A stretch of DNA of 40,988 nucleotides from a virus. The position numbers were made by a program, and so were the translations under genes. The notes beneath the pieces are model-generated. The model searched no databases. It saw nothing but the letters and a program-made list of their open reading frames with translations, and was not told the DNA's origin. The DNA lies in IMG/VR virus record IMGVR_UViG_3300043419_000291, positions 1 through 40,988 of that record; one strand, 5' to 3'. Shown here piece after piece: positions 1 to 40,988 of this stretch (its first letter is position 1; every line of letters begins with the position of its first letter).

Positions 1-127
1 ATGGCTCTACTGCACAGGCTCACTCTGCTGGTGCAGAGGTTCGCCACATGGCTATTGGTCGTGACTATCAAGAAGCAAACGACCATGCTGAGAATGTAAC
101 AACAGCACACGGTCTAACTATTGCTAA
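1..127. repeat. Terminal direct repeat, left copy
   Basis: These 127 bases are identical to the last 127 bases of the window (40862-40988). The repeat lies inside the tail-fibre coding frame, and the reading frame continues through it without a break when the ends are joined. This is what a circular assembly looks like when the overlap is left in place. A real short terminal repeat is less likely, because it would cut an essential gene. Confidence 0.97.
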
Positions 128-1928
128 CGTCCTTGAAACAACAGATACAAATATGATTACTACAGCGATGCTACAGTCTAACGCTGTAACCACCGCAAAG
201 ATTACTGATGCAAATGTAACTACAGCAAAGATTGCTGATAGTGCTATTACGTCTGCCAAGATTGCTGACCTTGGTATTGCTACAGGTGACATTGCAGACT
301 CTGCTATTACAACAGCAAAGATTGCTAATGCTAATGTTACTACCGCCAAGATTGAAGAATCTGCAGTTACTAACTCTCGTATTGCAGCAGATGCTGTTAC
401 CGCAGATAAGATTGCTAATGATGCAGTTGGAACTACAGAGATTGCAAACCTAGCGGTCACTACAGGTAAGATTGCAGACTCAGCAATTACTTCGGCTAAG
501 ATTGCCGATGGCACTATTGTTGCAGGAGATATTGCAGACGGCGCTATTACTAGCGCCAAGATTCTAGATGCCACTATCGTTGCTGGAGACCTAGCCGATG
601 GAGCAGTAACATCTGCTAAAATCCTAGATGGAACTATTGTCAACGCTGACATCAACGCTACAGCAGGTATTGCCTACACCAAGTTAAGCCTTGGCGGAAC
701 TATTACTTCTGCTGATTTGGTTGACGGAACTATTGTTGCAACTGATATTGCAAATGGAACTATCACCGCAGCCAAGATGGTCACAGACCCATATGCACGT
801 TCTAACCACACTGGTACACAGACAGCCTCAACTATCTCAGACTTTGATACACAGGTACGCACATCTACTCTTAATCAGATGGCTGCACCTACAACCAGCC
901 TGTCAATGAACACACAAAAGATTACAAACGTAGTTGACCCTACCTCAGCACAGGATGCCTCAACTAAGGCATACGTAGATGCTCAGGTTAATGCTCTTGT
1001 AGACGGTGCTCCTGGAACTCTTAACACGCTTAACGAAATTGCTACAGCAATATCTTCTGGTGGTTCATTTGAATCTACAGTAGTGCTTAAGTCTGGTTCT
1101 ACTATGACTGGTGCTCTTACACTGTCAGGTGCTCCATCGTCTAACCTACACGCTGCTACAAAGGCGTATGTAGATACTGTGGCAGGTTCTGCTACTGCTG
1201 CTGCAGCCAGCGCAACTGCTGCTGCTGCGTCATACGATTCTTTTGATGACCGATACCTAGGCGCTAAGTCAACTGCTCCATCTGTAGACAATGATGGCAA
1301 CACACTTGGTGTAGGTGCTATCTACTGGAACTCAGTCACCAATCAGATGTTTGCTTGGACAGGTTCTGCTTGGGGTTCAATCTCATCTACTGCAGATATC
1401 TACCGCTTCCGCTTTACAGCAACAGGCGGAGAGACATCAAAGTCAGGTCTTGATGATAATGGATTAACACTATCTTATATTCCTGGTAAAGAACAAGTTT
1501 ATCTTAACGGTGTACTTCTTGCTCGTACATCTGACTACACAGCAAGCAACGGTACAAGCATTACATCTTTAGCAGCCTTGGCTGCTGGTGACATTCTAGA
1601 AGTTATTACCTTTACTGCATTTGAACTAGCCAACGTATTGTCTCCTACGCTCTTTGATGCAAAGGGAGATTTGCTTGCTGGTACTGGTGCAGACACTGTA
1701 GGTAAATTAACTGTTGGAACTAACGGTCAGTACCTACAGGCTAACTCAGCAACTGCTACAGGACTTCAATGGGCAACAGTATCTGGATACTCAGCACCTA
1801 CACTTGGCTCAACATCTATTGCATCAGGAGCCACAGTAACAACAATTTCAGGTTTAACAGACATCGTACTCAATGGTCCAGGAAGCGTGACAGACGAACT
1901 GACACTCATTCTTATGGGCGCACTCTAA
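3..1928 (+). CDS. Tail fibre protein, C-terminal 641 residues (gene continues from 40618)
   Basis: This is the 3' part of a 723-residue fibre protein whose start is at 40618; the frame is open from base 3, so the ATG at 48 is internal. Residues about 132-343 of the joined protein are decapeptide repeats of the type AITSAKIAD / GTIVAGDIAD, which are typical of fibrous trimeric tail proteins. Near residue 350 comes the fibre motif HTGTQ, followed by two copies of a DA(S/A)TKAYVD motif near residues 400 and 470. The C-terminal third has a domain with YLNGVLL and a GDLLAGTGADTVGKL segment, also common in phage fibres. It follows the connector-like gene and precedes smaller fibre-like genes. Its role as receptor-binding or structural fibre is inferred from this architecture. 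No catalytic motif was seen. Confidence 0.85.
   Translation, partial: GSTAQAHSAGAEVRHMAIGRDYQEANDHAENVTTAHGLTIANVLETTDTNMITTAMLQSNAVTTAKITDANVTTAKIADSAITSAKIADLGIATGDIADSAITTAKIANANVTTAKIEESAVTNSRIAADAVTADKIANDAVGTTEIANLAVTTGKIADSAITSAKIADGTIVAGDIADGAITSAKILDATIVAGDLADGAVTSAKILDGTIVNADINATAGIAYTKLSLGGTITSADLVDGTIVATDIANGTITAAKMVTDPYARSNHTGTQTASTISDFDTQVRTSTLNQMAAPTTSLSMNTQKITNVVDPTSAQDASTKAYVDAQVNALVDGAPGTLNTLNEIATAISSGGSFESTVVLKSGSTMTGALTLSGAPSSNLHAATKAYVDTVAGSATAAAASATAAAASYDSFDDRYLGAKSTAPSVDNDGNTLGVGAIYWNSVTNQMFAWTGSAWGSISSTADIYRFRFTATGGETSKSGLDDNGLTLSYIPGKEQVYLNGVLLARTSDYTASNGTSITSLAALAAGDILEVITFTAFELANVLSPTLFDAKGDLLAGTGADTVGKLTVGTNGQYLQANSATATGLQWATVSGYSAPTLGSTSIASGATVTTISGLTDIVLNGPGSVTDELTLILMGAL
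150..785 (+). repeat. 30-bp tandem repeats coding for fibre decapeptides
   Basis: About 20 degenerate 30-bp units lie in frame inside the tail-fibre gene. There are 17 contiguous units from 150 to 659, a short interruption at 660-695, then three more units. Units tend to alternate between an xxITSAKIxD form and a GTIVAGDIxD form, giving a 60-bp super-period in the second half. Such repeats can expand or contract by recombination and so change fibre length. Confidence 0.85.
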
Positions 1929-1944
1929 CAGAAAGTAGTAACTA

Positions 1945-2250
1945 ATGGCTACAACAACCAAGGCTCTGTTTCGCGGAGCAGCAACAACAACACTAACTAC
2001 AACACTATACACAGTTCCTTCTGCTACAACTACAGTTGTAACCAACATTGTAGTAGTAAACACATCAACAACTGCAGCAACATTTGACCTGGCACTTAAT
2101 GGCGTCAAACTTGCAGATACAGTTGCTATCGCTGCTGACTCAATTGCTACCTTTGATATTAAGCAGGTAATTGCTGCTACTCAAACAATTCAAGGTGGAG
2201 CATCTGCAACAACAGTTAACTTTCACATTAGCGGAGTGGAGATTTCGTAA
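1945..2250 (+). CDS. Small beta-rich virion/fibre-associated protein
   Basis: A 101-residue protein, very rich in Thr, Ala and Val, with alternating hydrophobic residues that suggest a beta-sandwich. The arrangement (LYTVPSATTTVV, then IVVVNTSTTAATFDLALNG) resembles small accessory virion proteins seen beside tail fibres in other phages. That comparison rests on pattern recognition, not on a family search. It starts 17 bases after the fibre gene and ends in a TAATG overlap with the next gene. There is no signal peptide or membrane segment. Confidence 0.7.
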   Translation: MATTTKALFRGAATTTLTTTLYTVPSATTTVVTNIVVVNTSTTAATFDLALNGVKLADTVAIAADSIATFDIKQVIAATQTIQGGASATTVNFHISGVEIS

Positions 2251-3173
2251 TGGCATCAACAGTATTTCCTGCACCATCAGCAGGACCTAGCGCAATTGCC
2301 AATACTTTTACTGCTACTAGTGCTGGAACCGCTTATTCTGCTACAGTTTCACTAGTAGCAGGAACATATACAATTACTTGTGTTAGCAGTACAATTGCTT
2401 ATATAACTTTTCTTGATTCTAATGGTGCGGTTATTGGTTCCACCGAAACAACATCTGGAACTGTTACATATAACCTTGCAACACCTGCAGCAAAGATTCA
2501 GTATTACACTAACACTGGTTCATCAATTATTATTTCAATTGCCTTAAGTGGAATTGGAGTTGTTTTTTCTACAGTAAGTGGGACTCTTGACACGATTACC
2601 GCTACTGGTACCTACGCAACTACTGGAAATCTTTGGGTTATGTGCATTGGTGGCGGAGGTAGTGGTGGTTCTGGTTCAAGTGCTGGAAGTTTTAGAGGAC
2701 TTGGCGGTTCCGCTGGAAACATTGCCACATCATTAGTAACTACAACTACTTCAACATCCGTAACTATTGGCGCAGGGGGAGTAACACAAACTGGCAACTC
2801 TGTTGCTGGTAACGCTGGAGGTACTACAACTTTTGGTGCTCTGGTAAGTGCAGCCGGTGGCGCTGGCGGAGGTACAGCAGGTGGCGCTAATCCTCCTGGC
2901 AATGGAACTGCTACTTCTCCAATTGCTCAATTTATTAAAAGTGGTTCTATCGGAAGTGGCGGCAATGGTGATTCATCTGCCGTTGATGTTGGTGCTGGAG
3001 GAACTGGTGGAGGTTCAGGAATTGGTACTGGTGGGACTGGTGGCAGGAATGCAGCAAAGAATGGAACTGCCGCAACTGGATATGGCTCAGGCGGCGGCGG
3101 TGGATTCGGTTCTGGACAAGGCGCTGGCGGTGCTGGTTCACCGGGTGTAATTTACGTACTTCGCGGTTTCTAA
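2250..3173 (+). CDS. Glycine-rich tail adhesin-like protein
   Basis: A 307-residue protein in two parts. Residues 1-125 are a Thr/Ser/Ala-rich beta domain. From about residue 130 the chain becomes a glycine-rich domain with many GGGGSGG, GAGG and GGTGG runs, ending in SPGVIYVLRGF. This resembles the glycine-rich domains of phage tail adhesins, where poly-glycine sandwiches carry exposed receptor-binding loops. It is coupled to the preceding gene by TAATG. A second glycine-rich gene lies at 3827. The proline-rich frame on the opposite strand is a by-product of the glycine codons. Confidence 0.75.
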   Translation: MASTVFPAPSAGPSAIANTFTATSAGTAYSATVSLVAGTYTITCVSSTIAYITFLDSNGAVIGSTETTSGTVTYNLATPAAKIQYYTNTGSSIIISIALSGIGVVFSTVSGTLDTITATGTYATTGNLWVMCIGGGGSGGSGSSAGSFRGLGGSAGNIATSLVTTTTSTSVTIGAGGVTQTGNSVAGNAGGTTTFGALVSAAGGAGGGTAGGANPPGNGTATSPIAQFIKSGSIGSGGNGDSSAVDVGAGGTGGGSGIGTGGTGGRNAAKNGTAATGYGSGGGGGFGSGQGAGGAGSPGVIYVLRGF

Positions 3174-3184
3174 GGAGATAATCA

Positions 3185-3817
3185 ATGACTAAAGCACGTG
3201 ACCTAGCCAATGCTGGCACAGCCTTAACAACTGTATCAGCCACAGAACTTGCCTTTTTAGATGGTGTGACTTCTGCTGTGCAGACACAACTTAATGCTAA
3301 GCAGGCTGTTGTATCTGGAGTAGATTCTACAGAGATTGGTTATCTAGACGGTGTAACATCTGCTATTCAAACACAGATTAACACTAAGGCTAACTCAACA
3401 TCTCCAACTCTTTCAAATCCAGTTCTTCTTTCTCCAGAAGAACGTATGACAGTATCTGCTACCACAGCAACTGGCACTATCAACTTCGATGCAGTAACAC
3501 AGGGTGTTCTTTACTATACATCTAATGCTTCTGCTAACTGGACACTCAATGTTCGTGGCAGTTCAGGGGCAACTCTAGATAGCATTCTTGCTACAGGTGA
3601 TGCAATCACTGTTGCATTCCTAGTAACTAATGGTTCAACTGCATACCGTCATACAGCAATGACCATTGACGGTACATCAGTAACACCTAAGTGGTCTGGT
3701 GGAACTGCTCCTGCTGCTGGTAACGCATCTTCTATTGATGCTTACTCATTTACAATTATTAAGACTGCATCAGCAACCTACACCGTACTCGGTGCTGGTC
3801 CAATCAAATACGCTTAA
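3185..3817 (+). CDS. Tail fibre-like structural protein with LDGVTSA repeats
   Basis: A 210-residue protein with a good ribosome binding site (AAGGAG, eight bases upstream). Two repeats of about 29 residues near the N terminus share the core (Y/F)LDGVTSA(V/I)QTQ(L/I)N, a motif common in fibre and short tail proteins of environmental phages. Residues 85-210 form a beta-rich domain (INFDAVTQGVLYYTSNAS, then NWTLNVRG) often found at the C-terminal end of such proteins. It sits between the two glycine-rich genes, so it is probably part of the same adhesion apparatus. Function beyond virion structure is not visible. Confidence 0.75.
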   Translation: MTKARDLANAGTALTTVSATELAFLDGVTSAVQTQLNAKQAVVSGVDSTEIGYLDGVTSAIQTQINTKANSTSPTLSNPVLLSPEERMTVSATTATGTINFDAVTQGVLYYTSNASANWTLNVRGSSGATLDSILATGDAITVAFLVTNGSTAYRHTAMTIDGTSVTPKWSGGTAPAAGNASSIDAYSFTIIKTASATYTVLGAGPIKYA

Positions 3818-3826
3818 GGAGACATA

Positions 3827-4522
3827 ATGCCATTATTTACACCTATCGGTGGCGGTGGAATTGGTAAGGCTACTGTAACTGGTACTACTGGTTCACCATC
3901 CGTTGATACCACATCACGCTCTGGCAAAACTATCTACAAGTTTACCGATACCGCTGGTGGTTCTATTACTATAGGAACTCCTGGCTATGCCGAAGTTCTA
4001 GTAGTTGGTGGCGGTGGTGGTGGTGCATACTTTAGAGGCGGCGGCGCTGGTGGATATGTCTATCAAGCAAGTCACTTTTTACCTGCTGGCACATTAACAG
4101 TATCTGTTGGGGCAGGTGGTTCTGGTTCTCACGCTTCAAGTGGTTTAACTGGTACTAATGGATTTGGTTCACAAGTAGGGACATTAGTTGCTATTGGTGG
4201 CGGTTCTGGTACACCTAATGGAAACTATTCAGCCGTTGGAAGTCGAGGCGGTTCAGGTGGTGCTGGTGATTCAGGTGGTGGAGACCCAATGATTGCTAGC
4301 CAAGGAAGTGCTGGTAGCACTACTACAGGTGGCGGTGCAGGTGGAGTGGGTACTGGTTTAGCAAATTCTATTACAGGAACTTCTGTGACATATGCTGCTG
4401 GCGCAGGTGGTACAGGTTCAACAAATGGTACAGCGAATACTGGCAACGGTGGAGCCGGAACAGGTTTGAACAACAATGCGGGCACAGGTGGTTCCGGCGT
4501 CGTAATCGTAGTTGTTGGTTAA
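3827..4522 (+). CDS. Glycine-rich tail adhesin-like protein, second copy
   Basis: A 231-residue protein with a strong ribosome binding site (AAGGAG). A short N-terminal beta region (residues 1-60) leads into a glycine-rich domain starting at VLVVGGGGGGAYFRGGGAGG and ending in GSGVVIVVVG, the usual terminal strand of such domains. It has the same general design as the product of 2250-3173 but a shorter N-terminal domain, so the two may be paralogous or alternative receptor-binding tips. Virion location is inferred from the neighbours. Confidence 0.72.
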   Translation: MPLFTPIGGGGIGKATVTGTTGSPSVDTTSRSGKTIYKFTDTAGGSITIGTPGYAEVLVVGGGGGGAYFRGGGAGGYVYQASHFLPAGTLTVSVGAGGSGSHASSGLTGTNGFGSQVGTLVAIGGGSGTPNGNYSAVGSRGGSGGAGDSGGGDPMIASQGSAGSTTTGGGAGGVGTGLANSITGTSVTYAAGAGGTGSTNGTANTGNGGAGTGLNNNAGTGGSGVVIVVVG

Positions 4523-4549
4523 TAATAATTTTTCTATCTAAGGAGTAAC

Positions 4550-6571
4550 GTGGCTGGTCGCGACATAACAGAGGGTGATGGCAATGTCTGGGCTTTAGCA
4601 GGCGATGGTCTACCTATTGCACGTGGTACTGCAGATATTGGTATTGTTTCAACAGATGCTATCTGGCAGAACACTACAGTTTCATACGATACAGCCATTG
4701 GTGGTATGCCATTTATCTCTGCAATCTCAGATAAAGATGAGGCTGTTCGTCAGACAGCACCGTTCCGTAAGGAACAATTTGATAATGGACAAGAACCAGG
4801 AGAGCAATCGCTTACTGGTTGGTGGCTTCGCAGCCAGATGTCTTTTCATTCTGGTGCTGGTATTAATTTTTATGACCCATTAACCAATGATGAGGGTGGA
4901 CACTACCGATTTGCTGATAGCAAAGGTGTAAACGTCTGGACCAAGGGTCAAGTAACAATGCTTAAAGACTGTGTTCAAGGACATATTATTACTGGTGCTA
5001 TCCGCACTAACAATCGCCCATTCCAATCTCTTCGTTCTATTCAATGGACTACTAGCGGTACTACATTTAGTGGTGCTTTGTTATGGGACGAATATGATGT
5101 AGATAAGATTAAGGTTGATGACCCAGGCACACCAGTACATTTTATTGATTACAATGCAGGTACTGATGCACCTGTGTTTGCCATTTGTGATGATGGTACA
5201 AATGCATATTGGATTACAAATACAGCCACAAAGAAGACTGTATATAGAAAGCCACTAACTGGTACTGCTGCAGATAACTCAGACAGAGTAACAATGTTTG
5301 ATGAAGTAGGTTTAGTTACAAATGCAACAATGGAATACGTTAAAGACCGTATTATTATGTGTGCAAATAATAAAGTATATGAATTTGCTGGTAGTGCTAC
5401 CGCTATGCCAACTGCTGTATACACGCACCCAGTAACAACACACGTTTACTCAAGCGTTACTGCTTCTGGTCCAGCCATCTACGTGGCTGGCTATAACGGT
5501 ATTCAATCTACTATTCAGAAGTTTACCCTTAATACTTCTGGTGTTATGCCAACACTGACATCAGCAATTACTGCTGCTGAACTACCAGTTGGTGAGATTG
5601 TCCATAAGATTTACTATTACCTTGGCTACATAGTTATAGGTACAGATAAGGGCATCCGAGTAGGGCTTGTATCTGACCAAGATGGTTCTATTAACTATGG
5701 TCCATTGATTGTAGAAACAACTCAGCCTTGCTATGACTTTGCTGCGCGTGACCATTACGTATGGTGTGCAACTGGTGTCGATGGAGAGCCAGGTGTTATC
5801 CGTATTGATTTAAGCAATGAGATTGAAACACTTCGTTTTGCATATGCCAATGATATTTATGTATCTGATGTGGCTGGGTATAAAACTACAGCCTGCGCAT
5901 TTGCTGGCAATACAAATAGACTTATGTTTACTACCGCTAATAACGGCACAACAGATGGCTATGTGTATGTAGAAGCATTGTCGACATTACGCTCATCAGG
6001 ATATTTAACAACAGGCAACATTCGCTATGGAACACTAGAGCCTAAGAACTTTAAGCGTCTTATTGGACGCGGTGATTTTTCTTATGGGTCGTTAAGTTTA
6101 CTTAGCGTTGATATTGATAGCACAGAGTATGACCACATTACATATGACACAGCAGTTTCATCTGTTGAGGTTGGAACTAATCAGCCATCTGTTGCTAGAG
6201 AATACCTTGCATATAAGTTTTTATTCTTGCGTGATGCTACAACAACTAGCCGTGGTCCAGTATTCAAGGGCTATCAGGCTAAGGCTACTATTGCTACACC
6301 ACGTCAGCGACAGATTAGTTTTCCAGTTTACTGCTTTGATACAGAGACAGACCGCAATGGTGTAACTACTGGCTACAAGGGTAGAGCGCATGAGCGCATC
6401 CTTCAACTAGAAAACATTGAAGAGTCTGGTGACATTGTACTATGGCAAGATTTAAATACAGCAGAGATTCGTCAGGTACAGATTGAAGGTATATCTTTGC
6501 GACGTACTACTCCACCAGATAAGTTTAGTGGATACGGCGGAATCGTTAACATTGTAGTAAGGACGGTTTAA
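4550..6571 (+). CDS. Large tail structural protein
   Basis: A 673-residue protein starting at a GTG with an AAGGAG site ten bases upstream. The middle part (about residues 150-470) has repeated short beta-strand blocks of the kind NKVYEFAGS, AIYVAGYNGI and YYLGYIVIGTDKGIRV, which look like blades of a beta-propeller. The C-terminal part ends in REYLAYKFLFLRD and a final beta region. No enzymatic motif or signal peptide was seen. Its size and its place after the adhesin genes fit a minor tail, hub or nozzle protein; which one cannot be decided here. It overlaps the next gene by one base (TAATG). Confidence 0.7.
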   Translation: MAGRDITEGDGNVWALAGDGLPIARGTADIGIVSTDAIWQNTTVSYDTAIGGMPFISAISDKDEAVRQTAPFRKEQFDNGQEPGEQSLTGWWLRSQMSFHSGAGINFYDPLTNDEGGHYRFADSKGVNVWTKGQVTMLKDCVQGHIITGAIRTNNRPFQSLRSIQWTTSGTTFSGALLWDEYDVDKIKVDDPGTPVHFIDYNAGTDAPVFAICDDGTNAYWITNTATKKTVYRKPLTGTAADNSDRVTMFDEVGLVTNATMEYVKDRIIMCANNKVYEFAGSATAMPTAVYTHPVTTHVYSSVTASGPAIYVAGYNGIQSTIQKFTLNTSGVMPTLTSAITAAELPVGEIVHKIYYYLGYIVIGTDKGIRVGLVSDQDGSINYGPLIVETTQPCYDFAARDHYVWCATGVDGEPGVIRIDLSNEIETLRFAYANDIYVSDVAGYKTTACAFAGNTNRLMFTTANNGTTDGYVYVEALSTLRSSGYLTTGNIRYGTLEPKNFKRLIGRGDFSYGSLSLLSVDIDSTEYDHITYDTAVSSVEVGTNQPSVAREYLAYKFLFLRDATTTSRGPVFKGYQAKATIATPRQRQISFPVYCFDTETDRNGVTTGYKGRAHERILQLENIEESGDIVLWQDLNTAEIRQVQIEGISLRRTTPPDKFSGYGGIVNIVVRTV

Positions 6572-6795
6572 TGTCAGCAGCAGAATGGGCTGGCTTTGCC
6601 GTAGCCATAATGACTTTACTTGTTGGATTTACAACAGCAATTAGATGGTTAGTTAAGCACTACCTGTCAGAACTTAAACCAAATTCTGGCAGCAGCATGA
6701 GGGACGCAGTTAATATCAACACTGAACGATTGGACCGAGTTGAACAACGCGTTGACCAGATTTACCTTATCCTCTGCGAAAGCAAGAGCAAGTAA
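6571..6795 (+). CDS. Small membrane protein, holin-like
   Basis: A 74-residue protein with one clear transmembrane segment (about residues 8-28) followed by a basic patch (KHYLSELK) and a short coiled-coil-like helix (INTERLDRVEQRVDQIYLIL). This one-helix-plus-coiled-coil layout occurs in phage lysis cassettes. It is one of several small membrane proteins before and around the endolysin, so a role as holin, antiholin or lysis accessory is possible but unproven. The downstream gene begins inside this one, 56 bases before its stop. Confidence 0.65.
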   Translation: MSAAEWAGFAVAIMTLLVGFTTAIRWLVKHYLSELKPNSGSSMRDAVNINTERLDRVEQRVDQIYLILCESKSK

Positions 6796-7948
6796 ATACG
6801 CTGTATTTCTTATTGTATTAGGCACATCTTTCTTTTGGAATCCAGTAGCAGAAGCAGTATCAACTGGTCCAGCAACTATTACTTGCGCCAAACCAGATGG
6901 AACTCAGCAAACATTTAATGTTGCTTGGGATAACTCTAATCAATATTTTAATGGCAAGGGTGACATTGCTCGTTTGTTCTGTGAAGGTGGACACTCAGGT
7001 GGCTGGGCTATTTTTATAGGAACATCAGTACCTGATGGACCACTTCGTTATTACAACGGAGCAGTACCAGAACCTACTGTAAGTCCCACTCCAGAGCCAT
7101 CGCCCTCTCCACAGCAAACTGTTGCTCCTTCCGAGACTTCGACTGTAACTTCTGACTCTCCGACTGCAGTTGTTGAATCTCCAACTGTAGTTGTTGAACC
7201 TGTCGAGACTCAGACTTCGACATCTGAATCCAGCACACAAACCAACCAGTCAGAAACCCAAACAGTATTAGTAACTCCATCTGAACCTACTCCTTCTCAA
7301 CCTGAACCCAGCCTACCCAGTCCTCCACCAACGGTGGAGCCTGAACTAACTCCTGCTCCGAGTCAACCTGCTCCAGAGCCTGAGCCACAGCCCACCCCTC
7401 AGCCTCAGCCTGAGCCAGTACCTGAGCCACTACCTGAAGAGCCTCCTGCTCTTGCGGAAGAGCCGCCAGTTGCTGAAGAGCCACCGCCTGTCGAAGAACC
7501 GCCTGCACCTCCTGTTGCAGAAGAGCCGCCTCTACCTCCAGCCGAGGAAGAACAGCCTGCACCAGAGCCAGAGCCTTCTCCTGAGCCAGTCGAAGAGTCT
7601 GAGCCAGAACTTCAGCCTGAAATATCACTTGAACCTCCTAGTGTTAATAGTGTTGACCTAGAAAGTCTAGCACCTGATACCCTAGTTACCTTGGAGAATG
7701 GCGTAGTTATAACAGCAGAAGTCGCTATTGCTGTGGCTTTATTACAGGACCCAGCAGCATTGTTACAAGAATTATTTACAGACCCAGTTGCTGCACTCGC
7801 AGCATTCGGAAATGTAGGGGCGGACCTACCACCAGAAGTACGTAAGGATGCGGAAGAAGTAATCATATCTGCAATTATTGCTGGTGGTATAGCAACACAA
7901 GCAGCAGCAGGTGCTGCTGCTACCGCAGCGTATAGGAGAAAACCATAA
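6740..7948 (+). CDS. Secreted, membrane-anchored protein with a long Pro/Glu-rich spacer
   Basis: A 402-residue protein. The N terminus has a basic region and a hydrophobic stretch ending in VAEA (about residues 18-39), which looks like a signal peptide. Residues 45-108 form a small domain with two cysteines (C49, C81) that could be disulphide-linked. Residues 110-300 are a Pro/Glu/Ser/Thr-rich spacer with many PEP and EEPP units. The C terminus has hydrophobic helices and ends in a small-residue segment followed by RRK. This suggests an outer domain held away from the membrane by a wall-spanning spacer. No ATG fits: the start is probably TTG at 6740 (or TTG at 6752), inside the upstream gene. 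Function is unknown; superinfection exclusion, envelope disruption or a virion role are all possible. Confidence 0.7.
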   Translation: MNNALTRFTLSSAKARASKYAVFLIVLGTSFFWNPVAEAVSTGPATITCAKPDGTQQTFNVAWDNSNQYFNGKGDIARLFCEGGHSGGWAIFIGTSVPDGPLRYYNGAVPEPTVSPTPEPSPSPQQTVAPSETSTVTSDSPTAVVESPTVVVEPVETQTSTSESSTQTNQSETQTVLVTPSEPTPSQPEPSLPSPPPTVEPELTPAPSQPAPEPEPQPTPQPQPEPVPEPLPEEPPALAEEPPVAEEPPPVEEPPAPPVAEEPPLPPAEEEQPAPEPEPSPEPVEESEPELQPEISLEPPSVNSVDLESLAPDTLVTLENGVVITAEVAIAVALLQDPAALLQELFTDPVAALAAFGNVGADLPPEVRKDAEEVIISAIIAGGIATQAAAGAAATAAYRRKP

Positions 7949-8121
7949 TGAAAAAACTACTATCTGATATTGCTAATCAACTATGGACACTCCTTGGAAT
8001 GTTTGTTGCTTGGGTAGTCCTTGAAGGTTCTGCCAAGACAGTGGTTGGTTATGCAATCGTAATCTGTCTTGTCATATGGACAGTCACACTTAACCTACGC
8101 AACTTAAAGGAAGACGAGTAA
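7948..8121 (+). CDS. Small two-helix membrane protein
   Basis: A 57-residue protein starting at an ATG that overlaps the previous stop (TAATG), with AGGAG upstream. Two hydrophobic helices are visible: LWTLLGMFVAWVVLEG (about 12-28) and TVVGYAIVICLVIWTVTL (about 31-50). The tail is charged (KEDE). Its place just before the endolysin makes it a holin or antiholin candidate. Confidence 0.7.
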   Translation: MKKLLSDIANQLWTLLGMFVAWVVLEGSAKTVVGYAIVICLVIWTVTLNLRNLKEDE

Positions 8122-8234
8122 TGAATCCAACAGCAACGTTGGGTCTAATGGTTGCAACAACTTTACTTGCACTTGCAGCAGTTGCTTGGGTTATAGCAGA
8201 AGTAATACTTTTCTTTACAAAGGATGATAAATAA
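8121..8234 (+). CDS. Very small single-helix membrane protein
   Basis: A 37-residue reading frame starting and ending in TAATG overlaps with its neighbours. It consists almost entirely of one hydrophobic helix (MVATTLLALAAVAWVIAEVI) and ends in KDDK. The tight coupling on both sides supports it as a real gene. Possible lysis regulator or holin subunit; no family recognised. Confidence 0.6.
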   Translation: MNPTATLGLMVATTLLALAAVAWVIAEVILFFTKDDK

Positions 8235-8476
8235 TGGATACATTTAAGAATGTAATGATGAGAATCTTTGCTGTAATTGCAGCGGAATCACTCGGAGTTA
8301 TCGGTGCTGGCTCACTTGTTGGCATTGAAGTATGGCAGGCAGCAACACTCGCAGGTGCGCTAGGCGCAGCAAGAGTGCTTGAAGCGTTAGCACGCTTCTA
8401 TCTAGCAGATGGAAGCCTGACATCAGAAGAAATAAACGCAGCCTTTGCTAAGGTAGATAAGAAAGCGAGCGAATAA
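8234..8476 (+). CDS. Putative holin / membrane protein
   Basis: An 80-residue protein. Residues about 10-55 are hydrophobic and glycine/alanine-rich (IAAESLGVIGAGSLVGIEVW, then QAATLAGALGAARVLEALAR), compatible with one or two membrane helices. They are followed by an acidic soluble tail with SLTSEEINAAF. This layout resembles small holin-like membrane proteins of actinophages. It ends one base before the endolysin gene, the usual place for a holin. Holin function is inferred from context. Confidence 0.65.
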   Translation: MDTFKNVMMRIFAVIAAESLGVIGAGSLVGIEVWQAATLAGALGAARVLEALARFYLADGSLTSEEINAAFAKVDKKASE

Positions 8477-8477
8477 T

Positions 8478-8987
8478 ATGGGTCAACGTGCAGATTTTAT
8501 TGCAGTTGCAAAGGGAGAACTCGATGTTATCGAGGGACCAAAAGATAATGAGACAAAATATGGAGCATTCACTAGAGCAAACTTCTTGCCTTGGTGTGGC
8601 TCATTCGTGAATTGGTGTGCAAATGAAGTGGGACTTAAGATTCCTAATGTGGTCAGCACAGTGGCGGGCGCTACTGCGTTCATTAAGAAGAAGCAGTGGG
8701 AGAAAGTAAGTGAAGCGACTCCGCTACCTGGCGATATCGTTTTCTTTGATTTTCCCAATGATGGCGTTGACCGCATTAGTCATGTTGGAATCGTGGTTAA
8801 AGACAACGGAGACGGAACTGTAACTTGCATTGAGGGCAACACATCGCCCGACAAGAAGGGCGACCAGCGAAATGGTGGTCAGGTATGCAAGAAGATACGT
8901 GCATATAAAGTTAAGAATGGTTCAAAGATTAAACGTTCGTTGCCAGTTTATATCGTAGGTTTTGGCAAGCCTGTATTCAAGTCATAA
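8478..8987 (+). CDS. CHAP-domain endolysin
   Basis: A 169-residue cell-wall hydrolase of the CHAP (cysteine/histidine amidohydrolase-peptidase) family, which cuts peptide bonds in peptidoglycan. The catalytic cysteine is seen in PWCGSFVNWC (C40), the histidine in ISHVGIVV (H102) and the polar partner in CIEGNTS (about 118-123). The PGDIVFF motif before the histidine is also typical. The protein is a single catalytic domain with no clear wall-binding domain and no signal peptide, so it needs a holin to reach the wall. Several membrane-protein genes lie directly before it and one directly after it. Confidence 0.9.
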   Translation: MGQRADFIAVAKGELDVIEGPKDNETKYGAFTRANFLPWCGSFVNWCANEVGLKIPNVVSTVAGATAFIKKKQWEKVSEATPLPGDIVFFDFPNDGVDRISHVGIVVKDNGDGTVTCIEGNTSPDKKGDQRNGGQVCKKIRAYKVKNGSKIKRSLPVYIVGFGKPVFKS

Positions 8988-8997
8988 GGAGAACAAA

Positions 8998-9189
8998 ATG
9001 TTCGACAAAGAAAAACTAAAGCAAATCGGATTATCATATCTACGTGCTGCTGCTGCATCTATAGTTGCTCTATACACTGCGGGTCAGCATGACCCGAAGG
9101 TACTGGCTACTGCATTTGCTACTGGTCTAATCGGTCCTATCATGAAGGCGCTTGATAAGTCAGCACCTGAATTTGGACGCACTAAGTAA
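8998..9189 (+). CDS. Small holin-like protein
   Basis: A 63-residue protein, start chosen at 8998 because AAGGAG lies seven bases upstream. A hydrophobic region (LSYLRAAAASIVALYTAG, about 9-26) is followed by a second moderately hydrophobic helix (VLATAFATGLIGPIMKAL) and an ending DKSAPEFGRTK. This resembles small holins of actinophages and other environmental phages that sit beside the endolysin. It is the last gene of the plus-strand unit, directly before a strong terminator. Confidence 0.7.
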   Translation: MFDKEKLKQIGLSYLRAAAASIVALYTAGQHDPKVLATAFATGLIGPIMKALDKSAPEFGRTK

Positions 9190-9206
9190 CACAACTAAAT
9201 TAATAG

Positions 9207-9250
9207 CCCCCGCTCTGGTACTTTAACCTACCAGGCGGGGGTCTTTTTTG
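9207..9250 (+). terminator. Rho-independent terminator of the late unit
   Basis: A stem of CCCCCGC paired with GCGGGGG, extended by CTGGTA paired with TACCAG around one bulged base, is followed directly by TCTTTTTTG. It lies between the last lysis gene and the convergent end of the WhiB gene, so it ends plus-strand transcription. On the minus strand the hairpin is not followed by a run of T, so termination of the early unit here is less certain. Confidence 0.9.
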
Positions 9251-9257
9251 TTTCTAT

Positions 9258-9539
9258 TTATTCGTAGAGTCCTTCAAAGACTAGACCCTTGGCTATAATG
9301 TTGCGCTTCTTGCGCATAGCACGCCTTGTTTTTTCTGTTGTTCCACCCCAATAACCACTTACGTTATTGTATAAAGAATAATTTAGGCATTCAATTTTAA
9401 CTGGACATGCAGCACAGATGCGTTTGAGTGTTGATTCATTCTCATATCTTTTGCCACCATCAGGAACAAAGAACTCGTTTGTATCTATACCTCGGCAGTT
9501 GCTTTGGTCTGTCCACATTAACTCATCCGATAGATTCAT
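9258..9539 (-). CDS. WhiB-family transcriptional regulator
   Basis: A 93-residue WhiB-like protein. The four iron-sulphur-cluster cysteines are present (C15, then C42, C45 and C51 in CAACPVKIEC), with the family's GYWGG turn (62-66) and a basic C-terminal DNA-contact segment (RRAMRKKR). WhiB proteins occur only in actinobacteria and their phages, carry a [4Fe-4S] cluster, and many act by binding region 4 of the primary sigma factor. A phage WhiB (TM4) is known to interfere with host WhiB2. The start has AGGAGG six bases upstream and overlaps the previous stop. It is the last gene of the minus-strand unit, close to a sigma-like gene. Confidence 0.93.
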   Translation of the reverse strand: MNLSDELMWTDQSNCRGIDTNEFFVPDGGKRYENESTLKRICAACPVKIECLNYSLYNNVSGYWGGTTEKTRRAMRKKRNIIAKGLVFEGLYE

Positions 9540-9700
9540 TATCCTCCTGTCGAGTAGAACCCTGGTGCATTAAACTTAATCCCTGGAGCAGACCAGATGC
9601 GCTGCATAGTGTTACTACAAGTAGAACAAATCGGTGGAATGTTTTCATTAGTTTCTATAACCTCACTACAAGTTGTACATTTAAAATCATATAACGGCAT
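9539..9700 (-). CDS. FmdB-type zinc-ribbon protein
   Basis: A 53-residue protein beginning MPLYDFKCTTC with a second CSTC pair at residues 25-28 and ending in a conserved-looking APGIKFNAPGFYSTGG. The MP-x-Y-D/E-(F/Y)-x-C-x2-C start and the two CxxC pairs match the FmdB-type putative regulatory zinc ribbon, which is frequent in phages. It overlaps both neighbours by one base (TAATG at each end), which supports it as a real gene. A regulatory or protein-binding role is likely; no target can be named. Confidence 0.8.
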   Translation of the reverse strand: MPLYDFKCTTCSEVIETNENIPPICSTCSNTMQRIWSAPGIKFNAPGFYSTGG

Positions 9701-9897
9701 TAGTCACAATCCATCCAATCAATTGGCGTAGGTGCAGTTGTAATGGTGCCACACTCTTTACACTTCTGAGCGAGGTCATACCATGCTAACTCGCGGGTTT
9801 CCATATCCCACATTACTGTAAGTTCAAACATAAGACAACCACATATACAGGCGAATGTTGGTTCGCCTCTAAGGTCATTCACCTGCTTCCCACTCAT
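9700..9897 (-). CDS. Small cysteine-rich protein, zinc-ribbon-like
   Basis: A 65-residue protein with CICGC (17-21) and CKEC (46-49), spaced like the two halves of a zinc ribbon, and a Trp/Met-rich middle (VMWDMETRELAWYD). It lies between the sigma-like gene and the FmdB-type gene and is coupled to the latter by TAATG. No good ribosome binding site is visible for the ATG, so the exact start is uncertain. Function unknown; context suggests gene regulation. Confidence 0.65.
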   Translation of the reverse strand: MSGKQVNDLRGEPTFACICGCLMFELTVMWDMETRELAWYDLAQKCKECGTITTAPTPIDWMDCD

Positions 9898-9923
9898 GCA
9901 TGGTCAGCCATTCTAGGTATGTC

Positions 9924-10574
9924 TCAATCATCTTCAGACTCTTCTTGCTGTTGACTCTCGGTTGCATCTGGCTCATGATACGGTCTCCAACCACCTAGAT
10001 TTTTAACCAATGAATTGATAGCACGTTGGACTTTCATACGCGCACCATCTGGTGTGCTATCCATGTCTTTGGCTAGTAGTGACCAGTCAGGTGAATCTAT
10101 ACTGAAACGTAAACGAAGGATATTCTGCTTGGCATCAGAGAGTTTCTCGAATGCTTTTGCAATGTCGCTTCGCAATGCGAGCCAGTTGTTACCATCTGCC
10201 AGATTTCCACTACCAAACTTAGCGTTGAGGTCTTGGATACTAACTGGGATTGAATATGTACCAGCAATGATTGAGGGTAAGAACGCTTCAACAACAGAGA
10301 CATCATAGTAATAGAGGTCTGAGGTGTCGTAGCCAACCTTCTTTGCTTTTTCTCTTTCACAATACTTAAGAGCCGCGTTACGTAAAGACTTAGCAATTAG
10401 TTTATCCTTGTCTTTTGATTCTAACTCGGACCATTCTTTATACTTTCGCGGGTGTCCAACAAACCACACCCATAGTTCTTGTGCAATATCATCACGTTCA
10501 AGCATGGCATACTTACGCACATACTCGGATGCTAGTTGCTGAACTACATCATTATACTCGTCAATGTAATTCAT
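9924..10574 (-). CDS. Sigma-70-family-like protein
   Basis: A 216-residue protein with the layout of a small sigma factor. Residues about 24-84 resemble region 2 (LERDDIAQELWVWFVGH, then LIAKSLRNAALKYCEREKAK). Residues about 138-196 resemble region 4, with a helix-turn-helix (LSDAKQNILRLRFSIDSP, then LLAKDMDSTPDGARMKVQRA). The acidic tail QQQEESEDD is odd for a sigma factor. It could redirect host RNA polymerase to phage promoters. It overlaps the upstream gene by TAATG and is followed by two zinc ribbons and WhiB. A DNA-binding regulator without sigma activity is the alternative. Confidence 0.72.
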   Translation of the reverse strand: MNYIDEYNDVVQQLASEYVRKYAMLERDDIAQELWVWFVGHPRKYKEWSELESKDKDKLIAKSLRNAALKYCEREKAKKVGYDTSDLYYYDVSVVEAFLPSIIAGTYSIPVSIQDLNAKFGSGNLADGNNWLALRSDIAKAFEKLSDAKQNILRLRFSIDSPDWSLLAKDMDSTPDGARMKVQRAINSLVKNLGGWRPYHEPDATESQQQEESEDD

Positions 10575-11311
10575 TAGGGAAGGTATACCTCACCATTAAT
10601 AATAGGCACTGCGTATGGAACTACCTTCTTGTTGTTCTCTACTAGGATTCCAATACCTTGCTGCCAGTTGGCAGTACCTGCCGATAGGTAATCCGCCTGC
10701 TTGATATCCATCATATGCCCCACTTCGAGACCGAAGAGAGTGCTTGTCTTACCATAGAAACCAACTGTTTCATGTTGTAATCCCACGCGATGCGTGTGAC
10801 CGCAGACTACTGACTTGCCTAGGCGTTTGGCTAGCGACAGTGCTGTGCTTCCAGGTGTCTGCGACAACTTGCCTTCATCACCGTGTGCCATTACCCAGCC
10901 AGGTAGTAACTCATGCATCTTATGCAAGTAAGTTACGCCTAAAGAATTATACCCCAGTAGTTCTTCAATCTCTAATGACCTGAGACTGCTAAACGCTGGG
11001 GCATACTTACGAATGTAAGTATCTATGCGGTCTGTATGATTAGACCTTTGAATATAAAATGGTTTCTTTCCTAATGCTTTCTTAAAATCATTTATAATTT
11101 CTTTTGTTGTATCAATGCCTTGCTGTAGCGTACCTGCATATTCACCAGCCATGCCTTTGTTCCAACGGCTAGGTTCAGGTGCATCTAGTTCATCTCCTAC
11201 ACACCAGAGTTCATCTGGTTTGTATTCAGAAATAAAATCTATAACCGCATTTACGGTTCTATCATCTTGATATGGAATCTGTAAATCACTGAGGACTACG
11301 ACTCTTTTCAT
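10574..11311 (-). CDS. Calcineurin-like metallophosphoesterase
   Basis: A 245-residue enzyme of the metallophosphoesterase superfamily, which uses two metal ions to cut phosphomono- or diesters. The motifs are in order: SDLQ (8-11), GDELD (39-43), SNHTD (90-94), HGDE (143-146) and GHTHR (171-175). The first motif has Gln where most members have His. The start at 11311 is chosen because GGAG lies seven to eight bases upstream; an in-frame ATG at 11323 is possible. It overlaps the upstream gene by 26 bases. A nuclease or nucleotide-phosphatase role in the replication module is plausible; the substrate is unknown. Confidence 0.85.
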   Translation of the reverse strand: MKRVVVLSDLQIPYQDDRTVNAVIDFISEYKPDELWCVGDELDAPEPSRWNKGMAGEYAGTLQQGIDTTKEIINDFKKALGKKPFYIQRSNHTDRIDTYIRKYAPAFSSLRSLEIEELLGYNSLGVTYLHKMHELLPGWVMAHGDEGKLSQTPGSTALSLAKRLGKSVVCGHTHRVGLQHETVGFYGKTSTLFGLEVGHMMDIKQADYLSAGTANWQQGIGILVENNKKVVPYAVPIINGEVYLP

Positions 11312-11603
11312 ATGGTTCTCCATTTGAAATGCCAGCCCACTGATTGCGCTGAACAAGTAAACCAATTATGGCATAGTTTGCTAGGTCAATGAGGGTATCT
11401 TCAATGGATTCGTAGTTCGGCGTGTCGCCGCTATCTATTAGGTTATTAAGTCTAGCCATCTTGTCATACATACGGACTCGCAGTCCGTTCATAGGACCAC
11501 CTGGTGCTCCAGCAATATTCATTGGACCATAGTCTTCATGCTTTTTAGTCAAGATAACAAATAGTTCACGCATGATTTGTGCTGCGTCTTCACTTTCCTT
11601 CAT
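11286..11603 (-). CDS. Nucleotide-modification-associated domain protein (DUF1599/Nmad1-like)
   Basis: A 105-residue protein with the pattern KHEDYGPMNI, then RVRMYDKMARLNNLI, then EDTLIDLANYAIIG. This matches my memory of the DUF1599/Nmad1 family, helical proteins linked by genome context to modified-base or nucleotide metabolism in phages. The conserved charged residues (D24, D47, K48, R51, D69, D73) are in the helices expected for an all-alpha NTP-pyrophosphatase-like fold. It overlaps the genes on both sides. Enzymatic activity is inference. Confidence 0.75.
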   Translation of the reverse strand: MKESEDAAQIMRELFVILTKKHEDYGPMNIAGAPGGPMNGLRVRMYDKMARLNNLIDSGDTPNYESIEDTLIDLANYAIIGLLVQRNQWAGISNGEPYEKSRSPQ

Positions 11604-11871
11604 TGAGCAACTCCCTTAGTTCTATGTCCATATCCTTCTTGGCTACTTGTACTACTATCTCGTTGAACACTTCGTCTGTCTTGCCGTACTTAGATGACAG
11701 CATAAGGGCTGCTATGCCAGTGACAAGGAACTTGGCATCTTCTGGGTCTATATCTATGGCTTCATAGACATCATGCAAAGCATGAAGGATATTGAGGTGC
11801 TTCTTTTCGGACAATTGTATAACCATATCAAAATCTAAATGGTCGGCATGCTCCCAGAAACTATCATCCAT
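11590..11871 (-). CDS. Conserved-looking hypothetical protein
   Basis: A 93-residue, mainly helical and acidic protein (from MDDSFWEHADHLDFDMVIQL to LRELLNEGK). The ATG at 11871 overlaps the primase stop by eight bases (ATGGATGA). An in-frame TTG at 11901 has AGGGAG eight bases upstream and a GTG at 11910 is also open, so the product may be 10-13 residues longer. I do not recognise the family. Its place between the primase and the Nmad1-like gene suggests a role in replication or nucleotide metabolism, without direct evidence. Confidence 0.65.
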   Translation of the reverse strand: MDDSFWEHADHLDFDMVIQLSEKKHLNILHALHDVYEAIDIDPEDAKFLVTGIAALMLSSKYGKTDEVFNEIVVQVAKKDMDIELRELLNEGK

Positions 11872-12499
11872 TGGCAATACATTCTCTGATTCGTTCGTCA
11901 ATCCACTCACTCCCTTTTTTTATCATCATAGAGTTTACATCTTCACCGTCTGGCATGCTGATGATATTTACATTACCAAGTTCACGGCTAATCTTCTTGC
12001 CAAACTCTAAGCCAGGGGCATCTCCGTCTGCTAGGACAATGACTGTTTCAAAGTCATCTAAGATTTTAGCGTAGTGTTTCTTCCAGTTGTTTGCACCTGG
12101 GATACCAACTGTTGGGTGTGCTGTCTTGACGTTCATCATAATACAATCGAACTCACCTTCGGTTACACATATGTAACTGTCGGCAGCAAAAACTGCTTGC
12201 GTATTAAACATAGTAGTTTCAGCACCAACTAATCCCATATACTTAGCATCATGTGTGCCAGTTAAGTCACGGAATCTAATGTCAACAACACCTGATGGTG
12301 TTATGTATGGGATAGCAAGTCTGCCCTTGTAAGGCTCATGCCCTGGAAGTGGGTCTTCTACCACTCCCAAGTGAAAGACCTTTGCCTCTTCTACCGAGAG
12401 ATGACGGCTTGACAGATAGACGCTCGCGCTTTCTATTGCTGTTGTGTACCTCTGTGTTGCCTGCAGTAAGAACTTTCTCTGCGAATTGTTTAGCCTCAC
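11864..12499 (-). CDS. Primase, TOPRIM catalytic part
   Basis: A 211-residue protein with the TOPRIM signature of DnaG/T7-type primases: CVTEGEFD (E114, E116) and VLADGDAPG (D158, D160), followed by ISMPDGEDVN. Upstream is an RNA-polymerase-like segment (VYLSSRHLSVEEAKVFHLG, then KGRLAIPYI). It probably makes RNA primers together with the zinc-finger part encoded at 12336-12713. The frame is +1 relative to that gene and overlaps it by 164 bases. The likely start is GTG at 12499, with AAGAAGGAG at 12509-12517, nine bases away. Thus either two polypeptides are made or a frameshift joins them. There is no helicase domain in this chain. Confidence 0.88.
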   Translation of the reverse strand: MRLNNSQRKFLLQATQRYTTAIESASVYLSSRHLSVEEAKVFHLGVVEDPLPGHEPYKGRLAIPYITPSGVVDIRFRDLTGTHDAKYMGLVGAETTMFNTQAVFAADSYICVTEGEFDCIMMNVKTAHPTVGIPGANNWKKHYAKILDDFETVIVLADGDAPGLEFGKKISRELGNVNIISMPDGEDVNSMMIKKGSEWIDERIRECIANG

Positions 12500-12713
12500 G
12501 AAAGTTAACTCCTTCTTTGTACATGATTAAAGAATAGACATCGCCTTTGACGCCACAACCGTGACAGACAAAGGCGTTCTTATCGTAGTTTACTGCTGCT
12601 GATGCATGACTATCTAAATGAAAGCAGCACTTCATCTTACGCCAACCCGAACCTATCGGTGGTGTATCTGCACCTATGTAGTGCAGGTATTCTTCAATGC
12701 TTGGTTTCTCCAT
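12336..12713 (-). CDS. Primase, CHC2 zinc-finger part
   Basis: A 125-residue protein with a CHC2-type zinc finger: C29 and H32 (MKCCFH) with C50 and C53 (FVCHGC), and the usual GDVYSLIMY helix after it. This domain helps primases choose the template start site. The natural-looking sequence runs to about residue 92; the last 25 residues (many Gly, Ser, Arg and Lys) look like out-of-frame translation of the TOPRIM gene. The ATG lies inside the upstream nuclease gene (20-base overlap). See the separate finding on the overlap with the TOPRIM part. Confidence 0.87.
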   Translation of the reverse strand: MEKPSIEEYLHYIGADTPPIGSGWRKMKCCFHLDSHASAAVNYDKNAFVCHGCGVKGDVYSLIMYKEGVNFREAKQFAEKVLTAGNTEVHNSNRKRERLSVKPSSLGRRGKGLSLGSGRRPTSRA

Positions 12714-13050
12714 TGTTTAAGGCTCTCTTTAGTAGGTCTAACCACACATGTCCAGGCATGGTGCAGTACCACTCGCTAGGGCTCCGCTTCCCTTTACGTT
12801 TGTGCCACACCACGCCTGTCCACGCCCCGTCATTGCTCATTTCTATGAGCAATTCCTCTGTCCATCCAGCCAAGTTCATCTTGGCATGATTTTTTATTTC
12901 AATTGTAACTCCAGGTATACCAGAGATGTCACCCTTATCTAGCGTAGCGCCAGCCAGTCGTCTATCAACATACTGAAACCCATTCTCTTTGAGATATGCA
13001 ACGACATCTCGCTCTGCTCCAGAACCTTTAGCCTTGGCTGCGCTACTCAT
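12694..13050 (-). CDS. Hjc/PD-(D/E)XK-type endonuclease
   Basis: A 118-residue protein whose N terminus, KAKGSGAERDVVAYLKENGF, followed by RRLAGATLDKGDISG and VTIEIKNH, matches the Holliday-junction-resolvase/PD-(D/E)XK fold. The catalytic residues would be the Glu in AERD, the Asp in KGDI and Glu-x-Lys in EIK. It probably cuts branched DNA during replication or before packaging. The start at 13050 has GGGGAG just upstream and overlaps the previous stop (TAATG); 19 further upstream codons are open but include an unlikely Tyr/Ser-rich stretch. Neighbours are a primase and a RecA-type ATPase. Confidence 0.8.
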   Translation of the reverse strand: MSSAAKAKGSGAERDVVAYLKENGFQYVDRRLAGATLDKGDISGIPGVTIEIKNHAKMNLAGWTEELLIEMSNDGAWTGVVWHKRKGKRSPSEWYCTMPGHVWLDLLKRALNNGETKH

Positions 13051-13211
13051 TATTCTCCCCAGTATTTCATAATAATAGTAACTGCAGTATGAAGACTGCA
13101 ATCGCAATCTCCCCCTACTTTTTCCATCTCTTCAAAATGAGAATCATTTTCTTCCCATATTGAAGTTACTAATTCACCAATTGTATATGGTTTGTAGTAA
13201 GTCTCACTCAT
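13050..13211 (-). CDS. Small hypothetical protein
   Basis: A 53-residue protein starting MSETYYKPYTIGELV, with CDC at residues 36-38 and ending IIMKYWGE. The ribosome binding site AGGAG is about nine bases upstream of the ATG. It is linked to its neighbours by an eight-base overlap (start side) and TAATG (end side), which supports translation. No family recognised. Confidence 0.6.
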   Translation of the reverse strand: MSETYYKPYTIGELVTSIWEENDSHFEEMEKVGGDCDCSLHTAVTIIMKYWGE

Positions 13212-13362
13212 TGTTTTCTTCTCCTACTATATCAAAATCTGCATAGTCTGCTATTTGACTACCACATTCGTCTCGAACATGCTCAATAGCCCACTGCATA
13301 ACGTCATCTTCTGTGTCTGGTACGTTTATATAGCCTGTATATACAAACTTAACTTCGGTCAT
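13204..13362 (-). CDS. Small acidic hypothetical protein
   Basis: A 52-residue acidic protein (NVPDTEDDVMQWAIEHV, then IADYADFDIVGEE). It starts in an ATGA overlap with the ATPase gene and has AGGAG nearby inside that gene. It ends in an eight-base overlap with the next gene. No cysteines beyond one, no membrane segment, no recognised family. Confidence 0.58.
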   Translation of the reverse strand: MTEVKFVYTGYINVPDTEDDVMQWAIEHVRDECGSQIADYADFDIVGEENNE

Positions 13363-14174
13363 GTTGTCATCTGCTCCTGTCTGTAATCTCTAACTACATC
13401 TTCAAGATACATAGAGCCAGGCTCGAATGATAATGAGATGTAAGTGTTACCTGTTGGGTCTGCTTTGCCATAACGATTCTTAACAGGGGCTATGCATAAG
13501 TAAGCATCTTGTCCTTGCATCATCTGACCTACAGTTAAAACCATAGCAGGAATCTGCGCGACCTTGCCTTGTAGCGCTGACCGTGGCTGACACGGATAGC
13601 CAGGTGCGCCTTCCTGTGTATGGTGTAGAACTAATACGGCTGCGTTAGTATCTCTTGCAAGATACTTAAGTTCTTTCATAACTTGTCGCATGCCTGCAAA
13701 CTCTTCGTGTCCATCAATAGCAATGTCCATAAGATTATCTACAACTATAAGGGTAGGACTTCTACCCCAGATAGTTTCGAATGCAGATACTTCTTCATCT
13801 AAATCACGGAGAGTAGGGCTTGGTTCGAATGACCAATACATATTTCCATACTCACGTAAGATTGACTCGGCTGTATCTGGCTGCGTCTTTAGCATTTGTT
13901 CTGCTTGTTGTTGTGGAATGCGTGCGCGGAGTGCTAGCAATCTCATAGCCATAGTATGTGCATTGGTATCTGCAGAGAAATATAATGTAGGTTGTTTCAA
14001 TCTTGCTGCGATATGCAATGCAATACTTGACTTGCCTGCACCAGGGGTGCCTGCAATTACTGTTACTTCTGCACGCCGTAATATAATTCCTTCTCTTGCG
14101 AAGGCTTGGAAAGGTGGCGGTAACGGTTCCCCGCCAACCTCTGCCTTGCCTACGCTACGGCGTAGTGTTTTCAT
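13359..14174 (-). CDS. RecA/DnaB-type ATPase (replicative helicase or recombinase-like)
   Basis: A 271-residue P-loop ATPase: Walker A GTPGAGKS (42-49), Walker B TLIVVDNLMD (141-150), and VLVLHHTQ (about 180-187) as the sensor strand. The YFSADTNAHTMAMRLLALRA segment resembles the helix after strand 2 in DnaB/KaiC-like RecA folds. There is no N-terminal primase-binding domain, so it is a single ATPase core. It could unwind DNA at the fork with the nearby primase, or act in recombination. It is coupled to the upstream gene and to the downstream small gene (ATGA). Confidence 0.82.
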   Translation of the reverse strand: MKTLRRSVGKAEVGGEPLPPPFQAFAREGIILRRAEVTVIAGTPGAGKSSIALHIAARLKQPTLYFSADTNAHTMAMRLLALRARIPQQQAEQMLKTQPDTAESILREYGNMYWSFEPSPTLRDLDEEVSAFETIWGRSPTLIVVDNLMDIAIDGHEEFAGMRQVMKELKYLARDTNAAVLVLHHTQEGAPGYPCQPRSALQGKVAQIPAMVLTVGQMMQGQDAYLCIAPVKNRYGKADPTGNTYISLSFEPGSMYLEDVVRDYRQEQMTT

Positions 14175-14636
14175 TTATGCCTTTGTTTGGTCGGCTACGA
14201 ATGTAGCAAACTCTTGCGAGCCTGCCTTTACATATTGAGTTGCACACTTAGTTGGGTCGCCCTGCTTGGCAGGACAGAAGTGACCCTTGTATGGACCGAA
14301 CTTACCTGTCATGCCATAGATACGTGTCATTGAACCATGAGGACACATGCGTTGTCCTGCACCTGCTGGTGCTGATGCTGTGTCGAATGATGTAGAAACA
14401 ATTGTACCGCCAAGTGTGTTAGCGATATAGCCTGCTGCTGGTGAGATAGGAGTTGCATCTGATGCGCTAGAACCAGTGCTACGCACTGCTTTTTCGACTT
14501 CATCAATTGCTTCTACGATTGCAAAGACTTGTGTTGTCAATGCTGTAAACTCATCAGGTGTGTTAGCACGAAGTGTTAACTGTGTACCTGCTGTTGTCTT
14601 AAGATTGATACTGATAGGTGCTTCTGAATGGGACAT
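14175..14636 (-). CDS. Replication-module protein with a Cys/His motif
   Basis: A 153-residue protein. The N-terminal half (residues 1-50) is a small alpha/beta region. After a low-complexity linker (about 52-95), the C-terminal part has CPHG (98-101), FCPAKQGDPTKC (120-131) and FGPYKGHF, arranged like a small zinc-binding module. Similar CPHG-GPYKG modules occur in phage proteins next to nucleases, as far as I recall; no function is assigned. It lies between the exonuclease and the ATPase genes, with one-base overlap to the former, so a DNA-binding accessory role is likely. Confidence 0.68.
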   Translation of the reverse strand: MSHSEAPISINLKTTAGTQLTLRANTPDEFTALTTQVFAIVEAIDEVEKAVRSTGSSASDATPISPAAGYIANTLGGTIVSTSFDTASAPAGAGQRMCPHGSMTRIYGMTGKFGPYKGHFCPAKQGDPTKCATQYVKAGSQEFATFVADQTKA

Positions 14637-15409
14637 TATTCTCCTTGTATCGGTGTAGATATGTTTTTCTTTTCGCGGTGCTTTCTTACTTTCATGGCAA
14701 GTTCAATACCTTTCCAGCCATGAACTAAGTCTACGAAGTGAAGGGTACATTGTCCACTACCTGCTGGTAGATGCACGATGATTCCCTTCTCTGTGTTGAT
14801 GTCACCCCAACTACCACGGGTTGCCGTGGCAGGGTCATACGGCAAGCCGTGTGCATACACTGCTAACTGCATAGCGATTTTGTTTGGGTAACTAATGCTG
14901 CCTGTCTTAAGGTCAGAGATAAACTTCTCGCCTTTGTATTCGACAACACGGTCAGGTGTTCCAGCAATCTTGTACTTATCTAGTACGCAGAACTGCTCAA
15001 TGTTTATATTAGTAAAGTTCTTTGTCGCCTCAGCATACGCTTGTATGTCTGCGACATAATCATCTGGGATAGGACCGAGGTCTTGACCTCTGTCTAACTT
15101 CTCTGTAAGAGAATGAATTGCTGTTCCAATAGTAGCCTGCTTAGTTGCACCTGCTGCTTGCATTGCATCTTCAACTAACTTATCCATCTCTAACTTATCT
15201 TCACGTGCTGCTGATGCAGCAAGTAGTAAGTCAGAACGTAATGTTAATCCAGTTGCAGCCATGCGTAACTTCCATGCTACCAATGCAGTACCGTCATCTA
15301 ATGAACCAGCAACTGTTGTTGTTCGTGTGTATGCCACTGGCTTACCACCTTTAGGTGGTACCACCATTGGTCTGCCATACCTATCCCTTGGTATCTCTAA
15401 CTCTGTCAT
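14636..15409 (-). CDS. RecB/Cas4-like PD-(D/E)XK exonuclease
   Basis: A 257-residue nuclease. The active-site motifs are visible: GTAIHSLTEKL (95-105), AGTPDRV with D153, SDLKTG with D166 and K168, and QLAVYA (181-186), the Q-x3-Y motif of RecB-family exonucleases. Such enzymes degrade single- or double-stranded DNA ends and often serve phage recombination or host DNA breakdown. The start has AAGGAG eight bases upstream. It is preceded by a structured intergenic stretch and followed by the zinc-module and ATPase genes, which together look like a recombination/replication set. Confidence 0.85.
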   Translation of the reverse strand: MTELEIPRDRYGRPMVVPPKGGKPVAYTRTTTVAGSLDDGTALVAWKLRMAATGLTLRSDLLLAASAAREDKLEMDKLVEDAMQAAGATKQATIGTAIHSLTEKLDRGQDLGPIPDDYVADIQAYAEATKNFTNINIEQFCVLDKYKIAGTPDRVVEYKGEKFISDLKTGSISYPNKIAMQLAVYAHGLPYDPATATRGSWGDINTEKGIIVHLPAGSGQCTLHFVDLVHGWKGIELAMKVRKHREKKNISTPIQGE

Positions 15410-15428
15410 GTTTCTCCTTTGATTAGAT

Positions 15429-15510
15429 GTCAGTGGGGGTAGGACAAGGAGAGAGCCAAAACCTACCGCCCATCTGACTGTCCCATCATAGCATAAGGAA
15501 CGGCTTATGC
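15429..15510 (-). promoter_or_regulatory. Two tandem intergenic hairpins before the exonuclease gene
   Basis: Two inverted repeats follow each other. GCATAAG/CTTATGC (15491-15497 and 15504-15510) is perfect, has a six-base loop and includes the stop codon of the upstream gene. The second, between 15429-15443 and 15462-15478, has about 14 paired bases with one bulge (GTCAG...GGTAGG against its complement). Neither is followed by a T run in the minus direction, so they are not classical terminators. They could be RNA processing, stability or attenuation elements. Confidence 0.55.
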
Positions 15511-15876
15511 ATTGACGTCATTGCCGCAGTGCGGACAAAGTTTTTCCTTTGCGACATATGGTTCATGCTCTACTGTATCGGAGAATGATATGTCCATATA
15601 AATCTTGCACCCGCTACGCGTTTGCTTGGTTCTAATAATAGCACCTGATTTATGTAGCACTGACAACACGCCACTTGCTGTGCCGTGATGCATGTCTGTT
15701 AGGTATGACAACTCTTGCCATGTTAATCCTTGGCGGATTTGTTTTAATAGTGCTAACGCTTTTTGCTGGTTGTTATATTCCTTGCCAGTGCGCAGATTTA
15801 CTAGTGCTCTCTCTTTACTAGTATCTGTGCCTGACCAACCAGCAGTACCGTTATAAGGCACATAGGCTGATGTCAT
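15505..15876 (-). CDS. Winged-helix DNA-binding protein with a C-terminal zinc knuckle
   Basis: A 123-residue protein. Residues about 38-93 form a helix-turn-helix with wing (ALALLKQIRQGLTWQELSYL, then ASGVLSVLHKSGAIIRT). The C terminus has CPHCGN (114-119), half of a zinc site. Such proteins are frequent in the early regions of actinophages and probably control transcription or help replication. It begins in an ATGA overlap with the upstream small gene and its stop lies inside a perfect hairpin. Confidence 0.75.
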   Translation of the reverse strand: MTSAYVPYNGTAGWSGTDTSKERALVNLRTGKEYNNQQKALALLKQIRQGLTWQELSYLTDMHHGTASGVLSVLHKSGAIIRTKQTRSGCKIYMDISFSDTVEHEPYVAKEKLCPHCGNDVNA

Positions 15877-16028
15877 TTAAGATTATCCTCATCAAGAGGC
15901 AGTGACCAGATATCTCCCCAACCATCTTCTTTGCGCTTGAGAGAAATCTTTCCGTCTGCTCGTACTTCAACTAAGAAGTACTCACCTTTGTCAATAAAGA
16001 TTGCTTGAGTAACCACTGGTAACTGCAT
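15873..16028 (-). CDS. Small hypothetical protein
   Basis: A 51-residue protein with a strand-rich N terminus (QAIFIDKGEYFLVEVRADG) and a C-terminal part with WGDIWSLPLDED. It overlaps its neighbours by TAATG at the start and ATGA at the end, so translation is likely coupled. No family recognised. Confidence 0.6.
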   Translation of the reverse strand: MQLPVVTQAIFIDKGEYFLVEVRADGKISLKRKEDGWGDIWSLPLDEDNLK

Positions 16029-16465
16029 TACTCTGCTTCTTCTACATCAAGTACTTCGATTACATCTACATCTATATCTGCAGCGTAACAATCAACTGAC
16101 ATGTTCTCTGTAATAACATTGTCAATCTCATCTTCATCTTCTGCATCTATTTCAAATGTACCAGTGATTGTGAATGTTCCACGATACTTGGTTGTAAGTT
16201 TTGCGCACCCGATAGCGTCGAGTAACTCATTAACTTCAGGCTTGCTGATTGTCTGCTCACCGTTACTCCATTCAACTTCACTGAAGAAGTCACGGACAGC
16301 ATTACGTAACTCACGCATTTCTTTGCGTTGATTGTCGTTGACTTGCTGGATTGCATCTATATCCTGCGTTCTCTTTTTGAAATGCAGAACTTCTGCTTCC
16401 GTATATGTTACTACTGATTGCGTAGTACCGTCGTCATTTGTTGTATTGATTGTGATTGTGTTCAT
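16028..16465 (-). CDS. Acidic coiled-coil hypothetical protein
   Basis: A 145-residue protein. The start at 16465 is chosen because GAGAGGG lies four bases upstream; upstream codons are open but run into a non-coding-like leader. Residues about 25-62 are predicted helical and charged (HFKKRTQDIDAIQQV, then RKEMRELRNAVRDFF). A beta segment follows (YRGTFTITGTFEIDAEDEDE), and the C terminus is very acidic (DVDVIEVLDVEEAE). The acidic tail could mimic DNA or bind a basic partner. No family recognised. Confidence 0.62.
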   Translation of the reverse strand: MNTITINTTNDDGTTQSVVTYTEAEVLHFKKRTQDIDAIQQVNDNQRKEMRELRNAVRDFFSEVEWSNGEQTISKPEVNELLDAIGCAKLTTKYRGTFTITGTFEIDAEDEDEIDNVITENMSVDCYAADIDVDVIEVLDVEEAE

Positions 16466-16501
16466 GTTTCCCTCTCGTTGTTTGTGTGTGCTCCGTGTTC
16501 G

Positions 16502-16587
16502 CCATTGGCGGAGCAACCCAATGGGATGTCCCTTATATAGAAAAAGATTAACCATATAAGTTCTGCGTTTACCCATGCTAAGGTAAA
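16502..16587 (-). promoter_or_regulatory. Leader region with two hairpins
   Basis: The 123 bases between the DUF932-like gene and the acidic coiled-coil gene carry no good gene. Two perfect inverted repeats are visible: TTTACC/GGTAAA (16568-16573 and 16582-16587) just after the upstream stop, and CCATTGG/CCAATGG (16502-16508 and 16518-16524) in the leader of the next gene. A TATATAAG stretch on the minus strand could be a -10 box, but no -35 box fits, so a promoter here is only possible. Confidence 0.4.
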
Positions 16588-16588
16588 T

Positions 16589-17611
16589 CTATGCAAGCAC
16601 TAGGCTTAGTGCTTTGTTTTTGATAGTGTCGTTACGACCACTGAGGGTGGCAACGGCAAGGCGTTCGGAGCCACCCGATGCATGATGGTCAGCGTATTCT
16701 ACCACTGCTTGCCATGCACCAAATGCTGTGCCTCGAATGTTTGCTTGTGTATCTGATTCATTGTATACCTGCCACGCCTTATCGCGTGCAGTGATAGCAA
16801 GAGTCTGTTGTCTACGCTCACCTTGTGAGAGCATGTGGTATGGCTTGTCCTCTACTGTAGTAGGCAAAGCCCATACACGCTTGAAGTAATCACGTACTTG
16901 TGCTGCTGATACCTCACGCTGTAGCAAGCCATCTGCTACCAACTCATACTCTTCGATTGCTTGGTATGTAAGTTGTGTGATGTTACGGATATCATTTACA
17001 GATAACTCTGAGTTACTTGTATGCTTCATAACATAAGTAAAGTCATTTGTTTTCTTGCCCTTGATTAATCCGTTGATTTGATTAGAGCAGAACAAACGCT
17101 CAATGATAGGGCGAATGCGTACTGCGCATGAACCATCATGTGATGATTGCACTAGCAAGAATGCAGCGTGTGGGTCATTGGCTACGTTCACACCAAGAGG
17201 TAGTTCCATAACCATCCAGATGTTAGCACCGTTATTGTACTCACCTGCTGCTGTATAGCGTGCATCACCTGAATCTACCAGTGTATCTAGCGCACTGAAT
17301 ACTTCCATGTTTTGCACTACCTTGTACTTGTCACCAACTACACCAATGACTTCATTAGTATTGTCTTTACCAAGTTTGATTACTGCTTGCTTCTTAGGTA
17401 CGGGATAGTAATCTGTTACTGTCTCGTATGCATTGACCTCATTGGAAACATATGCCTGCATATCTGCAAGCATTACATTCCAATCAAGACCAGCCTGTCG
17501 TGCAGCCTCTGATGCAGAGCCAGCACTTACTGCGGTGCCAGCCTTTACCCAAGCCTGCTTGTTTAGTTTAGCGACTGACTTGTTATTATATTCTTCACTT
17601 ACTTGTAGCAT
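16589..17611 (-). CDS. DUF932 phage/plasmid-like protein
   Basis: A 340-residue protein that matches the DUF932 (phage/plasmid-like TIGR03299) family in layout: PKKQAVIKLGKDNTNEVIGV, KYKVVQNMEVFSALDTLVDS, then IIERLFCSNQINGLIKGKK and a helical C-terminal part ending in the gene's NKALSLVLA. Length is in the usual range. The family is widespread in phages and plasmids; its function is not established, though early expression and a DNA-related role are often assumed. The start has AAGGAG well placed. A small hairpin follows the stop codon. Confidence 0.85.
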   Translation of the reverse strand: MLQVSEEYNNKSVAKLNKQAWVKAGTAVSAGSASEAARQAGLDWNVMLADMQAYVSNEVNAYETVTDYYPVPKKQAVIKLGKDNTNEVIGVVGDKYKVVQNMEVFSALDTLVDSGDARYTAAGEYNNGANIWMVMELPLGVNVANDPHAAFLLVQSSHDGSCAVRIRPIIERLFCSNQINGLIKGKKTNDFTYVMKHTSNSELSVNDIRNITQLTYQAIEEYELVADGLLQREVSAAQVRDYFKRVWALPTTVEDKPYHMLSQGERRQQTLAITARDKAWQVYNESDTQANIRGTAFGAWQAVVEYADHHASGGSERLAVATLSGRNDTIKNKALSLVLA

Positions 17612-17623
17612 TCTCTTCTCCTT

Positions 17624-17977
17624 TTACCATGACGCATAGTACTCGAACTCTTGGTCCTCTGTACTATTCTCGATTAGTTCGGTTAGTTTTTCTGCTGTGC
17701 TTTTGATGTTTTCCCAGTACCATTCATCTACTTCATTGCTACCAAAAAAGAATCCAGATTCAGGTGGCATTAATTCCCATGCTGTTTCTTCTCCACCTTT
17801 GATTACTTCAAGGCAATCGTCACGTAGATTGATTAGTGTTTGCATGTTGACATGTATTGGTCTGCAATCATCTACTGAATCTGTCTGTCTAATAATCCAG
17901 CCATGAATAGCATTAGCCTTACGCCAGTAAGCAACCTCATCAGTTGTCTTGCGGAATAAAAACATATCTAATCCCAT
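17624..17977 (-). CDS. Conserved phage hypothetical protein (MGLDMFLFR family)
   Basis: A 117-residue protein with the N terminus MGLDMFLFRK, then VAYWRKANAIHGWI, PPESGFFFGSNEVDEWYWEN and an aromatic end (FEYYASW). I recognise this pattern from many phage and bacterial hypothetical proteins, but no function is known to me. It has many Trp and acidic residues and no membrane segment. A strong ribosome binding site (AAAGGAG) precedes the ATG. It is 12 bases upstream of the DUF932-like gene. Confidence 0.75.
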   Translation of the reverse strand: MGLDMFLFRKTTDEVAYWRKANAIHGWIIRQTDSVDDCRPIHVNMQTLINLRDDCLEVIKGGEETAWELMPPESGFFFGSNEVDEWYWENIKSTAEKLTELIENSTEDQEFEYYASW

Positions 17978-17979
17978 GA

Positions 17980-18156
17980 TTACTCCTTTACCATTTCTCT
18001 TTCGTCTACCATATTCCTGCTTGTTCGAGTAGTAACCCCACGGTTTACTAGGTATGCCCTATACAGTTGGTCGTACTCATCTCGGTACTTGTTAGCAAGG
18101 AATGTCTTGGCATAACTTGCTGCTTGTGCTCGTATCTTTAGAGTATCGTTACTCAT
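17980..18156 (-). CDS. Small basic/helical phage protein
   Basis: A 58-residue protein, mainly helical and positively charged, with the core AKTFLANKYRDEYDQLYRAY followed by LVNRGV. This core resembles short proteins seen in many actinophage early regions. It starts within the end of the DUF4192-like gene (eight-base overlap) and its last codons include the AAAGGAG that serves the next gene. Function unknown. Confidence 0.65.
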   Translation of the reverse strand: MSNDTLKIRAQAASYAKTFLANKYRDEYDQLYRAYLVNRGVTTRTSRNMVDEREMVKE

Positions 18157-18655
18157 CAGTACTATCTCCGAAGATACCTGCTGTTACTTTAGGATGTAGT
18201 TCGGCACGCATCTTGGCAAAGCCATTGCGTTCCCAACCTATTCGGAACATACGTTGCAATAGAATGTTAAGTGAGTAAGTTGGCTGTGCATTTGTTAGTG
18301 TAAGGAATGCATCTGCTGTGTTGCCCTGTTCATACTGCAATGCAGCAAGCAAGCATGCTGGTCCACTGATGTAGATAGTATCTGTTGGTGCTGACTCAAG
18401 CAAGAACTGTAGTGTTTCCTCGAATCTATACTGTGTTATATCTAGCAGACCTAGTGCATAGTCACGCACTTGAATGTCTGTTAAGTAGAATAGTAGTTGG
18501 GCTACTGTAGCCTCATCTACATTGTCTCCTTGCTTGTGCGTCTCAAAGAAACGCTCAATCATTTCTGCTCCAGCACGCTGGATTGTTACATCCTCGTTGC
18601 CTACCAAATCACCCAACTCTACGAGTCGGTCATTGATTGTCATTGTCTGTGTCAT
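18149..18655 (-). CDS. DUF4192-like protein
   Basis: A 168-residue protein, start chosen at 18655 because AAGGAG lies just upstream. The part from VRDYALGLLDI through ISGPACLLAALQYEQGNTAD to YSLNILLQRMFRIG matches the C-terminal half of DUF4192, a family I know from actinobacteria and their phages. The N-terminal half (ERFFETHKQG, DEATVAQLLFYLTDIQ) is helical. Function is unknown. It supports an actinobacterial host. It overlaps both neighbours (ATGA and ATGAGTAA). Confidence 0.72.
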   Translation of the reverse strand: MTQTMTINDRLVELGDLVGNEDVTIQRAGAEMIERFFETHKQGDNVDEATVAQLLFYLTDIQVRDYALGLLDITQYRFEETLQFLLESAPTDTIYISGPACLLAALQYEQGNTADAFLTLTNAQPTYSLNILLQRMFRIGWERNGFAKMRAELHPKVTAGIFGDSTDE

Positions 18656-18813
18656 ATTCTCTCTCCTTCTGTTAGTGTTGTGTATACCCATGACCACGAC
18701 ATGTTGTTGCGGTTACGGGGTAGTGCATCTGCTATCGTTCTTAATGCCTCTTCATCATTCGATGCTTCGACATTGAACACTATACATACGCTATAGATGT
18801 TAGTACCATCCAT
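18652..18813 (-). CDS. Small hypothetical protein
   Basis: A 53-residue protein; the start at 18813 has GGAGG five bases upstream, while the longer open frame lies over the transglycosylase gene and is unlikely to be coding. The N terminus NIYSVCIVFNVEASNDEEAL looks like one strand and one helix of a small alpha/beta protein, ending WSWVYTTLTEGERI. It overlaps the transglycosylase gene by 14 bases and the DUF4192-like gene by ATGA. No family recognised. Confidence 0.6.
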   Translation of the reverse strand: MDGTNIYSVCIVFNVEASNDEEALRTIADALPRNRNNMSWSWVYTTLTEGERI

Positions 18814-19234
18814 TTTTCCTCCAATGTGACCATGCAATTGATGGCTTATCGTAACGATGAACAATATACGACAGCCCCTTCTCAATCTGGAGAGGGGCTG
18901 GAGTTCCAGGTTTTGTATTAAGAACTTGCGCAATACCATAAGCACTGGACTCAGGGTTATCTGCATGCATATTCCATGCCGACTCTTTACCCCATAGTTT
19001 ATTTAGTGAGCGCCATTCTGCTCTAGTCCATGTCGGATGATGTACCTTCATGTATGCAAGAGCGTATGCTTTAGCGCGTTGCTTGCTCCAGATAGTAGGA
19101 CCAAACTCTACACATTTCGGGTCATAGTTATCTTGGTTTGCTAGTTGTTTAATAGGTATACCTATAAGACTAGCCAGCGTTAGGATTGCTATGCCTATGC
19201 TTGCAAAGTATTTCTTGACGATACTAGTCAGCAT
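18800..19234 (-). CDS. Lytic transglycosylase-like protein with membrane anchor
   Basis: A 144-residue protein. Residues 11-29 are a hydrophobic signal or anchor segment (SIGIAILTLASLIGIPI). From about residue 72 the sequence matches actinobacterial lytic transglycosylases of the lysozyme-like fold: LNKLWGKESAWNMHADNP with probable catalytic E84, then SSAYGIAQVL, LSYIVHRYDKPSIAWSH and the terminal NGWY. It would cleave the glycan strands of peptidoglycan outside the membrane. It is unusual that it lies in the early minus-strand unit and not with the endolysin at 8478. The ATG overlaps the upstream small gene by 11 bases. Confidence 0.82.
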   Translation of the reverse strand: MLTSIVKKYFASIGIAILTLASLIGIPIKQLANQDNYDPKCVEFGPTIWSKQRAKAYALAYMKVHHPTWTRAEWRSLNKLWGKESAWNMHADNPESSAYGIAQVLNTKPGTPAPLQIEKGLSYIVHRYDKPSIAWSHWRKNGWY

Positions 19235-19355
19235 AGATTACATCAAATGGTTCGTCTGGTAGATTGCATACGCATTCAAAGATAAAGTTACCGCAGTCAT
19301 CACACTCTTGGTCTTTACCTAATGCTATGTCATCCTCTTGTCTTGGTTCTGTCAT
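19224..19355 (-). CDS. Very small acidic protein with CxxC and CxC
   Basis: A 43-residue acidic protein with CDDC (18-21) and CVC (28-30), which could bind one metal ion. It starts in an ATGA overlap and ends inside the transglycosylase gene (11-base overlap). The coupling and an upstream AGGGG-like site support expression. No family recognised. Confidence 0.55.
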   Translation of the reverse strand: MTEPRQEDDIALGKDQECDDCGNFIFECVCNLPDEPFDVIYAD

Positions 19356-19570
19356 AGTAGTTTCCCCTTTATGGTAGATTCTATTACATCTGCTGTGTCA
19401 TGATGACCTGCTTCTGCTTCATCATATGATTGGTATCTGCGTGTAAACTCTGGCACTTCTGCATCATGTTCATCAAAGACCATAGTTTCATATAGGTCTA
19501 AGCCATATGCAAAGGGCAATGCTACTGTAGATACTTGCAGTTTTCCTATGCTTGTCTTTAGATTCATCAT
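19352..19570 (-). CDS. Conserved-looking phage hypothetical protein
   Basis: A 72-residue protein with the pattern YGLDLYETMVFDEHD, then RRYQSYDEAEAGHHDTADVI. This ETMVF...Y-x-T/S-x2-EA-x2-GH pattern occurs in small proteins of many actinophages, as far as I recall. Two adjacent ATG codons are possible starts. It overlaps the upstream membrane protein gene and the downstream gene by four bases each. Function unknown. Confidence 0.65.
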   Translation of the reverse strand: MMNLKTSIGKLQVSTVALPFAYGLDLYETMVFDEHDAEVPEFTRRYQSYDEAEAGHHDTADVIESTIKGKLL

Positions 19571-19737
19571 CGTCTTGTTGTCCTCTCGTAGTGTTCACGG
19601 GTACGGCGAAGCCTTGTGCGTAGGAATTTATTATTCTGTTGTAGTTGGTAGTTAGCAATTGTAGTTACAATTATTAATATGATTGCTGTTGCTAGGGCGA
19701 TAGACATACCTAGCACTTCTGACATAGATAGATACAT
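19567..19737 (-). CDS. Small membrane protein with a basic tail
   Basis: A 56-residue protein with one transmembrane helix (about residues 9-29, with IALATAIILIIVTTIANY) and a strongly basic C-terminal tail (RTRLRRTREHYERTTRR). An AAGGAG-type site precedes the ATG. It is the first gene after a probable terminator, in the same run as the membrane-anchored transglycosylase. Function unknown. Confidence 0.65.
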   Translation of the reverse strand: MYLSMSEVLGMSIALATAIILIIVTTIANYQLQQNNKFLRTRLRRTREHYERTTRR

Positions 19738-19798
19738 AATTCTCTCCTTGAAATATAATGGACTCGCCGATGTCTGAACTTATACCCAAACACCAGCC

Positions 19799-19840
19799 AA
19801 AAAAAAGAGGGTAAGTGAGTGGCTCAGGGGAACCACCCAC
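19799..19840 (-). terminator. Probable intrinsic terminator in the early unit
   Basis: Read on the minus strand, an 11-bp stem (19830-19840 with 19815-19825, including two G-U pairs) encloses a four-base loop. It is followed after about eight bases by eight T residues (19806-19799). The gap before the T run is longer than usual. It lies between the OB-fold gene and the small membrane protein gene and could reduce transcription of downstream genes. Confidence 0.6.
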
Positions 19841-19851
19841 CTACCTAATCT

Positions 19852-20196
19852 TTAAGCGTTAACTTCTACAGCATGCACTTCCAACTGAAGTTGCGGTGCA
19901 TATTGCTTATCACGAGGCACATCTCGATGGTCAAATCGAGTACGCATACGACCTGTTAGCGTGATAGGCATAGAAGTTTCTGTTCCAGCCTTAGTTGCTC
20001 CGAGAATCTCACCTACTGTGGATTCATCTAGTGCCACGATATTCATACCGACTACATAGATTAGTCGGTCTGCTGAACCGTCTGAGGTACGGCTTACATC
20101 GCGCTGGTCAAACCAACCTGTTAGTAACGTACCTTTTTCGTTCTTATATGTTTTAACGTTCTTGATAGTGCCTGTGATAGTGATTTCGTTTTTCAT
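19852..20196 (-). CDS. OB-fold protein, single-stranded-DNA-binding candidate
   Basis: A 114-residue protein with the alternating beta pattern expected of an OB fold: ITITGTIKNVKTYKNEKG, LLTGWFDQRDV, IYVVGMNIVALDES, then MPITLTGRMRTRFDHRD and a final strand LQLEVHAVEV. This layout, with several aromatic and basic residues on strands, fits a phage single-stranded-DNA-binding protein, which the replication module otherwise lacks. It has no acidic tail. A good ribosome binding site (GGAG) is present. A probable terminator follows it. The assignment rests on the pattern alone. Confidence 0.6.
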   Translation of the reverse strand: MKNEITITGTIKNVKTYKNEKGTLLTGWFDQRDVSRTSDGSADRLIYVVGMNIVALDESTVGEILGATKAGTETSMPITLTGRMRTRFDHRDVPRDKQYAPQLQLEVHAVEVNA

Positions 20197-20237
20197 CTTA
20201 CTCTCCTTAGTTAGTTGATTGATTTACTTACTTGGCT

Positions 20238-20267
20238 GGCAAGCCCGCCAAAGGCGACGGGCTTGCC
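20238..20267. promoter_or_regulatory. Perfect 10-bp intergenic hairpin
   Basis: GGCAAGCCCG (20238-20247) is perfectly complementary to CGGGCTTGCC (20258-20267), with a ten-base loop. It lies in the 83-base gap between the zinc-finger gene and the OB-fold gene. There is no T run on either strand, so it is a weak candidate for termination and a better one for RNA processing or stability. Confidence 0.7.
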
Positions 20268-20279
20268 TGCTTTGAATGC

Positions 20280-20927
20280 CTATCTGACATTCAATTCTAG
20301 TGGTTTGTCACACGCTTGGCAGTCATTGAATGCCTTGGGTGTGAGTAGATTGCACCAGTGGCACTGAACTTCTCGTGCTCGCTGGCGTTGGTCATCAAGT
20401 TCCCAATATTCCTCATAAACTCCGCCGTCTATTAGTTGTGCGATTGGTGGCAAGAACTCGCTACGGGTTACTGGTTCGTCTGTGTCTATGAACTTCACAG
20501 CGAGTTCTATTAGGAACATTGATTCCTCTCTCCATTTTTCTATCATGATTGCTCTCCTTTTCGGTGGACTTACATATGTAACTGATGCGACCCACTCGCT
20601 TGCCGAGGGAGCATCAGATGTATCTATAGACAGACAGTGACCTTCACCTAGTCTGTCGTCCTCATGTAGGTTCCAAGCATTGTCATCTGACTTGGACTCG
20701 TCATTCTTTAAGCAAGTGGCACACTTGCCTGCTTGGTAGTTGGTAGCCTCAAGCATGGCTGTATCTGCACATGTTTGGCAGTATCCAACTGGGTAGCCTT
20801 TAGCCTTGTCTTGTGCGAGAACTGAGCACTCGTAACAAGGCTTGCTTCTATCGAGACCTTGGTCTCGCTGTATCACCATGCATTCGTAGCAGGTGTTCTG
20901 GACGCTGATGCCCATGGATTCGGTCAT
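20280..20927 (-). CDS. Multi-CxxC zinc-binding protein
   Basis: A 215-residue protein with six CxxC pairs: 13-16, 31-34, 50-53, 69-72, then 189-192 and 203-206. The four N-terminal pairs would make two zinc sites and the two C-terminal pairs a third. The middle (about 105-185) is a helical region without cysteines. AAGGAGG stands five bases before the ATG, and the gene overlaps the upstream one by ATGA. It is the second gene of the early unit. A nucleic-acid- or protein-binding role, perhaps in takeover of host functions, is plausible; the family is not recognised. Confidence 0.7.
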   Translation of the reverse strand: MTESMGISVQNTCYECMVIQRDQGLDRSKPCYECSVLAQDKAKGYPVGYCQTCADTAMLEATNYQAGKCATCLKNDESKSDDNAWNLHEDDRLGEGHCLSIDTSDAPSASEWVASVTYVSPPKRRAIMIEKWREESMFLIELAVKFIDTDEPVTRSEFLPPIAQLIDGGVYEEYWELDDQRQRAREVQCHWCNLLTPKAFNDCQACDKPLELNVR

Positions 20928-21109
20928 GCTTCCTCCTTATATCCACTGCACTCTGGTTCGTGCATGTTAGAGCCGTCACACTCTGGACAATGGATGAACT
21001 TGAACTCTGCGTTCATATCGCCGAGACTGCCAGCACCGCCTGTTAGGTAGTAGCAACCGCACTCAAGCCAGTTCTGAACACCACATACTCTACACTGTAT
21101 AGTTTCCAT
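20924..21109 (-). CDS. Small cysteine-rich zinc-finger protein, first early gene
   Basis: A 61-residue protein with seven cysteines: C6/C9 (CRVC), C17/C19 (CGC), C41/C44 (CPEC) and C54. It would form one or two zinc sites. It is the first gene downstream of the divergent regulatory region, so it is probably among the earliest expressed. The next gene starts in its stop (ATGA) and is also zinc-finger rich. No family recognised. Confidence 0.68.
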   Translation of the reverse strand: METIQCRVCGVQNWLECGCYYLTGGAGSLGDMNAEFKFIHCPECDGSNMHEPECSGYKEEA

Positions 21110-21625
21110 GATTACCTTTCTGTGTTAGAGAGATTCTAACTACACAATACAGACCAGCATAGACTGTGCAGACTGTCAAGCCCTGCTCTTTTCAAGGGCT
21201 TGATAGACAAGCAGGATATGCTATAGCCATGCAACCGCCCGCAGTATATGCAGTTAAACTGGGCGCAGTACAGAAAGGTTTTTACTGCGTCTAGACTGTC
21301 GTCTGTCAAGCACGCAGACTATCTGTACCATAGAGTCGCAGACTAATAATCTGTGGGTCTAAATGACCCCAGATTGTTAAATATGTTTGTTAATATAGTA
21401 GAGTATCTCTACCAAATTTATTTCTGTACAGTAGTACCCCCTAGTCTGACCTGCAGTTTTATAATAGTTCTATAGAAAGTGTTCGTTTGACCTGTTTGAA
21501 CGGATTAATATATATAGAGAACAAAATATATTCGCAAGTCTTTTTATAGCCTTGCTCATACTGTTACAATAGACTGTACTAAACTGCTACAAGGCAGGTG
21601 AATACTGTCCATACTAGGGGGCTAG
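21110..21625. promoter_or_regulatory. Divergent non-coding control region
   Basis: About 516 bases with no credible gene separate the minus-strand early unit from the plus-strand late unit. The heptamer AGACTGT occurs four times (21161, 21170, 21293, 21571), with related AGACTA at 21316 and 21340 and an inverted AGTCTG at 21443. A composite, TAGACTGT then CTGTCAAGC, occurs at 21160-21181 and 21292-21311; read on the minus strand each copy contains TTGACA. A hairpin of 12 base pairs with one mismatch lies at 21173-21206. The stretch also contains very AT-rich parts. Promoters, operators and possibly the replication origin should lie here. Confidence 0.7.
21487..21516 (+). promoter_or_regulatory. 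Candidate late promoter for the terminase unit
   Basis: TTGACC (21487-21492) is followed after 16 to 18 bases by TATATA/TATATAG (21509-21516), close to the primary-sigma consensus. It overlaps a direct repeat GTTTGA (nine-base spacing), which might be an operator. The terminase start is about 110 bases downstream. Confidence 0.4.
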
Positions 21626-23512
21626 ATGACGTTCGAAAAGGGGGCAACTAACCCCAAGACGGCTAAGGCAAACGAAGCCAAAGAGCAGGTACTTATGCTG
21701 GTGGCTGAGGGTATGTCTCTCGCCAAGGCTATGGAGAAGGTGGGCTCGAAGCCCGATACCGCCCGCATCTGGATATACCGAGATGCAGACTTTGCCCGTA
21801 AGTTGGAGCAAGCCAAAGAGGATGCCAAGAGCAACTCTATTAAGTCCCTTGGTATCCCCAAGGAAGAAATCCAGTTCGCTCAGTTCTCTGAGATGTTCCT
21901 GGGTTCTAAAGTATTTCCCCATCATCAGGACTGGGTTGACATATTAGAGGGGCGCGAACCTTCGTGGCTCCACCCTGCTATGACCTATGAGCCTGGGGAC
22001 GCAACCCGTATGCTCATCAATGTACCTCCTGAGCATGCTAAGTCCACCGTCATTACGGTGAACTACTCAACCTACCGTATCGCCCTCAACCCTAACGTCC
22101 GCATCATCGTGGTCTCTAAGACGTTGAACAAAGCACGCGAGTTCGTGTATTCCATAAAGAACAGGTTATCCCATCCCCGCTACGCCAAGATGCAGAATGC
22201 ATTTGGACCTGAAGGCGGTTGGAAAGCAGATGCAGATACCTGGAAGGTCGACACCGTCTATCTTGGGGGCGATGCGCGTGATTCATCCGAGAAGGACCCG
22301 ACTATCCAAGCCCTTGGTATGGGTGGTCAGATTTACGGCGCTAGAGCAGATTTGATTATCTTGGACGACTGTATAACTACAGCCAACGCCCATGAGTATG
22401 AGAAGCAGATTAACTGGCTCCAGAAAGAAGTTATCACCCGTCTGGGTAAAAACGGTAAGTTGCTTATCGTAGGCACTCGAATTGCTCCTACAGATTTCTA
22501 TAAAGAATTAAGAGACCCTAAGCACTGGTCTAACGGTAAGACCCCATTTACTTATATGGGTATGCCAGCAGTTCTTGAGTATAAAGATAAAGTTAAAAAC
22601 TGGGTAACTCTTTGGGGTAGGTCTGATATTCCTTGGGATGGGGATGAAGATACTCCAGATGCAGATGGTCTATATCCTAAATGGAACGGCGAAGCCCTTA
22701 ATAAAAGACGCGGTGAAGTTACCCCTTCTACGTGGGCGCTTGTCTATCAGCAAGAGGATGTGACTGAGGATGCAATCTTCTCAGCACCTTTGGTGCAAGG
22801 CTGTGTCAATGGCATGCGTAAGCGTGGTCCGCTAGACCCAAATAAACCTGGACACCCAGACCGAGTTAGTGGCTATACCATTATTGGCTTTGACCCAGCA
22901 ATGACTGGTAACTCAGCATTTGTGGTAATTAATTATAACGCTGCTGATAGCCGTATATATGTGCTTGACTGTGTAAACATGTCAGAGCCTACGCCTGCAA
23001 AAATTAGAAACACAATTGAAGAGTTGGTTATTACACACCGACCTAATGAGTTGCGTGTTGAGATTAACGCACACCAGAAGGGCTATGCCCTAGATGATGA
23101 TTTGCGCAATTGGCTTGCCCAGTATGGCTGTGACTTAAAGCCACACTTTACTGGTAAGAATAAATGGGACACAAATATGGGCGTAGCATCTATGTCTACG
23201 TTCTTTGGAACAATGCGTGAAGGCAAGTTTCAAAACAATAACGCAATAGAGTTCCCATCTACTGAAGGTTCTGAGGGCATGAAAGCCCTACTTCAACAGT
23301 TGATGACATGGAAGCCAAACACTAAGGGTAAGACTGACTGCGTTATGGCTTTATGGTTTGCCGTACTTAGAGCAAAAGAACTAATGCAAGCGTCTTCATT
23401 TACTAGTCGCTACAAAGAAAACCGTTGGGCTACTAAGGCGCAACTATCAAAACGACAATCAATCAACCTTGATGCTGCATACCAAGAGCAGTGGCAAGAA
23501 CAATTCGGATAG
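21626..23512 (+). CDS. terL: Terminase large subunit with N-terminal helix-turn-helix
   Basis: A 628-residue packaging motor. The ATPase part has a Walker-A-like loop VPPEHAKST (133-141), Walker B ADLIILDDC (241-249) and a coupling motif near LLIVGTR. The nuclease part has IIGFDPAMTGN with the first catalytic Asp, RVEINAHQKG with an acidic residue, and TDCVMALWFA near the C terminus. Residues about 18-60 (VLMLVAEGMSLAKAMEKVG, then TARIWIYRDADF) look like a helix-turn-helix of the type found in small terminases. No separate small subunit was found, so this domain may recognise the DNA. AGGGGG precedes the ATG. It is the first gene of the plus-strand unit. Confidence 0.93.
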   Translation: MTFEKGATNPKTAKANEAKEQVLMLVAEGMSLAKAMEKVGSKPDTARIWIYRDADFARKLEQAKEDAKSNSIKSLGIPKEEIQFAQFSEMFLGSKVFPHHQDWVDILEGREPSWLHPAMTYEPGDATRMLINVPPEHAKSTVITVNYSTYRIALNPNVRIIVVSKTLNKAREFVYSIKNRLSHPRYAKMQNAFGPEGGWKADADTWKVDTVYLGGDARDSSEKDPTIQALGMGGQIYGARADLIILDDCITTANAHEYEKQINWLQKEVITRLGKNGKLLIVGTRIAPTDFYKELRDPKHWSNGKTPFTYMGMPAVLEYKDKVKNWVTLWGRSDIPWDGDEDTPDADGLYPKWNGEALNKRRGEVTPSTWALVYQQEDVTEDAIFSAPLVQGCVNGMRKRGPLDPNKPGHPDRVSGYTIIGFDPAMTGNSAFVVINYNAADSRIYVLDCVNMSEPTPAKIRNTIEELVITHRPNELRVEINAHQKGYALDDDLRNWLAQYGCDLKPHFTGKNKWDTNMGVASMSTFFGTMREGKFQNNNAIEFPSTEGSEGMKALLQQLMTWKPNTKGKTDCVMALWFAVLRAKELMQASSFTSRYKENRWATKAQLSKRQSINLDAAYQEQWQEQFG

Positions 23513-23520
23513 GAACTAAC

Positions 23521-23877
23521 ATGGCTGGAATCGTAGGAGCAGGAATTAAAATTGGCGGACAAATAGTAAAGGCTGCATTTGGAAAAGAAACAGCAAAGAA
23601 GGCTGTCGCTGTGTCAACTAAAAACGCTGCTAAGAAAGCAACAAAAAAGGCTGCGGTAAAGGCTAACGCTCGTGGTCTTAAGGCTGCACAAGGTAAGTCA
23701 CTTGCTCCAAAAAAGTATAAAGCAGATTCTGAAGGACGCAAGCAAGTTAAGCGTTTTGCTGCTCCACTTGAAAAGTTTAATGGCAAGAAGACTTCTATGC
23801 GCATGGGTGCACAGGCAGTTGATGCTGGTCGTTCTTCATTGAAGATTAAAGCAGCAGTCAAGAACCGTAACAAGTAA
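23521..23877 (+). CDS. Basic Lys/Ala-rich protein
   Basis: A 118-residue strongly basic protein; the start at 23521 has AGGA upstream, and the longer frame would overlap the terminase end. An N-terminal glycine/isoleucine-rich stretch (AGIVGAGIKIGGQIVKAAFG) precedes a histone-H1-like part (KNAAKKATKKAAVKANARG). It could bind packaged DNA or be a small virion protein. It sits between terminase and portal with a similar protein directly after it. No family recognised. Confidence 0.65.
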   Translation: MAGIVGAGIKIGGQIVKAAFGKETAKKAVAVSTKNAAKKATKKAAVKANARGLKAAQGKSLAPKKYKADSEGRKQVKRFAAPLEKFNGKKTSMRMGAQAVDAGRSSLKIKAAVKNRNK

Positions 23878-24294
23878 ATGATTAAGCCAAAGAAAAACAT
23901 TGTTACAAAGGTAGCAGGCGTTGCTATTAAGGCTATTACTAAGTCTAACAAGCCATCTCTTAAGGCTGCACAAAAGGCTAAGCCATTGGCTACTCCTAAG
24001 TCTAGTGTTCGTGTAAAGCCTGCTGCTAAACAAAGACCAAATAAGCCAGATGCTGCAAAATTAAACTATAAAAAAAATAGCACGATTGGTCGCGCCGAAG
24101 AAAGTGCTTATCGTCAAAATATGAAAGACCAAAGCAAGGCAAATTATTCTGGCTACGGTGCAGGTTCACATGGAGATGCAAGTATTGAAGCAATGATTGC
24201 AGGAAAAGAAGCAGTCTTGGGACGTAAAACAAAAATTGGTATTCAGAAATCAATGAATATTAAAAAAGCAAAACGACCAAAGAAGTCTAAGTAA
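23878..24294 (+). CDS. Basic Lys-rich protein
   Basis: A 138-residue basic protein starting directly after the previous stop codon. The first half is rich in Lys, Ala and Pro (SLKAAQKAKPLATPKSSVRV); the second half has a less repetitive part (IGRAEESAYRQNMKDQSKAN, then GSHGDASIEAMIAGKEAVLG) and ends KKAKRPKKSK. No motif recognised. With the previous gene it forms a pair of basic proteins before the portal. Confidence 0.65.
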   Translation: MIKPKKNIVTKVAGVAIKAITKSNKPSLKAAQKAKPLATPKSSVRVKPAAKQRPNKPDAAKLNYKKNSTIGRAEESAYRQNMKDQSKANYSGYGAGSHGDASIEAMIAGKEAVLGRKTKIGIQKSMNIKKAKRPKKSK

Positions 24295-24319
24295 TTTTTA
24301 ATCAATCGTTAGGACAATA

Positions 24320-26065
24320 ATGTTATCAGTTAAGCAGATTGCGGCGCGTGTTGAGTCGCTTAAACACCGCGCACGCGAGCGCGATTCTAGACATGAAGAT
24401 GTCCTAGCAGTACGTCGTGGTCAGATTTCTAGTGTCTATCCTGACTTCTTTCCAGAAGGCGTAGATGCAAACGTAGTAGCAAACTTTATTGATGTTGTTG
24501 CACGAGACCTATCTGAAGTTATGGCTCCGCTTCCTGCTATTAACTGCTCTGCAATTAATCAGGTTGAAGATAAGTCACGCAAGTTTGCTGACACTCGTAC
24601 TCGTATTGCTGCAAACTATTTTATTAATTCAGATTTACAAGTGCAGATGTATACTGGTGCAGACTGGTATCTTACATTTGGTTTCGTCCCTTTCATTATT
24701 GAATTCGACGAAGAGGCAAAACTGCCGCGTGTTCGCATAGAAAACCCTGTAGGTGCTTACCCAGAGTATGACCGCTATGGACGCTGCATTGCTTTTGCCA
24801 AGAAATACCGTATGACAGTTGCCGAATTAGTGTCTCAGTTCCCTGAGCACGAAGAAGGCATTCTTGGCAAAGATGGCTATGAGCAAGACATGAATAGTTA
24901 TCTAACTGTCATTCGATACTACGATAAAGAACAGTCTGTAATTTATGTTCCAGACCGTAAAAACTATCCAGTATCAGTAGCGACTAATCCGCTAAAAAAG
25001 ATGCTAGTTCACATTGCACGTCGCCCATCTATTGATGGCGAAATGCGTGGACAGTTTGATGATGTACTTGGTATTCAATTGCTTCGAAATCGTTTTGCAT
25101 TACTTGCAATGGAAGCAGCAGAAAAGTCAGTACAAGCACCACTTGTTTTGCCTAGCGATGTTCAAGAGTTTGAGTTTGGTGGCGATGGTGTTATCCGTAC
25201 AAATAACCCTGCTGGTGTTCGCCGCGTAGAACTTCCTATTCCTGCTGGAGCATTTAACTCACAGCAAGTTTTGCAACAGGAACTACGTACAGGAACACGT
25301 TATCCAGAATCTCGTAGCGGTAATGTTGATGCGTCAATTATTACTGGTCAGGGTGTACAAGCACTTATGGGCGGGTTTGATACGCAGGTTAAGTCTGCTC
25401 AGGCTATCTTTGCTTCAGCACTTAAGAATGTTATTTCAATCTGCTTTGAAGTTGATGAAACAGTATTTGATGAAAAGAAAACAATTCGTGGCGTAGACGC
25501 TGGTGCGCCATATGCACTTGAGTACACACCATCTAAGAATATTAAGGGTGACTATTCTGCAGATGTACGCTACGGCATGCTTGCTGGGCTTAACCCAGCA
25601 CAGGGACTTATCTTTATGCTTCAGGCATTGGGTGGCGATTTAATTTCCGTTGACTTGGCTCAACGAGAAATGCCGTTTGGCATTAACGTCACACAGGAAC
25701 AAGAGAAGATTGAAGTTGAAAAACTTCGTAAGGCTCTCATTGGTTCACTGCAAGCATATACACAAACAATTCCACAAATGGCATCTCAGGGACAAGACCC
25801 ACTACCTATCATTCAGAAAATTGCTTTGGCAATTAAGGGACGTAAAGAAGGTAGACAAATTGAGGATGTTATTGAGGAAGTGTTTACACCAGAGAATCCC
25901 CCTGCTGGGACTCCAGTTGAGCAACCCGTCCCCTCTGCTCCTGGCGCTCCAGTAGGGGGCGCTCCTGCACAGGGACGACCAGATTTACAAATGCTGCTTA
26001 GTCGTTTGAGTTCAAGCGGAGAGGCATCTGGCTCAGTACAAACGCAACAGCAACGAATAATTTAA
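24320..26065 (+). CDS. Portal protein
   Basis: A 581-residue protein placed directly after the packaging genes, in the usual portal position. The N-terminal half contains DADWYLTFGFVPFIIEFDEE-like strands (TGADWYLTFGFVPFIIEFD), then RVRIENPVGAYPEYDRYGRC, features of portal wing regions. The middle has the helix LLRNRFALLAMEAAEKS and a conserved-looking RYPESRSGNVDASIITGQGV. The C-terminal tail (about 530-581) is Pro/Gln-rich. It forms the ring through which DNA enters and leaves the head. The assignment rests on these patterns and on gene order. Confidence 0.85.
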   Translation: MLSVKQIAARVESLKHRARERDSRHEDVLAVRRGQISSVYPDFFPEGVDANVVANFIDVVARDLSEVMAPLPAINCSAINQVEDKSRKFADTRTRIAANYFINSDLQVQMYTGADWYLTFGFVPFIIEFDEEAKLPRVRIENPVGAYPEYDRYGRCIAFAKKYRMTVAELVSQFPEHEEGILGKDGYEQDMNSYLTVIRYYDKEQSVIYVPDRKNYPVSVATNPLKKMLVHIARRPSIDGEMRGQFDDVLGIQLLRNRFALLAMEAAEKSVQAPLVLPSDVQEFEFGGDGVIRTNNPAGVRRVELPIPAGAFNSQQVLQQELRTGTRYPESRSGNVDASIITGQGVQALMGGFDTQVKSAQAIFASALKNVISICFEVDETVFDEKKTIRGVDAGAPYALEYTPSKNIKGDYSADVRYGMLAGLNPAQGLIFMLQALGGDLISVDLAQREMPFGINVTQEQEKIEVEKLRKALIGSLQAYTQTIPQMASQGQDPLPIIQKIALAIKGRKEGRQIEDVIEEVFTPENPPAGTPVEQPVPSAPGAPVGGAPAQGRPDLQMLLSRLSSSGEASGSVQTQQQRII

Positions 26066-26075
26066 AGGGAGAATC

Positions 26076-26324
26076 ATGGCAGCAGCACGCAAGAAGCCAG
26101 TACGCAAAGCAAAAGTAGCAACCGTACTTAATGATGATTACTCTATGCTAGAAAAACATTGCATTGCAATTAATGAATATTTTAAAGCGCTACGCACTGC
26201 AGGATTTTCGGAAGCAATTGCTCTATCAATGATTCAAAGTGTTGAATCTTACCCAGACTGGATTATTCCAGACCTACCAAACAAAATTGATAATATTCCA
26301 TATGATGATGAGGATGACGACTAA
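26076..26324 (+). CDS. Small head-module protein
   Basis: An 82-residue protein with a basic N terminus (ARKKPVRKAKVA), a helical core (EKHCIAINEYFKALRTAGFS, then AIALSMIQSVESYPDWIIP) and an acidic end (YDDEDDD). The segment YFKALRTAGF...YPDWIIP resembles small proteins that follow the portal gene in related environmental phages, as far as I recall. GGGAGA precedes the ATG; the stop overlaps the next start (TAATG). Confidence 0.65.
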   Translation: MAAARKKPVRKAKVATVLNDDYSMLEKHCIAINEYFKALRTAGFSEAIALSMIQSVESYPDWIIPDLPNKIDNIPYDDEDDD

Positions 26325-26737
26325 TGGCACAACAAGGCGGATATCGCAAGCCAGAGAATCCTGCACCATCTTCAGGACCAGGCGCTCTTTCACAGCGCAC
26401 AGATGGCGGACCAGCACAAGGCGCTAAGTATATGTCAGGTATGCCTTATGGCGAAAATACAATGGACCAGCAAACTGCTGCTCCTATGTCTGGTGGTTCA
26501 CCTATGCCATCGGCGTTAGCATCTATGCCTATGCCTACACCTTTAATGGCACCTACATCACGACCAAATGAACCAATTACATCTGGTATTGATGCTGGTG
26601 AAGGACCAGGAAGTAGCGCACTTAACTTACCTACAGAACAACCTACACTTGCAACTACGTTACGTAGAATTGCACAGTTCGACAATACTGGTGAAGCAGA
26701 ATTACTTTACGCAGCAATCGCTGAATATGGGTACTAA
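26324..26737 (+). CDS. Pro/Gly/Met-rich structural protein
   Basis: A 137-residue protein of low complexity, beginning MAQQGGYRKPENPAPSSGPG, with GALSQRTDGGPAQGAKYMSG and many Pro-Met pairs. It ends in a short helical domain (TLATTLRRIAQFDNTGEAEL). I recall similar proteins in the head modules of other environmental actinobacterial phages. It lies between portal and the giant virion protein and is joined to both neighbours by TAATG. A disordered linker or virion assembly factor is possible. Confidence 0.65.
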   Translation: MAQQGGYRKPENPAPSSGPGALSQRTDGGPAQGAKYMSGMPYGENTMDQQTAAPMSGGSPMPSALASMPMPTPLMAPTSRPNEPITSGIDAGEGPGSSALNLPTEQPTLATTLRRIAQFDNTGEAELLYAAIAEYGY

Positions 26738-29700
26738 TGGCTCGCATTGTCAAACCCGTTGTTGCGGAGTTAAGTCCTAATATTTACACGGCTGCAAAGT
26801 CTGCCAATCTTTCACCTGAAGAACAAACTATTGTCGAGCAGTTTTCTTTTACTGTTAAAAATGCAAAGCGCCTTCGTGCTATGGATGGTAAGGCTGCAAA
26901 GCAAGAGTTTCAGAATTTAACAGAGGATGCACAGGCAAGCATTCGTGCAATGTATCCTAATGCTGAGTTTGCTAAAGATGACCCATCTGTTGCTCAGAGA
27001 CTGTTGGGCTTGGGAGTAAGTGCAGTAAAACTTGCTGGCTCTCCTATTATTGCTACATTTAAAACTGCTATTGAGTATGGAAAAACAATCAATACGGGTT
27101 ACTCTGCTGTTCGTGAGATTCAGCAAGGTGCAAGTCCTACTGAAGGAATTGAGCCACTTAATGCTTTAAAATTAAAAAATCCATTTGCTAACACAGTATG
27201 GTCACAATCATACAATGGTCGTGAACTATATGACAAAGGTGCAGTTAATCGGCTAGAAACAAAGCATGGAAAAGAAAAAGTATTTGTAGCAAAGGGACTG
27301 CTTGCAGGAAAAACTCCTGGCGAAATTGTTGAAGAGTACGGTAAGCCAGACAAAAATATTGCTGATGCAATTATGACAGCATTTGATGAGCCAGATGAAT
27401 TTAATATTATTCTAGGTGACGTTAGATATGCACAAACATCACCAGGCAGAGACATTACTCGTTATGCTTTAGAGGCTAGACCAACATCTGCTGGCGGAAT
27501 TATCACAAGAATTCTGCTTAATGTTGGCGAGAAGCCAGAAAATAAAAAGAAAATTGCTGAGTGGGAAAAGAAAATCAAAAAGCGCTCTGGATTCATTGAC
27601 GCTTTCTATCAGATTATTGTAGACCCACTAACATATATAACTGGTGGAACAACCAAGATTGCCACTAAGGGTGGAAGACTTGCCGAGAATGTAATGAATC
27701 AGGCTAAGAATGGAAACTATTCTGGTTCTATTAAGCAAGTATTTGCAGAACCTGATGTTCGTAATCTTTGGAATGGCGACCTTGGTAAACTAATTAAAGA
27801 CTATGCTGATGCTCCCAATACGGCAGTAAAGCAAAATGCCTACCGTACTATTGCTCAGAACTTTCCTGGGTTTAGCGACTTTAAAACAGTAGATACTCTT
27901 GCAAAGAATCTTGAAACTTTTGATGCTGATGGTGCCGAGAAGTTCTTTGGTGAGATTAATAACGTAACACTTTTGCTTAATGGTCGCGTAGATGGCGTTA
28001 CATTTATGCGTAATGGTATTGCTACTGCTCGAAATCAACGCCACATCAGCGGTGGTATGGCTACAGCAGCAGATGCTATCTTTAATCCTAGTGCAACTAA
28101 TGCAGCGGTTGGTTCGAAGTTAGATAAACTACAATCTAAGGGTATGGATACAATTAGTATTCTTAAAACCGTTGGAGAAGATATTGACTTTGGTGTAAAC
28201 AAGGCTGGAGTTTTAACATTTTCTGATATTGATAAAGATATCAAGACAGCGCGTAGAATTTCAGAAGCAATTGGTCGCATAGCAGCACGCAATCCAGCAG
28301 GAAGCCAGATTATTCTTGGCGAAGATGCTATTAAAACTGCTGAAAACTTTAGACTTGTAGCCCGTCAGGTATTTAATCGTGACCTTGCTGACTTTGTTAC
28401 ATTTGAGTTTATTAATTCTAACATGGATGAGCAAGTTGTTATCTTGCGTAACCTTTACGCATCTGTTATGTACCGATATGGTCTGCATGGCACAGCAGAA
28501 GGTACTCAACTTATTGAAGAAGTATTAAAAAGAACATTTAATAACCGTTCTGGTATGACAACTACATCTCGTACAGAAATCCCAGAGGACTTTGCCTCTG
28601 AAGTTAGCACACATGCCCTTAAGATTGAAAATGATTCAAGACTTCTTGCTGCTCGTGGCATTGTTCAGCCATCACAAATTGCAGATGCAATTGGAAACCT
28701 GCCATATGAGCAGATTATCCAAGTAGCAGCACAAACTCGACGCAAGAATTCTATTCCAGCGCTTTTTGATGGTGCTACACGTAACCGATATGTTAGCGAG
28801 TTTGTTAACTTTTGGACAATTCTGACTCTTTTTCCTCGCCTTGGTATTCGTTCTGCTATTGATGAGACATTTATGTATGCGCTTAGTGCGCCAGCACGTG
28901 ATTTGCTTAACTTTGCTAGACCATCTGTTAAGAAAGAAGGCGCAGTACTAACTGCACTTACTGGTTCTAAAGCAGCAGTTGGTCCAATTAAGCGTGGTAT
29001 TAATAAAGCATTCCGTAAGGGTGGAGCAGAAGAAAAACTTTCTATTGAAGAAAGAATCCGCATACCACAGGACCTTGCAGAACGCCTTGGTGTTCCAGTA
29101 GAAGAAATTACACATATGCAGATTCGTGAAGAAACTGTAAATCGTGTATTTCGTATGTTTGGTGTAGATGAAACAAGCAGTAACTTCTCTTATATTAAAG
29201 AAGCATTTGTTTATCACCCAGATGTGCTAAACTCAATGGCATCATCTGTTGCTGCACGTACATCTCTTGGTGGAAGATTTGATAAAGAGATTATTGATGC
29301 GGTATTTACTCCATCTACTTTGTCACAGGCTTTAAATGACGCATCTCTTAAGACTGGTAGAAAGTTTAGAGCCATATCTACAGAAAAGTTGCGTAGTACA
29401 AATGACAAGTGGCTAACACTTGCTCACTTTGATACATGGTATCGCCAGTTTGTGCCTAACACTAAGTCATTAGGTGATAATATAACCGTTGACCCAATCA
29501 ATGCATTCTTCCGCAACAATGGACTTAGAACAACTAAAGATTTTGCTACTGCTAGAACTGAAATGCTTGAAGTAATTGGTGTTTCATATGACTATACAAC
29601 ACGTCAGTTTAGTATTAAGCGTCCAGATACTATTAAGAAGTTCTTGAATCTTTTTGGAGACTCTTTATACTTTAGTCAACGTGGTGTTCAGCCAGCAGAA

Positions 29701-31917
29701 ATTGCACGTATCCATATAGAGACAATGCTGCTTGATATGCGCAATACTTTTCATGGTGGACCTAAGTCTTTTAATGAAGAACTGTGGACTTTACTTACAG
29801 CCAAGCATAACAACTTAGTTGCTTATGAAATGGAAAGCGGTAAGAAGATACTAGGCAAGTGGTCTAAGGTTTCTAACTCTGTTACATTTGATGAGTTTGA
29901 AAAGGCTACAGTAGGTAAGCAACCAGTTGGAGAAATCAATACATCTATTGAATTTCCTGCATTAGTACCAAAGGCTGAACTAGAATCAGCATGGGCTAAG
30001 GCTGGTAATGGAATTATGGAACAGATGGACCGTCAGGTTACAGGTTTGTTCCGTCAACCAGCAGTATTATCTACATATACACGCCTTCGTGAAGGCTACT
30101 CTGGACTACAAGATGAATACACTGCTCTTGTCTACAAGCAATTAAAGGCTGAACGCCCTAATATGCCAGATGATGTATTAATGGAACGTGCGGAAAATAT
30201 GGCACGTAAACGTTATACAGAAATTGCCATGTCAGAGGCTACTGATTCCGTTCTTAAGTATGTAGATAACCCAAATGTCCGTTCTAATCTTGCACTATCA
30301 ACTAGAACAGTTGCTCGTTTCTATCGCGCAACCGAAGATTTCTGGCGACGCTACTATCGTTTGATGCGAGAGAAGCCATTGCAGGTTATTTACCGTATGC
30401 GTTTAGCCCATCAAGGTCTATCTGCTCGTGGAGAGATTCACTATGATGAGAACAATGAACCGTATGTAGTATTACCTACAGATGCTATTATAAATGCAGC
30501 AGTAGAACCAACAATGCGCAAGTTAACTGGTTCATCATTTAAGGTTCCACAGTTTAATGATATTACTTTAAAGTTAAGATTGATTAACCCATCATTCTCA
30601 CCTGATGCTGGACAGCCATCACTATCTGGTCCTGTTGCGGCACTATCGTTTATTGGTTTTAAATCAATTCTTGGATATGCACCTGGACCTTTAAAGGCTC
30701 CAGCAGAAGAGTTTGCTAATGAGATTGATACATTTGCACTAGGTAATCTTGGTGACAATATGACAGTACAGCGTGCAATTGTTCCTTTGTTCTTGCAGAA
30801 TCTAAGAGACATCATGCCACGTATGGAACTATCACGTCAAGAAACTACTGCTGCTTTTCAGGCTATATCTTATATCCAAGCATTTGGTGATGAAAGTACA
30901 CGACTACCTGATAACCCAACAGATAAACAGAAGAACGAATACATTAAGAGTATCAAACTTGCATCACATAATATTGTTGCTGCTCGTGCTTTACTCGGTA
31001 TGATTTCTCCTATCTCGCCAACCTTGCGTGAAAGCAAGGGAGTTCCTGATTACATTAAGAACACTGGTATTACCAGTATGCGTGCAGAGTTCTATGACAT
31101 CCTTGCTGGTATCTCTAAGACAGAATCAGATGATGTATTCGATGCATATGAACTAGCAGTTGCTATGTTTGTTGGCAAGAATCCAAGAAAGATTATCTAC
31201 ACAGTGGCACGTAATGAAAGAAACACTAAGGTTCTTATTCAAAAGACTGACCAAATGAAGAGATGGTCTATCTACAATAAATCTTTTATTGACACATATG
31301 GTGAGGCAGCATTTGTATTTGCGCCACAAGTGGGCGACTATACAGCAGATGCTTATAGTTGGATGGAATCGCAAGACTTTATCAAGTCACCTAAACTTGA
31401 AGACTATCTAACTAATGTGCAAACAGCACAGTCTAAGCAGGCTTACTTTGATATTGCTCGTCAAGAAGAAGAAGCACTAGCAAATCAGGGCAGCATACCG
31501 GCACGTAAAGCAATTATTGCAGATGCAACTAATCGCCGTAATGCCTTAAAGATAGCAAACCCTATGCTTAACACAGCACTATCTACTGGTGGTTTTGAGG
31601 TTGGCACAGAGGAAGCAATTCTATCTTCAATTGAGCAAGCACTAGATGATAAGTCAACACCTATGTCTACTCAACTGCGAAAGAATATGGCTATATCAAC
31701 AAAGTTGATACGCGATTTTATCTCTTTCTCTAAAGACCCAGAGATGAAACTCATCTGGAACTTTACAGATGCTAAGCGCGAAAAGCGTAATGAAATTGAA
31801 ATGCTTCTATCAGACTTGATTAAAGCAGACCCATCTATCAGAGAGGCTAACCGAGCAGTGTTTGCACCTATCCTTGGATTCTACTCTCGTGACACCTACT
31901 CAGTTGGAGGCAAGTAA
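26737..31917 (+). CDS. Giant virion protein (1726 residues), putative internal/ejection protein
   Basis: By far the longest gene in the genome. The protein is mostly helical and charged, with no tape-measure-like repeats, no signal peptide and no clear transmembrane spans; a hydrophobic stretch near residue 690 (FVNFWTILTLFPRLGIRSAI) is a possible membrane-active region. I see no peptidase, lysozyme or polymerase motif that I can trust. It follows portal genes and precedes two further helical proteins and the scaffold. In podoviruses this position often holds internal virion proteins that are ejected with the DNA, so this is my best inference. It overlaps both neighbours by TAATG. Confidence 0.7.
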   Translation: MARIVKPVVAELSPNIYTAAKSANLSPEEQTIVEQFSFTVKNAKRLRAMDGKAAKQEFQNLTEDAQASIRAMYPNAEFAKDDPSVAQRLLGLGVSAVKLAGSPIIATFKTAIEYGKTINTGYSAVREIQQGASPTEGIEPLNALKLKNPFANTVWSQSYNGRELYDKGAVNRLETKHGKEKVFVAKGLLAGKTPGEIVEEYGKPDKNIADAIMTAFDEPDEFNIILGDVRYAQTSPGRDITRYALEARPTSAGGIITRILLNVGEKPENKKKIAEWEKKIKKRSGFIDAFYQIIVDPLTYITGGTTKIATKGGRLAENVMNQAKNGNYSGSIKQVFAEPDVRNLWNGDLGKLIKDYADAPNTAVKQNAYRTIAQNFPGFSDFKTVDTLAKNLETFDADGAEKFFGEINNVTLLLNGRVDGVTFMRNGIATARNQRHISGGMATAADAIFNPSATNAAVGSKLDKLQSKGMDTISILKTVGEDIDFGVNKAGVLTFSDIDKDIKTARRISEAIGRIAARNPAGSQIILGEDAIKTAENFRLVARQVFNRDLADFVTFEFINSNMDEQVVILRNLYASVMYRYGLHGTAEGTQLIEEVLKRTFNNRSGMTTTSRTEIPEDFASEVSTHALKIENDSRLLAARGIVQPSQIADAIGNLPYEQIIQVAAQTRRKNSIPALFDGATRNRYVSEFVNFWTILTLFPRLGIRSAIDETFMYALSAPARDLLNFARPSVKKEGAVLTALTGSKAAVGPIKRGINKAFRKGGAEEKLSIEERIRIPQDLAERLGVPVEEITHMQIREETVNRVFRMFGVDETSSNFSYIKEAFVYHPDVLNSMASSVAARTSLGGRFDKEIIDAVFTPSTLSQALNDASLKTGRKFRAISTEKLRSTNDKWLTLAHFDTWYRQFVPNTKSLGDNITVDPINAFFRNNGLRTTKDFATARTEMLEVIGVSYDYTTRQFSIKRPDTIKKFLNLFGDSLYFSQRGVQPAEIARIHIETMLLDMRNTFHGGPKSFNEELWTLLTAKHNNLVAYEMESGKKILGKWSKVSNSVTFDEFEKATVGKQPVGEINTSIEFPALVPKAELESAWAKAGNGIMEQMDRQVTGLFRQPAVLSTYTRLREGYSGLQDEYTALVYKQLKAERPNMPDDVLMERAENMARKRYTEIAMSEATDSVLKYVDNPNVRSNLALSTRTVARFYRATEDFWRRYYRLMREKPLQVIYRMRLAHQGLSARGEIHYDENNEPYVVLPTDAIINAAVEPTMRKLTGSSFKVPQFNDITLKLRLINPSFSPDAGQPSLSGPVAALSFIGFKSILGYAPGPLKAPAEEFANEIDTFALGNLGDNMTVQRAIVPLFLQNLRDIMPRMELSRQETTAAFQAISYIQAFGDESTRLPDNPTDKQKNEYIKSIKLASHNIVAARALLGMISPISPTLRESKGVPDYIKNTGITSMRAEFYDILAGISKTESDDVFDAYELAVAMFVGKNPRKIIYTVARNERNTKVLIQKTDQMKRWSIYNKSFIDTYGEAAFVFAPQVGDYTADAYSWMESQDFIKSPKLEDYLTNVQTAQSKQAYFDIARQEEEALANQGSIPARKAIIADATNRRNALKIANPMLNTALSTGGFEVGTEEAILSSIEQALDDKSTPMSTQLRKNMAISTKLIRDFISFSKDPEMKLIWNFTDAKREKRNEIEMLLSDLIKADPSIREANRAVFAPILGFYSRDTYSVGGK

Positions 31918-33152
31918 TGGAAGAAAAGTTAAGTCCTAATAAGACTGGAACTCTTACCAAAGAGACTCAAACTGTTAAGGATATGCAGGAAGACTTTGGA
32001 GCCGGTGGTAAATATACCATTACTCAGGCTGGTAATACTTGGATTCTAAATTCAAATGATAATACTGGCGAACGCTTTATGTTTGTTGATAGTTCTGGAA
32101 ACTATCAAGTACTAAATGCGGACCAAGTTCGTTCAGCATATGTAAAAGATGCTGCTGCTCGTGGTGGTATTGATGGTCTAAGAAACCGTTTATACAAGGC
32201 TGGCTTCATGAATGAAGTTGAGTACAGGTCAAAAGATGCTACAGCATTAAATGCTGGAATTGTTAAGGCTGCACGTAAGATAACGATAGATGCAGTTACA
32301 AACTTTACGGATACAGAAACTCCTTTAGTTTCATCATTTGATAGTTTCTTAAGCAGAGAAGCCCAATACAATGCATTAGGTGATGGTCCATCTGCCAATG
32401 TTAATATGTCTACTCGTACACAGACAGACCAAGATATTGATGAATTCTTTACAGAGTATCTAGGTCGTAGAGCAACTCAATCTGAAAAGGTAGACTACTT
32501 TAACCGTGTATCAAAAGAAGAAAAAAATGCTGTTAGAAAAAGTAGCGTAAAAGATGGTAAGCAGGTTACAGTTGGTGAGTATCTTGACCAAACAGATTAC
32601 TATCGTATTCGTTCTGAAGTATTAAAGCCAGCAGTTAAAGGCACAGCAATTGAAGATATTACTCAAGGCAATGGAAAAATTGCTAAAGATGTAGCGGACA
32701 TTAAAGCGTATGCTGCTGATTATGGTATTAGATTAGATACTAAGCAGGCTTTGGACAAAGTTTATTCAGGTCTAACGCCAGGTAAGTCACTAACAACTGG
32801 CAATCTTGATAGCCAGAAGGCTGCAATTAAAGAAATGTCAAAGGCTTTTTATGGCAAGTTGTCTCCACTTATTGACCAAGGGGTCAAGGTTTCAGATATT
32901 GCTAACCAGTTTGCGTACTACAAAGGTCAGACACTTGAGTTACCTGATAATGCAGTAAGCATATTTGATGAAGATATCCAGAATGCTCTTAAGAATGAGG
33001 GCAAGGATGGAGTCATGACGCTGACCGATTATCAGAAGTTATTACGTAATGACCCAAAAACAAAATCAGTTTGGTTAAAGACAAAGAACGCTAAAGAAGA
33101 AGCATCAAACTATGCTAATGAAATTCTTAAGTCGTTCGGATTGATAGGATAA
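31917..33152 (+). CDS. Helical virion-module protein
   Basis: A 411-residue, mainly helical and charged protein. A short N-terminal beta part (GGKYTITQAGNTWILNSNDN, then FMFVDSSGNYQVLNA) comes before long helices. The segment DIDEFFTEYLGRRATQSEKV resembles a domain seen in structural proteins of other environmental phages. It is coupled by TAATG to the giant protein and to the next gene, so the three probably act together, perhaps in an internal core. No enzymatic motif. Confidence 0.65.
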   Translation: MEEKLSPNKTGTLTKETQTVKDMQEDFGAGGKYTITQAGNTWILNSNDNTGERFMFVDSSGNYQVLNADQVRSAYVKDAAARGGIDGLRNRLYKAGFMNEVEYRSKDATALNAGIVKAARKITIDAVTNFTDTETPLVSSFDSFLSREAQYNALGDGPSANVNMSTRTQTDQDIDEFFTEYLGRRATQSEKVDYFNRVSKEEKNAVRKSSVKDGKQVTVGEYLDQTDYYRIRSEVLKPAVKGTAIEDITQGNGKIAKDVADIKAYAADYGIRLDTKQALDKVYSGLTPGKSLTTGNLDSQKAAIKEMSKAFYGKLSPLIDQGVKVSDIANQFAYYKGQTLELPDNAVSIFDEDIQNALKNEGKDGVMTLTDYQKLLRNDPKTKSVWLKTKNAKEEASNYANEILKSFGLIG

Positions 33153-34345
33153 TGACTACTGCATCATATGGCACTAATTTTCGTAGAGCAGAAGAGGCTT
33201 CTAACGCAGAGGGTATGACTAAGGCTGCACTTGATTTTGCTTTAAAGAATGCAAAAGAAAATCCTACTAAAGCAAATCTTGCAATTCTTGCAGATACTAG
33301 CGCTGCCAGACAGCAAACGCTTATAGCACAAGGAAAGTCTCCAGAACAAATAGCAGAACAAGTAAAAGCAATAGTAGATGGTTTACCTGCTCAGACAGAA
33401 GAATTAAATAATATAATTAAAGAAGCAGATACTGCTATTGCTGGAGTCAATGCTGCTGGTGCAGAAGTTGTTGCTGCTGGTGGTACTTTTGAACCAGTAG
33501 GAAAAGATATTACAAAAGATGGTCGAGATGCTTTTGCTTTATTAGAGCAGACTTTTAAACAGTATGGCTTAGAAGAACTTGTTCCAGCAATTAAGCGTTA
33601 TATGTCAGATAATCTTGGTCCTAACCAGGCAACTCTTGAACTTAGAAAAGAACCAGCATATATTGCTCGATTCAAAGGTAATGATATTCGTCGCAATGCT
33701 GGACTTAATGCTCTTTCAGAATCTGAGTACCTAGCACTAGAAGATTCATATTCACAGACTCTGCGTGCGTTTGGTGTTCAAACCTATCTAGGTGCAGATG
33801 CAAAAACTCGACAGAAGGCTATGTCAGATATTATTGGAAGCGATATATCTGCAACTGAATTTAAAGATCGTATTGATACTGTTGTAACTCGTGTTACAAA
33901 TGCAGACCCTGCGGTTAAGCAGACACTTAGAACTTTTTATGATATTAAAGATGAAGACCTTACTGGGTATTTTTTAAACCCAAAAGAGAATCTTCCTAAA
34001 TTACAGGAAAAAGTAACTGCAGCAGAAATTGGTGCAGCAGCAAAAGCGCAAAGTCTTACAACTAGTGCTGCTAGTGCCGCTGCTTTAGCACAATTTGGAA
34101 TTACTAAAGAACAGGCACAGGCTGGCTACGCAACTATTGGCGAAGTAATGCCAACTGCATCTAAGTTGGGTCAGATTTATAATGATGAATACACCCAGAG
34201 CACTGCAGAGCAAGAAGTATTTAAGGGTACTGCTTCCGCAAAGCGTAAACGTCAGCAACTTGCTGAACGAGAAGTAGCCTCATTCTCTGGCTCATCAGGA
34301 AGAGCAAGAACAGGACAGCCACAAACTAACTCTGGCATGTTCTAA
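33152..34345 (+). CDS. Helical virion-module protein
   Basis: A 397-residue, alanine-rich helical protein. Segments include QYGLEELVPAIKRYMSDN, KEPAYIARFKGNDIRRNAG and a C-terminal KRKRQQLAEREVASFSGSSG. The ARFKGNDIRRNAGLNALSES segment resembles repeats in phage internal or minor virion proteins, where short helices repeat with Y/F-x-x-RF. The C-terminal tail is low-complexity. It ends the run that starts with the giant protein; a 126-base gap follows before the scaffold gene. Confidence 0.65.
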   Translation: MTTASYGTNFRRAEEASNAEGMTKAALDFALKNAKENPTKANLAILADTSAARQQTLIAQGKSPEQIAEQVKAIVDGLPAQTEELNNIIKEADTAIAGVNAAGAEVVAAGGTFEPVGKDITKDGRDAFALLEQTFKQYGLEELVPAIKRYMSDNLGPNQATLELRKEPAYIARFKGNDIRRNAGLNALSESEYLALEDSYSQTLRAFGVQTYLGADAKTRQKAMSDIIGSDISATEFKDRIDTVVTRVTNADPAVKQTLRTFYDIKDEDLTGYFLNPKENLPKLQEKVTAAEIGAAAKAQSLTTSAASAAALAQFGITKEQAQAGYATIGEVMPTASKLGQIYNDEYTQSTAEQEVFKGTASAKRKRQQLAEREVASFSGSSGRARTGQPQTNSGMF

Positions 34346-34471
34346 ATAAAAATCCCTAGACGGACCGACTAGCCCCGTCAGGCGTAAAAGACTAGGAGTA
34401 GAAGCCAGCCAGTTTCCCCGAACTGTAACTGTGGTCTGCGAAACTAACAACGATAGAAGGGTGAGGTTGCT
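34346..34471 (+). promoter_or_regulatory. Gap before the scaffold/capsid genes with nested inverted repeats
   Basis: The 126 bases hold no gene. GACGG (34359-34363) pairs with CCGTC (34375-34379), and CCTAG (34355-34359) could pair with CTAGG (34392-34396) around it. There is no T run after them. It is the largest gap in the plus-strand unit apart from the divergent region, so separate control of the abundant scaffold and capsid proteins is plausible. No convincing -35/-10 pair was found. Confidence 0.35.
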
Positions 34472-34963
34472 ATGAGCAACAACAACAACTGGGATAATGA
34501 CGACGACCTAGATATGTATAACGAAGTCAATCAAGACGAAACGAATGGTATTAAAGACCTTCGTAGAGCCAAGAAAGCCGACGAAAAACGTATCAAAGAA
34601 CTCACAGAAAAGTTGGAAATGTTTGAACGCCAACAGCGTGAGACTACAGTTAAGTCAGTCCTAGAATCCAAGGGAGTCAACTCCAAGGCTGCCCGTCTAA
34701 TCCTTAAGGATTTAGATGAAGTCAACGAAGAGTCAGTTAATACTTGGCTCCGCGAAAATGGAGATATTGTCGGATATACCGAACCAGTAGAAGAAGAGGC
34801 TAAGCCAAACGTGCGCGAGTTTACTCGCCAAGATGGTGCAACTCAATTTGCTGCGACTCCCGACGTTTCAGATGAATATGTTGATATGTTACAAAACTAT
34901 GACGGACACTCTGAAGAGGAATTACTATCCATAATCCAGAGCATCTCTAACAAGATGCAATAA
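34472..34963 (+). CDS. Capsid scaffolding protein
   Basis: A 163-residue acidic protein with the make-up of a scaffold: a disordered acidic N terminus (NNNNWDNDDDLDMYNEVNQD), a coiled-coil region (about 28-62, KKADEKRIKELTEKLEMFER) and a C-terminal helix (HSEEELLSIIQSISNKM). It lies directly before the major capsid gene, the classic position. It would guide procapsid assembly and then leave. No protease motif was seen in it. Confidence 0.8.
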   Translation: MSNNNNWDNDDDLDMYNEVNQDETNGIKDLRRAKKADEKRIKELTEKLEMFERQQRETTVKSVLESKGVNSKAARLILKDLDEVNEESVNTWLRENGDIVGYTEPVEEEAKPNVREFTRQDGATQFAATPDVSDEYVDMLQNYDGHSEEELLSIIQSISNKMQ

Positions 34964-34985
34964 CCCAGAAAGAAGGTATTGGCAA

Positions 34986-36173
34986 ATGGCTGATAACTTT
35001 ACAACTTCAACCTCTGGTTTAGGTTCCAATCTTGTAACTTTGGCATACGATAAGTTGATTGAACTCAACCTTCGTTCAGTGCCACAGTTCCGCGCAATCG
35101 CGGACAAGAAAATTGGAAGCCCAACCCACGACGGTTCTTCAATCCGTTTCCAGTTTCACAATGATATTGCTGACACCACAATTGCTGGTGCAACACTCGA
35201 TGAAACTGTAGACCCAGATGCAGTAGCACTTCCATCAACTACAACACTAGATGTCGCTCAGACAGAACTAGGTCGCGTAGTGCTCCCAACACGCAAGTTG
35301 TCACTTATGTCACTTGCAGATGTTGACCCATGGATTGCTAACGCAGTTGCGTTCAACATGGCAACAACACTAGACAATGGTGTTGCTGCTATTCTTGATG
35401 CAGGTACAAACGTCATCCGCGAATCCGCTGGTGCACTTTCAACAACTGCTGCTAAGTCAACAATCGTAGCAACAGACACATTTAAGGGACGCGACGTACG
35501 TTACGCTGTAACAAAGTTGCGTGCTTCAAACGTTGTTCCACGTGGCGGAATGTATGTTTCATACATCCACCCAGAAGTCTCACACGACCTTCGTACAGAG
35601 ACAGGTAACAACATCTGGCGTACACCACACGAGTACCAGAACGCTGGTCCACTATTTGCTGGTGAACTAGGCGCATGGGAAGGTGTTCGTTTTATCGAGA
35701 CACCACGCATGACTAACTCAATCTCAGGTGGTGCTCTAACAGCACTTGCTACTGCTCCTGCAGTAAGTGGTGTTTCAGGTGCATTCACAATCGTTGCAGC
35801 AAACGCTGCATTCGGTGGTCTTGCTGAGGTCGGAGATGCTATCTCTGGTACAAACGTAGGTTCAGGTGCTTTGATTACAGCAATCTCAGTTGGCGCTACA
35901 AACACAACATTCACTGTGTCTGTTGCTAACTCAGGAACTGTTGGAACAAACACTCTTACAGTTACACCAAAGGCTCGTGTTTACAACACTTACGTACTAG
36001 GACAGCAAGCACTTGCTGAAGCAGTATGGAAGGAACCAGGCATTGAGTTTGGTAACGTTGTAGATAAGTTGAACCGCTTCCGCCCAGTCGGCTGGCATGG
36101 AATTATCAACTGGTCTATCTACCGTCAAGAGGCGCTATACCGCATCGAGACTGCTTCATCAGTTCGTCCATAA
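34986..36173 (+). CDS. Major capsid protein
   Basis: A 395-residue protein after the scaffold gene. The N-terminal part (NLVTLAYDKLIELNLRSVPQ, then GSSIRFQFHNDIADT) and the segment RDVRYAVTKLRASNVVPRGG, followed by YVSYIHPEVSHDLR, have the look of the HK97-fold capsid proteins of the N4-gp56/P22-like groups. Residues about 243-320 are a separate Ala/Gly/Thr-rich beta domain that seems inserted before the final strands (ARVYNTYVLGQQALAEAV and the C-terminal part). The inserted domain may be exposed on the capsid surface. The gene has an AAGGTA-like site; two hairpins follow its stop. Confidence 0.88.
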   Translation: MADNFTTSTSGLGSNLVTLAYDKLIELNLRSVPQFRAIADKKIGSPTHDGSSIRFQFHNDIADTTIAGATLDETVDPDAVALPSTTTLDVAQTELGRVVLPTRKLSLMSLADVDPWIANAVAFNMATTLDNGVAAILDAGTNVIRESAGALSTTAAKSTIVATDTFKGRDVRYAVTKLRASNVVPRGGMYVSYIHPEVSHDLRTETGNNIWRTPHEYQNAGPLFAGELGAWEGVRFIETPRMTNSISGGALTALATAPAVSGVSGAFTIVAANAAFGGLAEVGDAISGTNVGSGALITAISVGATNTTFTVSVANSGTVGTNTLTVTPKARVYNTYVLGQQALAEAVWKEPGIEFGNVVDKLNRFRPVGWHGIINWSIYRQEALYRIETASSVRP

Positions 36174-36215
36174 TCTAAGTATTTAGATTGGTGGGGCAGA
36201 GGGAAACTTCTGCCC
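36172..36215 (+). promoter_or_regulatory. Two hairpins after the capsid gene
   Basis: AATCTAA/TTAGATT (36172-36178 and 36183-36189), beginning at the capsid stop codon, and GGGCAGA/TCTGCCC (36194-36200 and 36209-36215) are both perfect seven-base-pair stems. No T run follows the second. They could protect the capsid mRNA end or lower downstream transcription. Confidence 0.6.
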
Positions 36216-36242
36216 TATCTATAAAACGGCTTAGGAGGCTAC

Positions 36243-36494
36243 ATGGCATACAAATTTACAACACCTACAATCAGCGAAGGACCTGCTGGTGAAGGGCGTT
36301 TATTCAGTCGCTATAGGCTTGTGCGTGGCATAACAGTACTTAAGATAGAGGGAGAGTATTACGAAATTCGATTTCCTTCCTCAGAAGAAATTGCAGAGGC
36401 AGATGTTGCGTATATCGGGGGATATTCGTATGAAGTCAGCCTAGGAGAAAAGACAGACCTTGAGGCTGCAGGATACGACGTGGAGACTATATAA
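36243..36494 (+). CDS. Small head protein
   Basis: An 83-residue, beta-rich protein (FSRYRLVRGITVLKIEGEYY, EIRFPSSEEIAEADVAYIGG). It has a strong ribosome binding site (AGGAGG) and follows the capsid hairpins. The size, beta pattern and position fit a head-completion or decoration protein, but no family is recognised. Confidence 0.68.
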   Translation: MAYKFTTPTISEGPAGEGRLFSRYRLVRGITVLKIEGEYYEIRFPSSEEIAEADVAYIGGYSYEVSLGEKTDLEAAGYDVETI

Positions 36495-36932
36495 GTGTGT
36501 GAACATATCAGTAAGGTAATTGAATGGGGATTTACTGACGCTCACGATTTTAAAGTTACAAAGTATGGATGCTTAAACTGCAATGAAGTTTCGGACGTAC
36601 CATTCTTGTCAAAAACAATCGTTGTTGACCATACCACTTGTGGTGGACCAGAGGTCTGCTTCGGATGCAAAGCAACAGGACTCTTGTTGAATACTGGAGA
36701 TGCTTCTTCACAGAAGCAAACTAGCAACAAGAAGTGGGAAGGCGAATTAAAAGCCTACCGCAAGGCAAGGTCTGAAGGAATACAACCAGCAGGCACAACT
36801 TTAAAATCAATTCAAGAGGCTCAGAGAGCATCTGATTCTATGGGTACTGCTTATAACGCTAATACCATGCCTGATACAAACATAATCCAAAATAAAACAG
36901 TATCTAAACTCAAAGAAGTAGGAGCAATATAA
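36495..36932 (+). CDS. Head-module protein with a Cys-rich N terminus
   Basis: A 145-residue protein starting at a GTG directly after the previous stop. The N-terminal half has cysteines at 2, 26, 29, 49, 55 and 58 (YGCLNCNEV, then EVCFGCKATG), likely one or two zinc sites. The second half is helical and basic (KWEGELKAYRKARSEGIQPA, then LKSIQEAQRASDSMG). Proteins with this half are, as far as I recall, found near capsid genes in other phages. Its role, perhaps in DNA packaging or head completion, is not known. It ends in TAATG with the next gene. Confidence 0.65.
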   Translation: MCEHISKVIEWGFTDAHDFKVTKYGCLNCNEVSDVPFLSKTIVVDHTTCGGPEVCFGCKATGLLLNTGDASSQKQTSNKKWEGELKAYRKARSEGIQPAGTTLKSIQEAQRASDSMGTAYNANTMPDTNIIQNKTVSKLKEVGAI

Positions 36933-37123
36933 TGCCAATGTTCGGAGCAAAGAAGTTTCCATATACACCAGCAGGTAAAAAGGCAGCAAAGGCTTATGCC
37001 GCTGGCGAGAAGATGGAATCCAAGTCTGAGAAGATGATGGAAATGAAAAAGGGTATGAAAAAGAAGGCTGTTAAAAAGTCTGCTAAGAAGGCAATGCCTA
37101 AGAAGATGGGCAAGAAGAAGTAA
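36932..37123 (+). CDS. Small Lys/Met-rich basic protein
   Basis: A 63-residue protein starting MPMFGAKKFPYTPAGKKAAK and then almost entirely Lys, Met, Ala and Ser (KKGMKKKAVKKSAKKAMPKK). The N-terminal KFPYTPAG-x-K/A-A motif is seen in small phage head proteins. Charge-neutralising DNA binding is a reasonable inference. It is linked by TAATG to both neighbours. Confidence 0.65.
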   Translation: MPMFGAKKFPYTPAGKKAAKAYAAGEKMESKSEKMMEMKKGMKKKAVKKSAKKAMPKKMGKKK

Positions 37124-37437
37124 TGAAGAAGCCAAAGCCTGCACCACGCGCTACAAAGCGCGGTACTCCAGCACCTATGCCTAAGAAAACATTAAAGCCA
37201 GGCGAAGGTCAACGTCGCCCTGCTGGTCCAATTACAAAGAAACCAATGGCTGCTAAGACAAAGAACAGTGGTCCAACAATAGTTTTTGGAGATGGAAGCA
37301 CTGTTGGTCTTAAAGACATTGGTAAGGTAAAGCCAACACCAAAGGCTGTTAAGCCTAAGCCACTTCCTACAATATCTAACAAAGAGTATTTTAAACGACA
37401 GAAAGAATATGTCGATTCAATGAAAAAGAAAAAGTAA
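37123..37437 (+). CDS. Basic Pro/Lys-rich protein
   Basis: A 104-residue basic protein, rich in Pro, Lys and Thr (KKPKPAPRATKRGTPAPMPK). The middle has a short hydrophobic piece (GPTIVFGDGSTVGLKDIG) and the end is helical (NKEYFKRQKEYVDSMKKKK). It is coupled at both ends by TAATG. No recognised family; it is part of the run of basic proteins between capsid and connector genes. Confidence 0.62.
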   Translation: MKKPKPAPRATKRGTPAPMPKKTLKPGEGQRRPAGPITKKPMAAKTKNSGPTIVFGDGSTVGLKDIGKVKPTPKAVKPKPLPTISNKEYFKRQKEYVDSMKKKK

Positions 37438-37610
37438 TGAAAAAGCATCCAGGATTCAAAGCGGTACAGAAAAAGATTGCTGCTCGTCAAGGTGTATCAA
37501 TGGCAGGTGCGGGTGCAATTCTCGCTTCATCTGCTAGAAAAGCATCTAAGCAGGCTGTAGCAAAGAACCCACGCTTAAAGCGTGTTACAGGAGTTAAGAA
37601 GGGCAAGTAA
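37437..37610 (+). CDS. Small basic phage protein (HPGFKAVQKKIA type)
   Basis: A 57-residue protein starting MKKHPGFKAVQKKIAARQGV, then GAGAILASSARKAS and NPRLKRV. I recall this pattern from small proteins in many phages of marine and freshwater bacteria. It is highly basic and probably helical with one small hydrophobic patch. It is coupled by TAATG to both neighbours. A DNA-binding or head-associated role is inferred. Confidence 0.68.
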   Translation: MKKHPGFKAVQKKIAARQGVSMAGAGAILASSARKASKQAVAKNPRLKRVTGVKKGK

Positions 37611-38005
37611 TGGCATACACCAAGGCAGCACTTAGAGAGCGTTTAAAGAACCAGATTATGGCTGGCTCCAAAGGTGGCAAGCCTGGTCAGTGGTCTGCTC
37701 GTAAGGCTCAACTTTTAGGTCAGGCTTACAAGAAAGCAGGTGGTGGGTACTCGGGTCCTAAGACTAAGGTTCAGGCTTCTCTGTCCAAGTGGACTAAAGA
37801 GAAGTGGGGTACTAAGTCAGGTAAGCCCAGCACACAGGGGTCAAAGGCTACTGGTGAGCGTTACCTTCCTAAGAAGGCTAGAGAGGCTCTATCAGCCTCT
37901 GAGTACGCTAAAACTACCGCTGCAAAGCGGGCTGGCATAAAGCAGGGCAAGCAGTTTGTAAGACAACCAAAATCTATTGCAAAGAAGACGGCTAAATTCA
38001 GATGA
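37610..38005 (+). CDS. DUF5872-like basic protein
   Basis: A 131-residue basic protein with the pattern GSKGGKPGQWSARKAQLLGQ, then AYKKAGGGYSGPKT, SLSKWTKEKWGT, RYLPKKAREAL and KQGKQFVRQP. This matches what I remember of DUF5872, a domain found in tailed phages and in large algal viruses. Its biochemical role is unknown. The gene begins in a TAATG overlap and ends in an ATGA overlap. Confidence 0.7.
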   Translation: MAYTKAALRERLKNQIMAGSKGGKPGQWSARKAQLLGQAYKKAGGGYSGPKTKVQASLSKWTKEKWGTKSGKPSTQGSKATGERYLPKKAREALSASEYAKTTAAKRAGIKQGKQFVRQPKSIAKKTAKFR

Positions 38006-38286
38006 AGAAAAAAGATTCTCGCCTAGCAAGGGCAGGAGTATCAGGCTTTAACAAGCCTAAGCGTACTCCAAACCACCCAAAGAAGTCCCATGTAGTTGTT
38101 GCTAAAGAAGGTAATGTCGTTAAGACAATCCGCTTTGGACAGCAAGGTGTCAGTGGTTCTCCTAAGAAGGCTGGAGAATCTGCTTCATATGCGGCGCGTC
38201 GCAAGTCATTTAAGGCGCGACACGCCAGAAATATCTCAAAAGGAAAACTAAGCGCAGCATACTGGGCAGATAAGGTCAAGTGGTAA
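38002..38286 (+). CDS. Basic conserved viral protein (GVSGFNKPKRTP type)
   Basis: A 94-residue basic protein with SRLARAGVSGFNKPKRTPNH, HVVVAKEGNVVKTIRFGQQG and a C-terminal RHARNISKGKLSAAYWADKV. I recall this pattern from many environmental phages and some algal viruses, often next to DUF5872 proteins, as here. Function is not known to me. A nucleic-acid-binding or virion role is inferred from charge and place. It ends two bases before the next gene. Confidence 0.7.
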   Translation: MKKKDSRLARAGVSGFNKPKRTPNHPKKSHVVVAKEGNVVKTIRFGQQGVSGSPKKAGESASYAARRKSFKARHARNISKGKLSAAYWADKVKW

Positions 38287-38287
38287 T

Positions 38288-39685
38288 ATGGCTAGAGCAA
38301 CAGTTAGTGGTGGCAGAGGCGGAAGACGACCTAAGCCAACTCTTAATTCTAAGTTAACAAAGTTTGCACGTTCTGTTCCTGGAATTGTAGGAGCGTCAAT
38401 TATTGAAGGCGTTGGTGGACCAAAGGCTAAGGTTGCTACTCGTGCTGCTGGAACTATTATAGGCAGAAGCCGTGGTCTTATTGGTAAAACAGTTCCTAAA
38501 AAAGGACGCAACTATGCTGCCGATAGAGAACGAGCACGTGAGATTGCTAGTGAGCGTTTAGCCACACGAAACAAAACACAAAAAACACGTGCTGGCGATA
38601 AAGTAAAGATTAATCCTGCTGCATTAGGTTCTAGTGTTAAGTCTGGTAAACCAACACCAAATCGTGGTGGTGGACTTAGAACAACAACTGGTCGTCCTAA
38701 AACTAAAGTTACTAAAGGCGATGTATTTGAGGCTGTTCGCAGCATGAGAAAGTCTCCTAGTGGTTCTTCAACAACAACTGGTACTGGAGCGGTAAGAGGT
38801 ACAGCACCTAAACCAGGTGTTCGTATTACTACAAGAACATCTGGTGGAACTGAACGTCGTATATTAGGTCCAGAACAAAAAGTTAATGTTAAAATTAAAA
38901 AACGTACAGAAGGTCCTAGTCGTCGTGTTCCTGAAAAAAGAACTGTAACTCAAGGTCGTATTGTAAGAGATATTAAAGTTGAACGATATGAAAAGCCACC
39001 TATTCAAGAAAAAAATGTTTCTGTAACTAGAGTCCCTTCATATCCTAAAGAAAAAGTTACTGTTCAAAAACCTCTTAAAAAAACTAACCCTAAAGAAAAG
39101 GGTAGTGCAATTACTGTACGCCAAGGAACTCCACGCAAACCTTCTGATGTTCGTGAAAGAATGCAAAGAGAACGTAGAGATAGATTGCGCGAGTCTTTAA
39201 CTCCACGTCTAAATCCTGCTCGTCCTAAAACTACACCACAACGTGGTGCTGGTGGTTCTGGAAATAGTAGAGAACGTAATCAAGAAATTATTGATAGATA
39301 TTACCGCATTAGATTTCGTGACCAAGGTGCACCTACAGCAAGAAGCGCACAAGGTAAGCAAGGTTCAATTGAAAGCCGTGTTGCTTCTGGTTCTGAGAAG
39401 CCAACAAGAGGTCGTAGCAATTCTAGCGACTACGATAAAGAAGCAGAGAATCTTCTTAACCGTTCGCTACGTGCATTAGAAGACCCTAAAGTATCTGCTA
39501 AAGAAAAAATAAAGCCAGGTAAGCGAACAAATGTAGCCAAAGCAGTTAAGAGCCGTAACCGCGGTAAGATTATACGTGCAAATAAAAACATGCGTAAAGT
39601 CCTTAGAGAACGTGAAATTAAAGAAGCGGCTGAAAGAATGCGTAAAGCAGAAGAAGCAGCCAAAAAAGCAAAGAGGGCTAAATAA
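38288..39685 (+). CDS. Large Arg/Lys-rich basic protein
   Basis: A 465-residue protein with very high Arg, Lys, Gly, Thr and Pro content and little hydrophobic core. A short N-terminal region (TVSGGRGGRRPKPTLNSKLT, then SVPGIVGASIIEGVGG) is the only part with order-like features. The middle is repetitive (many VKxxRx, PKxTVQK, RxPSD). The end is helical and charged (REIKEAAERMRKAEEAAKKA). It looks like a DNA- or RNA-binding, probably disordered, virion protein. It overlaps the connector gene by TAATG. No family recognised. Confidence 0.68.
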   Translation: MARATVSGGRGGRRPKPTLNSKLTKFARSVPGIVGASIIEGVGGPKAKVATRAAGTIIGRSRGLIGKTVPKKGRNYAADRERAREIASERLATRNKTQKTRAGDKVKINPAALGSSVKSGKPTPNRGGGLRTTTGRPKTKVTKGDVFEAVRSMRKSPSGSSTTTGTGAVRGTAPKPGVRITTRTSGGTERRILGPEQKVNVKIKKRTEGPSRRVPEKRTVTQGRIVRDIKVERYEKPPIQEKNVSVTRVPSYPKEKVTVQKPLKKTNPKEKGSAITVRQGTPRKPSDVRERMQRERRDRLRESLTPRLNPARPKTTPQRGAGGSGNSRERNQEIIDRYYRIRFRDQGAPTARSAQGKQGSIESRVASGSEKPTRGRSNSSDYDKEAENLLNRSLRALEDPKVSAKEKIKPGKRTNVAKAVKSRNRGKIIRANKNMRKVLREREIKEAAERMRKAEEAAKKAKRAK

Positions 39686-40608
39686 TGGCATCAACACTAG
39701 ACGTTTTAACTGACGAAGTAGTAATGAACCTTGCTGGCTATACACTGCAGCAAGACCGTACTACTCACTTAACTTCTGCTATTGCTACAACTACATCTAC
39801 ACTAGCAGTACCTACTACGTTCTCGCTGAACGCAGATGAAGTTGGTACTGGAATTGTAGAAATTGGCGATGAGTTGCTATGGATAGATTCATATGACCGT
39901 ATTTCTAAGACAGCAACTGTACCGCCGTATGGTCGTGGTTTTATGGGTACTACAGCAGAGACACATGTTGCTGGAGACCGTGTAGTTATTACTCCTACAT
40001 TCCCACGCTCATCTGTTAAACGTGCAATTCAAGATACTATCCGAGCCATTGGCTCTGGCATCTTTGCTGCTAAGAATACTTCCTTTAATTACAATTCAGT
40101 TGTAGATACATATGCTTTTGAAAATTTAAACATCCAGAATATTCTGCGCATGTCATGGCAGGACATTGGTTCTACTAAACGTTGGATTCCAATTACACGA
40201 TTTTCTTGGGATTCATCTCCAGATGCAACTACCTGGGGTTCTGGTTCACAGACTATAACAATTAATGATAGGCATATTCATGCTGGTCGCAAGGTTAATG
40301 TTACCTACGCAACAGCACCTGCAACACTTAGCACTACAGCAACAACATCATTTGCAGCACAAACTGGACTACCTGAATCAGTAAGGGACGTAGTAGTTCT
40401 TGGAGCGTCATATCGTCTGCTCTCATTCCTTGACCCAGCACGCAATGCAATCACTAGCCCACAGGCTGATGAACTAGATAGCAAGCGTCAATACGGTTCA
40501 AGCAATGCAGCAACACGTGCGCTTTATCAACTCTTTGCAGCACGCTTGGCTGAAGAGACACAAGCACAGCAACAGCAGTATCCGCCACGTATTCGTTACA
40601 GCCGATAG
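39685..40608 (+). CDS. Connector / tail adaptor-like protein
   Basis: A 307-residue protein. Residues 26-100 (HLTSAIATTTSTLAV, then GIVEIGDELLWID, GRGFMGTTAETHVAGDRV) form a beta domain also present at the N terminus of the following fibre protein. The central part has helices (RSSVKRAIQDTIRAIGSGIF), and the C-terminal part, RDVVVLGASYRLLSF and ARLAEETQ, is like adaptor proteins at the head-tail joint. It probably joins the portal or tail to fibres. The gene overlaps the basic-protein gene by TAATG and precedes the fibre gene by nine bases. Confidence 0.72.
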   Translation: MASTLDVLTDEVVMNLAGYTLQQDRTTHLTSAIATTTSTLAVPTTFSLNADEVGTGIVEIGDELLWIDSYDRISKTATVPPYGRGFMGTTAETHVAGDRVVITPTFPRSSVKRAIQDTIRAIGSGIFAAKNTSFNYNSVVDTYAFENLNIQNILRMSWQDIGSTKRWIPITRFSWDSSPDATTWGSGSQTITINDRHIHAGRKVNVTYATAPATLSTTATTSFAAQTGLPESVRDVVVLGASYRLLSFLDPARNAITSPQADELDSKRQYGSSNAATRALYQLFAARLAEETQAQQQQYPPRIRYSR

Positions 40609-40617
40609 GAACCGTCA

Positions 40618-40988
40618 ATGACAGTTAGAAAATACTCATCCCGTTCGCAGAAGACCACACTATCATCTGCTATTACATCATCAAGTGCATCAATTAACGT
40701 GGTGTCTGCAGCAGCACTTATGGGTGGTAAGACCCTAACTGCTGGACAAACATACACAGTTGTTATTGACCCTGATACAGCAATTGAAGAAATTGTAGAT
40801 ATTTATTCTTCTTCAACTAACCCTGTATCTGGTAATACAATTGCTATTGCTCGCGGTATTAATGGCTCTACTGCACAGGCTCACTCTGCTGGTGCAGAGG
40901 TTCGCCACATGGCTATTGGTCGTGACTATCAAGAAGCAAACGACCATGCTGAGAATGTAACAACAGCACACGGTCTAACTATTGCTAA
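40618..40988 (+). CDS. Tail fibre protein, N-terminal part (continues at base 3)
   Basis: The start ATG at 40618 has AGGA upstream. The open frame runs off the end of the window and continues in the left end across the joined circle (40618-40861, then 1-1928), giving 723 residues. Residues about 13-97 (TTLSSAITSSSASINV, EEIVDIYSS, ARGINGSTAQAHSAGAEVRH) resemble residues 26-100 of the connector-like protein just before it. This N-terminal domain probably attaches the fibre to the particle. The rest of the protein is described under the left-end entry. Confidence 0.88.
   Translation, partial: MTVRKYSSRSQKTTLSSAITSSSASINVVSAAALMGGKTLTAGQTYTVVIDPDTAIEEIVDIYSSSTNPVSGNTIAIARGINGSTAQAHSAGAEVRHMAIGRDYQEANDHAENVTTAHGLTIA
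40862..40988. repeat. Terminal direct repeat, right copy
   Basis: Identical to bases 1-127. It contains part of the tail-fibre gene in the same frame. Removing one copy gives a closed genome of 40,861 bp. Confidence 0.97.

What the first reader, a model, noticed from the sequence alone, without database searches (positions are those of the whole stretch)
6740..7948. Phage-encoded secreted protein with wall-spanning Pro/Glu spacer before the lysis genes
The product has a signal-like N terminus, a two-cysteine outer domain, about 190 residues of Pro/Glu/Ser/Thr-rich spacer and a C-terminal hydrophobic region ending in RRK. This is the plan of a cell-surface protein of actinobacteria, not of a known virion or lysis protein. 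It begins at TTG within the preceding gene, an unusual start that suggests low or coupled expression. It could block superinfection, span the wall during lysis, or alter the host surface.
Basis: partly seen in the sequence, partly recalled or inferred. Interest (0 to 1): 0.6.

Follow-up and report, generated by a model that had tools for sequence, protein, structure and literature searches.

The report
Phage-made stalked protein for host surface
Viruses of freshwater actinobacteria appear to make an exported, stalk-like protein whose exchangeable sugar-binding-type head would stick out of the infected cell, always paired with a tiny membrane protein; what it does for the virus is unknown but it is a widespread, undescribed family.

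Summary
ORF 6740-7948 encodes a protein with signal peptide, two-cysteine outer domain, ~190-residue Pro/Glu/Ser/Thr spacer, and a conserved C-terminal region ending in a hydrophobic stretch plus YRRKP. The outer domain is a cassette: mostly a two-Cys domain with no PDB match, elsewhere PA14, SUEL lectin, fn3 or unassigned domains. In near-identical phages it alone is replaced (46% identity against 96-100% for the flanks). The stalk gene is followed by an undescribed 57-aa two-helix membrane protein (7948-8121) in 108 of 109 members; 76 of 76 loci found through the small protein carry the stalk. The pair is an accessory of the lysis region: 29 of 66 loci sharing the upstream tail gene have it. 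Best reading: late, membrane-anchored surface lectin that occupies host glycans so that progeny are not re-adsorbed; a LysZ-like glycan-binding lysis aid is nearly as likely. Function is inferred, not shown.

The parts
6740..7948 (+). stalk protein gene (402 aa from TTG 6740; 398 aa from the better conserved TTG 6752)
6752..6754 (+). preferred start codon TTG, inside the upstream gene
   Evidence: present in 70 of 76 relatives with the motif; the other 6 have a start codon within 4 codons
6740..6856 (+). signal peptide, predicted cleavage after AEA
   Evidence: sequence; family statistics
6857..7072 (+). outer domain with two invariant cysteines; exchangeable cassette
   Evidence: alignment A3, model pLDDT 92.6, exchange
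7073..7642 (+). Ser/Thr-rich then Pro/Glu-rich spacer (about 190 residues)
   Evidence: sequence
7643..7858 (+). conserved membrane-proximal helical region
   Evidence: alignment A4, low-confidence model
7859..7945 (+). hydrophobic C-terminal helix plus YRRKP, predicted anchor with basic cytoplasmic end
7948..8121 (+). 57-aa two-helix membrane protein, obligate partner gene, stop/start overlap of 1 nt
6571..6795 (+). 74-aa membrane plus coiled-coil-like gene upstream (phrog_9869), left border of the exchangeable lysis cassette
8234..8476 (+). 80-aa membrane-like protein, usually in the same cassette (near 63 of 68 stalk genes)
8478..8987 (+). CHAP endolysin
   Evidence: Pfam PF05257 51.1 bits
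8998..9189 (+). holin-like 63-aa protein, right border of the cassette
   Evidence: the word holin rests on position and on the annotation of a Streptomyces phage gene at the same place

Best explanation
The gene makes a Sec-exported, type I membrane protein: the signal peptide is removed, the C-terminal helix with RRKP stays in the cell membrane together with the 57-aa two-helix partner, the Pro/Glu-rich spacer crosses the cell wall, and the outer domain is shown at the surface, where it binds host surface glycans. Being in the late tail-lysis gene run, it would be made at the end of infection. I think its most likely use is to occupy receptor glycans of the dying cell and its debris, so that released progeny and related phages do not adsorb there (late superinfection exclusion / progeny protection). 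Shown by computation: architecture, family, exchange of the outer domain, obligate partner. Inferred by analogy of position: glycan binding (PA14 and SUEL lectin domains sit at the same place in relatives). Inferred only: membrane topology, timing, and the benefit to the phage.
For: Signal peptide and C-terminal anchor features in nearly all of 109 members. Two cysteines in the mature part in 84 of 109, as expected outside the cytoplasm. Relatives carry PA14 (9 of 35 scanned, all over Pfam's cut-off), SUEL lectin (over cut-off in L088; weaker in L057, and in L144, which also has the two-Cys domain) and fn3 between signal peptide and stalk. Outer domain diverges and is swapped most: mean identity 0.56 against 0.62-0.82 for six other parts in 903 pairs of 43 loci; L002 against the window: tail 98%, 74-aa gene 96%, outer 46%, C-term 97%, partner 100%, CHAP 98%. 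Fourfold-degenerate sites also differ more in the outer part (L002: 8 of 28 against 3 of 59 in the C-term), so it was replaced, not only selected. C-term and partner covary (partial r 0.54). Accessory, not core: 37 of 66 loci with the same tail gene lack it. No integrase or resolvase family found in this window, so protection of a lytic brood fits better than lysogenic conversion.
Against: No binding, surface exposure or exclusion has been measured. The window's own outer domain has no Pfam match and no PDB fold match, so glycan binding is by analogy of position. Outer-domain identity does not follow the upstream tail gene (r = -0.01, partial r -0.08), and no outer domain was seen in a tail protein of these phages (11 non-stalk ORF hits; the five printed are stalk-like ORFs without the C-terminal match, four of them cut at or near a contig end), so co-evolution with a receptor-binding protein is not shown; the true receptor-binding gene is not known, however. 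An exclusion factor needs no dedicated two-helix partner, and 63 of 68 stalk genes lie within 4 kb of an endolysin-like gene, which suits a lysis role as well.
Confidence: 0.38

Rival explanations
1. Lysis aid: the stalk with its 57-aa partner works like LysZ of Corynebacterium phages or like a spanin, linking the membrane to an outer glycan layer and tearing it once the endolysin has cut the peptidoglycan.
For: Sits in the lysis region: endolysin-like gene within 4 kb in 63 of 68 loci with room on both sides; travels with p57, p80 and CHAP endolysin as one cassette between the 74-aa gene and the holin-like gene (28 of the 29 stalk-bearing tail loci also show p80); glycan-binding head types; LysZ is reported to act through lipid-anchored glycans (PMC13056207, passages).
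Against: Relatives with the same tail gene manage without it (37 of 66 loci; cultured phages E7 and F5 lack it on either strand of the whole record). Endolysin type next to it varies (CHAP, M23, M15-like) and 5 of 68 have none within 4 kb. Predicted topology (N-out, C-in) is opposite to LysZ's. Spacer length runs from 39 to 369 residues, loose for a force-bearing bridge.
Confidence: 0.3
2. Trans-adhesin: the head binds glycans of other cells, making the infected cell sticky so that progeny burst next to fresh hosts.
For: Long flexible stalk with exchangeable lectin-type head.
Against: Nothing distinguishes binding in trans from binding in cis; planktonic hosts gain little time before lysis.
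Confidence: 0.1
3. Change of the cell surface against grazers or other agents (hiding the infected cell from protists) rather than against phages.
For: Same architecture and diverse heads; nothing specific.
Against: No specific evidence.
Confidence: 0.06
4. Virion protein (tail or head fibre).
For: Gene lies directly after tail genes; PA14, fn3 and lectin domains also occur in tail fibres (recalled).
Against: Signal peptide and C-terminal membrane anchor kept in the family; no PHROG match to any structural family.
Confidence: 0.06

Closest known systems
LysZ of Corynebacterium phages (CL31, Cog)
   Same: actinophage, lysis region, one membrane helix, proposed contact with extracellular glycans
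   Different: 177 aa and N-in/C-out, against ~400 aa with predicted N-out/C-in, a long Pro/Glu spacer, a swappable head and an obligate partner here (PMC13056207, passages seen); sequences not compared
Exported superinfection-exclusion proteins of phages (T5 Llp, TP-J34 Ltp, phi80 Cor type; recalled)
   Same: phage-made, exported, acts at the host surface against adsorption or entry (proposed here)
   Different: those are small lipoproteins or outer-membrane proteins (recalled); the family here has no lipobox (1 of 109), a stalk and a modular head
LPXTG-type and PEP-CTERM-type surface proteins of bacteria (recalled)
   Same: signal peptide, Pro-rich stalk, C-terminal hydrophobic helix with basic end
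   Different: no LPXTG motif in the window protein or in the invariant columns of the C-terminal alignment; phage-borne; followed by a 57-aa gene, not a sortase
A0A6J5NAZ9, uncultured Caudovirales phage, uncharacterized, 256 aa
   Same: contains the same outer-domain fold (Foldseek E 1.5e-7, TMq 0.86)
   Different: record not examined further; no function named

Membership tests
Phage-borne stalk-protein family (defined here) | conserved C-terminal region ending in hydrophobic helix + RR | tested here: met
   alignments A1 and A4; 55-97% identity to four relatives; RR near the end in 108 of 109
Phage-borne stalk-protein family (defined here) | 57-aa two-helix gene directly downstream | tested here: met
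   window 7948-8121; 108 of 109 members; 76 of 76 in the reciprocal search
LysZ | N-in/C-out single membrane helix, about 177 aa | tested here: inconclusive
   length differs (402 aa); signal peptide plus C-terminal helix predict N-out/C-in, but topology is predicted from hydrophobicity and charge only
LysZ | needed for efficient lysis of a glycan-bearing actinobacterium | not testable with these tools
   needs a deletion phage
LysZ | sequence similarity to LysZ | not tested
   LysZ sequence not fetched
Spanins | outer-membrane lipoprotein and/or N-terminal signal-anchor i-spanin with periplasmic coiled coil (recalled definition) | tested here: not met
   lipobox after the h-region in 1 of 109 members; cleavable-type signal peptide and C-terminal anchor
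Superinfection-exclusion proteins | blocks adsorption or entry of a second phage | not testable with these tools
   needs expression and adsorption assays
LPXTG surface proteins | LPXTG motif before the C-terminal helix | tested here: not met
   no such motif in the window protein nor in the invariant columns of A4
Lectins (PA14, SUEL) | profile match of the outer domain | tested here: not met
   window protein: no Pfam match at E 0.1; relatives do match

The most novel reading that the evidence does not exclude
A new kind of phage device: a two-gene membrane module that turns the infected bacterium into a display for interchangeable lectin heads, with the anchor and partner co-evolving while heads are shuffled between phages like tail-fibre tips, used to control which virions or cells stick to the dying host.
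Probability: 0.35. Interest if true: 0.85.

Novelty: new variant of a known kind. Interest (0 to 1): 0.62.

Why it matters
Actinobacteria of the acI / Ca. Nanopelagicales type are among the most abundant freshwater bacteria, and their phages are little known. If these phages dress their host with swappable surface lectins, this names a widespread class of viral gene (at least 500 confirmed stretches in IMG/VR) with a testable role at the cell surface, and it gives an undescribed, obligately paired 57-aa membrane protein a context. It would also make directly testable how lytic phages avoid losing progeny to the debris of their own hosts in dilute water.

Tried and rejected
Antisense gene: the minus-strand ORF 7074-7280 reads as a membrane helix plus coiled coil and recurs in relatives. 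Antisense frame 2 is more open than codon-permuted controls in 33 of 109 members at P<0.05, but the excess sits in the linker (junction stops observed/expected 0.53 in the linker, 0.99 in the C-terminal part, 0.77-1.12 in six other genes) and fourfold-degenerate sites under the ORF diverge as elsewhere (195 of 473 against 198 of 456, 350 of 789 and 350 of 839). Rejected as a by-product of composition.

Frameshift fusion with the upstream gene: rejected, because members of the L001 type start at a GTG after the upstream stop and start codons in the overlap are retained or compensated.

Host origin: two scans of genome contigs (A1: 401 stretches, 0 relatives; A3: 67 stretches, 0 relatives). These use short degenerate patterns and can miss distant relatives; no profile search of Nanopelagicales genomes was possible because no host handle was available.

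Covariation of outer domain with the upstream tail gene: none. Outer domains inside tail proteins: none among the printed hits (which printed 5 of 11); the blast clustering in that call merged most outer domains into one group of 98 through chained hits and was not used.

Fold of the outer domain: Foldseek PDB best E 0.81, VIA-align best Z 3.3; nothing usable. PDB sequence searches gave only chance-level hits. C-terminal model too weak (pLDDT 68) for a fold search.

Annotated phage records: tblastn of the window protein, of three other family proteins or parts, and of two partner proteins against 50,697 records found nothing.

Literature: eight searches showed no description of this family; open-access PubMed Central papers only, no preprints. 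Papers opened: PMC6802176, PMC10914622 and PMC13056207 (passages), PMC10202952 (part 1 of 2).

Full report
What is there. No Pfam or PHROG family matches it. The record is an IMG/VR virus of 40,988 bases with a WhiB gene at 9258-9539 (62.8 bits, cut-off 23.6), no tRNA and no match to the phage-integrase or resolvase families. The tail gene before it (4550-6571) is 66% identical to that of OX376640/OX376641 and 33-36% to Streptomyces phages. Those two records bear the names of phages E7 and F5, the first isolates on Ca. Nanopelagicales (PMC10202952, part 1 of 2 of the text read). The host of the window is therefore inferred to be an actinobacterium of that kind.

A large family. Several loci are from the same contigs, so the locus counts (57-aa gene downstream in 140 of 140) hold copies. 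After removal of copies with the same last 150 residues, 109 members with both ends inside a locus remain, the window's own included. Spacer length is 39-369 residues, median 209, with 28.7% Pro and 16.5% Glu. Two scans of one genome for each of 84,980 prokaryote species found no relative, and 50,697 annotated phage records gave none by tblastn.

Start and export. In 70 of 76 members with the motif a TTG equivalent to window 6752 is kept; 4 of the 6 exceptions keep the TTG equivalent to 6740 and 2 have a GTG one codon upstream (33 of 109 members lack the motif and were not scored). Start codons lie 4-24 codons before the hydrophobic core in 103 of 109; 59% of control windows in the C-terminal part also hold one, so that count alone is weak. 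Overlap with the upstream 74-aa gene (77 of 85) points to coupled translation. Net positive n-region in 107, A-x-A site in 95, lipobox in 1 of 109. These are rule-based tests; no dedicated signal-peptide predictor was available.

The head is a cassette. By profile, 74 of 109 members carry the two-Cys domain. Its model is confident (pLDDT 92.6) but matches nothing in the PDB and one uncharacterized phage protein in BFVD. Among 35 members scanned with Pfam, chosen mainly because their heads differ, 9 have PA14, 2 SUEL lectin and 2 fn3; separately, L088 has PA14, fn3 and SUEL all over the cut-offs, and L144 has the two-Cys domain with a sub-threshold SUEL match. In 43 loci with all neighbours readable (903 pairs; 31 of 74 two-Cys loci lacked a readable neighbour and were dropped) the outer domain is the least conserved part (mean 0.56; tail 0.62, holin-like 0.64, C-term 0.67, 74-aa gene 0.70, 57-aa gene 0.74, CHAP 0.82) and its identity is nearly independent of tail (r -0.01) and of its own C-terminus (0.11). 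L002 and the window differ in the outer domain (46%) while everything around is 96-100%. This is exchange by recombination.

The partner. An undescribed 57-aa protein with two hydrophobic helices and an invariant G-x-A-K in between follows 108 of 109 stalk genes, mostly with 1- or 4-nt overlap (the rule required a GAK, SAK or DG string, so it leans towards known members). Starting from the small protein, 76 of 76 loci with enough upstream sequence have the stalk directly before it (4 of 80 too short). Its divergence follows that of the stalk C-terminus (partial r 0.54; the two are neighbours, so linkage contributes). It has no Pfam or PHROG match. I take the C-terminal helix and this protein to form one membrane unit; that is inference.

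Genome setting. Of 83 loci examined with the tail gene (80 plus E7, F5 and the window), 17 were too short; 29 carry the stalk and 37 do not. With it, 27 of 29 show the order 74-aa gene, stalk, 57-aa, 80-aa, CHAP endolysin, holin-like. Without it the space between the 74-aa and the holin-like gene holds, where an ORF was called, mostly an endolysin of the E7 type (M15-like by my reading of the sequence, not by a profile), once a CHAP-like protein (L286); in several loci no clear ORF was called. So it is an accessory that moves with one type of lysis cassette. In other phages the pair stands beside M23 lysins, before or after them, and in 5 of 68 loci no endolysin-like gene was found within 4 kb; in L087 it lies beside genes that look like head genes by eye.

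How it may work. The parts fit a surface display: exported head, wall-crossing stalk, membrane anchor. Heads of known type in the family are glycan binders (PA14 and SUEL, established knowledge of those families), and the heads are shuffled, as expected for contact with variable surface glycans. Position in the late gene run suggests production shortly before lysis. Occupying the receptors of the dying cell would spare progeny; a LysZ-like role in breaking a glycan layer fits the place beside the lysis genes nearly as well. The accessory distribution and the variable spacer favour the first, the constant partner and lysis linkage the second. I give 0.38 and 0.30. The surface-display anatomy itself I hold at about 0.85.

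What is new. The searches listed under Tried and rejected found no description of the family. Kinds of phage proteins that act at the host surface are known, so I rate it a new variant; the combination of swappable lectin-type heads, long stalk and obligate two-helix partner could deserve a class of its own if function were shown.

Noticed in passing
window 7074-7280 (-): Antisense ORF reading as membrane helix plus coiled coil, recurring in relatives; fourfold-site divergence shows no extra constraint, so a by-product of linker composition.
   Followed up: yes
window 9258-9539 (-): WhiB-family gene (PF02467), marker of actinophages.
   Followed up: partly
window 6571-9189 and loci: Whole lysis cassette between the 74-aa gene and the holin-like gene is exchanged as a block: stalk + 57-aa + 80-aa + CHAP against a different endolysin.
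   Followed up: partly
L088, L072, L075, L103 C-terminal ends: In these members the hydrophobic segment is followed by a Gly/Ser-rich stretch and the basic RR motif still closes the protein, as if the terminal motif itself were recognised.
   Followed up: no
L003 6210-6250: A short tandem duplication breaks the stalk frame in IMGVR_UViG_3300008262_000475; assembly error or true mutation not decided.
   Followed up: no
window 8234-8476: 80-aa membrane-like protein matches PHROG 26427, labelled nuclease; sequence and position suggest a membrane lysis protein, so the label is doubtful.
   Followed up: no
window 18800-19234 (-): 144-aa ORF with an N-terminal hydrophobic segment and a sequence that reminds me of lysozyme-like transglycosylases (recalled); no Pfam match.
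   Followed up: no

Follow-up and report, generated by a model that had tools for sequence, protein, structure and literature searches.

Tailed phages are held to balance the charge of their DNA with cations and polyamines. Two described systems bear comparison with the locus considered here. In particles of phage T4, about 1000 internal proteins are embedded in the DNA, and their lysines touch its phosphates (PMC3012670). The internal proteins Ip1, Ip2 and Ip3 and their T-even relatives are small, Lys-bearing and encoded among or near the head genes (PMC3012670, PMC12373910). In the chlorovirus PBCV-1, several abundant basic virion proteins (A278L, A282L, A523R and others) are associated with the genome, and the same paper found no evidence for a large contribution of basic proteins in phages (PMC3281028).

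The stretch of DNA analysed here (the window; 40,988 nucleotides) came from a complete WhiB-encoding phage that has cultured Planktophila phages among its kin, and its host group is freshwater Actinobacteria. Six consecutive genes (36932-39685; Table 1) form a cassette of basic proteins with a net charge of +186, a Lys plus Arg content of 25-35% and an Asp plus Glu content of 0-9%. The cassette is flanked by the capsid genes (MCP, p83 and zf145) and by a gene for a 307-aa protein, whose putative connector role was assigned by position. The genes are tightly packed, with one-base or short overlaps at most junctions. Two further basic genes lie 3' of the terminase (23521-24294), the first of which would encode 128 aa if the upstream GTG at 23491 were taken as its start. 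Altogether the eight proteins amount to 1,170 residues with a net charge of +240, and they are the only strongly basic products among the 64 genes called, all of them in the head module. The run is unlikely to be due to chance: when eight of 64 genes are basic, six in a row has a permutation p of 2.2e-5. The preliminary description had reported the same six and two reading frames, their sizes and their basic character, and our gene calls and computed isoelectric points (10.4-12.0 for all eight) bear this out. The acidic protein encoded before the capsid gene is likely the scaffold, to judge from its position and acidity, and no head protease was found within the head module of the window.

Table 1. 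Basic genes of the window and the head-module genes around them.
Feature	Coordinates	Strand	Description
Large terminase, phrog_38	21626..23512	+	Family match
b118	23521..23877	+	118 aa from ATG, pI about 11; immediately 3' of large terminase
b138	23878..24294	+	138 aa, pI 10.6; immediately 5' of portal gene
Portal protein, phrog_104	24320..26065	+	Family match
Acidic 163-aa protein, phrog_7813	34472..34963	+	Unannotated family; before capsid gene; likely scaffold
Major capsid protein (MCP), phrog_1357	34986..36173	+	Family match
p83 + zf145	36243..36932	+	Invariant left border of the slot; zf145 = 36495-36932
b63	36932..37123	+	63 aa, pI 10.4, 35% Lys, without Arg; opens cassette
b104	37123..37437	+	104 aa, pI 10.7, Lys/Pro-rich, fast-evolving
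b57	37437..37610	+	57 aa, pI 12.0, without acidic residues; HPGFK...NPRL family, conserved
b131	37610..38005	+	131 aa, pI 10.9; phrog_17747 + phrog_14910; DUF5872-like
b94	38002..38286	+	94 aa, pI 11.4; phrog_7595
b465	38288..39685	+	465 aa, pI 11.6, net +80, Arg and Lys, low-order
307-aa connector-like protein, phrog_7578	39685..40608	+	Right border of the slot

The six cassette reading frames are real genes, because their dN/dS values against relatives have medians of 0.05 for b94, 0.08 for b131, 0.14 for b57, 0.27 for b63 and 0.55 for b104, and b465 gave 0.61 in a single comparison. Both b94 and b131 are under strong purifying selection and evolve more strictly than the capsid protein. The proteins had been described as partly disordered, and a charge-hydropathy estimate agrees with this; the sequences of b94, b131 and b57 are nonetheless strictly conserved, which makes them more than low-complexity tails. 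The simple composition and the high dN/dS of b104 and b465 (0.55-0.61) are what one would expect of functionless low-complexity frames that are basic through composition alone. However, this explanation is hardly credible for a cassette in which four of the six genes are under purifying selection and whose place is uniformly basic in 53 related loci.

Every one of these 53 loci has 4-8 small genes in the slot between capsid and connector, and 304 of the 305 proteins encoded there have a pI above 9.8. An Arg-dominated, protamine-like composition was not found, since Lys exceeds Arg in 301 of the 305, and among the eight basic proteins of the window the reverse is seen in b465 only. With the window included, the slot genes belong to about 30 families in 31 arrangements, and even where two loci have capsid proteins of 95% identity or more, the arrangement differs in most cases (94 of 116 pairs). 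Charge and position thus persist in the slot while sequences are swapped, and this slot-wide conservation of charge goes beyond what the preliminary description had observed. Relatives of b63 take the first slot position in nearly all the loci, and those of b104 are present in about 20. The two domains of b131 are separate genes (about 60 and 78 aa) in many relatives, and in many the place of b465 at the end of the cassette is held by position-equivalent basic proteins of about 106-381 aa. The cultured Planktophila phage LanE43AprE7 (OX376640, locus L081) has the same gene order as the window, with basic genes in the same slot and a b94 that is 76% identical; however, its basic families are fewer and different, and it has no large protein like b465. 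Because the relatives fill the slot with different, equally charged proteins, the sequences suggest that these proteins may travel with the viral DNA or help to pack it. The annotated phage collection contained no relatives of b63 or of the FWDKPNP-type cassette family. For b118 there was no family match and no relative among the fetched head-module loci, and b138 had no family match either.

That the set changes so quickly from one close relative to the next might also be expected of counter-defence proteins that ride in the head and, once injected, act against restriction or another defence of the host, in the manner of T4 Ip1-Ip3. Each of the T4 proteins blocks a different GmrSD enzyme (PMC12373910), and polyvalent injected proteins usually have their genes among those of the virion (PMC5512222). 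However, b94 and b131, with dN/dS of 0.05-0.08, are alike across very different hosts, unlike proteins in an arms race, and simple basic tails have no obvious specificity. We therefore consider injected counter-defence rather unlikely.

Beyond the close relatives, b94, b131 and b57 were each confirmed in more than 530 stretches of viral contigs among the matches listed, so the earlier claim that such proteins are unusual for tailed phages of this size fails for aquatic phages. The three families recur in unrelated aquatic phages, where they adjoin further basic genes and, in many cases, genes for capsid, terminase, portal or connector. Basic neighbours were found for b57 in 70-89%, for b131 at position -1 in 67% and for b94 in 23-33%, against a background of mostly 0-18% at five or more genes away. 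b94 adjoins the head closure gene Hc3 in 16 of 62 cases, and also terminase, portal, adaptor and capsid genes; b57 adjoins a major head protein gene in at least 20 of 79, often following the major capsid gene. Strictly conserved b94, like b131, is alike in phages of very different hosts; it matches part of phrog_220 ('minor head protein and DNA pilot') and is practically absent from cellular genomes, metagenome bins excepted. A T4-like contig encodes, between portal and head protease, a 223-aa protein whose C-terminal part is b94. A search for further T4-like fusions returned only that one sequence, again in a second sample, and the fusion thus represents one virus. A stretch resembling b57 lies inside AUZ95303, an annotated 278-aa protein of the jumbo phage Atu_ph07, for which a virion proteome has been published (PMC6102473).

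Both b94 and b57 often stand immediately 5' of a terminase or connector gene, and in four loci (L203, L207, L211 and L219) basic genes separate an acidic scaffold-like gene from the capsid gene. These positions are consistent with factors that act at assembly or packaging and are not retained in the particle. Such factors would be basic cofactors for the scaffold, portal, terminase or connector, and would keep hold of the DNA or of the acidic scaffold during head assembly and filling. We consider such a role less likely; a loose charge-based role is favoured over specific partnership with conserved machines because the families exchange freely at constant charge.

Several roseophages, pelagiphages and cyanophages have b94 or b131 outside the head module, close to lysis genes where the late region ends, and one or the other adjoins endolysin genes in several carriers. 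Cultured carriers of b94 include roseophages SIO1 and the CRP types and cyanophage S-CBS2. In the parts searched, the Cobavirus (PMC6775973) and RCA-phage (PMC6918029) papers show no virion proteomics. The lysis-gene neighbours would fit late non-virion proteins, either nucleic-acid-binding proteins at work in the cell late in infection, on DNA (of host or phage), RNA or ribosomes, or peptides whose positive charge helps lysis. However, the link of b94 and b57 to head genes, the invariant capsid-to-connector slot in the family of the window and the T4-like fusion within a head cluster make this improbable.

Strong matches were obtained to phrog_7595 for b94 (full-length, E = 2.9e-40 over residues 2-94) and to phrog_17747 and phrog_14910 for b131, families with unlisted function whose annotation makes no link to a cassette or a head. 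The preliminary description had placed two of the families in large algal viruses as well, which is half borne out, and DUF5872 (PF19197) and DUF5754 (PF19058) are both listed in the algal virus genome CpV-BQ1 (PMC12085832). For b131, the match to DUF5872, mainly over the N-terminal domain, is just under the curated cut-off (E = 2.6e-5; 25.2 bits against 27.5), and all 27 relatives scanned matched below threshold as well (best E = 9.1e-6). For b94 there is only a weak match to DUF5754, never above the curated cut-off and mostly to part of the model. In 19 of the 24 carrier records, b94 is the gene that this model ranks first, and sub-threshold matches also occur in 3 of 14 control genomes. Probably b94 is a distant relative of the Tlr6f/DUF5754 family, an uncharacterised small protein across many DNA viruses (PMC4642659), including polinton-like viruses, virophages, giant viruses and some phages (PMC4642659, PMC12220804); b94 is likewise a small viral protein with a wide range. 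The predicted structure of b131 is helical (pLDDT 73), with two conserved helical domains; it had no significant match in the PDB, and its best matches in a viral library carried no names. That of b94 was of low confidence (pLDDT 57) and was set aside. Sequence searches of the PDB gave insignificant matches only, mostly ribosomal proteins.

The preliminary description had proposed that the basic proteins condense or neutralise the packaged DNA, or form a basic internal core. In the former case they would replace cations as the main counter-charge, for which it speaks that all eight are strongly net positive and that the DNA of chloroviruses is packaged together with abundant basic proteins (PMC3281028). 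However, the 40.86-kb genome has 81,722 phosphates, against a net charge of +240 for one copy each of the eight proteins. Full balance would take each protein in about 341 copies, and these would weigh some 44 MDa in all, whereas the DNA weighs 26.6 MDa; even a 10% balance takes 34 copies of each. Full neutralisation by protein that would outweigh the DNA is implausible, and bulk neutralisation is very unlikely; the chlorovirus paper likewise finds no evidence of such a role in phages (PMC3281028).

A basic internal set of the head is the part of the proposal that stands, and it is the best reading because the genes are real, basic and in the head module, and because in unrelated phages, too, their families are associated with head and packaging genes. 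The cassette may be a modular set of head-associated, Lys-rich 'internal' proteins, T4-like in working and unrelated in sequence, whose binding to DNA we infer from charge alone; we give this reading an even chance. We counted in its favour the conservation of the slot, the basic and head-gene neighbours, the T4-like fusion, the phrog_220 match, the purifying selection on b94 and b131, the near-absence of b94 from cells and the T4 precedent. Against it we counted that the search found no virion proteomics for any carrier, the lysis-gene neighbours in some carriers, the lack of a common tag and the restriction of the fusion to a single virus. The proteins would be made together with the capsid from the tightly packed genes. 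Each would probably be present in up to tens of copies, either as part of the prohead or brought in along with the DNA. Within the capsid they would touch the DNA phosphates, and at ejection they would exit with the DNA. The conserved b94, b131 and b57 may have a general job in the ordering, packaging or ejection of DNA, and the fast-changing b63, b104 and b465, with their replacements in relatives, may be interchangeable accessory proteins associated with the DNA.

More tentatively, aquatic tailed phages could draw on a common mobile pool of small basic proteins, some 30 families or more, that move from one lineage to another, unrelated one. Part of this pool (Tlr6f, DUF5872) would be shared with giant viruses of algae and with polinton-like viruses. 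The genes would enter head operons, where selection would act on charge and not on sequence, and their products would form a protein layer on the DNA inside the capsid. If true, tailed phages would have a system resembling chromatin, and there would be a first hint of what Tlr6f does. The position among head and packaging genes is a clue to the function of b94, and to that of Tlr6f too if the distant relation holds. A slot that conserves charge and swaps sequences in very common aquatic phages makes the cation-only view testable in cultured Planktophila phages such as LanE43AprE7 and F5, for which LanE-43 serves as the laboratory host. We found no earlier description of such cassettes in the literature searched, which does not prove that none exists.

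Compared with the known systems, the proteins of PBCV-1 are much larger than those of the cassette, some have kinase domains, they belong to a membrane-containing virus and no relation to the cassette was shown. The T4 internal proteins were found in particles, whereas the cassette is known here from its genes. No sequence relation to the T4 proteins was seen, and a shared N-terminal motif or targeting sequence was absent from the eight basic proteins of the window, which had only scattered 5-mers in common. In its general design, however, the cassette agrees with T4, because it is a small, basic and diverse set encoded with the head genes, and in both systems the set varies between close relatives.

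In this phage family, the interval from the capsid gene to the connector-like gene keeps its position in the head operon and its strong, lysine-rich charge, while the sequence families filling it are exchanged. From 80 viral contigs encoding relatives of the capsid protein, plus the cultured relative, we could read 53 loci all the way from the capsid gene to the connector. After p83 and zf145, the two genes directly following the capsid gene, our own simple gene caller found 4-8 small genes in every one of these 53 loci, which are mutually related and thus are not 53 independent trials. A pI above 9.8 was found for 304 of the 305 encoded proteins, and lysine exceeded arginine in 301. Clustering gave about 30 families in 31 ordered arrangements (54 loci, the window counted), and of the 116 locus pairs whose capsid proteins share 95% identity or more, 94 differed in arrangement. 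Most of the families, considered one by one, are already catalogued, with function unknown; a limited literature search found no description of a cassette whose charge is conserved and whose sequences are exchanged.

The preliminary description had reported six consecutive basic genes in this interval of the window (b63, b104, b57, b131, b94 and b465, named by length in residues), and both sizes and coordinates agree with our calls. Under a fixed rule (pI > 9.8 and K+R > 19%), 8 of the 64 called genes were basic, all eight between terminase and connector; six in a row had p = 2.2e-5 in a permutation of the 64 genes. Most cassette genes overlap the next start by 1-4 bases, as expected for co-translated genes. 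Selection on them is visible: going by median dN/dS, constraint is strong on b94 (0.05) and b131 (0.08) and moderate on b57 (0.14), with 0.27 for b63 and, for comparison, 0.12 for the capsid protein. Selection was looser on b104 (0.55) and b465 (0.61, one pair).

The head module begins with the terminase, two basic genes, the portal and proteins of 82, 137, 1726, 411 and 397 residues, and continues with a scaffold-like 163-aa protein, the capsid protein, p83, zf145, the six basic genes and the 307-aa connector-like gene. The first 70 residues of the terminase also match small-subunit families, which suggests a fusion of small and large subunits. The 1726-aa protein has no PHROG match and is just 26-62% identical between relatives; by its position it is a candidate internal or ejected protein.

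Features of the window and their positions
Feature	Position	Remark
Terminal repeat	1-127 and 40862-40988	exact, 127 bases
Tail-fibre-type reading frame	from 40618; resumes 3-1928	runs past window end
402-aa protein	6740-7948	hydrophobic N-terminus, long Pro/Glu-rich stretch; no PHROG match; lysis region follows directly
WhiB protein	9258-9539	
Large terminase	21626-23512	628 aa
1726-aa protein	26737-31917	between portal and scaffold
Capsid protein	34986-36173	
Six basic genes	36932-39685	between zf145 and connector-like gene

The window is a phage genome, and its terminal repeat is as expected for a complete circular assembly. The tail-fibre-type pieces at its two ends are one gene, because the frame leaving one end carries on at the other. 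The WhiB protein, an endolysin gene and the resemblance to the cultured Planktophila phage LanE43AprE7 (OX376640; identity 61% for terminase, 68% for portal, 48% for capsid), isolated on 'Ca. Planktophila' (PMC10202952), make a freshwater actinobacterial host likely.

Three of the families (b94, b131 and b57) extend well beyond these phages, each with more than 530 confirmed stretches among the IMG/VR matches listed. b94 (phrog_7595) was found in phages of roseobacters, SAR116, cyanobacteria, Vibrio and others, and b131 (phrog_17747 and phrog_14910) in those of SAR11, roseobacters, SAR116, Methylophilales and cyanobacteria. On contigs outside the window's family, the immediate neighbours were basic in 70-89% of cases for b57, 67% for b131 (at -1) and 23-33% for b94 (Fisher p = 1e-47, 3e-13 and 1e-7, respectively); five or more genes away the share was mostly 0-18%, rising to 30% immediately upstream of b131. 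In a set of 84,980 genomes of bacteria and archaea, all 57 matches to b94 were in metagenome-assembled genomes or bins, judged by titles, so b94 is in practice a viral protein. Further short basic families are shared by the window's family with large phages unrelated to it (basic islands L018, L031, L043; L118, L136, L181), for instance proteins carrying 'LHSGKGG...VKSRKQAIAIALSEA' and 'NPxPKKKSxxLTPxxKxKAKARAKAAGRPYPNL'.

The statement in the preliminary description that two families occur in algal viruses has substance. DUF5872 matches b131 and all 27 relatives, the window's b131 falling just under the curated cut-off, and a relationship is likely. DUF5754 (Tlr6f) picks the b94 gene in 19 of 24 carrier records, every score below cut-off, and is probably related. 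Both domains are listed for the algal virus CpV-BQ1 (PMC12085832); Tlr6f, of unknown function, is reported in polinton-like viruses, virophages, giant viruses and some phages (PMC4642659, PMC12220804).

The nearest larger non-basic genes were compared with PHROGs. For b94 they included head closure Hc3 (16/62 downstream) and terminases of several families, besides portal, head-tail adaptor and capsid genes; of the 79 proteins scanned for b57, at least 20 were the major head protein, and in a Bradyrhizobium phage the terminase lies one gene after b57. Of the 79 larger genes closest to b57 islands (L253-L332), 16 belonged to a glycosyltransferase family (phrog_34859). The head link of b131 is weaker, because its neighbours are mainly the unannotated phrog_12985 (27/99), with several endolysins besides some capsid and virion proteins. 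In a T4-like contig (L142, 5611-6282), the b94 domain forms the C-terminal part of a 223-aa fusion protein whose gene follows that of the portal and directly precedes those for head protease, scaffold and capsid; the identical sequence is present in a second metagenome sample (L252). The T4 genes between portal and head protease include those for the prohead core proteins gp67 and gp68. b94 further aligns with a portion of phrog_220 (E = 5.4e-5), a family annotated 'minor head protein and DNA pilot'.

The suggestion that the basic proteins condense or neutralise packaged DNA, or form a basic internal core, holds in part: a head-linked basic set is supported, and arithmetic makes bulk neutralisation implausible. 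The genome has 81,722 phosphates and the eight basic proteins, one copy each, give net +240; full neutralisation takes about 341 copies of each, a computed ~44 MDa of protein vs 26.6 MDa of DNA. For 10%, 34 copies of each are needed, which is possible. The proteins therefore could hardly replace cations, but may contribute charge locally.

We suggest that the cassette encodes putative internal, DNA-associated head proteins, which would bind nucleic acid, act in or on the head, and be carried in the particle and then leave with the DNA. As no targeting tag common to the window's basic proteins was found, we do not claim them as members of the T4 internal-protein group; that set is their nearest working model. 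About 1000 molecules of the T4 proteins lie within the packaged DNA, their lysines contacting phosphates; they vary between relatives and are injected with the DNA, and for three of them blocking of GmrSD restriction enzymes has been demonstrated (PMC3012670, PMC12373910).
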